From the NCBI GenBank assembly GCA_032622095.1, contig CP136069.1, positions 105,800,278 through 105,864,277 on the forward strand: 64,000 nucleotides of DNA, written 5' to 3'. Origin of the DNA: Siphonodentalium dalli (taxonomy: Eukaryota > Mollusca > Scaphopoda > Gadilida > Siphonodentaliidae). The notes under the pieces are model-generated. The model saw nothing but the letters and a program-made list of their open reading frames with translations. It did not search any database and had not been told where the DNA came from. Each line of letters opens with the position of its first letter. The first letter of the stretch is position 1. Below, in pieces: positions 1 through 64,000 of this stretch. A program made the translations under genes and the position numbers.

Positions 1-212
1 AGCGCATGCGCAGACGAGATCTCGGAAACGGGTGGAGCTATCGACTTGAAATTTGGTATGTGAATGTATCTTGCCCCGGATACGAATTTTATCGGGTCGC
101 CGAGCCCGTGCGACGCCAGCTTCGCGCATGCGCAGACCAGATATCGGAAACGGGTGGAGCTACCGACTTGAAATTTGGTTTTTGAATAGCCCGGACAACG
201 TCGAGCTCAACA
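1..212 (+). mobile_element. Non-autonomous Helitron, family B, partial copy
   Basis: Nearly two copies of a 120-bp unit that also makes up the elements at 17244-17807 and 23327-23788. Each unit carries the palindrome GCGCATGCGC. The segment approaches the family B 3' hairpin (AGCCCGGACAACGTC near 189) but diverges before the terminal CTAG, so the copy is truncated at the window start and replaced on the right by a family C end. Short open frames here have no coding support. Confidence 0.7.
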
Positions 213-372
213 ATTTTTCATCGGGTCAGTTCTTTCCGCCCGATGTACCTTAAATATTTTAGGGACGGGTACCATAATTTCTCTTGATTAAAAAGCCACA
301 ATTAACTCGTTGAAAAGCCAAAAAATTGTCATGTTTCTGACCAACGCCGCCAGTGGCGGGCTAACCTGCTAG
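213..372 (+). mobile_element. Non-autonomous Helitron, family C, 3' end fragment
   Basis: The last ~60 bases match the end of the element at 373-1359. They contain a hairpin (GCCGCCAGTGGCGGGC) followed by eight or nine bases and a terminal CTAG at 369-372. A short 3' hairpin just before CTRR is the standard Helitron 3' signature. The 5' part is missing or replaced by family B sequence. Confidence 0.65.
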
Positions 373-1359
373 TCTGCTATATATTTTGAGAACTACGTAA
401 ATATATGTGTATATTTTTCCTCTATAGAGTATAGACTCGAAAACGGCTGGACCGATTGGGCTCAAACTTCCCATCTAAGGTAAAAACCCACGGGAACGGT
501 CGTCGCAGCGTTTTGGAGAAGCTCCGAGCACCCGTTCTTCACTGCCAGTCACACAAAACGGCACTGTGGGGTTAATCGCGTTGATAGTTAAAGAGCGTTC
601 GTATCCGCAGTGTCGTTGATAAAGAGCGTATGCGTGTAATGAGATTCTTACGTCTGGGCACGTCAGCGTGACTGTATCCAGACATGAGCGTGTTGTGTGA
701 TTCTTACGTACTTAGGGCTTCCTATGAACGGGGATCGTGTCAGTTTTTCCGCGCGAGGTGATCTTCACCTTCAAACGGGTACCCACAAATGAAATACATG
801 TGTGTGTCCTTTATAGACTCGAACCGATTGAGCTCAAACTGGCTACCTACGGGAAGTGTCATGGACGAGTTAAATTGTGACCCCGACCTAACCTTGACCT
901 TGAAAATGATCAGTTCAAGGTCAAATCGGGTAAAATTGAAAAACAAATAATTAAATTAAAAAATTAAAAAGGCACAATTAACTCATTGAAAAACAAAAAA
1001 ATTAATTAAAAAATTAATTTTAAAAATTAATTAAACAAATTAAAAATTGTCATGTTTCTGAGATTTTCATCGGATCAGCTTTTCCGCCCGAGGTGATCTT
1101 CACCTTGAAACGGATACCCACAAATGATATATATATATACTCGAACCCATTGAGCTCAAACTTGCTACCTACGGGAAGTGTCATGGACGGGTTCAATTGT
1201 GACCCCGACCTGACCTTGACCTTAAAAATTATCAATTCAAGGTCAAGCGGGTAAAATTGATAAACAAAAAAAATAATAAAAAATTAAAAAAAATAATAAA
1301 AAAAAATAAAAATTGTCATGTTTCTGACGATTGCCGACAGTGGCTGGCTAACCTGCTAG
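373..1359 (+). mobile_element. Non-autonomous Helitron, family C, complete-looking copy
   Basis: The copy begins TCTGCTATATATTTTG at 373, directly after the CTAG of the preceding element. It ends with the hairpin GCCGACAGTGGCTGGC and CTAG at 1356-1359, followed by T. Helitrons start with TC, end with CTRR after a hairpin and insert between A and T, all of which fits. The body contains AAGGTCA-type motifs and AT-rich stretches (930-1050, 1250-1310). No Rep or helicase ORF is present, so it must have moved in trans. Confidence 0.7.
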
Positions 1360-1792
1360 TATATATATACATGCTGAACAGATGCAACATTTTATTCCCG
1401 CGAGGATTTACAAAAACGGCAAATAAATACACGGGGTTAATACCATAGTATATATATACCACATCATCTCTCCAAGGCTCTATAAACCTTCCAGAAAAGG
1501 GTTTTCTTTTGGGGTGTGAAATTGCTTAGCAAAAATGGGCTCGGAATGTTTTGGGGGTAAACATAAATGATAGACACACTTTGACGGGGGTAATCCATAA
1601 TCAAATAACCCCGTTCGAATACTTTAGATTCGGAGACATATATCGCTGCAGTTGTAATTTCACTAGACCTATATATTACAAAATTTTACTGATACTCACG
1701 AACCGATTTAAGTTGGCTTATTAGAAAATAAACGCTTTTTATTGGCGGAATAACGAGCACTCTCAAGTATATATACTTGGTATGTGGTATAA
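1360..1792. other. Unassigned AT-rich spacer
   Basis: No coding sequence is supported. It holds short TA runs and the phrase GGCGGAATAACGAGCAC near 1743, which recurs near 2200 beyond the foldback. The foldback may therefore sit inside a larger repeat. Confidence 0.5.
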
Positions 1793-2160
1793 TATATTGC
1801 TCTACTGGCGGAGTAGCGGGCACACTCAGGGATATTTGACATACGGTAGAGGTGGTTAACACCACTGCCATATATATCGATCCATGCGCCAAGTGTCAAT
1901 TGTTAATAAAGAGCGTTTTTATTCAAAGGAACGCGATATTGACGAAGTAACGGACACGCTATAGAGTAATATTATCTCCTATACATATATATAGCGTGTC
2001 CGTTACTTCGTCAATAGCGCGTTCCATAGAATGAAAAACGCTCTTTATTAACAATTGACACTTGGTGCATGGATCGATATATCTGGCAGTGGTGTTAACC
2101 ATCTCTACCGTATGTCAAATATCCTTGAGTGTGCCCGTTACTCCGCCAGTAGAGCAATAT
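1793..2160. repeat. Foldback hairpin, two ~170-bp arms
   Basis: The left arm (about 1793-1962) is repeated in reverse complement at about 1991-2160, with a ~28-bp AT-rich loop and few mismatches. The arms include GTGTCCGTTACTTCGTCAAT and its complement. It could be a MITE-like foldback element or a hairpin-mediated inverted duplication. There is no coding sequence. Confidence 0.8.
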
Positions 2161-2249
2161 AGAGGAATACGTTGTTTAATCAAGTAATATTAACACGTTG
2201 GCGGAATAACGAGCACACTCTGGGATAATATTATAAGTTGCATTTTTAT

Positions 2250-2969
2250 ATTTTTATGCCGGGGAGTGGCATGGGCCTGTTAATTTACCCGTGCGACGTG
2301 CGACGAGTATCACGGGATTTCGATGAAAATTAGTGTAAAATCGCGCAATTCGCCGAAAAGCAGAGGGGGAACAGCCTATTCGTTTGCCCGTGCGACGTGA
2401 CCTTTACCTTGAAATTGGGTCAATTCAAGGTCAAATCGCGAATTTTTATGGGATTTCGACGAAATTTGATACGTAGGGTTACTTTTGTCCACTGAGTGTT
2501 TTGGACGGGTCAAATCGTGACCCCACCTGACCTTGACCTTCAAAATGGACAATTCAAGGTCAAATCGCGCAATTCGCCGAAAAGCAGAGGGGAAACAACC
2601 CGGACGAAGTCGGGTCCACCAGTGACATTGACCTTGAAATCGGGTCAATTCAAGGTCAAATCGCGAATTTTTATGGGATTTCGACGAAATTTGATACATA
2701 TGGTTACTTTTGTCCACTGAGTGTTTTAGACTGGTCAAATCGTGACCCCGATCTGACCTTGACCTTCAAAATGATCAATTCAAGGTCAAATCGGGTAAAA
2801 CCGGATGGATTTCGACGGGTACTTTTGTCGGGTACTTTTGTCCGGGCAGTGTTTTGGACGGGTCAAATCGTGACCCCACCTGACCTTGACCTTCTAAATG
2901 GACAATTCAAGGCCAAATCGCCGAAAAGCAGAGGGGAAACACCCCGGACGCAGTCGGGTCCACCTGCTA

Positions 2970-2970
<1 letters not shown>
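2250..2970 (+). mobile_element. Non-autonomous Helitron, family A, 5'-truncated
   Basis: It ends with the family A hairpin CCCGGACGCAGTCGGG and CTAG at 2967-2970, followed by T. The body has repeated blocks built from TGACCTTGACCTT and its complement, spaced 100-125 bp apart (2527, 2755, 2880). The typical TC start and GT-rich head are missing; the left part begins inside the element (GGGGAGTGGCATGGGCC). Confidence 0.7.
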
Positions 2971-3013
<43 letters not shown>

Positions 3014-3068
3014 CATATTTTGGAAGATCTGTGTGTTTGTGTGTGTGTATGTGTGTGTATGTGTGTGT
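2971..3068. repeat. (TA)n and (GT)n microsatellites
   Basis: About 20 TA dinucleotides (2971-3012), then a GT-rich stretch (3029-3068). The GT stretch belongs to the head of the next family A Helitron, where the minus-strand copies carry the complementary CACACA tract. Confidence 0.9.
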
Positions 3069-3807
3069 TCGCGATGGACTCGAACACGGCTGGACCGATT
3101 TCGACCAAACTTGGCACGGACACGTAATTCGACCCGGGAACGACCATGGGCCTATTGATTTTCAGATCCGAGGTCAACTTTCACGTGCCGAGGTCAAATC
3201 TGTTTTTACGCTGTGTTACGGGACTTTCATTTGAGTTCGGTGCTTACAAATCGATTCGAAACAGCGCGAATAATAACATGCCAGTCATAATAATGACACT
3301 GTGAGAATCTTTCGTGTATCCTCTTTCCAACGATATATAATGCGTATGTATCCGTTTTAGTTATCTGCCTCAATTATCAAGAAGAAGTGGTACTATCTTC
3401 CATCAGGATAAAAACAATGCGTAACTTCTATGACGTCGTTAGAGGTCATAACGTTAGATCACGTTAACGCTTAACCGGCCGATGAATTTGACTGTTTTAG
3501 ACGTCTTGGCGATATCTCGGGCACCGATGGTAATTTATCTTTACGTTGAAACTTGACAATTAATGAGCGTGTGTATATGAGGCGCGTTTATATACTTGAG
3601 TGGAAATCAAATCGGGTTAAACTGGCGGATTTTTACGGACGAAATTTGATGCATAGGGTATCTCGGTATCCGCTGGGCCGATTTCCCGGTATCCGCTGGG
3701 CCGATTTCCACCATTTTTGGGGTGTTGGTGTTTGACCCCTCCTGACCTTGACCTTCAAAATGGTCAATTCAAGGTCAAAGCCCGGACGAAGTCGGGTCAC
3801 CTTCTAG
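3009..3807 (+). mobile_element. Non-autonomous Helitron, family A, nearly complete
   Basis: The head ATATTTTGGAAGATCTGTGT matches the head of the minus-strand copies. The start merges with a TA run, so the first TC is not visible. The end is CCCGGACGAAGTCGGG plus CTAG at 3804-3807. The middle (3130-3600) is unlike the shorter copies and includes sequence not seen elsewhere in the window, so this copy is a longer variant. Confidence 0.65.
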
Positions 3808-4365
3808 TATATATATCAAGGTCAAGTGGGTTCACGATTTGACCAGTCCAAAACACTGCCCGGACAAAAGTACCCGACAAACGTGCCCGTCGAAATCCAT
3901 CCAGTTTTACCCGATTTGACCTCGAATTGATCATTTTGAAGGTCGAGGTCAGGTCGGGGTCACGACTCGACCCGTCTAATACACTCAGTGGACAAACGTA
4001 ACCCTACGTATCAAATTTCGTCGAAATCCCATCAATATTGGCGATTTGACCTTGAATTTACCAGAGGTCAAGGTCACGTCGCACGGGCAAATGAAAATGT
4101 TTATGAGAATCCCCATACGAAAGTACCCCCCACGTACCAAGTTTCATCAAAATCCCGTGATATTCGGGCGTTTCACCTTGAAATGACCCGATTTCAAGGT
4201 CAAGGTCACGTCGCACGAGCAAATTAATTGGCCTATGGCACTGCCCGGCCGAAAATACCCCCACATAGCAAGTTTCATCGAAATCGGCTCGGCCGTTTTC
4301 GAGTCCATTGGAAACAGACAGACACACACACACAGACACACAGATCTTCCAAAATATATAATAGA
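3808..4365 (-). mobile_element. Non-autonomous Helitron, family A, 3'-truncated
   Basis: Read on the minus strand it starts with TCTATTATATATTTTGGAAG (5' end at 4365) and runs to about 3811. There it lacks the terminal hairpin and CTAG. It lies tail-to-tail with the plus copy ending at 3807, and its 5' end directly abuts the CTAG of the next element. Confidence 0.7.
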
Positions 4366-4925
4366 CTAGAAGGTGACCCGACTTCGTCCGGGCTTTGACC
4401 TTGAATTGTCTATTTTGAAGGCCAAGGTCAAGTGGGGTCACGATTTGACCAGTCCAAAACACTGCCCGGACAAAAGTACCCGACAAACGTGCCCGTCGAA
4501 ATCCATCCAGTTTTACCCGATTTGACCTCGAATTGATCATTTTGAAGGTCAAGGTCAGGTCGGAGTCACGATTTGACCCGTCCAAAACACCCAGTGGACA
4601 AAAGTAACCCTATGTATAACATTTCGTCGAAATTGGCGATTTGACCTTGAATTGACCCTATTTCAAGGTCAAGGTCACGTCGCACAGGCAAATGAATATG
4701 CTTATGAGACTCCCCAGACGAAAGTACCCCCACATACCAAGTTTCATCGAAATCCCGTGATACGTCGCACGGGTAAATTAATAGGCCCATGTCACTCCCC
4801 AGCCGAAAATACGCACACATACCAAGTTTCATCGAAATCGGCTCGGCCGTTTTCGAGTCCATCGATTACAGACAGACACACACACACAGACAGACACACA
4901 CAGATCTTCCAAAATATATAATAGA
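4366..4925 (-). mobile_element. Non-autonomous Helitron, family A, full-length 560-bp copy
   Basis: Minus-strand 5' end TCTATTATATATTTTGG at 4925. The 3' end is the hairpin CCCGGACGAAGTCGGG followed by ACCTTCTAG, ending at 4366. The body has an early CA-rich microsatellite, then blocks ending in TCAAGGTCAAGGTCAC. It is the clearest reference copy of family A in the window. No ORF is expected. Confidence 0.75.
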
Positions 4926-4998
4926 TATATATATAGGAAGTTCTTATCAATATGATAACACCAATTAAAGACCCATCAAATCTTTAATGTCGTACTAG

Positions 4999-5023
4999 CT
5001 TTCGGCTATACAGCCTTCGTCGG
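4999..5023 (-). ncRNA. Degenerate hammerhead-ribozyme-like core (candidate)
   Basis: Read on the minus strand: CCGACGA, a 4-bp stem with tetraloop (GGCT GTAT AGCC), then GAAA, with GTAC on both outer sides. A hammerhead core is CTGANGA, stem II, GAAA. Here the second base is C instead of T, which would be expected to kill cleavage. Penelope-like elements are known to carry such ribozymes, and a decayed one lies about 1.4 kb away on the same strand. The match may be chance or a relic. Confidence 0.25.
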
Positions 5024-5065
5024 GTACATGAATGAACAATCATTTGAAAATACACATTGATATAT

Positions 5066-5226
5066 GCCATCAACGTCGTTTTTCGGTTGATCTATGAGCG
5101 TATAGACCGATCAGTAGACGAATAACATATACTGTATAATTCCGCGAAGCGGATTATACTAAGTATGTTATTCGTCTACTGATCGGTCTATACGCTCATA
5201 GATCAACCGAAAAACGACGTTGATGG
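5066..5226. repeat. Near-perfect 161-bp hairpin (MITE-like)
   Basis: The left arm from 5066 (GCCATCAACGTCGTTTTTCG) returns as exact reverse complement ending at 5226. The outer 64 bp are identical, and the inner ~14 bp near-identical around a GAA turn. TA dinucleotides flank both ends, compatible with a TA-targeting MITE, but the boundary is ambiguous. Confidence 0.8.
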
Positions 5227-6463
5227 CTTATAATTACAACTTTAACACTTTATTTTCAACTGTCTACTATTAATCCATCTCAGAAAATTAATTGCCAAAA
5301 CATGATTTTCCGTTGGACGATCTCGGAATTTGGTTGATGGGCCGAAAATAAATTGGCCGAAATTGTCAACGAGCAACTTCGCCAAGCAAAATTTCAGAAA
5401 ATAAATATTTACACTTCAACTTCAATTTTCAGCAATGAACTATCCATGATCAAAAGAATTACTTGTTGGGCTACGATTTACGTTTAAAATGACTCATTAA
5501 CAACACAATAATTATCAACACACACAGAGTCGAATCCACGATCTCCGGTAAAATTATTAACTCCAGACCAGTCCAGACTCCAGCCCGATGACGATGTAAT
5601 TTGTAAACTAATGCCCTGATCATATACAATGTACTCGTGGCAAAATTAATGTCATCAGCATTGTTATGAAGCTGAAAAGTGCTAAAAGGGTTGTAATCGG
5701 GTAACACATTTTATTTATTTCCAATAAAATTTGCCATTTTGATCAGCCTGATTCATGATAAGTTGTGTTCACAGCAGTAACTATACACGTTGTCATAGAC
5801 GCTTTTTCGAAAATTGGACAAATGAAAAACGCGGCACAAACTTTTAGTGTTCAGTCGAGGGTTACAAAAACATGAATACAGCTGAAATGAACAGACATAA
5901 GTATAGTATAGTGTCCGTAAGAAGCAGAAAAAAGCAATCAAGACATCAACTACTAGTTCAAATGTTTCTAGCATTGAGTTTTCGAGTTGTTTTTTCACTG
6001 AAATTCTAATGGAATTCTCGTTCCGCGCTTTCGCGTCATCCAGGGACGTCGTGTGGGGCGACGGTTATAGACTCGCCCATTTTACTTAAAGTGTCACTAC
6101 GCGATGTGACTCGTCTACTGCAAAGTATATGCACTGATAGACGCAGGTCACGCGGTAGCCTCTCGACCAATCAAATGCCCGCATTTCGACGAAAACGAAA
6201 GTAGTTGTAATTATATACAGACAAACTTGTTTATCGCGTAACTATGACGTTAACGAACGTTACCTGACAAAATTTGGCGCCAAATGAAAAATGGCGGGAA
6301 AACTTACTGGTGAAAGACGCGCCAAACATAGAAGCTACATGTGTAGCGTTGTGAAGAAAAGTCAATGCTTGTGTATATGGGAACTCATATAGCTTAGAAG
6401 CAGTCCATACAATGTATAAGCATATTTTAGATAATGAGAGTTGGACCAAGGAGAAATTGTAAA
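5227..6463. other. Unassigned region
   Basis: AT-rich DNA without a convincing gene. Open frames on the minus strand (5471-5707, 5753-5998, 6231-6473) have no recognisable domain and are most likely chance. The part nearest the Penelope element may be its decayed 3' UTR. Confidence 0.4.
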
Positions 6464-6958
6464 TTATGACCAACTCGCCATGAAACCACGGTCCTTATTA
6501 ATGCCACGATAAAAACTTCCAAACAGTTCTATATGTTGTAATTCGGCCACACGTCTCTCTTGCATGTCCGAAAGTCCACCTCTTAATACTTTGATGCGGA
6601 TGTCATCGGGTGTGTGTTGTGGTTGACAGAAATGTTCTGCTATGGGTAGATTCAAGTCCCTGTTGTTGATGTTCTGCCTATGCCCCGTCACTCGTTTGCA
6701 GAGAGGTTGGCCTGTTTCACCAATGTAATGCATTTCTGGACAATTTGCGCACGTAATGATATACACAACACCACTCGAGACACACGAGAACTGGCCCATA
6801 TCCTGGAACACGCGCCCATTGCGCATAAGAACATCGGCCTTGTTAATTAACACACACATCCCACATCTCGGCCTGTTACATGGAAATGTACCATTGGGTG
6901 ACTGTCCACCAGAAGATGGTAGCTTACTTGTTACTAATTTCCGCTTCGAGTTGGGTGG
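6464..6958 (-). pseudogene. Penelope-like element, linker and GIY-YIG endonuclease part
   Basis: Open on the minus strand from a stop at 6961-6959 down to the stop at 6464. The linker contains CNRPRCGMC, the cysteine cluster usual in Penelope-like elements between RT and nuclease. It is followed by GVVYIITC, then HYIGETGQPLCKRVTGHR (the GIY-YIG core with its conserved Arg and His) and a C-terminal GINKDRGF. In these elements the nuclease nicks target DNA to prime reverse transcription. The domain itself is uninterrupted; it is separated from the RT by stops and frame changes between about 6959 and 7077. Confidence 0.85.
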
Positions 6959-6963
6959 TTACC

Positions 6964-7853
6964 TCATGGCGACAACCGGTCTTTCGTTAAACACGTTCCT
7001 GAGATGAAGGTTAGCTGCTCGTAATAATGCCATTCAGAGATGTAGTGATTGTGCGTAATTTTTCTAGCTGTGGGTGTCAGTTTACCACGAGGGGAACTCG
7101 ATCTGATGATGTTTTGTCCCGATATTGAAGGAGCATCTCCCTGTCCAAACATTTCGCTTTTCCCAATTGTTTATTAATCGAACGTCTGTCGTATCCCAAA
7201 TTCGAGAATTGTGAGCGTAGTTCACTGAACTGTTCGTCTCTTACTTTTTCCTGAGAATTGATGCGTTGGTAACGAATGCCTTGACTGTAGATAATGGCTT
7301 GTTTCGTGTGGTCGGGATGAAAACTAATGGGGTTTAGATATGAAAATCTGTCCGTAGGTTTTCTGAATACCTTTGTGAATAACTGATCGGCATTGTTTTC
7401 GACTGTAACATCGAGAAAGCTGATATCGGTGTGAGAAAATTCCATTTTGAACTGGATTGAAGGATTGCACTGATTGAATGCTCGATGAAATATTTCCAAT
7501 TCAGCGACTCCGTGTTCCCATATCATGAATATGTCGTCGATAAACCTGAGATAAATTCGCGGTTTGAGAGTCTGTGTAGCTAAGAACTTTTCCTCCAACT
7601 CTGTCATGAATATATTGGCATATTGAGGCGCCATGGGTGTCCCCATTGCAGTACCTTTAATTTGTTTGTAAAACTTATTCTCGAACACGAAATAGTTATG
7701 TTTAAGAATATATTCAATTAACTTCATAACCGAATATTTAGTTACTCCGTCTGATTCAGTCTCATCGTCGTGAAATCTCTGTCGAACTGCCGCTATGCCA
7801 TCTGTGTGTTCAATTTGAGAATATAGGGACACCACATCCATGGTGACTAACAT
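6964..7853 (-). pseudogene. Penelope-like reverse transcriptase, N-truncated and broken
   Basis: The open part 7853-7077 holds the RT core: DVVSLYSQI, then GTAMGTPMAPQYANIFM, then the catalytic RFIDDIF, and downstream SFLDVTV and FRKPTDR. This order and wording is that of Penelope-like elements, not LINEs or LTR elements. After VPLVVN a TGA interrupts the frame at 7077. The continuing homologous sequence (HPQLEKLR, later NVFNERPVVAMR) is found across two further stops or shifts. The upstream end stops at a TA run at 7854, so the N-terminal third is gone. Together with 6464-6958 this is one decayed copy. Confidence 0.85.
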
Positions 7854-7861
7854 ATATATAT

Positions 7862-8075
7862 ATAACGAAATAACGGGTGTTTTAGTTAATGAATGTTCTT
7901 CAAACTACTTCTGAACAAAGATGCCAGTTATTTCGTCAATAATCATCCCACGGAGATATCGGAGGGGTGCATGTTATAGGTTGAACACTCCCACTGGATA
8001 AAATATAACGAAATAACGGTTGTTTTAGTTAATGAAGGTTCTTTAACCTATCACTGATCAAAGATGTCCGTTATC
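7862..8075. repeat. Pair of ~70-bp direct repeats flanking the Penelope remnant
   Basis: TAACGAAATAACGG plus TGTTTTAGTTAATGAA occurs at 7862 and again near 8006, each followed by a similar stretch with CTGA(A/T)CAAAGATG. Penelope-like elements often have terminal repeats arranged in tandem, so this could be a relic of that arrangement, but it could equally be unrelated. Confidence 0.5.
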
Positions 8076-9347
8076 AGTAGAGTATATGAGCGAGTGGTCA
8101 CTATTCTTTGCCATTTTGGGAAACGAATGGTTGTCTCTTTCAATTTAATGGGTAAGAATGCAAATATATATAGGCCTGAAAATGGCGTGACGCGCAGAAT
8201 AACTTCTCACATTTTCCAGGTTCACAAGCATTCACGCACCATGGAAATGAACGAAACAATAATTTCCAATCAATCGATTATTTATATTATTCTGTCTTAC
8301 TGTAAAATGTTTGTCAAATGTTTAAATATGTTATTATTTTGATTGGAATAAAATATGTTTACACTAAACATATAATATTATATTTCAACTGTAAAACCTC
8401 AAAGGAATAGGAACAAAAAGAGGTTTGGAGCTATGTCTCGCGCACAGTATCAGACAAGCCTGGGAAAAGGTTAGGTGCACTCTAAACTAGTATTTATTAT
8501 TTTCCGAAGAAGGAGCGAATATTTTCGGTAGATACACGTAACAGAATTTCCCTAATAACCAATTTCACCAAAAACAAAAACATGAAAGCCAGACTGGTTC
8601 CATTCTTTGGATTTTCGAAGGAACAACTCAGTTAATAACTAACGTTGAGGTCTTTTGATATTAGAGACCTTTCGCATCCTCACGTTTACGAATACGGATA
8701 GCTATTCGTAGTCGTAAGTCTATCCGTATGGCCAAAAAGTCCTTTCGCAAAACGATTACGCGTACGACCCGGGATTCTCGTGATATATTGTGGCAATACA
8801 GGTATACATGCCAGGTCATATGTGGTGGAAATTCAGTTCGTTGTTAACATGTATGACCAGATAGACGTTATGCTGATGGGGAATAGGGGTTCCTGAATTT
8901 GGACCTCACATCAACCACGAAGCCATCGTTCAAGCCCCTTCAAGTCCGCGATTTGATTTCAATGCGATTTCGGCTTCACCTCTTTGAGTTTAGGAAATCC
9001 GACATAAGGTCTGTGAGCTCGCTGATGTGCATCACTTCTGATTTGTTACTACAAAATCGAACAAAGTCGACACTGTAGAAGCGATGTGCATCAAGTTGCT
9101 TTTTTGTCAGATATTTGACAAACCGGCAAAATTTCGTTGAACAAAATGTTGATAAATAACAGGTTTTGGGCAATTTTATGTTATAGTTGACTGTGGTTAG
9201 CATTAATTTTGAGCAATTACTCGATTCTGATAACAGAAGCGGCTTTAAAAAAAAAATTGTTGTTGGAATCTGATGATATGGGGACATCTAATCGGATTGA
9301 GTACCTTTAAATGCCGCATTTGTGCGTGTTTTTTAAATTAAAAATAA
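8076..9347. other. Unassigned region
   Basis: No recognisable gene. A short inverted motif lies at 8690-8740 (CGAATACGGATAG with CTATTCGTA and CTATCCGTAT). A 103-codon ATG-started frame on the minus strand (9287-8976) has no domain I recognise and is low complexity at its start. I do not call it a gene. Confidence 0.4.
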
Positions 9348-9700
9348 ATGCAAAGAACAAACCTGACAGAGACTGCTGATCTATATGGTGATGTCGGTGG
9401 GTGTGCCAAATATTCTTTTAGTTACGGTTCAGGAACAGAAATCACTAGGGTAGGTTCAGATTACTTAGATAGAAAGAGTAATTTATGTAACTTAGTACTC
9501 GGTTATGAATTCCATGTAATTTTAAAATGCCCTGCATTACAGACTCTACGAGAGAGATATAAAACCCAACTTCTACCGAAAACCGAATATTATTAAATTG
9601 AATGAACTATTCAATTCGGGAAAGGGGAAGAGAACACTAAATATTTCACTATTCATTAATAGGGTTATGCCATTCTCTAGGCTCTCCTGAGGCATTCTAT
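9348..9700 (+). pseudogene. LINE ORF2 C-terminal fragment
   Basis: The frame 9348-9596 ends with YEFHVILKCPALQTLRERY. This resembles the C-terminal histidine-cysteine segment and following helix found after the RT in many LINE ORF2 proteins. After a stop the similarity continues (LNELFNSGKG, ISLFINRVMPFSR). Only the tail of the protein remains. Confidence 0.6.
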
Positions 9701-9823
9701 AACTGCACACGTTAGGACACCACCATGGGTTGTTGAATTAAATAATTGTTGAATTTCACTATACTTTACTATCTTGCCCATAATAATCACTGAACCTGGA
9801 TTGAATTAACCCGTCGTAATAAG

Positions 9824-10171
9824 CATATTTTAGTTGGTTGTTTTTATCGCCCATCTGACGACCCCGTTTCTATATGGGATAAAATTGAGTCTTTGATCGA
9901 TAAAGCTAGAGACACCTGATATGAATTAATAGTTGCTGGAGATTTTAATGAAGACCAAGTGTTATTCCCAAGAGGAAAGGTTCACCAAATATGCAATGCA
10001 TGTGGCCTAAAATTAATAAAAACGTCGCCAACTCATTTTTCGTCAAACTCCAATTCGACAATTGATCTATTTCTCGTCAGCAATTTAAACAAGAAATCCA
10101 TAGTCAGAAATGGTAACGCCACCAAGATCGTATTATTAGCCATAAATATAAATAATAATACAATTATTCTA
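9824..10171 (+). pseudogene. LINE apurinic-type endonuclease fragment
   Basis: Reading from 9824 gives LVGCFYRPSDDPVSIWDKIE, one in-frame TGA near 9917, then YELIVAGDFNED and later STIDLFLVSN. The YRP, GDFN and ID-L segments are landmarks of the LINE endonuclease (exonuclease-endonuclease-phosphatase fold). The fragment covers roughly the second half of that domain and is dead. It lies downstream of a C-terminal fragment, so the two cannot be one colinear copy. Confidence 0.75.
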
Positions 10172-10269
10172 TAAACTAGCTTTCAAATTTTATGCGGGAA
10201 ATTTGCGTACTTCCATATTTCAAGTTTTCCCGTTTCTCGTGTCATACATTACTTTCATCAAACTGTCTT

Positions 10270-10858
10270 CTTTATTACACAAGCTGATAGGCCCGACTTC
10301 ACCCGGGCTGTTTCCCATCTGCTTTCCGGTGAAAGGTGCGATTTGACCTTCAATTGACTATTTCGAAAGTCAAGGTCAGGTCAGGGTCATGATTTGTCCA
10401 GTCCAAAACACCCCCACCCGTAGAAAAGTACCCATAGGTATCAAATTTCGTCGAAATCCGTCCGTTTTACCCAACTTGACCTTTAATGAACAATTTTGAA
10501 GGTCAAGGTAAGGTCAGAGTCATGATTTAACCGTCCAAAACACCCCCCCCCCCCCCGACAAAAGTACCCATAGGTATCAAATTTCGTCGAAATCTATCCG
10601 TTTTATCCGAGTTGACCTTTGATTGGCCATATTGAAGGTCAAGGTCAGGCCGAGGTCACGATTTGACCCGTTCAAAACTCTCCTCGGACCAAAGTATCCC
10701 TAGGTATCAAATTTCGCCGAAATTTGTCCGTTTTACCCAAATTGACCTTGCATTGACAGTTTTAAAGGTCAAGGTCAGGTCGGGGTCACGATTTGACCCG
10801 TCCAAAACACTTCCCGGACACAAATACCCATAAGTATCAAATTACGTTGAAATCTATG
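10270..10858 (-). repeat. Old family A-like Helitron repeat
   Basis: It has four or five blocks of about 120 bp with the pattern (T)TTGACCTTNAATTGNCNATTTTGAAGGTCAAGGTCAGGTC. The left edge has a GC hairpin (GCCCGACTTCACCCGGGC) like a Helitron 3' end on the minus strand, but no clean CTAG. A C13 run sits near 10545. It is more diverged than the copies at 2250-4925. Confidence 0.55.
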
Positions 10859-11259
10859 GAAAGCCGAGGAGGACATGTTTGTTGCTAATTGCTAGATATA
10901 CGACGCGGTATTTTGAAGGTGTTTCAAACTAGGAGATAGAAGTATTCTGCCTTTCAAATGGTGATGAATTATAGTAGTTTATTCAAATTTTATGGCATAA
11001 ATTGTTATTAAAACCGTATATACTATTAAAAATTAATGACTCGAAAATTAAGTGGGCCTTTAAACAAAGTCACAATTGCATTTAGGCTCATCTCATACTC
11101 GTCCATTCAGCGATATTCTACTGCGCAGTTTGTTATAGCCTCCAGTATTTATTGAGCGTTATACCCCCAACTGTTATAATTCGCCTTTAGCAGGCGTACT
11201 CTTGCCTCAGATTATTGAGATATTAGGTCACACATAATCACATTAAATCGCATCGTAAC
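10859..11259. other. Unassigned region
   Basis: AT-rich sequence without open frames of note or visible repeats. Confidence 0.4.
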
Positions 11260-11268
11260 ATAGCAATT

Positions 11269-12068
11269 GTGTGGGCTCCTTGGCGTGAATATGTAATGAG
11301 AAATAAGGTCATACGTAATGACATTAAACTCAAGAAAACCCTCGAAAACAAAACAAAATCACATTTAATGTTTTACGTTATTTCCTTCATAAAAAGAATC
11401 TTCGTGATAATGAACCCTCTCGTTACTTTAGAATATAGAATTAACCTTAAAATAAAAAAAATCTTTGGAACACAGAACCTTCGGAATAACGAACCTTCGG
11501 ATTGGTGAACATTCAGAGAAATTTCGGAATAGTGGACCTTCGGGATAGTGAACCTTCGGAATAGAGACATGCCCCCCAATATTCATATTATATGCCCAGA
11601 GTTCAAAGGTATGGACCCATAAAATTCTAAACTTGGCCCTTAAAATATTGAACTCCAAATTGGAGCACACACAGAACACCACTTAAGTCAACTGAACCTA
11701 TGTCATGTCCCAATGCGGGAGGGTCCATATATACCACAACATTCATAGTATATGCCAAGAATTCAAAGGTATGGGCCCACGTAATGACATAAAATCTCAA
11801 GAAAACCAGCGAAAACAAAACAAAATCACATTTAATGTTCTAAGTTAAGTTATTTCCTCCTGTATCTGTATCGGTGTGCGCGCATGATCAGATCGGATGT
11901 GAGCGCACACTCCATATAAAGAATCTTTGTGAAAATGAACCCTCTCAAATTAGTCTCAATACTTTAGAATATAGAATTAACGTAAAAATAACAAAAACCT
12001 TCGGAATAGAGAACCTTCGGAATAGCGGACCTTCGGGATAGCAAACCTTCATAATAGAAGCATGTCCC
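11269..12068. repeat. Diverged ~500-bp tandem duplication with 17-18 bp subrepeats
   Basis: Two copies (about 11300-11580 and 11780-12068) share AACAAAACAAAATCACATTT, then ATGAACCCTCTC and ACTTTAGAATATAGAATTAA. Each ends in several copies of GAACCTTCGGAATAG-type subrepeats. The second copy has gained a small hairpin (11875-11912, GTGTGCGCGCATGATC). Confidence 0.75.
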
Positions 12069-12390
12069 CACAATTACACCGGTGACGTAAACACATGTGC
12101 CAATCTTAGTTGTACTCTCGTAATTATCGGTACGATGAAACGGTGACGGAATCTGACGAGGTTTGCCGAATGTACAATCACCCAGTGAATTATCGATCGA
12201 CCATGCGATATCAAAAAACCAAAAGCTAGAAACACCACACTAGGTGGCGTAACAATACGTCCGACTACGAAGTACTGGATCCATTTCATGCTGAAATGAA
12301 AAAATATCACTGTCCTGTTACTATTACTCTGAACTATGCAAAAAGCGAACTGAATGCCTCAGTGAAACGAAAAATCACTACTTATTTTAA
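12069..12390. other. Unassigned spacer
   Basis: I see no gene or repeat with support in this stretch. Confidence 0.4.
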
Positions 12391-12895
12391 CCCTTCTGGT
12401 CGGCGGCCATTTTGGATCGGGGTGGTATGAAAGGGGTGAATATTTAGATTATCTTGGGGCCACCCAACATCACCATTTGTTTGACCTAAATCAGTCAATG
12501 AGTCGAGAAATGCCATGGGTGCCCTATTTGAACATCTCTGGATGGTGGCAATTTTGGATCAGGGTGTGGTGAATGTATTTAGACTGGCTTGCGGGTCACC
12601 CTACAACACCTTATGTTTGACCTAAATCGGATAAATGGGCCGAGTAAAGGCATGTGCGCTCTATTTGAACCCTTCTGGACAGCGACCATTTTGGATCTGG
12701 GTGAGGTGAATATTTAGATTGGCTTGGGGTACCCTAGAACACCCTTTGTTTGACCTAAATCGGTCAATTGACCGAGAAATGGCATGTGTGCCCTATTTGA
12801 ACCCTTCTGGACGGTGGCCACTTTGGATCGGAGTGGGATGTGTGGATAGAATACCTGTGGGGGGGGGGACCATACAACACCCTTTGTTTGACATA
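12391..12895. repeat. ~137-bp tandem repeat, nearly four copies
   Basis: Copies start near 12391, 12532, 12669 and 12801 with (A)CCCTTCTGGACGG(C)GGCCATTTTGG. They include TTTGACCTAAATCGGTCAAT. The last copy breaks at a G9 run near 12860. It resembles other ATGGC-type repeats in the window only in the CCATTTTGG word. Confidence 0.8.
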
Positions 12896-12899
12896 ATTA

Positions 12900-14465
12900 T
12901 AAAAAATTCGAATAAGTAATAAAATAAGGAATGGAAGTCACCTTCGTTTTAATCTGTACCGTGACAGAGGTGAATATATAGATAAGATATTAGATAACTC
13001 TGGTTGCCAGACAAGAAATCCTTCCTAGTTAACCCAACAGAAACTCATTTGCCACTCAGAGCCTGTCTGTCTGTAGCAGTCTGAGCAATGGCAACTCGCA
13101 CTGTCTCTTTGATTTTGCTGTCCCATTTTGCCCGGATAGCCTCGCATATTGTCCCACTTTGCCCAGTGCGGTGTCCCGCTTTGCCCAAAGGCACGGGCAA
13201 AGTGGGACAAAACAAGAGGTTCCAAAAGGGACATACTGAGATGTTGTTTAATATCAATGACCACCCGATTATATGCGCTGATAAATTGTAAACCGGGCTT
13301 TCCAATTTTTTTCCGGCGAAAACCCTATCTAAAATTCCTTGAAAACATTTGGTGTCCCGCTGCTTACTCTAGTAGCTCATGGTGGTTTTGTATGGACTTT
13401 TATGTCCAGAGCAAAACTCTTCATGAATCCACTAATTGAAGGTACATGAACAATATTTGGTTGGTAACACATTTCCCATTGACGGCGAAATGGGTCAAAT
13501 GGCCACGCCCCTTTTTTGCGCGAAGTATTACCACTGGTCGTGACTATATCTCCAGAACCGTTGGACATAGGGGGTCGTATGACCACTCAAAATGTGCGGA
13601 ATTGCCACGTTATGGGGGGTCAGTAATACATTTTCATATCCAAAAGTCAATGGTTTTTAAGATAATTGCCAAAAAACCAACAAAAATCCATTTTTGAGGG
13701 CCTGAACCCCAATTTTGGGGTTCAGCACTTTTATCTCAAAGCTGAGCGCCCCAATTAGAATTTTATGTATCTATATCCATCGGTGCCACATATAGGTATA
13801 ATTTCTGTACCATTATCGGATGGGATTGACCTTCAAGGAGCTCTTGACCCTGAAAATCCACATTATGGGGGGGGGGGTCAGTAATACATTTTCATATCCA
13901 AAAGTCAATGGTTTTTAAGATAATTGCCAAAAAACGATTTCAGCATGTAATGCACCACAAGTATACAATACCACAAGGACACTTTTTAAAGAACTATCCG
14001 CATTCTCTGATCAACTTAAGAGCACAATTGACCACACACAATGGGATTAGCTGGAAATTGCTGCTGAGGATGTGTTGACCCCGACACACAATGAGCTCTT
14101 CCCGACTGAAGATGCCTTGGAAACTGGTGTGCTTTACCAAAAATCAGGTAACGATTGTGCTCTATAATCAACAGAAATGTACAGATTGAACAAAACAGGT
14201 TTTCAAAATTTGTTATCAACATTTAACAGCTGATCTGATTTAAGTGACCAAGCTATGAAACATGCTAAACACTTTTACTAAATGGAATGACCAGCTGTTT
14301 GCTTCATGCAGCAGCCACATGTTGCGATCTTAAAATGGGTATTGCATCTGGGCATAGTAAAAACATGTTGTAATCAGATGAGAGATGACCATATATACCA
14401 GTATATATTTCAGAAGTAATCAATTCTTCCAAAAGGACACCTCATCTCACAAAATGTTTTAGGAA
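12900..14465. other. Unassigned region with small repeats
   Basis: No gene is supported. A 14-bp-arm hairpin lies at 13173-13208 (GTCCCGCTTTGCCC). A 62-bp direct repeat sits at 13618-13680 and 13868-13935 (GTCAGTAATACATTTTCATA), the second preceded by a G9 run. Confidence 0.5.
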
Positions 14466-14470
14466 ATGAT

Positions 14471-15837
14471 CACCCCCGTGTACGTGGTATCGCCAAAACC
14501 GATGGTATCGCCAAAACCGAGAATATGGGAAAGTCATTTTCACGTATATGATATGGGGATATGTTTGTTTCTCACCGTAATACAGACATCGAGCATCGTA
14601 TGTGTATGTCCACACGAAGCATGAGTATTTATCCACCAGTTGTCAATCAGTTTTCCCAGATCAGACCATTAATTTTTTTTTGGCGAATTTTTTCAATGGT
14701 GTTTTTGCTTTTGCTCACTCAAATTTTCGAGAACAACCATTCACTACTATAGTTCCTGGACTTCCACGCTTCCAAAACAAATGCCGGTATATAGTTTAAT
14801 CTGTCAATGAAGCATAGGATTTGACAGAATTTAATAAATCCTTGTCGTTCTCAATATCCGCGCGATATGAAGGGACCACTGTCGGTCCAGAAAGATGCGA
14901 ACGGCACAGATGAAGATGCGCCAAACGCCGAGTTTCTGTGCAGTAAATATGCGTATTACTTAAGGAGTTGTGATGAGTTTTCGAGTGTTTTATGTGTATC
15001 TGAGACTGATCAATTGGACTGCGAATGTCAACTGAAATATGAATCCATAACATATTCGTAATAATGTGTGCATATTATATTATGAATGTATTTCAATTGA
15101 AATTAATTGAACATCCATCTCAGCATTCAGATTTGCGATCTCAATAACGTGAATGAATGATAACGCGATGCCTTGATCACACGCACGTGAATGCTGCCGT
15201 TCGCATGCATGCAGCTAATCGGATATTCGTTTACTATTAACATGCTTGGGGTTTGTATATAGACCACACATGCCAGACGACACGCTACGGCGTATCAACG
15301 ATTTGTTATAATCATGTTTATTTTACAGACTTTATGACTCGTTCCCACTCGAGTAGACCGTTACGCGACAATGAAACCGAATCATCTTATCGATTATATA
15401 TATATATTTATCACATAATTTGGCCATAAAAGCAGTTTCATAATTATCGGTAATAGACACGTTTAATATCAGCGCGTGCGATGACGTCACGGCGTTCTTC
15501 AAATAACTTGCGATCGCTGTAGTTTATGATTGTTGTTTTCGATGAATATTTCGCGTTGCTTCGGGTTTATTTGATCATGTGATAAAAGGTATCTCACACT
15601 CGTCCTATTTTATACGTAATTTATCAACCTCGTCCTCTAAATTCTATTTGAGCCTCGGTAAACCTCGGCTCAAATCGAATTTAGTGAACTCGGTTGATAA
15701 ATTCCGTATAAAATAGAAACTCATGTGAGATCCTCTATATATCATATTGCTCCAAATTATGCAATTCTGGCTTTTTTAAGAGTCATCAGATAAAATTGAA
15801 ACGATTCTATGTTAACACACTAAACATCCGAACATAT
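14471..15837 (+). mobile_element. Element X, left copy, with a nested insert
   Basis: This copy is homologous, in inverted orientation, to 59688-60701. It starts CACCCCCGTGTACGTGG and ends CATCCGAACATAT. The flanks are ATGAT on the left (14466-14470) and ATGAA on the right (15838-15842), a near-identical 5-bp target duplication. The ends are not inverted repeats of each other. A 5-bp duplication without terminal inverted repeats suits a solo LTR, but the usual TG...CA ends are absent, so the class is open. A duplicated phrase GGTATCGCCAAAACCGA is specific to this copy. A 65-codon frame (14602-14799) is shared with the other copy but shows nothing recognisable. Confidence 0.65.
15400..15737. 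mobile_element. ~335-bp MITE-like insert within element X, with hairpin
   Basis: It is absent from the other X copy, which reads straight through at the matching point, giving an empty site. The right half is a hairpin with ~68-bp arms (15590-15657 and 15663-15732). Each arm includes GAGCCTCGG or its complement, and the arms close on CTCACA and TGTGAG. It contains GTGATAAA and, at 15482, TGACGTCAC. Non-autonomous hairpin element of unknown superfamily. Confidence 0.65.
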
Positions 15838-15867
15838 ATGAACAAACACACAACAAAGTTATCCCTA

Positions 15868-16140
15868 CTAAAAGACGGGACGGGACGATTTTCCGGGACG
15901 GGACGGAACGATTTGTCTAAAAGACGGGACGGGACGGAACGAATATTTAAAAGTCATTTTATTCGGAAATGAAAGAGTTTAGAGGCACAAACATGGTCTC
16001 AACTTGTTTATTGGTATCTACTCTATACGAATGTGATGTTTTCCCGATACAATTGATCGTATGCTGAACTGTGGGCGTTCGAATAACGAAGCGTCGAAAT
16101 TAGGGAAATTTATCACTTCTGGGACGATAATCTAAACACT
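15868..16140 (+). repeat. Repeat Y, left copy, head segment
   Basis: It starts CTACTAAAAGACGGGACGGG and has several GGGACGGGACG words, then unique sequence. The same segment is present inverted at 57110-57383. Flanks differ at both copies, so Y is a dispersed element and not part of X. No ORF is seen. Confidence 0.7.
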
Positions 16141-17243
16141 AAAAGTCATATTTCGTTTACATTTTCATGTTTGGGTGACGGATTATTGCATAAAATGTTT
16201 GTCTAATATATACTAAATAGTAAAATAAAAGTTTGCACTTGTTTTCTGCTGATAAAAGTAGTGTTTTTATCGACGGGACGATGACATCCGCATTCATGAA
16301 AAATCTGCATTCCGCCGAACGAAAATCTTCGAAAATCTTAACAGAAAAACTAGCATTATGTTCACATTTTCATGTTTGGGTGACGGATTATTGCAGAAAA
16401 TGTTAGTCTAATATATACTAAATAGTAAAATAGAAGTTTGAACTTGTTTTCTGATGGTAAAAGTAGTGTTTTTATCGACGGGACGATGACACCTCCATTC
16501 TTGAAAAATCTCCATTCCGCCGAACGAAAATCGTCGAAAATCTTAACAGAAAAACTAGCATTACGTTCACATTTTCATGTTTGAGTAACGGATTTTTGCA
16601 GAAAATGTTTGTCTAATATATACTAAATAGTAAAATTGAAGTTTGCACTTGTTTTCGGCTGATAAAAGTAGTGTTTTTATCGACGGGACGATGACACCTC
16701 CATTCTTGAAAAATCTGCATTCCGCCGAACGAAAATCTTCGAAAATCTTAACAGAAAAACTCGCATTTCGTTCACATTTTCATGTTTGGGTGACGGATTT
16801 TTGCAGAAAATGTTAGTCTAATATATACTAAATAGTAAAATAGAAGTTTGAACTTGTTTTCTGATGGTAAAACTAGTGTTTTATCGACGGGACGATGACA
16901 CCTCCATTCTTGAAAAATCTCCATTCCGCCGAACGAAAATCGTCGAAAATCTTAACAGAAAAACTAGCATTATGTTCACATTTTCATGTTTGGGTGACGG
17001 ATTTTTGCAGAAAATGTTAGTCTAATATATACTAAATAGTAAAATAGAAGTTTGAACTTGTTTTCTGATGGTAAAAGTAGTGTTTTATCGACGGGACGAT
17101 GACACCTCCATTCTTGAAAAATCTCCATTCCGCCGAACGAAAATCGTCGAAAATCTTAACAGAAAAACTCGTCGCATTTCGTTCACATTTTCATGCTTGG
17201 GTGACGGATTTTTGCAGATAATGTTAGTCTAATATATACTAAA
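16141..17243 (+). repeat. Repeat Y satellite, ~207-bp units, first block
   Basis: About five units containing TCTAATATATACTAAATAGT, TATCGACGGGACGATGACAC and CCATTCCGCCGAACGAAAAT. The block stops inside a unit at ATATACTAAA (17243) and resumes as TAGTAAAATAG at 23789, so the intervening 6.5 kb is an insertion. Short open frames in the units are not preserved as coding. Confidence 0.85.
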
Positions 17244-17807
17244 CTAGCCGATGAGCCCGACGTTGTCCGGGCTATTCAAATAGCCGATGAGCCCGACGTT
17301 GTCCGGGCGACGTTGTCCGGGCTATTCAAAAACCAAATTTCAAGTCGATAGCTCCACCCGTTTCCGAGATCTAGTCTGCGCATGCGCGAAGCTGGTGTCG
17401 CACGGGCTCGGCGACCCGATAAAATTCGTATCCGGGGCAAGATAGATTCACATAGCAAATTTCAAGTCGATAGCTCCACCCGTTTCCGAGATCTCGTCTG
17501 CGCATGCGCGAAGCTGGCGTCGCACGGGCTCGGCGACCCGATAAAATTCGTATCCGGGGCAAGATACATTCACATAGCAAATTTCAAGTCGATAGCTCCG
17601 CCCGTTCCCGAGATCTCGTCTGCGCATGCGCGAAGCGGGCGCCGCACGGGCTCGCCAATACGACAACGTTCACCGCCTTGTCAAACTACACACACGTACC
17701 AAGTTTCGTCCCGATCGGTCGAGAATCGTAGATTTGTATTAATGACAGACAAACAAACAAACAAACAAACATACATACAGAAAGAGGTCTTCAAAATATA
17801 TATGAGA
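17244..17807 (-). mobile_element. Non-autonomous Helitron, family B, full-length 564-bp copy
   Basis: On the minus strand it starts TCTCATATATATTTTGAAG (5' end 17807). It passes a microsatellite-rich head and then two to three 120-bp units, and ends with hairpin AGCCCGGACAACGTCGGGCT, then CATCGGCTAG at 17244. The host sequence on the left is AAA and on the far right TAG, giving A|T insertion. The hairpin end is partly duplicated (17281-17330). Confidence 0.8.
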
Positions 17808-18026
17808 CTAGCCGATGAGCCCGACGTTGTCCAGGCTATTCAAAAACCGACGAAATTTGTATCCGGGGCAAGATACATTCACATAGCAAATTTCAAGTCG
17901 ATAGCTCCACCCGTTTCCGAGATCTGGTCTGCGCATGCGCGAAGCTGGCGTCGCACGGGCTCGGCGACCCGATAAAATTCTTATCCGGGGCAAGATACAT
18001 TCACATACCAAATTTCAAGTCGATAG
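17808..18026 (-). mobile_element. Non-autonomous Helitron, family B, second copy, 3' half
   Basis: CTAG at 17808-17811 directly follows the TC end of the first copy, so the two are head to tail with no host base between. The copy breaks at TCGATAG (18026) where the tail of LINE-1 begins. It resumes at 23327 with AGCTCTACCCG, the expected continuation. Confidence 0.8.
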
Positions 18027-18379
18027 TTTAGTTTAGTTTAAACATATTTATTACCAATAAGTATATAACAATACAGATTGGCATTGGGATTGGAGGACAA
18101 GTGCGATCCACTTATACATAACCCCCTCTCCCAATTGCCGTTATAACACTGATACATAATAATTGGGGTTGTCAACACAATAGGTATAACATATTTACAA
18201 GTGTATACATACAGTATATCATTTTATATTATTTGAAAAATAGTTTGTATAGTCTCACCACCCCACCAATTCTAAATAATTTCAATAATGATTTCAAGTA
18301 GCTGTTTTAAATGTGATACATGTACCTCATGGTGCATTGTTAACATTTTTACAATTTGCATTCAAATGATGCGAGCGTC

Positions 18380-18805
18380 TTAATAGAACTTTGTCGGATT
18401 TTCCTCTTGAGTTGTATCTCGTAAGTAATTTTGCACAGCTTTAAAGATATGTTCATTTTCTAATTGTTTTAAGTTCGGGTCCCCAAATATTAGTGTTTTA
18501 ACTGAATGTATATTAAAGCGCAGAAGATTATTACGAAGTGTAATTCTTTCTTCAAAGTGTAGGTGGCATTCAAAAAAATAGTGGAAAGCATTTTCTACAG
18601 AATGTCCACATCTACATGTAGCAGAAATTGCTATATAATTTTGAAGTTTATCAGCTTGTAGATTACTACATTCACACCTCAGTTTACAATGAAGGATGTT
18701 CAATAGCCGTTTACCATATGAAAAATATGTTGGTGGTTTTAATGGCTTAGTTACTAGTGCTTTCTTGAACCTATCGAGTGGAATGTTTCTTTCTTTTTTT
18801 TTCAT
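18380..18805 (-). pseudogene. LINE-1 ORF2 C-terminal part after a frameshift
   Basis: This frame continues the 992-codon ORF across an A9 run (18794-18802), with a one-base shift after DEKK. It carries the C-terminal zinc-knuckle-like segment CRCGHSVENAFHYFFEC, a pattern usual at the end of CR1/L2-type ORF2 proteins. It ends ENPTKFY. The overlap and frame difference with the main ORF show that one protein of about 1,120 residues has been split. A homopolymer error in the assembly is a real alternative to a biological mutation. Confidence 0.8.
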
Positions 18806-21749
18806 CCAATTTGTTCCAATCCATAACGCATGTGGGGAAGAAAGTTTTATCTGTTCTTTTGCTATTTGAAATGGGACGATTTAAATTTGATGCATTTCTC
18901 AGTTCGTAATCACATTTATCCTTAACCTTTGACGGAAGAAGCTGAGTTAAGTAGGCGGGGGCTTTGCCGTTTGCAATATTGTAAAATATACTCATTCGTT
19001 TAACATACCGCCTACTTTCCAGCCTCTCCCATCCGAGTTCAAAGAGCAACCTATCATGGGGGACCGATTTTGTACAACCTGTAACTATACGTGCAGCTTC
19101 GATTTGTATATCATCTAGTCTTTTTAATAGATAGTCAGGTGCTCCAAACCATACACAACTAGCATACTCCATTAATGGACGGACGTGAGATAAATATAAT
19201 ATTTCGAGAGTCTGACGGTTAAGAAGATATTTCAGTTTTCTCATTTGGGAAAGTCTTGCATAGGCTTTAGTACATATATTTTCGATATAAATATTCCATG
19301 ATAAATCTTCTGAGATGTCAATACCCAGGTGTGTGTGACTGTGCGTATAATCAAGGGTAGCTCCATTGAAAACTATATATGGTTTTATAATATTTTCTAT
19401 ACTTGTAAACAGCAGTACTTTAGTTTTGGCACTATTAAATTTGACTATCCACTTTTCAGCCCATTCATTGATTTTCCGCATGTCATTATTTATCGTCGAT
19501 TCTAAAGTTTGTAGATCAGAGTTTGCATTCATGAGACATGTATCATCGGCAAATAGTCTAGCTCGGGATTCTAAATTGTCCGAAATGTCATTTATATATA
19601 TGAGAAACATAAGAGGCCCGATTACGGATCCTTGGGGGACTCCTGCTGTTATAGGTGCGTATTTGGAAAAACTGGAGTTAATTCGTACGCGTTGTTTGCG
19701 ATTTTCAAGGTAGTTCACAGACCATTTAAGAATATCTCCTTTAATACCATATTTATCGAGCTTATGTATAAGACCACGATGCCACACTTTGTCAAAGGCT
19801 TTGGAAATATCACAGAATACTGCACATGTCGTATCACCTTTATCAAGCGCTTCTACTATATTATGAATAATTTCTATCAGTTGTAGTTCCGTTCCATGAC
19901 CGGGAATAAAACCAGACTGGTGCGAATATAAGAGATCTCTGGATTGCAAATGTATAAACATTTTATTGTGAACGATTCTTTCGAGAACTTTTCCAACACA
20001 ACTGAGAAGTGAAATGGGTCTGTAATTATTTGGATCTTGTGATTTTCCTTTTTTGAACAATGGTATGACATCAGCACGTTTCCATGTGTCCGGAAAACAA
20101 CAGCTCTTCAGCGATTTATTAAATATTATTTTGAGTGGTTTGCATACTGAGCTGTGGTTTTCCTTTAACATTTTGTTACTGATACCATCCGGACCATTGG
20201 CTTTATGTGTAGATAAAGATTTGAGAATAGTCGAAATTTCATCTTCGGATGTTTCTATCGAGCTTATATTTGATGCTGTTCTATTTGCGAAATTGGGAAT
20301 GTCAGATTCCGAACTGTCTATGGTGCTATTCATTATAAACATTTTGTTCAACAGTTCAGCCTTTTCTTCATCAGAATCATAAAATGAGTTGTTAAACTCT
20401 AGAGTTGGGATTTTACTCTTATTAGAAAAATTGTTAAGCAGCTGTTTCACGACATGCCAGAATTGCTTTGGACCTGTGTTGAGTTTCAAATTTTCATCCA
20501 GATTTAAAAAATATTTCTCTTTTGCAAATTTTTTCATGTTGTTTATCTTATTTCGAATTTGTTTATACTTGTCCCAGTGCATTTGTGTATTTGATTTTAA
20601 AGCTTTCTTTCTTAAGCGATCTCTTTTTCTTATATTTAATCTAATAGAGCTATCAAACCATGGTTTATCATTTGTCCTAATTGTAATTGTTTGAAATGGT
20701 ATATACTTTTTTGCAATATTAAGGAACATGTCTGTGAAAATGGTTACCATTGTATTTACATTTATGTTTGTGCCTCTTTCAGATAAAACATCTGTCCAAT
20801 TTATTGCATGGATCTCTGCATTCATATTTAAGTAATCACCTTTGGTATAATTCCATACCTGACGAATGCATGTCTCTGATTTACGATTGGGTGTAAGTAG
20901 TTCTATGGTGGTCGCATAATGGTCTGAGTGGCCCAGATCAATAGTGGATGCGTTAACGAATGATAGAGTATCACTTAACAAAATTGGGTCGATCAAGGTC
21001 GAGGAGCTTCCAGTCACACGAGTTGGGTTGGTGATAGCGTTCGTTAGAGTCCATCTACTTTTTATATCGTGCAATGGTCCTGATTGTTTCAAAAGGTCAC
21101 AATTTAAGTCACCGACAATAATCAGGGAGGGATTTATCGAAAGAGCGCTTTCAACAGAGGATTCTAGGTCTTTCCAATATGATTCTATACATTCCTTCTC
21201 TGATCGATAAGTCACACATAGCAGAATTTTTTGTTTCGAACCAATTTCGAACCAGAGTATTTCATCATCAAAGTCGAGTTGAGGAATATGTTTAAATACG
21301 AGACCGTCAGCAAAGTAAATTGCTAGACCACCTCCTCGTTCGTTTCTATCCAATCTAATTGGCCCCTGATAATTAGGAAGCAATATTTTTTCGCTTGGAA
21401 AACCAACATTTAAATGGGTTTCTGTAAAACAAACAATATCATATTCATCAATATGCTCAGTTAGTTTGGACAATTTGTGTCTTAGACTTCGGACATTATA
21501 ATGGAAAATTGATAATGTCTCCTTCTCACGCGGACCTGGATTTTTATGCACGTCATTGCTCAAAATAATCAAAAGCATACTTATTAGAACTGTACGAACA
21601 AGTAATTTTTGCATGTGTCCGAATTTAGGCAATTTAATGTTTGAAGTATTACCACGCCGAGTTTTGGAAAATTTATCCACATTGCACCTACTGGTACGTA
21701 AGTTGAAAAGCCCTATCGCCTGCCTATATTGCACTAGATTTGATGTCAT
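18771..21749 (-). CDS. LINE-1 ORF2: 2A motif, endonuclease, reverse transcriptase
   Basis: 992 residues from an ATG at 21749. An N-terminal leader with a hydrophobic stretch (about 49-63) runs into DVHKNPGP (66-73), a 2A-like sequence at which translation would separate G72 from P73. The endonuclease covers about 78-280: NVRSL, TETHL (109-113), RGGG, YR (181-182), GDLN (213-216), STLID and SDH (275-277). The reverse transcriptase spans about 500-790: IPLFKKG, NYRPISLL, DISKAFD (647-653), GVPQGS (703-708) and FADDT (733-737). There is no RNase H. The protein would nick chromosomal DNA and copy its own RNA there. It is open throughout and truncated only by the A9 frameshift near the end. The clade is CR1/L2-like from motif wording; that assignment is inference. 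Confidence 0.9.
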   Translation of the reverse strand: MTSNLVQYRQAIGLFNLRTSRCNVDKFSKTRRGNTSNIKLPKFGHMQKLLVRTVLISMLLIILSNDVHKNPGPREKETLSIFHYNVRSLRHKLSKLTEHIDEYDIVCFTETHLNVGFPSEKILLPNYQGPIRLDRNERGGGLAIYFADGLVFKHIPQLDFDDEILWFEIGSKQKILLCVTYRSEKECIESYWKDLESSVESALSINPSLIIVGDLNCDLLKQSGPLHDIKSRWTLTNAITNPTRVTGSSSTLIDPILLSDTLSFVNASTIDLGHSDHYATTIELLTPNRKSETCIRQVWNYTKGDYLNMNAEIHAINWTDVLSERGTNINVNTMVTIFTDMFLNIAKKYIPFQTITIRTNDKPWFDSSIRLNIRKRDRLRKKALKSNTQMHWDKYKQIRNKINNMKKFAKEKYFLNLDENLKLNTGPKQFWHVVKQLLNNFSNKSKIPTLEFNNSFYDSDEEKAELLNKMFIMNSTIDSSESDIPNFANRTASNISSIETSEDEISTILKSLSTHKANGPDGISNKMLKENHSSVCKPLKIIFNKSLKSCCFPDTWKRADVIPLFKKGKSQDPNNYRPISLLSCVGKVLERIVHNKMFIHLQSRDLLYSHQSGFIPGHGTELQLIEIIHNIVEALDKGDTTCAVFCDISKAFDKVWHRGLIHKLDKYGIKGDILKWSVNYLENRKQRVRINSSFSKYAPITAGVPQGSVIGPLMFLIYINDISDNLESRARLFADDTCLMNANSDLQTLESTINNDMRKINEWAEKWIVKFNSAKTKVLLFTSIENIIKPYIVFNGATLDYTHSHTHLGIDISEDLSWNIYIENICTKAYARLSQMRKLKYLLNRQTLEILYLSHVRPLMEYASCVWFGAPDYLLKRLDDIQIEAARIVTGCTKSVPHDRLLFELGWERLESRRYVKRMSIFYNIANGKAPAYLTQLLPSKVKDKCDYELRNASNLNRPISNSKRTDKTFFPTCVMDWNKLDEKKRKKHSTR
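21531..21554 (-). other. 2A-like ribosome-skipping motif in LINE-1
   Basis: It encodes DVHKNPGP; the 2A consensus is D(V/I)ExNPGP. The third position is H rather than E, a variant I recall from invertebrate LINEs. It directly follows a hydrophobic leader (LLVRTVLISMLLIIL), as in LINEs whose 2A region doubles as a signal peptide. Confidence 0.75.
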
Positions 21750-23326
21750 GGCGGATTAAATTGGAAATAACTCACGTTGCTGTTTACAGGCAGGCAATGG
21801 GGTATTGTGTACGAAACCATATTCGTGACAGCGTTCGCTACAAGTGTGTTCGTTAGAAGAGTGTGATGAGTGGTGAGACAAACAATCATAAATTCGAAAT
21901 ACAAACAAAAAACAAGATACATGTATGTATAAATAAACATATATAATAACATATTTTGCGTGATCATGAAAATGACACGCTTGTTCCCGGGTTGATTAAT
22001 CACTATAAATTATGAAGCAAGCCGATTATAAAGAATTCAGTATGTTAGAATTTATTTTGTGTTCGTTAGTCTTAGTGCCAATCGTTGTGGAATATATTGT
22101 ATTATTACCTTTAATCCCTCTACAATTTAAATGGCATTTCAATTTCGATGAGAATTTCAAGTCGCATTATTTTAATTTCACATTATTTTGAAATACATAA
22201 TGTTTTTGATCTGGTCACAAAATGTACCCGTTTGGGACATTTGTACAGGCATACTAATTTGTGCTGTTTTTTGTTGTTGGAGCAAATAGAGTTACCTCCT
22301 TCATCTCGGCAAATAGGGTTTCCACCTTGATCTATTCATTTGGGCCATAATACTCAGATATTCGTTTATTATAAATGGTCATCGTTATGAGACTCTTCCC
22401 CAGTCAGTTTGTAATACAGGGGTGGATGGAATATTAATATAATAATAAATTGGTAAACCAAATCCGGACATTTACGGGACCACCCCTACACACCCAACAT
22501 ACTCAAAGCCAGACCTAGTGTGCAGACCCCCTTTAAATTCATATACGGTACATTTATAAAGCAAACACACATAATAATAGATATAATAATGAACATAATG
22601 AAAATGGCTGTTCCTGAAACTATTTTGGTATCTGATTGTCGCATATAACTCCGATGTGTGCGGCCATGACCTTTAGTAGACGATGGCAAATTATGACGAG
22701 GGATTGCATGTGAGTTGCTTATTTGTTATTTAGGTCAGGACACCTTTTGTGGGACACGATATTTCTGGTCCATGCTTTGTCAATAAAGTGTCTGGAGCTG
22801 AGACTTGAGTAGAATATTCATGTTTCTTTATTTTCTCCGGTTTTCTGCGTTCGTTCAAAATGTGTGATACTGGATGTATTACTGCACAGTCTGTCTGTCT
22901 GTAGACTGGGTGTATGACTGCATGGTGCAGTTTATACCAAAAATGGACAGAGATGGTATCCACATTTAATTTCGGACTGGTCTCGTGGTAGTGATTTCGT
23001 GAGTATGTCGGTACAGGCACAGGGGTTTGACAAGATGATAGTAAATAAAAATATAATTTGTAATTTAATTTGAAATATAATTAAAACAATTAAAATAACT
23101 AAATAATTAAGTAATTAAATAATTTATTTTAATTATTTAATAAAATAACCAAATAATTAAGTAATTTAAAATATATTTTGTACACTTGTGTATTTATTAT
23201 TAATAGTATTTATTATCATTCTGACAAACTCCTGTGGCACAACTTGATCTGATTAGTACTTTGTGCGACCCACTGTAGATGCTTTTGACTGAGGAAAAGT
23301 ATACCATATCACAGTAGCCATGGAAC

Positions 23327-23720
23327 AGCTCTACCCGTTTCCGAGATCTGGTCTGCGCATGCGCGAAACTGGCGTCCCACGGACTCGGCGACCCGATAAA
23401 ATTCGTATACGGGGCAAGATACATTCACATAGCAAATTTCAAGTCGATAGCTCCACCCGTTTCCGAGATCTCGTCTGCGCATGCGCGAATCTGGTGTCGC
23501 ACGGGCTCGGCGACCCGATAAAATTCGTATCCGGGGCAAGATACATTCACATAGCAAATTTCAAGTCGATAGCTCCACCCGTTTCCGAGATCTCGTCTGC
23601 GCATGCGCGAAGCGGGCGCCGCACGGGCTCGCCAATACGACAACGTTCACCGCCTGGTCAAACTACACACACGTACCAAGTTTCGTCCCGATCGGTCGAG
23701 AATCGTAGATTTGTATTAAT

Positions 23721-23756
<36 letters not shown>

Positions 23757-23788
23757 TACAGACAGAGGTCTTCAAAATATATATGAGA
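23327..23788 (-). mobile_element. Non-autonomous Helitron, family B, second copy, 5' half
   Basis: It resumes the element broken at 18026. It contains three partial 120-bp units (the palindrome TGCGCATGCGC occurs near 23354, 23476 and 23598), a (CAGA)n tract at 23723-23765 and the minus-strand start TCTCATATATATTTTGAAG at 23788. The next bases, TAGTAAAATAG, continue the Y satellite exactly. Confidence 0.8.
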
Positions 23789-24952
23789 TAGTAAAATAGA
23801 AGTTTGAACTTGTTTTCTGATGGTAAAAGTAGTGTTTTTATCGACGGGACGATGACACCTCCATTCTTGAAAAATCTCCATTCCGCCGAACGAAAATCGT
23901 CGAAAATCTTAACAGAAAAACTCGTCGCATTTCGTTCACATTTTCATGCTTGGGTGACGGATTTTTGCAGAAAATGTTAGTCTAATATATACTAAATAGT
24001 AAAATAGAAGTTGGAACTTGTTTTATGATGGTAAAAGTAGTGTTTTTATCGACGGGACGATGACACCTCCATTCTTGAAAAATCTCCATTCCGCCGAACG
24101 AAAATCGTCGAAAATCTTAACAGAAAAACTAGCATTATGTTCACATTTTCATGTTTGGGTGACGGATTTTTGCAGAAAATGTTAGTCTAATATATACTAA
24201 ATAGTAAAATAGAAGTTTTAACTTGTTTTCTTATGGTAAAAGTAGTGTTTTTATCGACGGGACGATGACACCTCCATTCTTGAAAAATCTCCATTCCGCC
24301 GAACGAAAATCGTCGAAAATCTTAACAGAAAAACTAGCATTATGTTCACATTTTCATGTCTGGGTGACGGATTTTTGCAGAAAATGTTAGTCTAATATAT
24401 ACTAAATAGTAAAATAGAAGTTTGAACTTGTTTTCTAATGGTAAAAGTAGTGTTTTTATCGACGGGACGATGACACCTCCATTCTTGAAAAATCTCCATT
24501 CCGCCGAACGAAAATCGTCGAAAATCTTAACAGAAAAACTCTCATTTCGTTCACATTTTCATGTTTGGGTGACGGATTTTTGCAGAAAATGTTAGTCTAA
24601 TATATACTAAATAGTAAAATAGAAGTTTGAACTTGTTTTCTGATGGTAAAAGTAGTGTTTTATCGACGGGACGATGACACCTCCATTCTTGAAAAATCTC
24701 CATTCCGCCGAACGAAAATCATCGAAAATCTTAACAGAAAAACTAGCATTATGTTCATATTTTCATGTTTGGATGACGGATTATTGCAGAAAATGTTAGT
24801 CTAATATATACTAAATAGTAAAATAGAAGTTTGAACTTGTTTTCTGCTGGTAAAAGTAGTGTTTTTATCCACGGGACGATGACACATCCATTCTTGAAAA
24901 ATCTCCATTCCGCCGAACGAAAATGTAGGGCGGCCACATGATGTTTTCTTCT
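23789..24952 (+). repeat. Repeat Y satellite, ~207-bp units, second block
   Basis: Five and a half units continue the block that ended at 17243. The last unit runs into AAAATGTAGGGCGGCCACAT at about 24921, a junction also present in the inverted Y copy near 56325. The right end is cut by the foldback element. Confidence 0.85.
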
Positions 24953-27900
24953 GGAAAGACGGGTGTACCTATAAAACGCTGAATCAGCAGCTGATCAGCA
25001 GGTTATCACCTAAAACGCCGATCAGCAGATTTCCCGATTTTAGTTTAACTCAAATATAGCGGCGATGGCGGGTTGTAGGTTGTGCAAATGGCACGTAGAA
25101 TATGTGTTATATACCAATACAAGAAGGAGACACATTTAGATCGCCCGCTCTGTCCGTTCATCAGTTCAAAATCCCGATCAGCAGTTCATATCGAGCAGAT
25201 CAGCAGATTATCACCTAAAACGCTGATCTGCAGATTTTCCGAGTTTAGTTTAACTCAAATATAACGGCGATGGCGGGTTGTAGGTTGTGCAAATGGCACG
25301 TAATACATGTGTTATATGCCAATATAGGAAGGGGACACATTTTGACCGGCATCTATGCCAGTTCAGCAGTTCAAAATCCCGTTCAGCAGCTGCAGTTCAG
25401 TAGATTATCGCGAACGCAGTTTAACTCAATTGTAACGAAGTTAGTTGAGTTTAGGTGGTGTAAATGACTTGTAATTAATGGGACATATCCAAGTACATGG
25501 AAAGAAAACCATTTGGCCGACGTCCACCCCAGATCAGCAGTTCAAAATCCCGTTCAGCAGTTCATATCGAGCAGTTCAGCAGATTCCCCGAAGGCGGTTT
25601 AACCGAATTTTAACGAGGATAGTCTGGTATGTGTTGTGCAAATGACATTTTATCGATGGTCCATAAAGAAATACAGGAAGAAAACACGACTTGGCCGACA
25701 TACACCCAGATCAGCAGTTCAAAATCCCAGTCACCACTTTATTTGGGGAAGATCAGCAGATTATCACATAAAACGCTGATCAGCAGATTTCCCGATTTTA
25801 GTTCAACTCAAATATAACGACGATGGCGGGTCGTAGGTTGTGCAAATGACTTGTAATTAATGGGACATAACCGGTTTCATGGATATAAAATTATTTGGCC
25901 GACGTCCACCCCAGATCAGCAGTTCAAAATCCCGTTCAGCAGTTCATATCGAGCAGTTCAGCAGATTCTCCGAAGGCGGTTTAACCGATTTTTAACGAGG
26001 GTAGTCGGGTATGTGTTGTGCAAATGACATTTTATCGATGGTCCATAAAGAAATACAGGAAGGAAACACGACTTGGCCGACATACACCCAAGATCAGCAG
26101 TTCAAAATCCCGCTCAGCACTTGATTTTGGGACAGATCAGCAGATATATCACCTAAAACGCTGACCAGCAGATTTCCCGATTTTAGTTTAACTCAAATAT
26201 AGCGGCGATGGCGGGTTGTAGGTTGTGCAAATGGCACGTAGAATATGTGTTATATACCAATACAAGAAGGAGACACATTTAGATCGCCCGCTCTGTCCGT
26301 TCATCAGTTCAAAATCCCGATCAGCAGTTCATATCGAGCAGATCAGCAGATTATCACCTAAAACGCTGATCTGCAGATTTTCCGAGTTTAGTTTAACTCA
26401 AATATAACGGCGATGGCGGGTTGTAGGTTGTGCAAATGGCACGTAATACATGTGTTATATGCCAATATAGGAAGGGGACACATTTTGACCGGCATCTATG
26501 CCAGTTCAGCAGTTCAAAATCCCGTTCAGCAGCTGCAGTTCAGTAGATTATCGCGAACGCAGTTTAACTCAATTGTAACGAAGTTAGTTGAGTTTAGGTG
26601 GTGTAAATGACTTGTAATTAATGGGACATAACCAAGTACATGGAAAGAAAACCATTTGGCCGACGTCCACCCCAGATCAGCAGTTCAAAATCCCGTTCAG
26701 CAGTTCATATCGAGCAGTTCAGCAGATTCCCCGAAGGCGGTTTAACCGATTTTTAACGAGGATAGTCGGGTATGTGTTGTGCAAATGATATTATATCGAT
26801 GGTGCATAACACAATACAGTAAGAAAACACGAATTGGCCGACATACACCCCAGTTCAGCAGTTCAAAAGCCCGTTCAGCACTCTATTTGGGGCAGTTCAG
26901 CAGAATTTTCAAAACTCAGTTTAACTGATTTTTAACAAAGATATTAGCGTATAGGTGATGCAAATGTCATTTTGTCGATGGCTCATAACCGGGTACATGG
27001 AAATAAATCCATATGGCCGACGTTCACCCCAGATCAGCAGTTCAAAATTCAGTTCAGCAGTTCATATCGAGCAGTTCAGCAGATTCCCCGAAGGCGGTTT
27101 AACCGACTTTTAACGATGATAGTCGGGTATGTGTTGTGCAAATGACATTATATCGATGGTCCATAACCAAATACAAAAAGAAAACACGAATTGGCCGACA
27201 TACACCCCAGTTCAGCAGTTCAAAGGCCGTTCGGCACTCTTTTTGGGGCAGTTCAGCAGAATCTCCAAAACTCAGTTTAACTGATTTTTAACAAAGATAT
27301 TCTGGTATAGGTGATGCAAATGGCATTTTATCAATGGCTCATAACCAAGTACATGGAAAGAAAACCATTTGGCCGACGTCCACCCCAGATCAGCAGTTCA
27401 AAATCCCGTTCAGCAGTTCATATCGAGCAGTTCAGCAGATTCTCCGAAGGCGGTTTAACCGAATTTTAACGGAGGATAGTCGGGTATGTGTTGTGCAAAT
27501 GACATTATATCGATGGTCCATAACGAAATACATTAAGAAAACACGATTTGGCCGACATACACCTCAGTTCAGCAGTTTTGGAGATTCTGCTGAACTGCCC
27601 CAAATAGAGTGCTGAACGGGCTTTTGAACTGCTGAACTGGGGTGTATGTCGGCCAATTCGTGTTTCTTACTGTATTGTGTTATGGACCATCGATATAATG
27701 TCATTTGCACAACATATACCGACTATACTCGTTAAAAATCGGTTAAACCGCCTTCGGGGAATCTGCTGAACTGCTCGATATGAACTGCTGAACGGGATTT
27801 TGAACTGCTGATCTGGGGTGAACGTCGGCCAAATGATTTTCTATCCATGAAACCGGTTATGTCCCATTAATTACAAGTCATTTGCACAACCTACGACCCG

Positions 27901-29511
27901 CCATCGTCGTTATATTTGAGTTAAACTAAAGTCGGGAAATCTGCTGATCAGCGTTTTAGGTGATAATCTGCTGATCTGCCCCAAATAGAGTGCTGAACGG
28001 GATTTTGAACTGCTGATCTGGGGTGTATGTCGGCCAAATCTTGTTTTCTTCCTGTATTTCTTTATGGACCATCGATATAATGTCATTTGCACAACACATA
28101 CCCGACTATCCTCGTTAAAATTTGGTTAAACCGCGTTCAGGGAATCTGCTGAACTGCTCGATATGAACTGCTGAAACGAATTTTGAACTGCTGATCTGGG
28201 GTGGACGTCGGCCAAATGATTTTCTATCCATCAAACTGGTTATGTCCCATTAATTACAAGTCATTTGCACAACATACGACCCGCCATCGTCGTTATATTT
28301 GAGTTAAACTAAAATCGGGAAATCTGCTGATCAGCGTTTTAGGTGATAATCTGCTGATCTGCCCCAAATAAAGTGCTGAACGGGATTTTGAACTGCTGAT
28401 CTGGGGTGTATGTCGGACAAGTGGTGTTTTCTTAATGTATTTCTTGATAGACCATCGATAAAATGTCATTTGCACAACACATACCCGACTATCCTCGTTA
28501 AAAATCGGTTAAACTGCGTTCGGAGAATCTGCTGAACTGTTCCGGTAAAGTGCTGAACTGGATTTTGAACTGCTGATCTGGTGTGGATGTCGGCCATATG
28601 GCTTTATTTCCATGTACCCGGTTATGAGCCATCTATAAAATGCCATTTGCATCACCTATACGTGAATATCTTTGTTAAAAATCAGTTAAACTGAGTTGGA
28701 AATTCTGCTGAACTGCCCCAAATAGAGTGCTTAACGGGATTTTGAACTGCTGAACTGGGGTGTATATCGGCCAAATCGTGTTTTCTTACTGTATTTCGTT
28801 ATGGACCATCGATATAATGTCATTTACACAACACATACCCGACTATCCTCGTTAAAAATCGATTAAACCGCCCTCGGGGAATCTGCTGAACTGCTCGATA
28901 TGAACTGCTGAACGGGATTTTGAACTGCTGATCTGGGGTGGACGTCGGCCAAATGGCTTTCTATCCATGTACCTGGTAATGTCCCATTAATTACAAGTCA
29001 TTTACACCACCTAAACTCAACTAACTTCGTTACAATTGAGTTAAACTGCGTTCGCGATAATCTACTGAACTCCAACTGCCGTACTGCTGAACGGGATTTT
29101 GAACTGCTGAACTGGCATAGAGGGCGGTCAAAATGTGTCCACTTCCTATATTGGCATATAACACATGTATTACGTGCCATTTGCAAAACCTACAACCCGC
29201 CATCGCCGTTATATTTGAGTTAAACTAAACTCGGAAAATCTGCAGATCAGCGTTTTAGGTGATAATCTGCTGATCTGCTCGATATGAACTGCTGATCGGG
29301 ATTTTGAACTGATGAACGGACAGAGCGGGCGATCTAAATGTGTCTCCTTCTTGTATTGGTATATAACACATATTCTACGTGCCATGTGCACAACCTACAA
29401 CCCGCCATCGCCGCTATATTTGAGTTAAACTAAAATCGGGAAATCTGCTGATCAGCGTTTTAGGTGATAACCTGCTGATCAGCTGCTGATTCAGCGTTTT
29501 AGGTACACCCG
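24953..29511. mobile_element. 4.56-kb foldback transposon with tandem-repeat arms
   Basis: The ends are inverted repeats (CGGGTGTACCTA..AAACGCTG), and nearly the whole element folds on itself about a centre near 27576. Both arms are tandem arrays of 175-205-bp units containing AGTTCAAAATCCCG, TTCAGCAG and TGCAAATG. The flanking TTTTCTTCT (24944-24952) and TTTTCTTCC (29512-29520) look like a 9-bp target duplication. The inverted Y copy near 56310 has the empty site, with one TTTTCTTCC. The left end has seven extra bases (GGAAAGA) not mirrored on the right. Drosophila FB elements have this plan. There is no transposase; the small frames (60-93 codons) repeat with the units and are not genes. 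Confidence 0.85.
25030..26780. repeat. 1,143-bp higher-order duplication inside the foldback left arm
   Basis: The block beginning near 25030 recurs at 26173 almost without change over about 600 bp; the encoded short frames at 25082 and 26225 are identical. The intervening units are more diverged. This points to recent unequal exchange or replication slippage within the arm, and it makes the left arm longer than the right (about 2.6 versus 1.9 kb). Confidence 0.8.
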
Positions 29512-29707
29512 TTTTCTTCCTGTATTTAGTCCGGGAGCTAATAGAGGTATACCCTTGCACCCCCCCCCCCCTGGGACTTAACTTCACCCCACTCATTTTG
29601 TTCCTTATTATGTCCTTCAACTTTTAAGCAATGTTAACAAGAAAAAAAAGTGGCCGTGTAGACTCCAGACAAGATGGCGTCCATCATGGCCGCCGTTTTT
29701 CAGACCA
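29512..29707 (+). repeat. Repeat Y, left copy, tail segment
   Basis: It matches 56158-56310 inverted: TGTATTTAGTCCGGGAGCT, then CACCCCACTCATTTTGTTCC, then AAGATGGCGTCCATCATGGC and GTTTTTCAGACCA. This copy has about 40 extra bases with a C-rich run (29538-29580). After GACCA the two copies differ, marking the end of Y. Confidence 0.75.
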
Positions 29708-30900
29708 GACCTTGATCAGTTTTATGCAAATTAACGCGGGAAAATCTTGTAAAATGTATACAAATGTATATATTTTCGTGAAGCTAAGACATAATGACAC
29801 TTTTTTGGGCCAAAATTGAAACTCACTATCTATGATGGCCGCCAAAATGGCCGCCGGAAGTTGAAAATATGACATTTTTTCACAAATATCTTCTAGATCA
29901 ATTCATGCTGTTTGGAACTGGTTGAGTAATACGACTTTATTTAGAGTTTTGTATATTAACTGATCATTGGAGCAATTAAATGTGCAACTATTGGGATCCT
30001 AACCCCTTCTGATCCCTCAAAAATTCGATTTTACAGAACGCGGTACAACATTTTACAAAAAATCACAATTGGGATTCTAGTCATATTTCAACAAGAAATG
30101 AAAAGAACATTGTAATGTAAGTGAGGCATATCATTACCAATGAATATTCCAACTCTCTGGAACCAAAAATCTTACCTTGGCTCAAAATGGCTCCGAAAAT
30201 AGCCGCCAAAATATGGAAAATGGTAAATACTGCCCCAGGGTGTCCTGCAATCGCTTAGAAGTTGTGGTTGATGTATACAATTGGCTAATCTGTATTCTAT
30301 ACATTGCATACTAACATGTCTAATGCACCATGAATCATTTTTACTATTGTCACCACTGACATCACCAGAAATATGGGATTTTTCTGTCACAAACTTGACA
30401 AAAATATTGGCAAAAATTATCTTTTCAGGGTTCGACCATTTGTTCAAGTAAAATGCAACTATCTTTGGTATCAAAGGTGTTTATTGTTTTGGTCTATCTC
30501 AAGTGTGTCACACTGTGGTGTTTAAAGACTAAAATGCTCAAGATGGCTTCCAAAATGGCAACCAAATTTATAAAAAGTTAAAAGTTAACATATCCCGAAC
30601 ATTATTCTCTGCGTTATCCAAAAAAGATAGCAAATTGTGACTCACTTGGTTATTTTATGTATTAGTTAATTAACTGACAAATACGTTCTATTATATTTGT
30701 TCCAGTTCCGTATGGGGCATGACAAATTCATTTTAAAGTTGCAGTATGGAATTTTGCAAGGAACCTCTTTTGTGATTCTGGCCATATTATTGAAAAGAAA
30801 TGGGCAGAACTTTGAGACGGAACTGAGATGAACCATCATGATATGTGGGTATTCAGGCCCACTATGATACAAATTTGTCAACTGGATACAGAGTGGAAGC
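29690..30900. repeat. Dispersed repeat rich in ATGGC(N)GCC words, copy 1
   Basis: From about 30170 it matches 62885-63560 in direct orientation (CCCAGGGTGTCCTGCAAT, GGTATCAAAGGTGTTTATTG, CAAGATGGCTTCCAAAATGG). It holds about ten ATGGC(C/T/G)(G/T)CC or AAGATGGC words in 1.2 kb. No long ORF is seen. It leads directly into the minisatellite at 30900, as does the other copy. Confidence 0.75.
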
Positions 30901-32760
30901 CAAGATGGCAGCCATGGAGTTACTCTATGACCATAGATGAGGATAATAGGTACACAGGGAGTTATTGTATGGTCATGAATGATGTGTGGGTATATAGGGA
31001 GTCCCCTATTGGTGACGGTGGGGCATATATTTATGTATGTTGTGGATGTGTTATCATTGGTAGTGTATGGGGAGTAGATGTATGATCATGGATGGCGTGT
31101 ATATAACTGGCAAGTATAGAACTTATGAGTGGTCGTATGTGCGGGTATTGGTATATCTGAAAGGGTTCACCATTGGTATTGTGCATATGTATACCTGGAT
31201 TGACTCTATGGTCATGTGTATGGCAAATAGGTATACATGTAGTGGCTGTATGGTCCATGGTGAGGTGAATGTGTATGCAATGAGTGACTGTGTGATCGTG
31301 AATGTAGTGAATATGTATACATAGAGTGACTTTTTGGTCATGCGTCCGGTGTAGGTGTATACCTGGTGTTCATGCATGGTGACTCGTGGCTGTATCGTCA
31401 TTTGTGGTATGTACGGGTATAACCAAGTATGGCTGCATGATCAGGTGTACGTGTATAAAGTGGGTTACTATGTTGTCATTTGTGTGGTGTTTATGTACAT
31501 ATGGAGTGACTTGGGTAATGTGTGGGTTGTACATGTGTATCTTTGGTGGCTATCGCTTTCTACAATAACTCAAGGGTATGTTAATCAATATAGAGGTCAT
31601 GTCAGAGAGTTCTCCATCTTGATGATGTTTATGTAGATGGGGGGGGGGACGTTAAGCGTGGAAATCGATAGCCCCCCCATTAGCACACAGTCATTACATA
31701 TATACATAAACACCACAGACATAACAATATAGTGACCCACTGTATACATGTACACCTGACCCATGACCACGGATGACCATACAGCCATGTGTCACAATGC
31801 AGGCACACCGGGTATACTCCTAAACATGACCCATAACCATATAGTCACTCCTTGTATACCCATTCATCTCACCATTGGCCATAAGGTCACCCCCTGTATA
31901 CCTATTCTCCAAACGCATGGTCAAATAGACAATCAATATCTACATTAACACCACACCAATGGCCATAAAGTCATTCCGGTATACATATGCACCTCACCAA
32001 TGGCCATATAGCCACTCTCTTCATACTCATACCCTCACCATGTCACCTGGTATACTCCTTCATCTTACCTATGGCCATATAGTCCCCCCGTGTGTACCTA
32101 TTCAAAACATTCATACATTATCATGGTCAATCCTTATATACATATTCGCCTCAACATTTGCCATGTCACTCCCTGTATCCCTATTTGTCACACCATAGCC
32201 GAATAGCCACTCAAGATACACTAATACACCCCATCCATGTCACTATAGTCACTCCATGTATGCATGTGCACCTCATCCATGGCCATATAGCCACTCGCTA
32301 TATACTCATATCCCTCGCCCATGACAATAAAGCAACACGTGTGTATACTGGTATAACCTACACATGACCATACCGCCACCACGAGTCACCAAACAGGAGC
32401 ACCAGGTATGCTCATACGCCTGACACATGACCATTTAGTCACCCCTGTATATATGTTCATTACATTTGTGACCATACAGTCACTACTTGTATACCTACAT
32501 GTTCTCATCTCACTATTAACCATAGTCACTACTTGTATACCTATTTGACACATATAGTCATATAACCACTCGATATACATATGCAGCTCACCCTAGACTA
32601 TAGATTCACTCCAGGTATACATGTAAACCTCACTAATGGCCATTCAGCCCTTCCAGATATACAAAAAAACCCGCACACACGACCACTCAAACACTCCATA
32701 CTTGCATATACACCTCACACATGACAATTCAGCAATTCACTGCATAATCATACACGCCAT
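30900..32760. repeat. Palindromic diverged minisatellite, ~60-bp units
   Basis: The left arm (30900-31640) repeats GGTATACAGGGAGTGACTGTATGGTCATG-like units split by variable words. The right arm (31660-32760) holds the same units inverted (CATGACCATATAGTCACTCC-like). The centre is G/C-run rich (31637-31680). Open frames here change with the repeat and carry no domain. The right arm is cut by the LINE-2 tail at 32763. Confidence 0.8.
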
Positions 32761-33169
32761 CCATGGATTGGATTGGATTGGATTGTTTATTTGCACAAAT
32801 TAAATACATAATACACAAACATAATAATATATCTTTCAAATTTGCACAGGAGCGGCATGGCCAATGCAGGCCGTCTTCCTGCCGCCCCTTATACATAATA
32901 GAGAATAAGCAGATGGCGATCATATTGTTGTGTGACAATCGAGATGTTGCATGAGGGTCAGCTGTTGAAATAATGTGTTGTTAAAATTTTGGGGTTGTGT
33001 TTTATATATCCAACTTTGTTCGGGCAGATATGATTAAATAAATGTCTATACAATTATATGTCCATGGATATGTGCCCATAAATGGTGAGTAATCCAGGGT
33101 TACGGCACGCAATGAGGACACGTCTCTTAAGCACAATCATACATAATACATGTATACATATTGTTCCAA

Positions 33170-35152
33170 TTACTTTCTACAATCTCGGCATTCCGCGTTG
33201 TCACAAGTTACTGAGCTATTATAGTGTGATTGCACATTTGTACGTATGGAAGATTTAAAGATGGTTCTGCTAGCTGCAAATCTGTGTGCTGTGTCCAAGC
33301 AGTTCCACACATACGGAAATGAGTATTTCGGTAGAATTTGAGAGAAATTCGTCCTTGGAATTGTAGTAGCCAAGTTGCCGGACTGTCGTGTTGTTGATAT
33401 TGGTGTATACTTAAATAAACTTTCGAAAGACGGGGGAAGATATTTGTTTTTCCAATCATACATGAACAATGCGATTTGAAGATGATACAGGTCATGAAAC
33501 TTTAGAATTTTTTGAGTTTTGAACAACGGCTCTGTGTGACTGCGATATCTTTTGTTGCATAATATCCGGACTGCTTTTTTCTGTAGCCGAAAAAGAGACC
33601 CTGATGCTGAAACGTGTCCCCAGATTATTATTCCGTACAGGAGATGACTGTGAATTAAGGAGAAGTACAGAGTTTTTAGTGCACTTTTGGGGAGGAATCG
33701 TTTGGCTTTACCTAGACAGTATATTGCATGTGATATTTTTCTGGTTAGCATTGATATGTGGTACTTAAAAGTAAGATTTTCGTCAATGATTATGCCAAGG
33801 AATTTAAGTGATTTTTCTTGGTTTTGATTACTTACACGAACTAGTTCCTTTTTATTCAATTTAATTCGCAGATCTGCCCATTTAAAATCGTTATTTTGTG
33901 GATGCAGCAACATATATTTAGTTTTTGATTCATTGAGTGATAGTCGGTTACTACAGCACCAGCGGTATACTTTATCTAGTTCATCGTTTATCTTATTCTG
34001 AATGGTTTTAGAGTTATTCCCTGACATGTATAATGTTGTGTCGTCAACAAATGAAAGAACTTTGAGATTGGTGCTGTTGGGCATGTCGTTGACATACATT
34101 AGAAATAGGATGGGGCCAAGGATATACCCCTGTGGTACTCCACATGTCATAGTCAACATTCCCGATTGATGATCATGGACTTCTACATATTGTCGCCTGT
34201 CACGTAAGTAACTTCTGAACCAGTCATTAGCGATTCCCCTTATTCCATAGTGATCGAGCTTTCTAAGTAAAATTTCGTGACTTATGGTGTCAAAAGCTTT
34301 TGATAAGTCTAAGAAAATGGCAATGGTGGAGTCACGGGTTTTTTTGTCATTACATTCCGCTACATCTTCGAGAAGATGTATAAGTGGATGAATGGTAGAA
34401 TGTTTCTTACGAAAGCCATATTGGTGTTCATGAAGAATTTTATGTTTGTTGAGGAACGATGAAAGCCGAGCATTGATTATTTTTTCCATTATTTTGGAAA
34501 ATGCAGGTAATATGCTGATTGGTCTATAATTTTCAATCTGATCGCGTTCCCCTTTTTTGTATATAGGCATTATTCTAGATATTTTCATTTTCTCGGGCAC
34601 AAGTCCATGGGCAAATGAGAGATAAAAAATATGCGTGAGTGGTCCAACCGTTTCGTTAATTGTTTGTTTCATTAGTTTCACGGATACATCGTTTATATCT
34701 GTGCAAGTTTTATTAGATAATTTCGAGCAAAGTGATATTAGTTCATCTCTGTTTGTTGGGAAAATAAAAAGGTTATTTTCATACTGCCCCGGTAGGTAAT
34801 CGATGATGTTCATCCCTGGAATCTGTGTTACATTGTTTGCGGTAATTCTTCCAATGTCAGCGAAAAATGTGTTGAATGCGCATGCGATAGTTGTCGGGTC
34901 AGACAGTTTTCCGTTACCGGTACCATTTGAAAATTCGGTAGGAAAGGTATTCAAACCATGAGATATTTTAAGGGCTTCTTTCAGTATCGTCCAAGTGCGT
35001 CGCATGTTTGCTTGATTTTCTTTGAGAATATTGTCGTAATAATGATTTTTACTCCGCCGTTTTAATTGGTTGTATATTCTGCAGTATATTTTGTATCTAC
35101 CTATGTTTTCATCTGTTGGAAATTTTAACTTATTGGTGTACAATTTGTTTTT
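33170..35152 (-). pseudogene. LINE-2 ORF2, reverse transcriptase half
   Basis: Open for 660 codons in the same frame as the endonuclease half, separated from it only by TAA at 35155-35153. Residues below count from 35143. RT landmarks: IMPIYKKGERDQ, NYRPISILPAF, FLDLSKAFD (277-285), CGVPQGYILGP (334-344) and the catalytic FVDDT (365-369). Here Val replaces the common Ala, and Tyr replaces the common Ser after GVPQG. The C-terminus ends with a cysteine cluster, CDNAECRDC. There is no RNase H. A downstream restart is unlikely because the first codons are not ATG. With the stop, the copy would give only an endonuclease unless the stop is read through. Confidence 0.85.
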
Positions 35153-36286
35153 TTATACTGACGATTGAATGAGTCCTTTAGTCATCCACGGTTCTCGTTT
35201 AGTGTACTTGTTTGGTGGTTTGCGTTTAATTTTTGGAAAGGCTTCTTCGAAGAATAAGGAGTAGCTGCGCAAAAAGGCGTTATATGCTAGGTCTGCGTCT
35301 TGGTATATGAAGACCTCATCGAATGAATGATTGTTCAGAAGACTTTTAAATTTTGTTATATTGTTTTCGGACATTATTCTAGTTGTTGTTTGATTTACGT
35401 CATTCTTTGTATTGGTATCATTGGTTTCGACGTGGAATGTACCAAAGTGGTCTGAGACGTCCGATAGGATGATTCCACTGTGAACTTTGCAGTTGGATAT
35501 GCTATTTGTGTAAATGTGGTCAATGAGAGTCGCTGAGAATTCAGCTACTCTCGTTGGTTTAGTAATCACTGGCATGAATCCACGTTCGAACATATTACTG
35601 ATGAAAGCATTTGTTTTACTGTGTGAATCAGAATGCAGTAAGTCTATGTTAAAATCACCAACGATGTATACTTTTGAATTTAATTCGTTAAGTTTGATAA
35701 TAACATTGTCAAGCTGATTAGAGAAGGTTTCTATGTCAGCGAGCGGGGCAGTGTTAGGTCGGTATATAGAGCCTACAATGTGTGAATTTTTTTTGCCCGG
35801 ATTTATTTCTACAAATAGTGTTTCAATTACATGGGGAATGAATATCGAGAGGTCATTTCTAGTTTTATATTTAAGGCTACTTTTAATGAAAATTCCGACC
35901 CCACCCCTTCCGTCATCATTGTCCGGACGAGATTTGTACTCGAATGGGTGATATCCTTCTAATGTGAAAGTATCCCTTACCCTAAAAACTTCAGATAGCG
36001 CAATTATGTCAAATAAGTTTTCCCCTGATTGTTGAATATTACATAGGAGGTCAACAAATGAGTCCCAGTTCGCTGTCAAGCTTCGACAGTTTAGCCCAAG
36101 GAGAGACGTCGTCTTCCTTTCAATTGACAGTTTCTCCTTGATTTGAAGTGGGGCATAATAATCTGATTGGTGGTTCAGAATGTCGTAAATGTTACTCCCA
36201 TTATCACAGTCATCGCCCTTATATACGGTGGCAAAGTTATAGTCATCACCCTGGAGCTCACCCACAGATAGTCTATCGATAACCAT
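35153..36286 (-). CDS. LINE-2 ORF2, endonuclease half
   Basis: 377 codons from ATG at 36286 in a good context (ACAATGG). An apurinic-type endonuclease fills about residues 60-295: LLGLNCRSL, ALSEVFR, GRGGVGIFI, SIYRPN, VGDFNIDLL, ATLIDHIYTN and SDVSDHFG. The tail KREPWMTKGLIQSSV is the usual linker into the RT, after which TAA follows. Known LINEs carry EN and RT in one protein, so this is a broken ORF2 unless recoded. Confidence 0.85.
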   Translation of the reverse strand: MVIDRLSVGELQGDDYNFATVYKGDDCDNGSNIYDILNHQSDYYAPLQIKEKLSIERKTTSLLGLNCRSLTANWDSFVDLLCNIQQSGENLFDIIALSEVFRVRDTFTLEGYHPFEYKSRPDNDDGRGGVGIFIKSSLKYKTRNDLSIFIPHVIETLFVEINPGKKNSHIVGSIYRPNTAPLADIETFSNQLDNVIIKLNELNSKVYIVGDFNIDLLHSDSHSKTNAFISNMFERGFMPVITKPTRVAEFSATLIDHIYTNSISNCKVHSGIILSDVSDHFGTFHVETNDTNTKNDVNQTTTRIMSENNITKFKSLLNNHSFDEVFIYQDADLAYNAFLRSYSLFFEEAFPKIKRKPPNKYTKREPWMTKGLIQSSV

Positions 36287-36480
36287 TGTCTGAAATTATA
36301 TTAGAGTTATATATTTTACCCCAAATCAGGAATGTACTTTCATTTTTCGGCATATTTAGTACCGTGTCCGTGTAAAGATACCTAACATGCGCATCCTTGT
36401 CACACAACAATATCATCTTGAGCAGTACGGAATAACAGAACATAAAACATTTACAGAACAATTTGATGGGAATCATATAC

Positions 36481-37780
36481 ATATATACATATTAGTATGA
36501 GCAATACATGTGTATACATGTGCACTCGTGTATAAACAAATATAAAGCATAGCATTGGCATGATATACAAGATGGTCCACTGTTGTGTAAGTCGCTATAT
36601 TTGTCAGTCGACTATTCCGACGAGCGTCTCAACAGTCATTGACTGTTTTGATTTTTGTGTATATTAGCGGCAGCTCAACAAGGCCGTGCGTTTCGTGCAG
36701 GTCGTGGTTCACGAGTGATTGACCAGGTTGACCCATTTGCAGGCTATCTACGAAATTGTTCGAATGTGTTTTACTGTACTGCAAGTGATGTTTTCGCCTT
36801 CGGAATTTATATGGAACAGCCTTATAAATTGATTCTTTACAAAGTGTTTGGTTTTCCGGTTATTTACTAGAAGAGCCTGGTCTAGGAAAGCCTGGTGATG
36901 TGAGATAATAGTATGCCATCGTGATTCACCTTTCGGCCTTGGTCATATTTTGGCGTCATCCATGTAGTGAGTACACATACAAGCATATACGTTCATTTTA
37001 ATTTATCCGTTGTGATATATTATGACTGGATAGAACTGTATTTTGTCTAAAATGGATATATATATATTTAATTGATTCATTTGCGATCGACAATGCATTT
37101 CAATTATGTCCATTAAAAATAAGATGAATTGGTAAAATTCAAGCGTGGCATACTGTCACACGACACTGATTCTACATTTATAATTTATTCCATGACCGGA
37201 GCTTACTGCAATTATGCGAATACCCTGTGCCAATGCATTTTCTCACATATGAGAGTCTCACATAGGGAGAATCGCATATATATGAAAATACATTGTCCAA
37301 ACAATATTTACCTTGACACGATTAGCCAGTGCATTCACCCATATATGCGAGGATCCCTATATGAAACTCGCACACACAGGGCAATGCACCGACTAGTGAT
37401 CTGTAATACTCACCAGCGAAGAGCCCGTAATGAAAGGGTTGAGGGTGGGGTAATATTGCATTTTAATTATCTGATTGTACCCATTATAATATATCATGAC
37501 TGCGTTTGTGGGGTCAACAATGTATTCGTATTACAATTACGTCCAATATGGCATATACCCCACGTAGGACTGTGTCAATAATGTATATATTATTTATAAT
37601 TTAGTCATGGATGTCAACAATAAATTGGATCAACATAATGCCTTGACAACTCAAGAATGCCAAACATGTAATATTGTTATAAATTATTCCTAAACATTGG
37701 ATGGGTTGGATCATAATACAAGTCCTTACATGTGTCAATAACAATAATATTATATATACTAAACATATAATTGTTTAATA
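36481..37780. other. Unassigned region passing into diverged satellite
   Basis: 36481-36900 has TA/CA-rich DNA and a 71-codon frame without a domain. From about 37000 the satellite words GGGTGGGG, CAACAATG and ATATATCATGACT appear with increasing frequency, so the diverged satellite at 38100-42760 probably starts here. Confidence 0.5.
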
Positions 37781-37788
37781 ACATATAC

Positions 37789-38010
37789 ATACACATATAC
37801 ATACATATACATACATATACATACATATACATACATATACATACATATACATACATATACATACATATACATACATATACATACATATACATACATATAC
37901 ATACATATACATACATATACATACATATACATACATATACATACATATACATACATATACATACATATACATACATATACATACATATACATACATATAC
38001 ATACATATAT
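37789..38010. repeat. 10-bp minisatellite (ATACATATAC)n, about 22 copies
   Basis: Perfect decamer repeats over about 220 bp, flanked by imperfect TA/CA repeats to 38080. Because 10 is not a multiple of 3, all frames stay open and give long YVCICM-type or HTYTYI-type frames on both strands. None of these is a gene. Confidence 0.95.
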
Positions 38011-38099
38011 ATACATATATATATATACATATATATACATACATATATATACACATATACATATACATACACATACATATACGCATACAATACAATATG

Positions 38100-41000
38100 T
38101 CTATATTATTCATTTAAGGTTGGTGATCAACAATGTATATCAATTCCATCCATTTAAGGGTAGGGGGTCAAAAATGTATTTGAATTCCATCCATTACGAT
38201 ACGGTACATAATGACTGGATAGGACTATGTTGTGTCAATTCCTTCCATCGTGATATATCATGACTGGGTAGAACTTAGTTATAATTTTCATTTTGAGGGG
38301 TGCGGTCAAGAATACATTCTAGTTAGATCCATTGTGACTTGACCATTTGACAATGCAATGCATTTGACAATATAATAGTTATATAATGACTTGGCAGAAC
38401 TCACACATATACATACCGGCACACAGTATTCCTTTAACGGTGGGGTCAAAAATGCATTTCAATTTCATTTGTTATGTTATAACATGACTGGGTATGACAT
38501 AGTTCTGTCAACAATAAATATATTTTTTTCATTGTGCATTATGACATGTCAAAATTAGGTAGGAATTTGCTGTGTCAGCAAGATTTTTTCATCTATAATT
38601 TAGTCATGCATGTCATCATGGAGTTTAATTTAATCCTTTCTGATATAACACTTAGGACTTACCTCTTCAGCAATAAGTATATATTTATAATTTAGTCATG
38701 CATGTCAACAGGGAATTTAACTTAAACCTTTTTGATGGATCACTTAGGACTTAGGTGTTCAGCAATAAGTATATTATTTATACTTTTGTCATGCAGAAGT
38801 GGGTTCCATGTAGGGGTGGGGTCAACAATGAATTTCCATTTCTTTTAAGGGTGGGTGTCAAAAATGAATTTCCATTTATTCTTTTAATGGGGAACAGTGT
38901 GTTTCAATTACATATGTTGTGACATATCATGGTGGGACATAGTTGTGACATTCTGATATATCACTTAGGACTTACCTCTTCAGCAATAAGTATATTATTT
39001 ATAATTTAGTCATGCATGTCAACAGGGAATTTAACTTAAACCTTTTTGATGAATCACTTAGGACTTAGCTGTTCAGCAATAAGTATATTATTTATAATTT
39101 GGTCATGCAGAAGTGGGTTCCATGTAGGGGTGGGGTCAACAATGAATTTCCATTTCTTTTAAGGGTGGGTGTCAAAAATGAATTTCCATTTATTCTTTTA
39201 ATGGGGAACAGTGTGTTTCAATTACATATATTGTGACATAGCATGGTGGGACATAGTTGTGACATTCTGATATATCACTTAGGACTTACCTGTTCAGCAA
39301 TAAGTTTATTATTTATAATTCAGTCATGCAGGAGTGGGTTCCATGCATGGGTGGGGTAATAAATTCAATTTAATTCCATTCATCATGACATGTAGTGAAT
39401 AGGTAGAACTTAGTTTTGTCAACAATAGTAACTTTTTAAATTATTCCTTTAAGGGTGGGGGTAAAGAAATGCATTTCAATTTCATTTGTTATTTTATATC
39501 ATGACTGGGTATGACTTAGTTCTGTCAACAATAGATATATATTTTTCATTTTGTATTATGACATGTCAAGATTTGGTAGGACTTAGCTGTGTCAGCAATA
39601 TTTTTTCATTTATAATTTAGTCATACATGTCAACAGGGAGTTTAATTTAAACCTTTCTGATATATCACTTAGGACTTACCTGTTCAGCAATAAGTATATT
39701 ATTTATAATTTAGTCATGCATGTCAATAGGGAATTTAACTTAAACCTTTTAGATGAATAACTTAGGACTTAGCTGTTCAGCAATAAGTATATTATTTATA
39801 ATTTGGTCATGCAGAAGTGGGTTCCATGTAGGGGTGGGGTCAACAATTAATTTCCATTTCTATTAAGGGTGGGTTTCAAACATGAATTTCCATTTATATC
39901 ACTTAGTACTTAGCTGTATCAGCAATAAAATAAATTATTTATAATTTAGTCATACTGGGTGGGGTCAACTATGAAGTTCAATTTATTATTTTAAGGGTGG
40001 GGGCCAACTATGAAATTCAGTTTATTATTTTAAGGGTAGGGGCCAGCTAAGTGTATTCCCTCTACATTATGACATCACAACTGGGTAGGAAAACAAATAT
40101 ATCATTTCTAATTTAGTTGTGCAAGTCAGCAATGAATTTAATTTCATCCATTCTGATATATCACTTAGGGCTGAGCTGCATGGGCAGTAAATATAGTATT
40201 TATAATTTAGTCATGTAGGTGTGGGGTCAACAATGATTTTCAATGTATTCATTTAAGGGTGGGGCCAACAAGTGCATTCCAATTGCATCCATTGTGACAT
40301 CATAACTGGATAGGACATAAGTGTTGTAACAACAACAACAACAATACTTGTACATTGATAATGTATCCATTTAATGGTGGGGTAAGAATGTATTTCAATT
40401 CTATCCATTATGATACATCATGACTTGGTATGACTTAGTTTTGTCAACCAAAAGTATATTTTAATTTATTCAATGTATTTCAGTTGCATCCATGCCATAA
40501 TGAATGGGTAGGCATTGGCTGTTATCAATAAATATATTATTTCTAATTCAATTGTGCACTTCAGCAATGAATTTAGTTTCATCAATTTGTGACATCAATA
40601 CTTATACATCTGTTATTTATTCATTTAAGGGTGGTGTAAGAATGCATATCAATTCTATCCCTTATGATATATCATGACTTAGTAGGACTTGGCTCTGTCA
40701 ACCAAAGTATATATTTTTAATTCATTTCAGGGGTGGGGTCAAAAATGCATTCAATAACACTTACATCCAATATGTTACGTGCCCCTGTAAGTCAAAGCTG
40801 TATCAATAACCAAATATTAATTATAACTGTTTGATCAACAATGAATTTTATTCCATCCATTCATATAATTAGATATAATGACTTGATAGAACTCAAGAGT
40901 GCTAAACATATATTATTGTTATAAATTATTCATGAGACTTGAGTGGGTTAGGTCATAGTATAATCCAATTCCATCCATCATGGTATATAATGACTAGGTG

Positions 41001-42760
41001 GGACTTAGGTCTGTCAATAATAAGTGACAGTTTATAAATTATTCATTTAGTGATGGGACAAGAATGCTTTTCAGCTCCATTCATTTAAGGGTGGGGTTAA
41101 CATTTCATTCCAGTTCCACCCCAAGTATATATTTTTAGTTCAATCATTTCAGGGGTAGGGTCAAAAATGCATTTCACCAATAATCACATCCATTATGTCA
41201 TATGCCTCGATAGGACTTGGCTTTGTCAACAATAAAATATGTATAATTAGTCATGCAACATGTGGGATCAACAATGAATTTAATTCCATCCATTCATATA
41301 ATTATAGATAATGATTTGGTAGAACTACAGAGTGCCAAATATATACTATTGTTATAACTTATCCATGAAATTTTAGTGGGTTGGGTCATAATATATTCAA
41401 ATTTCATCCATAATGATATTTATTGACTGGGTGTAACTTAGGTCTGTCAACAATAAATGAAAATATTTTAATTATTCATTTAAGGATGGGGTCAATAATG
41501 CAATTCAGTTCCATTCCTTTAAGGGTGGGGTTAACATTTCATTTTAATTCCACCCATTCAAGGGTGGGGTCAACACGAGTTTCAATTTCATCCAGTATGA
41601 TATATCATGACTGCTAAGGTCTTAGTTGTGTCAACAATAGTTATATATTTTCGGCTTATTCATTTAAGGGGTCAAGTCAACAATGCATTCCAGTTACACC
41701 AATCGACTATCATGACTGGGTTGGCATTGTTATGTCAGCAATAAATATATAATTCATAAATTAATTGTGCAAGGCAGCAATGAATTTAATTTCATCCATT
41801 CTGATACATCACTTAGAACTTAGCTCTATGAGCAGTAAAAAGATGTTTTATAATTGAGTCATGCAGGGGTGGGGTCAACAATGATTTTCAATGTATTCAT
41901 TCAGGGGTGAGGGCGACAAATGCATTCCAATTACTTCCATCGTGACATCATAACTGGATAGGACATATGTGTTGTAATAATAAGAACAATAATTGTACAT
42001 ATACAATGTATGCATTCAATGTAGTTCAGTTCTGTCCATTATGATATATCATTACTTAATTGGACTTTTTGTCCACCCAAAGTATATATTTTAATTTATT
42101 CAGTGTATTCCAGTTACACACATGACATAATGAATGGGCAAGCATTGACTGTGTTATTAATGGGTATATTATTTCTAATTTAGTTGTGCAATTCAGCAAT
42201 GAATTTAATTTGGTCCATTCTGATATATCATTTTGGACTTAGCTGTATGAGCAGTGACTATATTATTTATTATTTAGTCATGCAGGTGTGGGATTAGCAA
42301 TGGTTTGTGATGCATCAATCTAAGGGTGGACCAGCAAATGCATTAACATTACAACCAATGTGGCATCTTGACTGTGTAGGACACAGTTGTAATAACAATA
42401 ATTGTACATTTATAATTTATTCATTTAAGTGTGGGATAAGAATGCATATCAATTCTATCCATCACGATATATCATGACTAGGTAGGTCTTCGTTTTGTCA
42501 ACCAATGTATATATTTGTAATTTATTCATTTATGGGATGGGGTCAACAATATAATCCAATTACAGATACACCCACTCAATTTATTCATTTAAGTGTGGGA
42601 TAGGAATGCATATCAATTCTATCCACCACGATATATCATGACTAGGTAGGACTTCATTTTGTCAACCAGTGTATATATTTGTAATTTAATCATTTCTGGG
42701 GTCAACAATGTATTTCAATTAGAGTTACACCCATTATTCAATATGCCTCTGTGTCAACAA
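38100..42760. repeat. Highly diverged satellite, roughly 100-160-bp period
   Basis: Words recur in fixed order: ATTCATTTAAGGGTGGGGTC, AACAATGCATTTCAATT, CCATCCATTATGATATATCA, TGACTGGGTAGGACTTAG, TGTGTCAACAATAAGTATAT and TATAATTTAGTCATGCA. Spacing varies by deletion. A ~305-bp higher-order block is repeated at about 38640, 38950 and 39655 (words TCAGCAATAAGTATATTATT and GCAGAAGTGGGTTCCATGTA). No gene in the stretch. Confidence 0.8.
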
Positions 42761-42767
42761 TATATAC

Positions 42768-42870
42768 ATGCATATATATACACACAACATACACATATAT
42801 ATATACATACATATACATACATATATACCCATATGCATATACATACATATACACATCATACATATACACA
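42768..42870. repeat. Imperfect TA/CA microsatellite
   Basis: Mixed ACATATATACATACAT repeats at the right edge of the diverged satellite. The frames open through it are artefacts. Confidence 0.85.
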
Positions 42871-43027
42871 TATATGGACTGACTTTTTCAAAGGACTTCA
42901 AACACACATGTATACCATATACTAATGGACATAGTGGACTGATAATATTCACTACAGTTTAGTGGACATGGCTGATGATCAAACAATAGACAAACATATC
43001 CAATCTGCACATTATGGGAATGTTTAA

Positions 43028-43947
43028 TTATATGTCTCTCAAACATTTAATAACTTTGTTTCTCTTGTTATCATCAGTATATTTTATGAATATTTTACCA
43101 TTCATTGTCCACGAATCTTTAACCCCTTGTGTTTCTTTTGCTGTTTTCAACAAGATAATGTTTATTTGGGTGAGGTCATCTTTTATGACAGTCTTTTGCC
43201 CCTTCAGCACCTTTCTTGCACCAATCACTTCATTCTTTGTTCTTCGAGATACAAATTTGCATATCATAGGTCTAGGTTGGTCTTGATTGTCAGTATAGTG
43301 ACCCAGTCTATGTGCAATACTGATATCTGACAATGTTATTTTCATACTTAACTTCTCATTGCACATTCTGACAACTTTCTGTTCGCATTCCAGCCGAGTT
43401 TCATTCTTACTGTCACCATCTATCCCGAATATTCTCACACTCTCCTTCCTTGTCTGTTGCTCTAGATTATTGATGTTATCATTTAGCTTTCTGTTTACTT
43501 CTTTGAGTTTTACTATCTCATCACTTTTATCATCTGAATCATCTTTTAGCTGTTTCACTTCTTGCTTTAATGAGTCCATTGATTTTTCTAATTTGAAAAT
43601 GTTGCTTGCAAATTCATCCCTCACATCTACTATTTTTTTGTCATAGTCACCTCTCATCTTTTCCAGAATTGTGTTCAAGTCATCCACTTTCACCAACGGC
43701 TTAAGTCTATTATCTAATTGTTCTGTTGTCACAAGCATATCCAGTTTCTTATTTATCAACTCCAAACTTTTCTCAATGGCTGAGTTACTATTGTCTTGTT
43801 TTTTGGGGTCAGGACCAAAGTTCAATGTTGGTTGGCTAGGTGTTGTTTTTTATTTGGCAATACCGCCTTTAGTTTAGGCTTTACCGATTCCGTATGCAAG
43901 CTTTCATCAGCGCTTGATGTTGATGCTGGTAGACGTTTGTCAGGCAT
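43028..43947 (-). pseudogene. Orphan LINE ORF1 (coiled coil plus RRM-like domain)
   Basis: The likely start is ATG at 43947 (MPDKRLPASTSS). The frame shifts by one in a 6-base A run (43846-43851) and then stays open to 43028. The second part has a long charged heptad-like coiled coil (about residues 15-130 of the open part) ending in NINNLEQQTRKESVRIFGI. It is followed by a domain with HRLG and RPMICKFVSRRTKN, as in LINE ORF1 nucleic-acid-binding proteins of the trimeric coiled-coil type. There is no ORF2 downstream; the sequence passes into microsatellite DNA by 42880. Confidence 0.8.
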
Positions 43948-44256
43948 ATTTCTCAGTAGTAAACAGTTGCACGACAATTGGTGATGTGTTTTTGTGGATT
44001 TTCAAACTTGATTTATTTATATGGATTTTATGCAATCAAGTCACTCACTGCGATCATATGACCAGTCGGTCGATTGTGTCTTCGACGCTACTTGTTGTGA
44101 TGCAGGATACCGCCTATACAGGTTGATTAATACGTGTTTTGATTCCCATCAAAAAAAATTCACACGTTTAAGTCGCCATCTTGGATTGTTCCATGATAAT
44201 ACAGCTAAGCCTTATACACCCACAAATGATAATACATCCACGAGATATATAAATAT
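43948..44256. other. Probable 5' UTR of the orphan LINE, otherwise unassigned
   Basis: It lies upstream of the ORF1 start on the minus strand. It contains CCAAGATGGCGACTTAAACG in minus orientation near 44170. No coding frame is supported. Confidence 0.4.
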
Positions 44257-44479
44257 ATATATATACCTTTATTTCCTCCAATTTCGGAGAGCAGTAATAA
44301 CATAATTACAGGTTACATATATATATGCATACATTGTTTGACAAAAGAGAATTGACATGAAAAGCACATAAACTTTTTAACAAATGGATACAACACAAAC
44401 AGAACACCTGTGTAGTCTCGCAGACTAAACGTCCACGTGCAGTTACAAACAACACGGGCGCACATACAGGATGGCCCTA

Positions 44480-44581
44480 ACTTACATACTTAACTACACA
44501 TATGCATACATATATACGCATATACATACATATAAACACACATACACAATTACATACATACATACACATACATACACATAT

Positions 44582-44614
<33 letters not shown>

Positions 44615-44685
44615 CATATACATATATATATATATATATATACATATATACACACATATATATACACATATATATACACATATAT

Positions 44686-44772
<87 letters not shown>
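44480..44772. repeat. TA/CA compound microsatellite
   Basis: Long runs of TATA and CACA with variants (for example (CA)11 at 44697-44720 and (TA)23 at 44724-44770). It gives spurious long frames rich in Y, I, H, T and C on both strands. Confidence 0.95.
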
Positions 44773-44773
<1 letters not shown>

Positions 44774-45027
44774 ACACCACACACGTATGCACGCACATGC
44801 ATTCACATACTTATACACATACAAATACACCCTTACATATATGCATACACACATATACTCACACACGACGGACATACATCATTCGTTATATGCTAACCTG
44901 ATCATTCAAACCGACTCTATATACGGGTCAACATATATAAATATACACAAACATGTGTTCATGCGGGTGTGAAATAGAGCATGTACATCAGTTACCGACG
45001 TTTTATCGGCGTCCTCATTGATAATAT

Positions 45028-47649
45028 TCATGAATTATTACTATCATCACTGCATGTCGGTAATATTTGAGATTGCGTGGTATAAGCTTTCCACAAACAA
45101 TACGTATTGCATACTACAAAGTCTGTGAATAAGTCAGCTTCATCAATTAAATCAAATAACTCCGGTGGACGTGCAGTGAGAAATACATTCAATTGTACAT
45201 CTGGGCAAAGGCTGTCTAGTTTGAGAATACATTGAATATTGAACTGGTTCATTAACTCATACCATATGTCGTTTCGATATTCCGCAATGGCGGGGCAGTT
45301 AATGATGACGTGTTGAGGGAGATCATCGTAAGCAACACCACATTTGTTGCAAGTTACAAACACGGACTCAGTACAAGCCATGATACCGGCCACAGTCAGG
45401 TATGCCATTTTGTGTCTAGGGAACTTTCGACAGCAACGCCACAAATGGGAGACTGATAACTGTGGGTGTATAACATGAAAGCGACTGAGTGATTTGTCAC
45501 CGATCACCGCGCTTTTCCATCCGTGTTCTGAATATTCAGATATTGCCTTGCGCACTATACTTTTCCATGACGACTTTGTTGGGAATTCACTTTCAGAAAC
45601 ATAATTTGTAAAATACGACATCAACTGGTGGTTACCCAGAATATTTGCAATATCGGAAATGAAGGATTTTCCCGAAACCCCATCTATGAAGAACGAGTGC
45701 AGCCTTAATAAGAAAACCGATTTGGCTGCCTTCTCAGTTGTGAGGGCGCATAGACTTCCGAAGAAGAGAAGCTTCTTTTTTTCAATAAAACTGTGAATAT
45801 TTCCTATTCCCAGCAACCCTTCTACAATGTTGGTCCGTGTTTTGGAATGCAAACCTTGGATCTTTTTAAGGCAAAATCGGTGAGTTCTTTCCAGGGATAA
45901 TACATCTGAATCGGTCAAGCCACATAGCAGTTCGCATCCAAAGAGACCTTTTGGCAATATTATAGATGTATAGATTGTCCTACTGCTGACTGGTGTTGTA
46001 CCTCCAGCATACATACCGATGTTGGACATAGCAAAATAGCTTGACCTAAGCTTCTGTTTTATTTCGTCAATGAATTCACCGTTTTGATTATGCTTATGTA
46101 TAGGGACACCTAAGTGTGTAAGACTTTCAACTTCAGATACCTGTTTCCCGCACAGAGTCCATGCCCTGTTAGTACTCGTCTTATTGTGCTCATTTTTACT
46201 TTCATTAAAGACAATAACAACTGACTTTTGTTCATTATATCGATACCTCCATTTTCGACTGTAATTGGTGCATATAGTCAGTAGCTGCTGAAGACCTTTT
46301 TCCGAAACAGAGAGAAGTGTCATGTCATCAGCTTGTGTTGGGCATGAACAGTTTACAGAATACATATTCAGCCCTGCTCCCGAGTTTGCCAGTTCTACCA
46401 AAAGTTGGTCAACAAAGAGCATGTAAAAAAGAGGTGAAATAACGCCTCCTTGTTTTGTTCCTTGCTCTATTTGAAATTGCCTGGACTGGCAATCTCCGTA
46501 TTTTACGAAACAAGAGGTACCTTTAAGCATCTGATGAAACAGTAGCCATGATTTTCCACCAAAGCCAAGCATGTGCAGCTTATATAGCAAACCGTCAATC
46601 CAGACGGTGTCAAATGCCTTATGGACATCAAGGAAACATGTGAATAATATACTGTTGTTTTCTAATGCAAATGCTTTAGATTCGTGTATGATAAATGAGT
46701 CCATAAGACAGTTGACACCCTTCTGAAAACCGTGTTGCAGTTTGTGTACTTTTACCATATTGGGTACGTGAGAATTGAGTCTTGATAAGATAACTTTCTC
46801 AAGCAGTTTGTAAATGGCAGGGAGCAGGGTTATCGCGCGATAGCTGTCAAACAACTTTCGGGGTTTGTTGCCTCCTTTATATAGAGGAACTATTACCCCA
46901 ATCTTAGCATGTTCTGGTATATAGGAGAATTGCATGATACCAGTCAATAGTGCAGCTAGGCATTTGATCAGTGCTGTACCACCAAGGACCAAGTTTTCAT
47001 TGTATACATTATCCCAACCCGCGGCTTTGTTTAAGTTGAGAGTTTTCAATGCAATCTCTATCTCATCTTGGTGTACGGCTTCTGTGACATATTTAGAGTT
47101 ACTCCCCATTTCACATACTCTGTCGTTGGCGAGGAAATCGACAGTGTCGTTTACGAATTGAAAGTGACTGTGATCAAAGCTATCGTGTGCCAGAGGTTTG
47201 TAAAGTGACTCGAAGTAGTCGGCCCATCCCTTTGAAATGTCTGAGGAATTTCGCAGGGTAGATCCGTTGTATTCAAACATCTTATTTGGTCTATTTTCAT
47301 GGTTGCGCCGAGATTTCATTATTTTAAAGAACGATCCTTGATCTACTTCGGCGGCTCTGTCTAATTTAGTATTGCGTTCGCTTAGAAATTGATTGCAGCA
47401 TTGTCTAAATTCACGTCTGAAAGTGCATTTTGTAGTTTTATATTCTGCATACAATGTTTTGTTCGTTTCTCGTGGTTTACCAGCATTGATCCAATTCCGT
47501 CTGTGTATTCTCATCATAGAATGTAAGTCCTTCAATCGGCAGTTCCAAAAGGGCTTAAGGTAGCTTTTGAACGTTTTTTGTGGAATCGTTTCACTGGATG
47601 CTCTCTGGATAGCGGAGATTATAGAATTATAAAGAGCGTCTACTTCATC
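45028..47649 (-). pseudogene. LINE-3 ORF2, reverse transcriptase and C-terminal zinc segment
   Basis: Open and in the same frame as the endonuclease part, separated by a single TGA at 47652-47650. Counting from the Met at 47535, RT landmarks are VIVPLYKGG, SYRAITLLPA, FLDVHKAFD (301-309), GTKQGGVISPLF (359-370) and the catalytic TQADDM (400-405). QADD replaces the common FADD or YADD. The C-terminal cysteine-histidine segment is CNKCGVAYDDLPQHVIINC. There is no RNase H. The TGA could derive from CGA by a CpG-type change. This LINE is of a different clade from LINE-1 and LINE-2; I cannot name it. Confidence 0.85.
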
Positions 47650-48555
47650 TCAGTTGTTGATGTTGTTGTTTTGCGGTAGAAATGATTCAAGACTGCGTTT
47701 ATATATAGTAGTTGAATTTGGTGAGGATTTAAATTTCTTCCAGTTATAAAATTGGGTCGAGCTACCTGTCTGCCGTTCGGAACTGCTATATTGAATATCG
47801 CATTTAAATAAACATACAATGGGCCTATGATTTGACACATCAGTAGCATCGTCATTAATTATTTCAGCATACACAAGAGTCATATTCATGTCGCTTTGCG
47901 AAGAAAAAACATAATCAATAGAAGTTCCCTCGCCACCAGAGGTAGGAATACGTGTAGCTTGTCTACCAACACAAAGACGACTGTCATTGACTGGTGTAAA
48001 TTGTTTTGGTTCAAGCAGTTTACGGAGTGAGTTGTCTCTCGGGCGTGATTTCGAAAGTGAGCAGTTAAAGTCGCCCATGATAATAACATGGCCTAGGGGA
48101 AAATATGTATCTATTATGTCACCAAGCGATTGCAAATATTGTAAATGAAATTCGTCGGTGTAGTTGGTTGACGGTAGATAAACTTGGAATATATAAAGAT
48201 AGTCTGCATCTGGTAATTCTACTTGGATACCGCAAATTCTATCGTCATCAATTTGTATGGTCGAGACGTATGGATCCAGTACTTCCTTCCAAATAAGCGC
48301 TACACCGCCTTTATGTCTCCCCCGCTGATGGGGCAGCCTTTGTGAGAAATCGCATACAATATGGCATTTGTAATTGGCTAGCATAGGTTCGAGAATATGC
48401 GAATTGTGTTCATGAAGCCAATGTTCACTGATACCACATATATCTATGTTTCTCTCGTGGATCATGTTATTTAAATATGCACCAGATAAGGAATCGGATG
48501 ATGCTGCAATGCCTGTACAATTCCAAGTGGCGAGAGATACCTGAGCATGCGTCAT
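47650..48555 (-). CDS. LINE-3 ORF2, endonuclease half
   Basis: 301 codons from ATG at 48555 (MTHAQVSLATWNCTG). The frame is open six codons further upstream but without an ATG. Endonuclease landmarks: TWNCTG, DICGISEHWL, HKGGVALIW, IFQVYLPST, IIMGDFNCSL, GTSIDYVFSS and VSNHRPI, so the active-site Asn, Glu, Asp/Asn and His are all visible. It ends PQNNNINN followed by TGA; the linker and RT follow in the same frame. Confidence 0.85.
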   Translation of the reverse strand: MTHAQVSLATWNCTGIAASSDSLSGAYLNNMIHERNIDICGISEHWLHEHNSHILEPMLANYKCHIVCDFSQRLPHQRGRHKGGVALIWKEVLDPYVSTIQIDDDRICGIQVELPDADYLYIFQVYLPSTNYTDEFHLQYLQSLGDIIDTYFPLGHVIIMGDFNCSLSKSRPRDNSLRKLLEPKQFTPVNDSRLCVGRQATRIPTSGGEGTSIDYVFSSQSDMNMTLVYAEIINDDATDVSNHRPIVCLFKCDIQYSSSERQTGSSTQFYNWKKFKSSPNSTTIYKRSLESFLPQNNNINN

Positions 48556-48650
48556 TTTTGATATAGTATACAACAGCTTATAATTATGTATAGTCTCAAG
48601 ACAACAACAACAAAATTATATATATTATAGCATAAATATGCACAAATATA

Positions 48651-49817
48651 TCAGTTACCGCTGTAATGATTCTGTCTCTGGTCAAAGTCGGATTCTGAAA
48701 GCCATAAGCGGCAGTACACATTGCGTGGCCAGAAGTTCTTTTCAGTCGCTGTGTTAATGTCATCCTCGTGAATATTTATTCGTGCAGATAGAGTATGCTC
48801 CCTTTGGCTACGCATCATTCGCACTATAGAGAATCGAACTCCAGCATCTGTCAGAAAATCCTTTATAGATTCACATGAAACAGTATCGACGAGATTACTC
48901 ACGAACAAACGAATAGTGTTTATAGGTGTACCTGTACCCCGTCTTCGTCGTGGCGTTTCGGTATCTACCGTAGTGTAACTCGGAGGGGTCTGTGATCTCC
49001 TGTGGTGTTGATTCGTGTGCCGACTTTCATAGCGTTCGTCGTTGATCTGATTTCGTTTAATTTGTTTCGAATCTACTTGTGTATCATTTTGTTTTAGTTT
49101 TGATGCTGATTGGTGTAGTATTGGTTCATGGTCGACATTATCGGTGCGTTTTTGTCGCTCTGAAGTGTATGATTCGTTCATGTCATTAACAGGAATAGAG
49201 TTATATGAACTGTTTGAGCTTTTTGGAGTGCTGGAGCACTGGCTGGACGAGAAGGTGTGGGAGTTGGTATCAGGTTGCTTCTGATGAAGCAGTCTCTGTT
49301 GAGCGTACATGTGATTGAATGCGACACCAATTCCATTTAAAGTGTTGTTGGCAAAGTCTTTGAACAGGGAAGCAAATTCCTTTGAGAATTTATTGAGTTT
49401 TTCGTCCATTTTGTTCATACACTTTGACTCGAGGTCATCGCCAGTTAAGTTGATTTCCGTTACATTATTTTCCGACACATATGTAGTGGGTTTGTTTGAG
49501 CTGTCTTCAGATGATGGTTTCTGTTCATCGTGTGATTCATTTGAATTTTCATCTGGGTTCGTGGTCGGTGTATCTACCTCCTTTGGGGTGTGTTTCACAT
49601 AAGTTTTTGATCCTTTGTTTTGTTTCTGTTTTCCTTTTCCCTTAATCGTTCCAATATATCCTGTGTTTGAATTAACCGTTTTTGTGAGTGTGTGGATTTC
49701 GTCTTGCATCGTCACGTGGTCAGTTTTAATACATCGTATGTCACTTCTTAGTTTGGAGACACCAGAGCAACGTTCGTCAGCAGTGCGCGAATATTCGGGT
49801 ACTGCCAGTAAACTCAC
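48651..49817 (-). CDS. LINE-3 ORF1, RNA-binding-type protein
   Basis: 388 codons open to 49817. The first codon there is GTG, and the first ATG is at 49709 (MQDEIHTLTKTV), giving 352 residues. A long polar, low-complexity middle with a short amphipathic segment (MDEKLNKFSKEFASLFKDF) leads to a C-terminal RRM-like domain: IRLFVSNLVDTVSCESIKDF, ARINIHEDD and FWPRNVYCRLW. ORF1 proteins of this kind coat the LINE RNA. The first 36 codons lack a start and could belong to an upstream exon or be chance. Confidence 0.75.
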   Translation of the reverse strand: MSLLAVPEYSRTADERCSGVSKLRSDIRCIKTDHVTMQDEIHTLTKTVNSNTGYIGTIKGKGKQKQNKGSKTYVKHTPKEVDTPTTNPDENSNESHDEQKPSSEDSSNKPTTYVSENNVTEINLTGDDLESKCMNKMDEKLNKFSKEFASLFKDFANNTLNGIGVAFNHMYAQQRLLHQKQPDTNSHTFSSSQCSSTPKSSNSSYNSIPVNDMNESYTSERQKRTDNVDHEPILHQSASKLKQNDTQVDSKQIKRNQINDERYESRHTNQHHRRSQTPPSYTTVDTETPRRRRGTGTPINTIRLFVSNLVDTVSCESIKDFLTDAGVRFSIVRMMRSQREHTLSARINIHEDDINTATEKNFWPRNVYCRLWLSESDFDQRQNHYSGN

Positions 49818-50239
49818 CTAATAAACTAGACGTGTGATTCCGTCTGGTGTGTAAGTGCCGACAATACAAAGGGATTACCGTTACGTAAGTAATTACTTTG
49901 TTGATGCACCGCCTGTCCTGACTCCTGACAGCCGTTCAGAATTTGTGCAATTGTTAAACTAGTCGCATATTGTTGGTATATCTTTGAAGTTAGGAGCATA
50001 GATTTTGATTATCTTATCTGTTAATTAAAAAAAGAGTACCGTTTAACTTTTATTTATATCTGAGAAAGATCGGCAGAATTTGTATCAAAACTTGAACTAT
50101 GTTTTAAAATCCATCGCAATACTGCCCCTGGAAACTCATAATTGCATGCAGTAGGACACATTACTTCAGTCGTCAAATTATCCACTTTCGGACTCGATTT
50201 CTGGAACGACCTTCTAGAATGGGGCGCACATTTCAGTCT
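49818..50239. other. Unassigned spacer between LINE-3 and the satellite
   Basis: A 74-codon minus frame (50278-50054) has no recognised domain and runs into the first degenerate satellite unit. It may hold the LINE-3 5' UTR. Confidence 0.4.
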
Positions 50240-53200
50240 ATTATTGTAGATATGTCTTTTGCCAACAAGTCGGTACATAATATGATGGGGGAAAAATAAT
50301 GGTTGTCGGTGAAATCATTGCTTAAAGTTACAGCGGTTCACTACCACTATCCGAGTGACCGAGTCGGCGGAAAGACATAATTATATATAAATTAAATTTG
50401 CTGCCGAAAAACTATGATATTTGGCGTCATTTATCGGAGCTGAATTGTACAAATCAGCTGATGTTTTTACATATTCACGAAGGTCTGTCTTTTGCCAACA
50501 GGAACATATACGATATGATGGGGAAAAAATAATGTTTGTCAGTGAAATCATTGCTCAAAGCAACTGCGGTTCACTACCGCTATTCGAGTCGGCGGACGGA
50601 CTCGGACATAATTATATATAAATTAAATTTGCTGCCGAAAAACTATGATATTTGGCGTTATTTATCGGAGCTGGTTTGTACAAATCAGCTGATGTTTTTA
50701 TATAATCGTGAAGGTCTGTCGTTTGCCAACAAGAATATATACGACATGATGGGGTAAAAATAATGTTTGTCAGTGAAATCATTGCTCAAAGCAACTGCGG
50801 TCCACTACCGCTATTCGAGTCGGCGGACGGACTCGGACATAATTATATATAAATTAAATTTGCTGCCGAAAAACTATGATATTTGGCGTTATTTATCGGA
50901 GCTGGTTTGTACAAATCAGTTGATGTTTTTATATAATCGTGAAGGTCAGTCTTTTGCCAACAAGAATATATACGACATGATGGGGTAAACATAATGTTTG
51001 TCAGTGAAATCATTGCTCAAAGCAACTGCGGTCCACTACCGCTATTCGAGTCGGCGGACGGACTCGGACATAATTATATATAAATTAAATTTGCTGCCGA
51101 AAAACTATGATATTTGGCGTCATTTATCGGAGCTGGTTTGTACAAATCAGCTGATGTTTTTATATAATCGTGAAGGTCTGTCTTTTGCCAACAAGAATAT
51201 ATACGACATGATGGGGTAAAAATAATGTTTGTCAGTGAAATCATTGCTCAAAGCAACTGCGGTCCACTACCGCTATTCGAGTCGGCGGACGGAAATAATT
51301 ATATATAAATTAAATTTGCTGCCGAAAAACTATGATATTTGGCGTCATTTGTCGGAGCTGGTTTGTACAAATCAGTTGATGTTTTTATATAATCGTGAAG
51401 GTCTGTCTTTTGCCAACAAAAATATATACGACATGATGGGGTAAAAATAATGTTTGTCAGTGAAATCATTGCTCAAAGCAACTGCGGTCCACTACCGCTA
51501 TTCGAGTCGGCGGACGGACTCGGACATAATTATATATAAATTAAATTTGCTGCCGAAAAACTATGATATTTGGCGTCATTTATCGGAGCTGAATTGTACA
51601 AATCAGCTGATGTTTTTACATATTCACGAAGGTCTGTCTTTTGCCAACAGGAACATATACGATATGATGGGGAAAAAATAATGTTTGTCAGTGAAATCAT
51701 TGCTCAAAGCAACTGCGGTTCACTACCGCTATTCGAGTCGGCGGACGGACTCGGACATAATTATATATAAATTAAATTTGCTGCCGAAAAACTATGATAT
51801 TTGGCGTTATTTATCGGAGCTGGTTTGTACAAATCAGCTGATGTTTTTATATAATCGTGAAGGTCTGTCGTTTGCCAACAAGAATATATACGACATGATG
51901 GGGTAAAAATAATGTTTGTCAGTGAAATCATTGCTCAAAGCAACTGCGGTCCACTACCGCTATTCGAGTCGGCGGACGGACTCGGACATAATTATATATA
52001 AATTAAATTTGCTGCCGAAAAACTATGATATTTGGCGTCATTTGTCGGAGCTGGTTTGTACAAATCAGTTGATGTTTTTATATAATCATGAAGGTCTGTC
52101 TTTTGCCAACAAAAATATATACGACATGATGGGGTAAAAATAATGTTTGTCAGTGAAATCATTGCTCAAAGCAACTGCGGTCCACTACCGCTATTCGAGT
52201 CGGCGGACGGACTCGGACATAATTATATATAAATTAAATTTGCTGCCGAAAAACTATGATATTTGGCGTTATTTATCGGAGCTGGTTTGTACAAATCAGC
52301 TGATGTTTTTATATAATCGTGAAGGTCTGTCTTGTGCCAACAAGAATATATACGACAAGATGGGGTAAAAATAATGTTTGTCAGTGAAATCATTGCTCAA
52401 AGCAACTGCGGTCCACTACCGCTATTCGAGTCGGCGGACGGAAATAATTATATATAAATTAAATTTGCTGCCGAAAAACTATGATATTTGGCGTCATTTA
52501 TCGGAGCTGGTTTGTACAAATCAGTTGATGTTTTTATATAATCGTGAAGGCCTGTCTTTTGCCAACAAGAATATATACGACATGATGGGGTAAAAATAAT
52601 GTTTGTCAGTGAAATCATTGCTCAAAGCAACTGCGGTCCACTACCGCTATTCGAGTCGGCGGACGGAAATAATTATATATAAATTAAATTTGCTGCCGAA
52701 AAACTATGATATTTGGCGTTATTTATCGGAGCTGGTTTGTACAAATCAGCTGATGTTTTTATATAATCGTGAAGGTCTGTCTTTTGCCAACAAGAATATA
52801 TACGACATGATGGGGTAAAAATAATGTTTGTCAGTGAAATCATTGCTCAAAGCAACTGCGGTCCACTACCGCTATTCGAGTCGGCGGACGGACTCGGACA
52901 TAATTATATATAAATTAAATTTGCTGCCGAAAAACTATGATATTTGGCGTTATTTATCGGAGCTGGTTTGTACAAATCAGCTGATGTTTTTATATAATCG
53001 TGAAGGTCTGTCTTTTGCCAACAAGAATATATACGACATGATGGGGTAAAAATAATGTTTGTCAGTGAAATCATTGCTCAAAGCAACTGCGGTCCACTAC
53101 CGCTATTCGAGTCGGCGGACGGAAATAATTATATATAAATTAAATTTGCTGCCGAAAAACTATGATATTTGGCGTCATTTATCGGAGCTGGTTTGTACAA

Positions 53201-55905
53201 ATCAGCTGATGTTTTTATATAATCGTGAAGGTCTGTCTTTTGCCAACAAGAATATATACGACAAGATGGGGTAAAAATAATGTTTGTCAGTGAAATCATT
53301 GCTCAAAGCAACTGCGGTCCACTACCGCTATTCGAGTCGGCGGACGGAAATAATTATATATAAATTAAATTTGCTGCCGAAAAACTATGATATTTGGCGT
53401 CATTTATCGGAGCTGGTTTGTACAAATCAGTTGATGTTTTTATATAATCGTGAAGGTCTGTCTTTTGCCAACAAGAATATATACGACATGATGGGGAAAA
53501 AATAATGTTTGTCAGTGAAATCCGATTGCTCAAACCAACTGCGGACCACTACCGCTATTCGAGTCGGCGGACGGAAATAATTATATATAAATAAAATTTG
53601 CTGCCGAAAAACTATGATATTTGGCGTCATTTGTCGGAGCTGGTTTGTACAAATCAGTTGATGTTTTTATATAATCGTGAAGGTCTGTCTTTTGCCAACA
53701 AGAATATATACGACATGATGGGGTAAAAATAATGTTTGTCAGTGAAATCATTGCTCAAAGCAACTGCGGTCCACTACCGCTATTCGAGTCGGCGGACGGA
53801 CTCGGACATAATTATATATAAATTAAATTTGCTGCCGAAAAACTATGATATTTGGCGTCATTTATCGGAGCTGAATTGTACAAATCAGCTGATGTTTTTA
53901 CATATTCACGAAGGTCTGTCTTTTGCCAACAAGAATATATACGACATGATGGGGTAAAAATAATGTTTGTCAGTGAAATCATTGCTCAAAGCAACTGCGG
54001 TCCACTACCGCTATTCGAGTCGGCGGACGGAAATAATTATATATAAATTAAATTTGCTGCCGAAAAACTATGATATTTGGCGTTATTTATCGGAGCTGGT
54101 TTGTACAAATCAGCTGATGTTTTTATATAATCGTGAAGGTCTGTCTTTTGCCAACAAGAATATATACGACATGATGGGGTAAAAATAATGTTTGTCAGTG
54201 AAATCATTGCTCAAAGCAACTGCGGTCCACTACCGCTATTCGAGTCGGCGGACGGAAATAATTATATATAAATTAAATTTGCTGCCGAAAAACTATGATA
54301 TTTTGCGTCATTTATCGGAGCTGGTTTGTACAAATCAGCTGATGTTTTTATATAATCGTGAAGGTCTGTCTTTTGCCAACAAGAATATATACGACATGAT
54401 GGGGTAACAATAATGTTTGTCAGTGAAATCATTGCTCAAAGCAACTGCGGTCCACTACCGCTATTCGAGTCGGCGGACGGAAATAATTATATATAAATTA
54501 AATTTGCTGCCGAAAAACTATGATATTTGGCGTCATTTATCGGAGCTGGTTTGTACAAATCAGCTGATGTTTTTATATAATCGTGAAGGTCTGTCTTTTG
54601 CCAACAAGAATATATACGACATGATGGGGTAAAAATAATGTTTGTCAGTGAAATCATTGCTCAAAGCAACTGCGGTCCACTACCGCTATTCGAGTCGGCG
54701 GACGGAAATAATTATATATAAATTAAATTTGCTGCCGAAAAACTATGATATTTGGCGTCATTTGTCGGAGCTGGTTTGTACAAATCAGTTGATGTTTTTA
54801 TATAATCGTGAAGGTCTGTCTTTTGCCAACAAGAATATATACGACATGATGGGGTTAAAATAATGTTTGTCAGTGAAATCATTGCTCAAAGCAACTGCGG
54901 TCCACTACCGCTATTCGAGTCGGCGGACGTACTCGGACATAATTATATATAAATTAAATTTGCTGCCGAAAAACTATGATATTTGGCGTTATTTATCGGA
55001 GCTGGTTTGTACAAATCAGCTGATGTTTTTACATATTCACGAAGGTCTGTCTTTTGCCAAGAAGAATATATACGATATGATGGGGAAAAAATTATGTTTG
55101 TCAGTGAGATCATTGCTTAAAGCAACTGCGGTCCACTACCGCTATTCGAGTCGGCGGACGGAAATAATTATATATAAATTAAATTTGCTGCCGAAAAACT
55201 ATGATATTTGGCGTCATTTATCGGAGCTGGTTTGTACAAATCAGCTGATGTTTTTACATAATCGTGACCGTCTGTCTTTTGCCAACAAGAACATATACGA
55301 CATGATGGGGAAAAAATAATGTTTGTCAGTGAAATCATTCCTCAAAGCAACTGCGGTTCACTACCGCTATATAGTCGAGTCGGCGGACGGACATAATTAT
55401 ATATAAATTAAATTTGCTGCCGAAAAACTATGATATTTTGCGTCATTTATCGGAGCTGGTTTGTACAAATCAGCTGATGTTTTTATATAATCGTGAAGGT
55501 CTGTCTTTTGCCAACAAGAATATATACGACATGATGGGGTAAAAATAATGTTTGTCAGTGAAATCATTGCTCAAAGCAACTGCGGTCCACGACCGCTATT
55601 CGAGTCGGCGGACGGAAATAATTATATATAAATTAAATTTGCTGCCGAAAAACTATGATATTTGACGTCATTTATCGGAGCTGGTTTGTACAAATCAGCT
55701 GATGTTTTTACATAATCGTGAAGGTCTGTCTTTTGCCAACAAGAACATATACGATATGATGGGAAAAAAATAATGTTTGTCAGTGAAATCATTCCTCAAA
55801 GTTACTGCGGTTCACTAGCACTATTCGAGTCGGCGGACGGACATAATTATATATAAATTAAATCTGCTGCCGAAAAACTATGATATCTTGCGTTATTTGT
55901 CGGAG
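50240..55905 (+). repeat. 231/225-bp satellite, about 25 tandem units
   Basis: Units start with ATGTTTGTCAGTGAAATC and contain TTAAATTTGCTGCCGAAAAA and AACTATGATATTTGGCGT. Two length classes differ by six bases (CTCGGACAT versus AAT). Both 231 and 225 are multiples of three, so one ~71-75-codon frame per unit stays open; it begins without ATG and ends at GGGGTAA. Edge units (near 50290, 53510, 55320, 55550) are mutated. The block 50421-51569 recurs from 51570, giving a 1,149-bp higher-order repeat of five units. Satellite DNA is the best call; the frames are not scored as genes. Confidence 0.9.
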
Positions 55906-56157
55906 CATTGGGTCAATTGATAAAATTATTTCCTTTGATTAACTACATGATCTTAAGCTTAAATAAGCGACAACACCACTTTATAAAATCATAATTAATT
56001 CCAGTGATATCGCAAAGTAATCTTCTTGTATACACACCGAGATGCAGGTGCCCACTAAACTAATTACCACCTTTACTAACGGCTGTTGGCTAGAGCGGTA
56101 GTCGACCGCAGTAATGTGTACAATGGTGTGGTTATGAGTTTCCAAGGGACGGTTGTG
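55906..56157. other. Spacer with a possible tRNA-related SINE head
   Basis: TGGCTAGAGCGGT at 56087-56099 resembles a polymerase III A box, and GGTTATGAGTTTCC near 56130 is a weak B-box match about 40 bases later. No cloverleaf of standard quality can be drawn by eye. It might be a decayed tRNA-derived SINE. Confidence 0.25.
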
Positions 56158-57383
56158 AGTGGTCTGAAAAACGGCGGCCATGATGGACGCCATCTTGTCT
56201 GGAGTCTACACGGCCACTTTTTTTTCTTGTTAACATTGCTTAAAAGTTGAAGGACATAATAAGGAACAAAATGAGTGGGGTGAAGCTCCCGGACTAAATA
56301 CAGGAAGAAAACATCATGTGGCCGCCCTACATTTTCGTTCGGCGGAATGGAGATTTTTCAAGAATGGAGGTGTCATCGTCCCGTCGATAAAAACACTACT
56401 TTTACCATCAGAAAACAAGTTAAAACTTCTATTTTACTATTTAGTATATATTAGACTTTGCAATAATCCGTCACCCAAACATGAAAATGTGAACATAATG
56501 CTAGTTTTTCTGTTAAGATTTTCGTTCGGCGGAATGCAGATTTTTCAAGAATGCGGATGTCATCGTCCCGTCGATAAAAACACTACTTTTATCAGCAGAA
56601 AACAAGTGCAAACTTCAATTTTACTATTTAGTATATATTAGACAAACATTTTCTGCAAAAATCCGTCACTCAAACATGAAAATGTAAACGTAATGCTAGT
56701 TTTTCTGTTAAGATTTTCGACGATTTTCGTTCGGCGGAATGGAGATTTTTCAAGAATGGAGGTGTCATCGTCCCGTCGATAAAAACACTACTTTTACCAT
56801 CAGAAAACAAGTTAAAACTTCTATTTTACTATTTAGTATATATTAGACTAACATTTTCTGCAATAATCCGTCACCCAAACATGAAAATGTGAACATAATG
56901 CTAGTTTTTCTGTTAAGATTTTCGAAGATTTTCGTTCGGCGGAATGCAGATTTTTCATGAATGCGGATGTCATCGTCCCGTCGATAAAAACACTACTTTT
57001 ATCAGCAGAAAACAAGTGCAAACTTTTATTTTACTATTTAGTATATATTAGACAAACATTTTATGCAATAATCCGTCACCCAAACATGAAAATGTAAACG
57101 AAATATGACTTTTAGTGTTTAGATTATCGTCCCAGAAGTGATAAATTTCCCTAATTTCGACGCTTCGTTATTCGAACGCCCACAGTTCAGCATACGCTCA
57201 ATTGTATCGGGAAAACATCACATTCGTATAGAGTAGATACCAATAAACAAGTTGAGACCATGTTTGTGCCTCTAAACTCTTTCATTTCCGAATAAAATGA
57301 CTTTTAAATATTCGTTCCGTCCCGTCCCGTCTTTTAGACAAATCGTTCCGTCCCGTCCCGGAAAATCGTCCCGTCCCGTCTTT
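56158..57383 (-). repeat. Repeat Y, right copy, shorter and uninterrupted
   Basis: Inverted relative to the left copy: tail segment 56158-56325, about 3.8 satellite units to 57110, and head segment to 57383 (GACGGGACGGGACG words). It contains the empty target sites of the foldback (single TTTTCTTCC near 56305) and of the Helitron pair. The left and right copies share no flanking sequence. Confidence 0.85.
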
Positions 57384-58103
57384 TAGTAGATCCCTATTTA
57401 TAATAAACATTTCACTGTGGAACATGTGTATACTGCCATGATTGTTATGTGCACATGTAAATTACACAATAACTTTTCTAATTTAGCCCATAGGACCACA
57501 TATTTTGTGGGCATAATATTTACACAAGACTTCATTATGTTATCGTATATAGGTTGCATATACTGTAATTGATATGTATTTTTAACCGAAATGAATCTTA
57601 TCTTATCAGGGTCTCCGTCCTGAGTTTGGTTTATGGTTCTAACCAAAATTGTTATGGATGTTCAGCGTCACGATGACTTTCAGTTCGTATTGTTCGCAGA
57701 TTTAGTTTTCGGCTTAGTTATTCTAGAATTATTCTTTTTCACTTATTTTGAAAAAAAGTAATATAGCTAAGATTTGCACACAACAATCTAAATGAAATTA
57801 TGCATAAATCTCCATCATCTTGGGAACTATTACATGAGGCCATCGTACGGGATATACATGTGTTATTGTTTTGGTAGATTCAATATTTTAACGTTATCAT
57901 TCTTAGTTTAACGAGGTCAGAAATGACTCTTGTTTCGATTAATTGTCTGCAGTTATAACCGAAAAGTTTGAAAACAAATTATACAACGCACAGCCGGTTA
58001 TATGGTAAATTTGTCTAATAACTGCATAGGCTTAATATGAATATTTATTTCTTATAATGCCACGCGTTATTTCACAAGAGAACCGCCAAAGTAGACAGTC
58101 CAA
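57384..58103. other. Unassigned region
   Basis: AT-rich and without visible repeats. Frames such as 57646-57398 (minus) show no domain. It could hold downstream parts of the zinc-finger gene that follows on the minus strand, but no exon is recognisable. Confidence 0.35.
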
Positions 58104-58280
58104 TTAAAACGACCGATGAGTGCACGCCGAACATTTCGGGGATTCGTCACCAACATGTATTTTAAGATGCCGCTTTAAGTTGTAATTTGTAGAAAAATAT
58201 TTTCCGCACAAGTCGCATCTGACTTTCCCTAACGCTTCCTCTATGGGCACAATTTCCAATGGCGCGTCTGATTCAGACAT
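58104..58280 (-). CDS. Small C2H2 zinc-finger ORF (possible host exon)
   Basis: 58 codons from ATG at 58280 to TAA at 58104. After an acidic leader (MSESDAPLEIVPIEEALGK) comes one textbook C2H2 finger, CDLCGKYFSTNYNLKRHLKIH, written here as C-x2-C-x12-H-x3-H (residues 22-42). A linker-like VGDESPK and the first half of a second finger (CSAC, about 50-53) follow before the stop. It looks like the start of a poly-zinc-finger protein cut short, either a first exon whose splice donor I cannot place or a truncated gene copy. A DNA-binding role in the nucleus is inferred from the family. It is the only frame in the window that looks non-transposon. Confidence 0.6.
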   Translation of the reverse strand: MSESDAPLEIVPIEEALGKVRCDLCGKYFSTNYNLKRHLKIHVGDESPKCSACTHRSF

Positions 58281-58565
58281 GGTGTTTCATAATACTAAAT
58301 TCGAGATGCCACAAAATATCCGCGCAACACATAAGGGACCGGATGAATTGACTGATTAAGGGATTAATTATAATATAATTAAGCCTTCACCGCCGGTGAT
58401 TTTATGGGGACTGGCTGTTTTTGCTTTGTTCACAGAGAGATAATTGTTGTGATTAATTGTTGTGATTATAGCTCCACTCGATGATGTGTATAACGTGTCA
58501 TGCATCATAAATTTATTTGTCTTCAGGGAGAGTATTTGTTTTGTTAGGGGGGGGGGGGGTCTTAT
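58281..58565. other. Unassigned region upstream of the zinc-finger ORF
   Basis: Potential promoter side of the minus-strand ORF; I see no convincing TATA box or initiator. A G11 run lies near 58548, then a TA tail belonging to the LINE fragment. Confidence 0.35.
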
Positions 58566-59320
58566 ATATATATATCTTTATTGCCTCCTCGTGGGAGAGT
58601 AGATATTTACATGAGTTATAATACATATATAAATATACAGTTTAACCAGATTGGTAACATGATTTCTGTGATAGTCCATGCATTATCAGAATCATTTATA
58701 TAGCAATCTCATACACACAAGAATACATGTTCGTGTATTTATGAACAGCGCTGGAAAACATGGTCCGAATTGGTGTTTGTGATCATATTACATATATATA
58801 GCAAGAATACACTTGTGTCTATGATCACCAAGTCTAAAACATCGTAGATATGTTCGGAGAGCGACGGCATGAGACCTCCGAGGAAAACTGACATAAGATA
58901 TGTTGGTGCGAGAGATGCGAGGAACAGATACACATCGATCCCGAGTTTATTTAGTATCATTTCCCAGTGCTGATCAACTAAATGAATGTGGCCGACCTGC
59001 AAGACCAAAACACATGGTATAACTCGTGGTTGTAATCCGTGTCGCACAAACTGCACGTCAGATTATTTTCGTAAGTTGATTTGTTGAGCAGCTTTGCTAT
59101 GTGTCTCAGTGGCTTCGAGAATGATCGGTGGGATTTGCACAGATTCCAAATTTTCCATGTTTGATTGGGATGGGAATGGCAGCGCATGGATAGTGAGAGC
59201 TCGGCATTGAGCGCAGTCGAACGATACCACGAAGAGTCTTAACCTCTGTCAAACCATTCAACGGAGAAAAATGTATACCATAGCACATGGTGGCAGTAAG
59301 GCGAGCAATTTCCAATGATA
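58566..59320 (-). pseudogene. LINE 3' fragment with ORF2 C-terminus
   Basis: The minus-strand tail at 58566 is TA-rich next to CTTTATTGCCTCC. Upstream, the frame 59187-58978 has LTCSLCDTDYNHELYHVFWSC, a C-terminal Cys-His segment like that of LINE-3. After a frameshift near 58980 it continues as LVDQHWEMILNKLGIDVYLF. RT and endonuclease are absent, so this is a 5'-truncated copy, as is common for LINEs. It is probably related to LINE-3 by segment order and tail. Confidence 0.65.
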
Positions 59321-59682
59321 ATTCTTATACAAAACATCACAGGAAAAAAGATAAATATTTATACGGGCTCTCTATCCGCGAACATACTAGGCTACATCCG
59401 AAGATCACATGTTCTGTCTTTTAGTCGGGTAATTCGTCCACTCGGTTATAGGGATGTGGCAGTTATGTGTTGGTGTAACATAACACTTCCCCACATATAT
59501 ATATATAGCTTCATCTGAGGAAGATACGTTATTTATCAAAACCGCATGGTCTGGTTTGATTTTGTTTAAACATGGTGTTGTAGGTTGGTAAGCTGACTAC
59601 ATGTGCTACATAGACACAATACAGAGACCCATCGACATCCAGATAAGAAGGCACACACGTGTGCCACACATAGCACATTGTG
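59321..59682. other. Unassigned spacer
   Basis: Contains a short TA run (59498-59508) and no supported gene. Confidence 0.35.
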
Positions 59683-59687
59683 ATGAT

Positions 59688-60701
59688 ATATGTTCGGATG
59701 TTACAAGAATCGTTACAATTTTATCTAATGACTCTTAAAAAAGCCAGAATTGCATAATTTGGAGCAATACGATATATGAATATTCGATAAGATGATTCGG
59801 TTTCATTGTCGCGTAACGGTCTACTAGAGTGGCAACGAGTCATAAAGTCTGTAAAATAAACATCATTATAACAAATCGTTGATACGCCGTAGCGTGTCGT
59901 CCGGCATGTGTGGTCTATATGCAAACTCCAAACATGTTAATAGTAAACGAATATCCGATTAGCAGCATGCATGTTAACGGCAGCATTCACGTGCGTGTGA
60001 TCAAGGCATCGCGTTATCATTCATTCACGTTATTGAGATCGCAAATCTGAATGCTGAGATGGATGTTCAATTAATTTCAATTGAAATACATTCATAATAT
60101 AATATGCACACATCATTATTTTCGAATATGTTATGGATTCATATTTCAGTTGATATTCGCAGTCCAATTGATCAGTCTCAGATACATATAAAAACACTCG
60201 AAAACTCATCAGAACTCCTTAAGTAATACGCATATTTACTGCATAGAAACTCGGCGTTTGGCGCATCTTCATCTGTGCCGTTCGCATCTTTCTGGACCGA
60301 CAGTGGTCCCTTCATATCGCGCGGATATTGAGAACGACAAGGATTTATTAAATCCTATGCTTCATTGACAGATTAAACTATATACCGGCATTTGTTTTGG
60401 AAGCGTGGAAGTCCAGGAACTATACTAGTGAATGGTTGTTCTCGAAAATTTGAGTGAGCAAAAGCAAAAACACCATTGAACAAATTCGCCAAAAATAAAT
60501 TAATGGTCTGATCTGGGAAAACCGATTGACAACTGGTGTATAAATACTCATGCTTCGTGTGAACATACACATACGATGCTCAATGTCTGTATTACGGTGA
60601 GAAACAAACATATCCCCATATCATATACGTGAAAATGACTTTCCCATATTCTCGGTTTTGGCGATACCCTCGGTTTTGGCGATACCACGTACACGGGGGT
60701 G
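59688..60701 (-). mobile_element. Element X, right copy
   Basis: 1,014 bp, inverted relative to 14471-15837 and lacking its 335-bp insert. Flanked by identical ATGAT at 59683-59687 and 60702-60706. On the minus strand it begins CACCCCCGTGTACGTGG and ends GAACATAT. Because each X copy has its own matching 5-bp flanks, X moved as a unit. No terminal inverted repeats and no ORF with a known domain are seen; a shared 65-codon frame is at 60570-60373. Confidence 0.7.
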
Positions 60702-60706
60702 ATGAT

Positions 60707-61237
60707 GGAATCATCACTATTCAATCAATAGCAGAATGAGCCTTTGTCAGTCCCACATTAGTTTTGATTGGCCATGATAGTTGCAGGTTGAAGAAGATGA
60801 GGGTCTATAATTTCACTAACATAATTCTTCATAATAGCTAATAGCCCTCATAACTTACCATTTAAAAGATATTTTCATTTTAAATACCACCCCAGGTTAA
60901 GTGGTCCTGCTAATTTTATATTTTCCTGATGGGCACTGCTGGATTGCTATGATCGATGTTTGTAGGTCAAGGCGATTCTGTTAAGAAATAGTACCATCAT
61001 TAAAGTTGGTTCTGTTTGCATTGTTTTGTTAATCCGAGCAATTTGTGCAAAAGTCAGTGTCTGTATGCAACATTCAAGAACATATATACTTATAATAATA
61101 ATAATAATAATTGCGCATGCGTGAGTTTCGGAGGCGTGATATTTTTTCGGGAACGTTTTCTTTACTAATATTCGGAAATTTGGATGTTATTTCTAACTCT
61201 TCATGGATCTAAATTACATGTGATTACTTAGTTTACA
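60707..61237. other. Unassigned region with (TAA)n microsatellite
   Basis: Unique-looking DNA, a (TAA)7 tract at 61091-61112, then TTGCGCATGCGTGAG. The last 120 bases precede the ORF at 61238 and may be its 5' UTR. Confidence 0.4.
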
Positions 61238-61648
61238 ATGGCGGATGGAGAAACCGATAGAAAGCGAGAAAGGAACTCTGAAGGTGAGACACCAAAGCCC
61301 AACGAAAAAAATAAGAGAACTGAAATGAAAACAAATATGGCGGATCCGGCCGCGACTTTGGACATCTCAGGTCAACTCGCCATCTTAACAAAAGTTATCA
61401 ACGACGTTAAAATCGGACAGGACAGTTTACGAAAAACAATTGACACCAAGCTGGATAAGTTAAATAATGAATGGAAGCAGATTTTCGAGGAAAAATTCAA
61501 AATGCTATCAGAAGATATCACGATGGACATAAGTGTTGAAAGGGGTCGAATAGATACCGTTATCAGCGAGCTGAGCGAAGTGAATCAGAAAATTGATTTG
61601 ACCAATCAAGGTCCACTTGCACCCCCCCCCCCCGATGATTACAAATAA
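61238..61648 (+). CDS. ORF1-like coiled-coil protein, truncated
   Basis: 136 codons from ATG in good context (ACAATGG). A highly charged N-terminus is followed by SGQLAILTKVINDVKIGQDS and an amphipathic helix-rich segment to about residue 125 that looks like a coiled coil, as at the start of LINE ORF1 proteins. It ends in PLAPPPPDDYK where a C12 run meets the 365-bp repeats, so the reading frame after the run is not original. Most likely a 5' LINE fragment; a host coiled-coil gene start is less likely. Confidence 0.5.
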   Translation: MADGETDRKRERNSEGETPKPNEKNKRTEMKTNMADPAATLDISGQLAILTKVINDVKIGQDSLRKTIDTKLDKLNNEWKQIFEEKFKMLSEDITMDISVERGRIDTVISELSEVNQKIDLTNQGPLAPPPPDDYK

Positions 61649-61675
61649 CCGCCATTTCCTCTAACTCCGACCAGA

Positions 61676-62770
61676 TGTATTTAATCGTTGTAATAGATCG
61701 GTTGTTAGCAAAAGACACAGACAAAATGTATGCCATTTTGTTGGTATGATGTCCTTCTTCCAAATGACGGCAAATAATTTGGCAAAAAATTCAAAATGGC
61801 CGCCGAAAAATGACGTCATATGCACGAAAATAGGAAATTTAATTAATATTTCACCATATCTTCCATTTTTCTTCATATTAATCATTAGTAAATGGCAATG
61901 TTTTTGAGACAGTCATCAAGCGTGATATTATAGCGTCATTTTAAGACATTTGCCATTGACGAGGGTTCAGTAATAGATACAGAAAGAGGATTTGAAAAAT
62001 AGGGGTGAAATTTTCGATACTTTTTGCAAGACGATTTTGCTGTATTTAATCGTTGTAATAGATCGGTTGTTAGCAAAAGACACAGACAAAATGTATGCCA
62101 TTTTGTTGGTATGATGTCCTTCTTCAAAATGACGGCAAATAATTTCGAAAAAAAATTCAAAATGGCCGCCGAAAAATGACGTCATATGCACGAAAATAGG
62201 AAATTTAATTAATATTTCACCATATCTTCCATTTTTCTTCATATTAATCATTAGTAAATGGCAATGTTTTTGAGACAGTCATCAAGCGTGATATTATAGC
62301 GTCATTTTAAGACATTTGCCATTGACGAGGGTTCAGTAATAGATACAGAAAGAGGATTTGAAAAATAGGGGTGAAATTTTCGATTTTTTTTGCAAGACGA
62401 TTTTGCTGTATTTAATCGTTGTAATAGATCGGTTGTTAGCAAAAGACACAGACAAAATGTATGCCATTTTGTTGGTATGATGTCCTTCTTCAAAATGACG
62501 GCAAATAATTTCGAAAAAAATTCAAAATGGCCGCCGAAAAATGACGTCATATGCACGAAAATAGGAAATTTAATTAATATCTCACCATATCTTCCATTTT
62601 TCTTCACATTAATCTTAGTAAATGGCAATGTATTTGAGACAGGCATCAAGCGTGATATTATGCGTCATTTTAAGACATTTGCCATTGACGAGGGTTCAGT
62701 AATAGATACAGAAAGAGGATTTGAAAAAGAGGGGTGAAATTTTCGATTTTTTTGCAAGACGGTCTTGATA
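61676..62770. repeat. 365-bp tandem repeat, three copies
   Basis: Copies start near 61676, 62041 and 62407 with TGTATTTAATCGTTGTAATA. Each has AAAATGGCCGCCG, then TGACGTCA (about 61811, 62177, 62542), and later GCCATTGACGAGGGTTCAGT. The copies are nearly identical, implying recent expansion. Minus frames of 74-115 codons repeat with the units and have no domain. Confidence 0.9.
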
Positions 62771-62884
62771 GTCATTTTAACGACAAACCACACAGGATGT
62801 TAATATAGAATGTCAACAACTATGTGCTTTATTTTATTGGACGGATGTTTTACTTCAATGGGAATGAAATTGGTGTAGAACATT

Positions 62885-64000
62885 TCCAAAATGGCCGCCG
62901 AAAATATGAAAAATGGTAAATATTGTCCCAGGGTGTCCTGCAATGGCTTACAAGTTGTGGTTGATATATACAATTGGCTAATCTGTATTATATACATTGA
63001 ATACTTACATGTCTGATGCACCATGGATCATTGTTTCTATTGTCACCACTGACATCACAAGAAATATTGGATATTTCTCTCACAAACTTGACATAAATAT
63101 CGGCAAAAATTGGACAATTGGACAATTGGACAATTTTTTAAAGTAAAATGCAACTATCATTGGTATCAAAGGTGTTTATTGTTTTGGTCTATCTTAAATG
63201 TGTCACACTACGGTGTTTATAGACCAAATTGCTCAAGATGGCTTCCAAAATGGCAACCAAATTTGTAAAAAGTTATTTTTTTACATATATCCCGAACATT
63301 ATTCTCTGCGTTATCCGACAAGGTATTAAATTGTGACTCACTTGGTTATTATACGTGTTAGTTAATTAGCTGACAACCACGTTCTATTATGTTTGTTCCA
63401 GTTCCGTATGGGGCATGACAAATTCATTTTAAAGTTGCAGTATGAAATTTGGCGGAGAACCTCTTTTGTGATTCTTGTCATATTATTGAAAGGAAATGGG
63501 CAGAACTTTGAAACGGAACTGAGATGAACCATAATATGTGGCTATTCTGGTCCATTATGATAAAACATATCAACTGGATATAGGGTGAATGCCAGGGAGT
63601 TACTATATGATCATAGGTAAGGTGAATAGGTATACAGGGAGTTATTGTATGGTCAATGGTGAGACGAGTACATGTATGTATACAATGAGTGACTGTATGA
63701 TCATAAATGTAATGAATAGCTATGCAGGGAGTGACTAAATTGTCATGTGTCAGGTGTATGAGTATACCCGGTGTTCCTGCTTGGTGACTCGTTGCGGTAT
63801 GGTCATGTGTAGGTTATACGGGCATACACATGTGTTGCTATATGGTCATGGGCGAGGGGTATGTGTATATAGCGAGCGGCTATATGGCCATGGATGATGT
63901 GCATATGCATACATGGATTGAATATACTGACATGGCTGGGGAGTATTAGTATATCTTGAGTGGCTATTATGCTATGGTGTGACAAATAGGGATACAGGGA
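62885..64000. repeat. ATGGC-rich dispersed repeat plus minisatellite, copy 2
   Basis: 62885-63560 matches about 30180-30890 in direct orientation. From 63560 to the window end the ~60-bp minisatellite words (GGTATACAGGGAGT, TATGGTCATG) follow. Its last 300 bases are the inverse of 32170-32440. The same two modules are therefore joined at both places. Confidence 0.75.

Follow-up and report, generated by a model that had tools for sequence, protein, structure and literature searches.

Foldback elements have long inverted arms. In FB of Drosophila, these are composed of tandem units that are tens of bp long, the target duplications are 9 bp, and some copies include NOF. Tetris, a foldback element of Drosophila virilis, is described as having ~220-bp tandem units and 8–10 bp duplications, and its membership of Mutator was suggested (PMC4079207). 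In the Mutator/Foldback element Tm1 from Meloidogyne, 45 of 53 complete elements are reported to have duplications of 8–10 bp, most commonly 9 bp (PMC3169594). Rehavkus, which lies near the MULEs, has been reported from arthropods and annelids (PMC6446971).

The stretch of DNA examined here (64,000 nucleotides, referred to as the window) includes an element that is very probably a non-autonomous foldback DNA transposon of the arm-array type. Its closest published relatives appear to be Tetris, judged by description and not by sequence, and Tm1. As far as this could be tested, it is a candidate for a new family within the already known foldback kind.

The window element shares tandem-unit inverted arms and 9-bp duplications with FB but differs from it in the size of its units (171–207 bp as against tens of bp) and in that some FB copies carry NOF. 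Tetris is similar in its inverted arms of tandem units, its duplication length, its reported lack of conserved ORFs and its variable unit number, and its units are found in satellite-like arrays too (PMC4079207). However, Tetris is described with inner and middle domains, an outer flanking domain that can be as long as 866 bp, and arms of no more than 1,735 bp (PMC4079207), whereas in the family described here the array begins no more than ~50 bp from the end, most of the copies read lack a middle, and arms reach ~9 kb. An outer non-repeated flanking domain is absent, the terminal T unit being itself an array monomer. Tm1 has foldback-type composite terminal repeats and is reported to show no target preference, but its units are 13–15 bp and some of its members are known to encode a putative transposase (PMC3169594). 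Rehavkus likewise has 9-bp duplications and long terminal repeats, one of which is preceded by a minisatellite, but it encodes a PHD-finger transposase (PMC6446971), and none was seen in the foldback copies here.

Structure of the element in the window

The earlier note had described inverted arms made of tandem arrays, and both features are borne out; the element has the long inverted arms composed of tandem units that characterize foldback transposons. The outer 418 bp (24972–25389 versus 29084–29501) pair in inverted orientation at 99 %, and the stretch 24500–30000 contains 168 inverted pairs with a length of 20 nt or more. The left arm comprises 14 monomers and the right arm 10 together with a 58-bp part, each monomer being 171–207 bp, and the arms meet at 27577/27578 (Table 1). 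All 36 occurrences of the motif TCAGCAG lie in the left arm, and all 28 of CTGCTGA in the right. Both arms terminate in GGGTGTACCTAAAACGCTGAATCAGCAG, and the array units between the termini form one family of ~178/205 bp. Between unit types, as many as about half of the positions differ (~50 % for T and C), and units of the same type share 87–98 % identity between left and right arms. Inward from unit four, the pattern is mostly one of C alternating with B, D or E, and hence the array is largely one of dimers. The segment 26147–26446 is 99 % identical to 25004–25303, and the T' unit (L06 monomer) shares 85 % identity with the terminal unit (L00 monomer). The hybrid make-up of T' suggests that it is a trace of unequal exchange inside the arm, by which the left arm may have grown.

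Table 1. Positions of the features described (in the window unless another locus is named)
Feature	Position	Strand	Details
Left target-site duplication GTTTTCTTC	24943..24951		identical to 29511-29519
Nine extra bases TGGAAAGAC	24952..24960		between left duplication and left element end
Whole foldback element	24961-29510		4,550 bp; start set from other copies beginning at GGGTGTACC
Left arm	24961..27577	+	T A B C E C T' A B C D C D C (monomer dissection)
Hybrid unit T'	26094..26300	+	head of an E-like unit joined to body of the terminal T unit
Head-to-head arm junction	27564..27600		without middle domain; 11-bp perfect inverted repeat, 11-bp loop
Right arm	27578..29510	-	outside to inside T A B C D C E C E C + 58-bp part of D unit
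Right target-site duplication GTTTTCTTC	29511..29519		abuts element end
Unoccupied paralogous target	56304..56312	-	GAAGAAAAC on + strand
Five copies with perfect duplications	C8; C9; C5; C7; C9		28.8 kb; 18.1 kb; 13.6 kb; 10.7 kb; 3.3 kb, respectively
Other centres, shared bases			L010 4 bp; E10 8 bp; L027 24 bp; E28 inner junction 4 bp
Other centres			E13 4 bp filler; L024 at yet another unit position
C8 nested palindrome	~9332-23582 of joined stretch L017-L019 (C8:20718400-20748399)		
C1 divergent C2H2 zinc-finger ORFs	L021 4519-5118; 6389-7018	-; +	

Though the element itself stands, its boundaries, previously placed at 24953–29511, were shifted to those in Table 1, because other copies begin at GGGTGTACC. 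Similarly, the 9-bp flank claimed for both sides is present, with 9 of 9 bases identical, but its sequence is GTTTTCTTC and not TTTTCTTC(T/C). The nine extra bases at the left end had been overlooked. They are also present in two further copies of this insertion, in C7 and C1 (see below), and are of the same length as the target duplication. Given this equal length, the simplest idea is that one old duplication was carried over, and the extra bases may, as a guess, be an old target duplication brought along from a donor site. A donor carrying them would correspond to the pattern TGGAAAGACGGGTGTACCT.

No ORF of at least 120 aa (stop to stop) was found within the window element, and an Rfam search and a tRNA scan each gave no matches. 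One arm pattern each was searched in the IMG/VR and GTDB genomes, with 0 and 0 matches, as expected for a eukaryotic repeat. The element is non-coding and most likely moved in trans by a Mutator-type transposase.

Other repeats occupy parts of the window. A satellite array with a 225/456-bp unit, in which the 225-bp period recurs ~25 times at 94 %, lies at 50253–55906, and three LINE-type elements with endonuclease and reverse-transcriptase domains are found on the minus strand (18771–21755, with one open frame of 994 aa, 33170–36295 and 45028–48615). At 6464–7904 (minus strand), a reverse-transcriptase ORF (RVT_1, below the Pfam cut-off) lies beside an ORF that has no Pfam match and that we take, from its motif, to code for a GIY-YIG nuclease; this is perhaps a Penelope-like element.

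Other copies and the target duplication

The earlier note had proposed that further copies be sought by the terminus and their duplications measured. A search of the genome (2.23 Gb in 9 contigs) that allowed up to 2 mismatches found the 28-bp terminus 172 times and the reversed pattern 0 times. A BLAST search with the terminal 148 bp yielded 670 candidates, 40 of which were scored. Pairing was examined for 103 ends, made up of 100 of the 172 terminus matches and 3 from BLAST, and neighbours within 35 kb gave 18 inward-facing and 0 outward-facing pairs, with lengths of ~0.76 to 28.8 kb. The remaining 67 of the 103 ends are unpaired, in part because 72 of the 172 matches lie outside the set considered. 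Two very short end pairs, of 761 and 954 bp (C4:229545873-229546633 and C4:47146031-47146984), are possible MITE-like derivatives of the family. In C2:147010701-147079750, two facing termini are 69 kb apart and may be the ends of a single giant element or belong to two separate ones.

Both ends were read for nine copies. Of these, five are independent insertions with perfect 9-bp duplications directly at GGGTGTACC (sequences CACAATGAG, CATTTTAGG, GTACATAGC, CTAGCAAAC and ATAACTGTC). Three are the window insertion and its two duplicates, all of which include the nine extra bases, and the last, L010, has both ends and no target duplication. In their outer 700 bp, E28, E13 and L027 (left end) share 98.7–99.3 % identity, although their sites are unrelated. 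In 132 comparisons of outer 700-bp segments between elements, the mean identity was 91.3 % and the minimum 71.9 %; the left end of E10 and the right end of L027, where the unit order is different, account for the low values. With termini held in common, independent 9-bp duplications at unrelated sites, and the empty site described below, the claim that this is a bona fide mobile unit holds. Points against it are that L010 lacks a duplication, that the left duplication of the window copy lies nine bases away from the element end, and that the L009 duplication is imperfect (see below).

For a non-autonomous element of this type, a transposase coded elsewhere would recognise the terminal T unit, cut the element out and reinsert it with a 9-bp stagger. 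The arms would lengthen and shorten via unequal exchange among units, as the unit order indicates, and in most copies any middle would have been removed by internal deletions, which fused the two arms at differing positions. In the window, the element inserted a single time, next to a 205-bp tandem repeat, and the locus was subsequently copied with the element inside it.

The duplication length and the architecture make it probable that the mobilising transposase belongs to the Mutator/Foldback group. A transposase from another superfamily with 8–9 bp duplications (P/Galileo-like, Merlin-like or hAT-like) acting on the same foldback plan is possible though unlikely. Galileo, which has been placed in the P superfamily, is described as having foldback-like arms, and no transposase of any sort was identified in the copies examined here. 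Pfam six-frame scans of interior sequence from three long copies (half of the C1 and C8 palindromes and the 7-kb interior of E18, see below) detected no transposase domain, a result that also tells against the Mutator reading. However, target duplications are 8 bp in P and hAT elements and 7 bp in Galileo, and this 7–8 bp length is not matched by the exactly 9 bp found in the five copies with a duplication at their ends. A duplication of 9 bp falls within the range of 8–11 bp given for MULEs (PMC6446971).

The window insertion and its empty site

The insertion in the window was also found at two further loci, in C7 (L009) and C1 (L020–L022). L009 is 98.5 % identical to the window over 6,034 bp, and its duplication matches in 8 of 9 positions, one copy being off by one base. 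The C1 locus is 99.0 % identical to the right flank of the window insertion over 3,253 bp. The outer arm segments of the window element share 98.7–99.6 % identity with their C1 and C7 counterparts and 97.3 % with their own partner arm; a single insertion was thus followed by copying of the locus. Hence, on sequence comparison, the window, C7 and C1 copies are a single insertion spread by segmental duplication.

The C1 locus (L020–L022, C1:179720500-179743300) additionally includes a tandem duplication with an offset of 9,878 bp and 99.9–100 % identity, which took in flank, one foldback arm and part of a nested palindrome. A 205-bp tandem repeat, present in the window at 16125–17243, 23776–24924 and 56331–57129, borders the foldback insertion. 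In L025, ~21 copies of this repeat (4147–8486) lie ~100 bp from a truncated foldback arm, and the repeat that surrounds this array starts near CTACTAAAAGACGGGACGGGACG.

An empty site had been reported at about 56305. It is indeed found there: a single copy of the 9-bp target is present, neither terminus nor the nine extra bases are seen, and the flanks continue on both sides. On the left, 500 bp, much of it tandem repeat, match the flank of the insertion at 92 %, and on the right 28 + 126 bp match at 100 % with an indel of ~42 bp between them. The empty target also resembles an arm unit, namely the tail of a C unit, and ranks first of 1,480 80-mers with a score of 30, the next being 22. The 80-mer centred on the window target scores 26 against the arms, and 1,000 shuffles of the window's site gave a mean of 12.3 and a highest score of 21. 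This likeness is not explained by plain insertion. The five other targets score 12–14, like the shuffles; the likeness is therefore a property of the window locus alone, and self-targeting as a general habit is ruled out.

The site at 56304 could alternatively be the product of a deletion or an excision and not a site that was never occupied. About 36 bp of it are like an arm unit (31 of 36 positions, by eye, against 28024–28059), as a remnant would be. Furthermore, excision of the MULE Muta1 in yeast, where a flanking duplication was present, is described as ~90 % precise (PMC5225508), and a precise excision would look like an empty site. However, the single target without terminus or extra bases counts against this alternative, and the unit-like stretch flanks the target on both sides, indicating that the stretch is older than the insertion. 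We consider deletion or excision improbable here.

Arms, centres and interiors

Unit order was determined for ten copies, giving 19 ends, as L028 contributes a single end. At 16 of the 19 the outer order is T A B C, six of the 19 belonging to the window insertion and its two duplicates; the exceptions are E10, which lacks A on the left, L027, which has extra A units on the right, and L028, with T A B E. In complete copies, the shortest arm is the right one of L027, at ~0.9 kb, and the longest the right one of E18, at 9.4 kb. The 18.1- and 28.8-kb copies show recurring higher-order repeats, A A B C D C D C among them. Among eight places inspected, seven distinct centre junctions were seen. One is common to the window and L009, where as many as 14 bp are compatible with either arm, and those of L010, E10, L027, E28 (inner), E13 and L024 are all at mutually different unit positions (Table 1). 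The centres would thus have arisen from internal deletions joined by short homology or by end joining.

Most copies read have no middle, and E13 (13.6 kb) is array throughout except for 492 bp. E18 has 7,050 bp between its arms. Part of this interior (7398–9265 in L015 coordinates) is a dispersed repeat that is also in the window (10228–12136). A non-array segment at L015 2216–2495 recurs in the L028 arm (517–715, 2025–2223 and 3533–3731), with 82 % identity over 280 bp and 92.7–93.2 % over 177 bp, and could be a remnant of the family's native inner part. As the 7-kb interior of E18 possibly includes a remnant middle, the middle is not absent from every copy. The only domain found in this interior in a Pfam scan was a GDSL hydrolase, in an ORF at L015 4849–5436 (plus strand; GDSL/SGNH, E 1.2e-8). 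At a further locus, an ORF at L023 3–626 (plus strand) has a weak, below-cut-off match to Ulp1-type C48 proteases.

The C1 (11.6 kb) and C8 (28.8 kb) foldback copies each hold a zinc-finger palindrome. The one in C1 is an inverted structure of 7.4 kb that has a minisatellite at its centre, and the one in C8 is 14.25 kb long and 99.7 % self-complementary. The frames of the C1 palindrome are 200 and 210 aa, the longer having one C2H2 finger (Pfam E 1e-4, below cut-off), and related frames of 139 and 102 aa are present in C8. There are 3,285 candidate places for the 210-aa protein genome-wide, 150 of which were scored; for these 150, neighbours within 7 kb are divergent in 48 cases, convergent in 1 and on the same strand in 4. 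The nested palindromes, two members of which were read at sequence level, look like an abundant group of palindromic transposons. No literature combining two of the terms palindromic transposon, C2H2 zinc finger and 6-bp target site duplication was found.

Since both the C1 and the C8 copies contain such a palindrome, it might be taken for the element's own coding middle, and the carriers for the autonomous form. However, each palindrome lies inside an arm unit, has its own ends (TGATGA..TCATCA) and is flanked by its own 6-bp duplication (CTGGAA and CATATC). The window includes the matching uninterrupted unit for the C1 case, and relatives of the protein, largely as divergent pairs, are on every contig among the matches listed. 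The palindrome as the coding core of the foldback element is ruled out by its own ends, its own duplications and the uninterrupted window unit, and carriers as an autonomous form are accordingly very improbable.

That the arms are an ordinary satellite array, inverted by chance and immobile, is scarcely credible: long copies do have arrays of 5–9 kb and higher-order repeats, such as the 1,508-bp period of the L028 array, but the fixed termini, the empty site and the 9-bp duplications at five unrelated sites refute it.

For the foldback transposon, a further idea is that the arm, and not the whole element, is the lasting unit, forming its own head-to-head centres and growing into higher-order satellite arrays of up to ~9 kb that still move as a single unit with 9-bp duplications; most of the copies read lack a middle, and independent copies have centres of their own. 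We regard this as rather doubtful, as the 7-kb interior of E18, the first part of which is possibly a native remnant, lowers its odds. If true, it would mean that a transposon is actively spreading satellite DNA.

In this family, a single sequence makes up both transposon arms and satellite arrays, and copies of many lengths are available in one chromosome-scale assembly. With termini, unit order and duplications all readable, the growth of arms and the formation of centres can be followed. Whether foldback arms seed dispersed satellites, a link that has been argued for Tetris (PMC4079207), can be traced as well.
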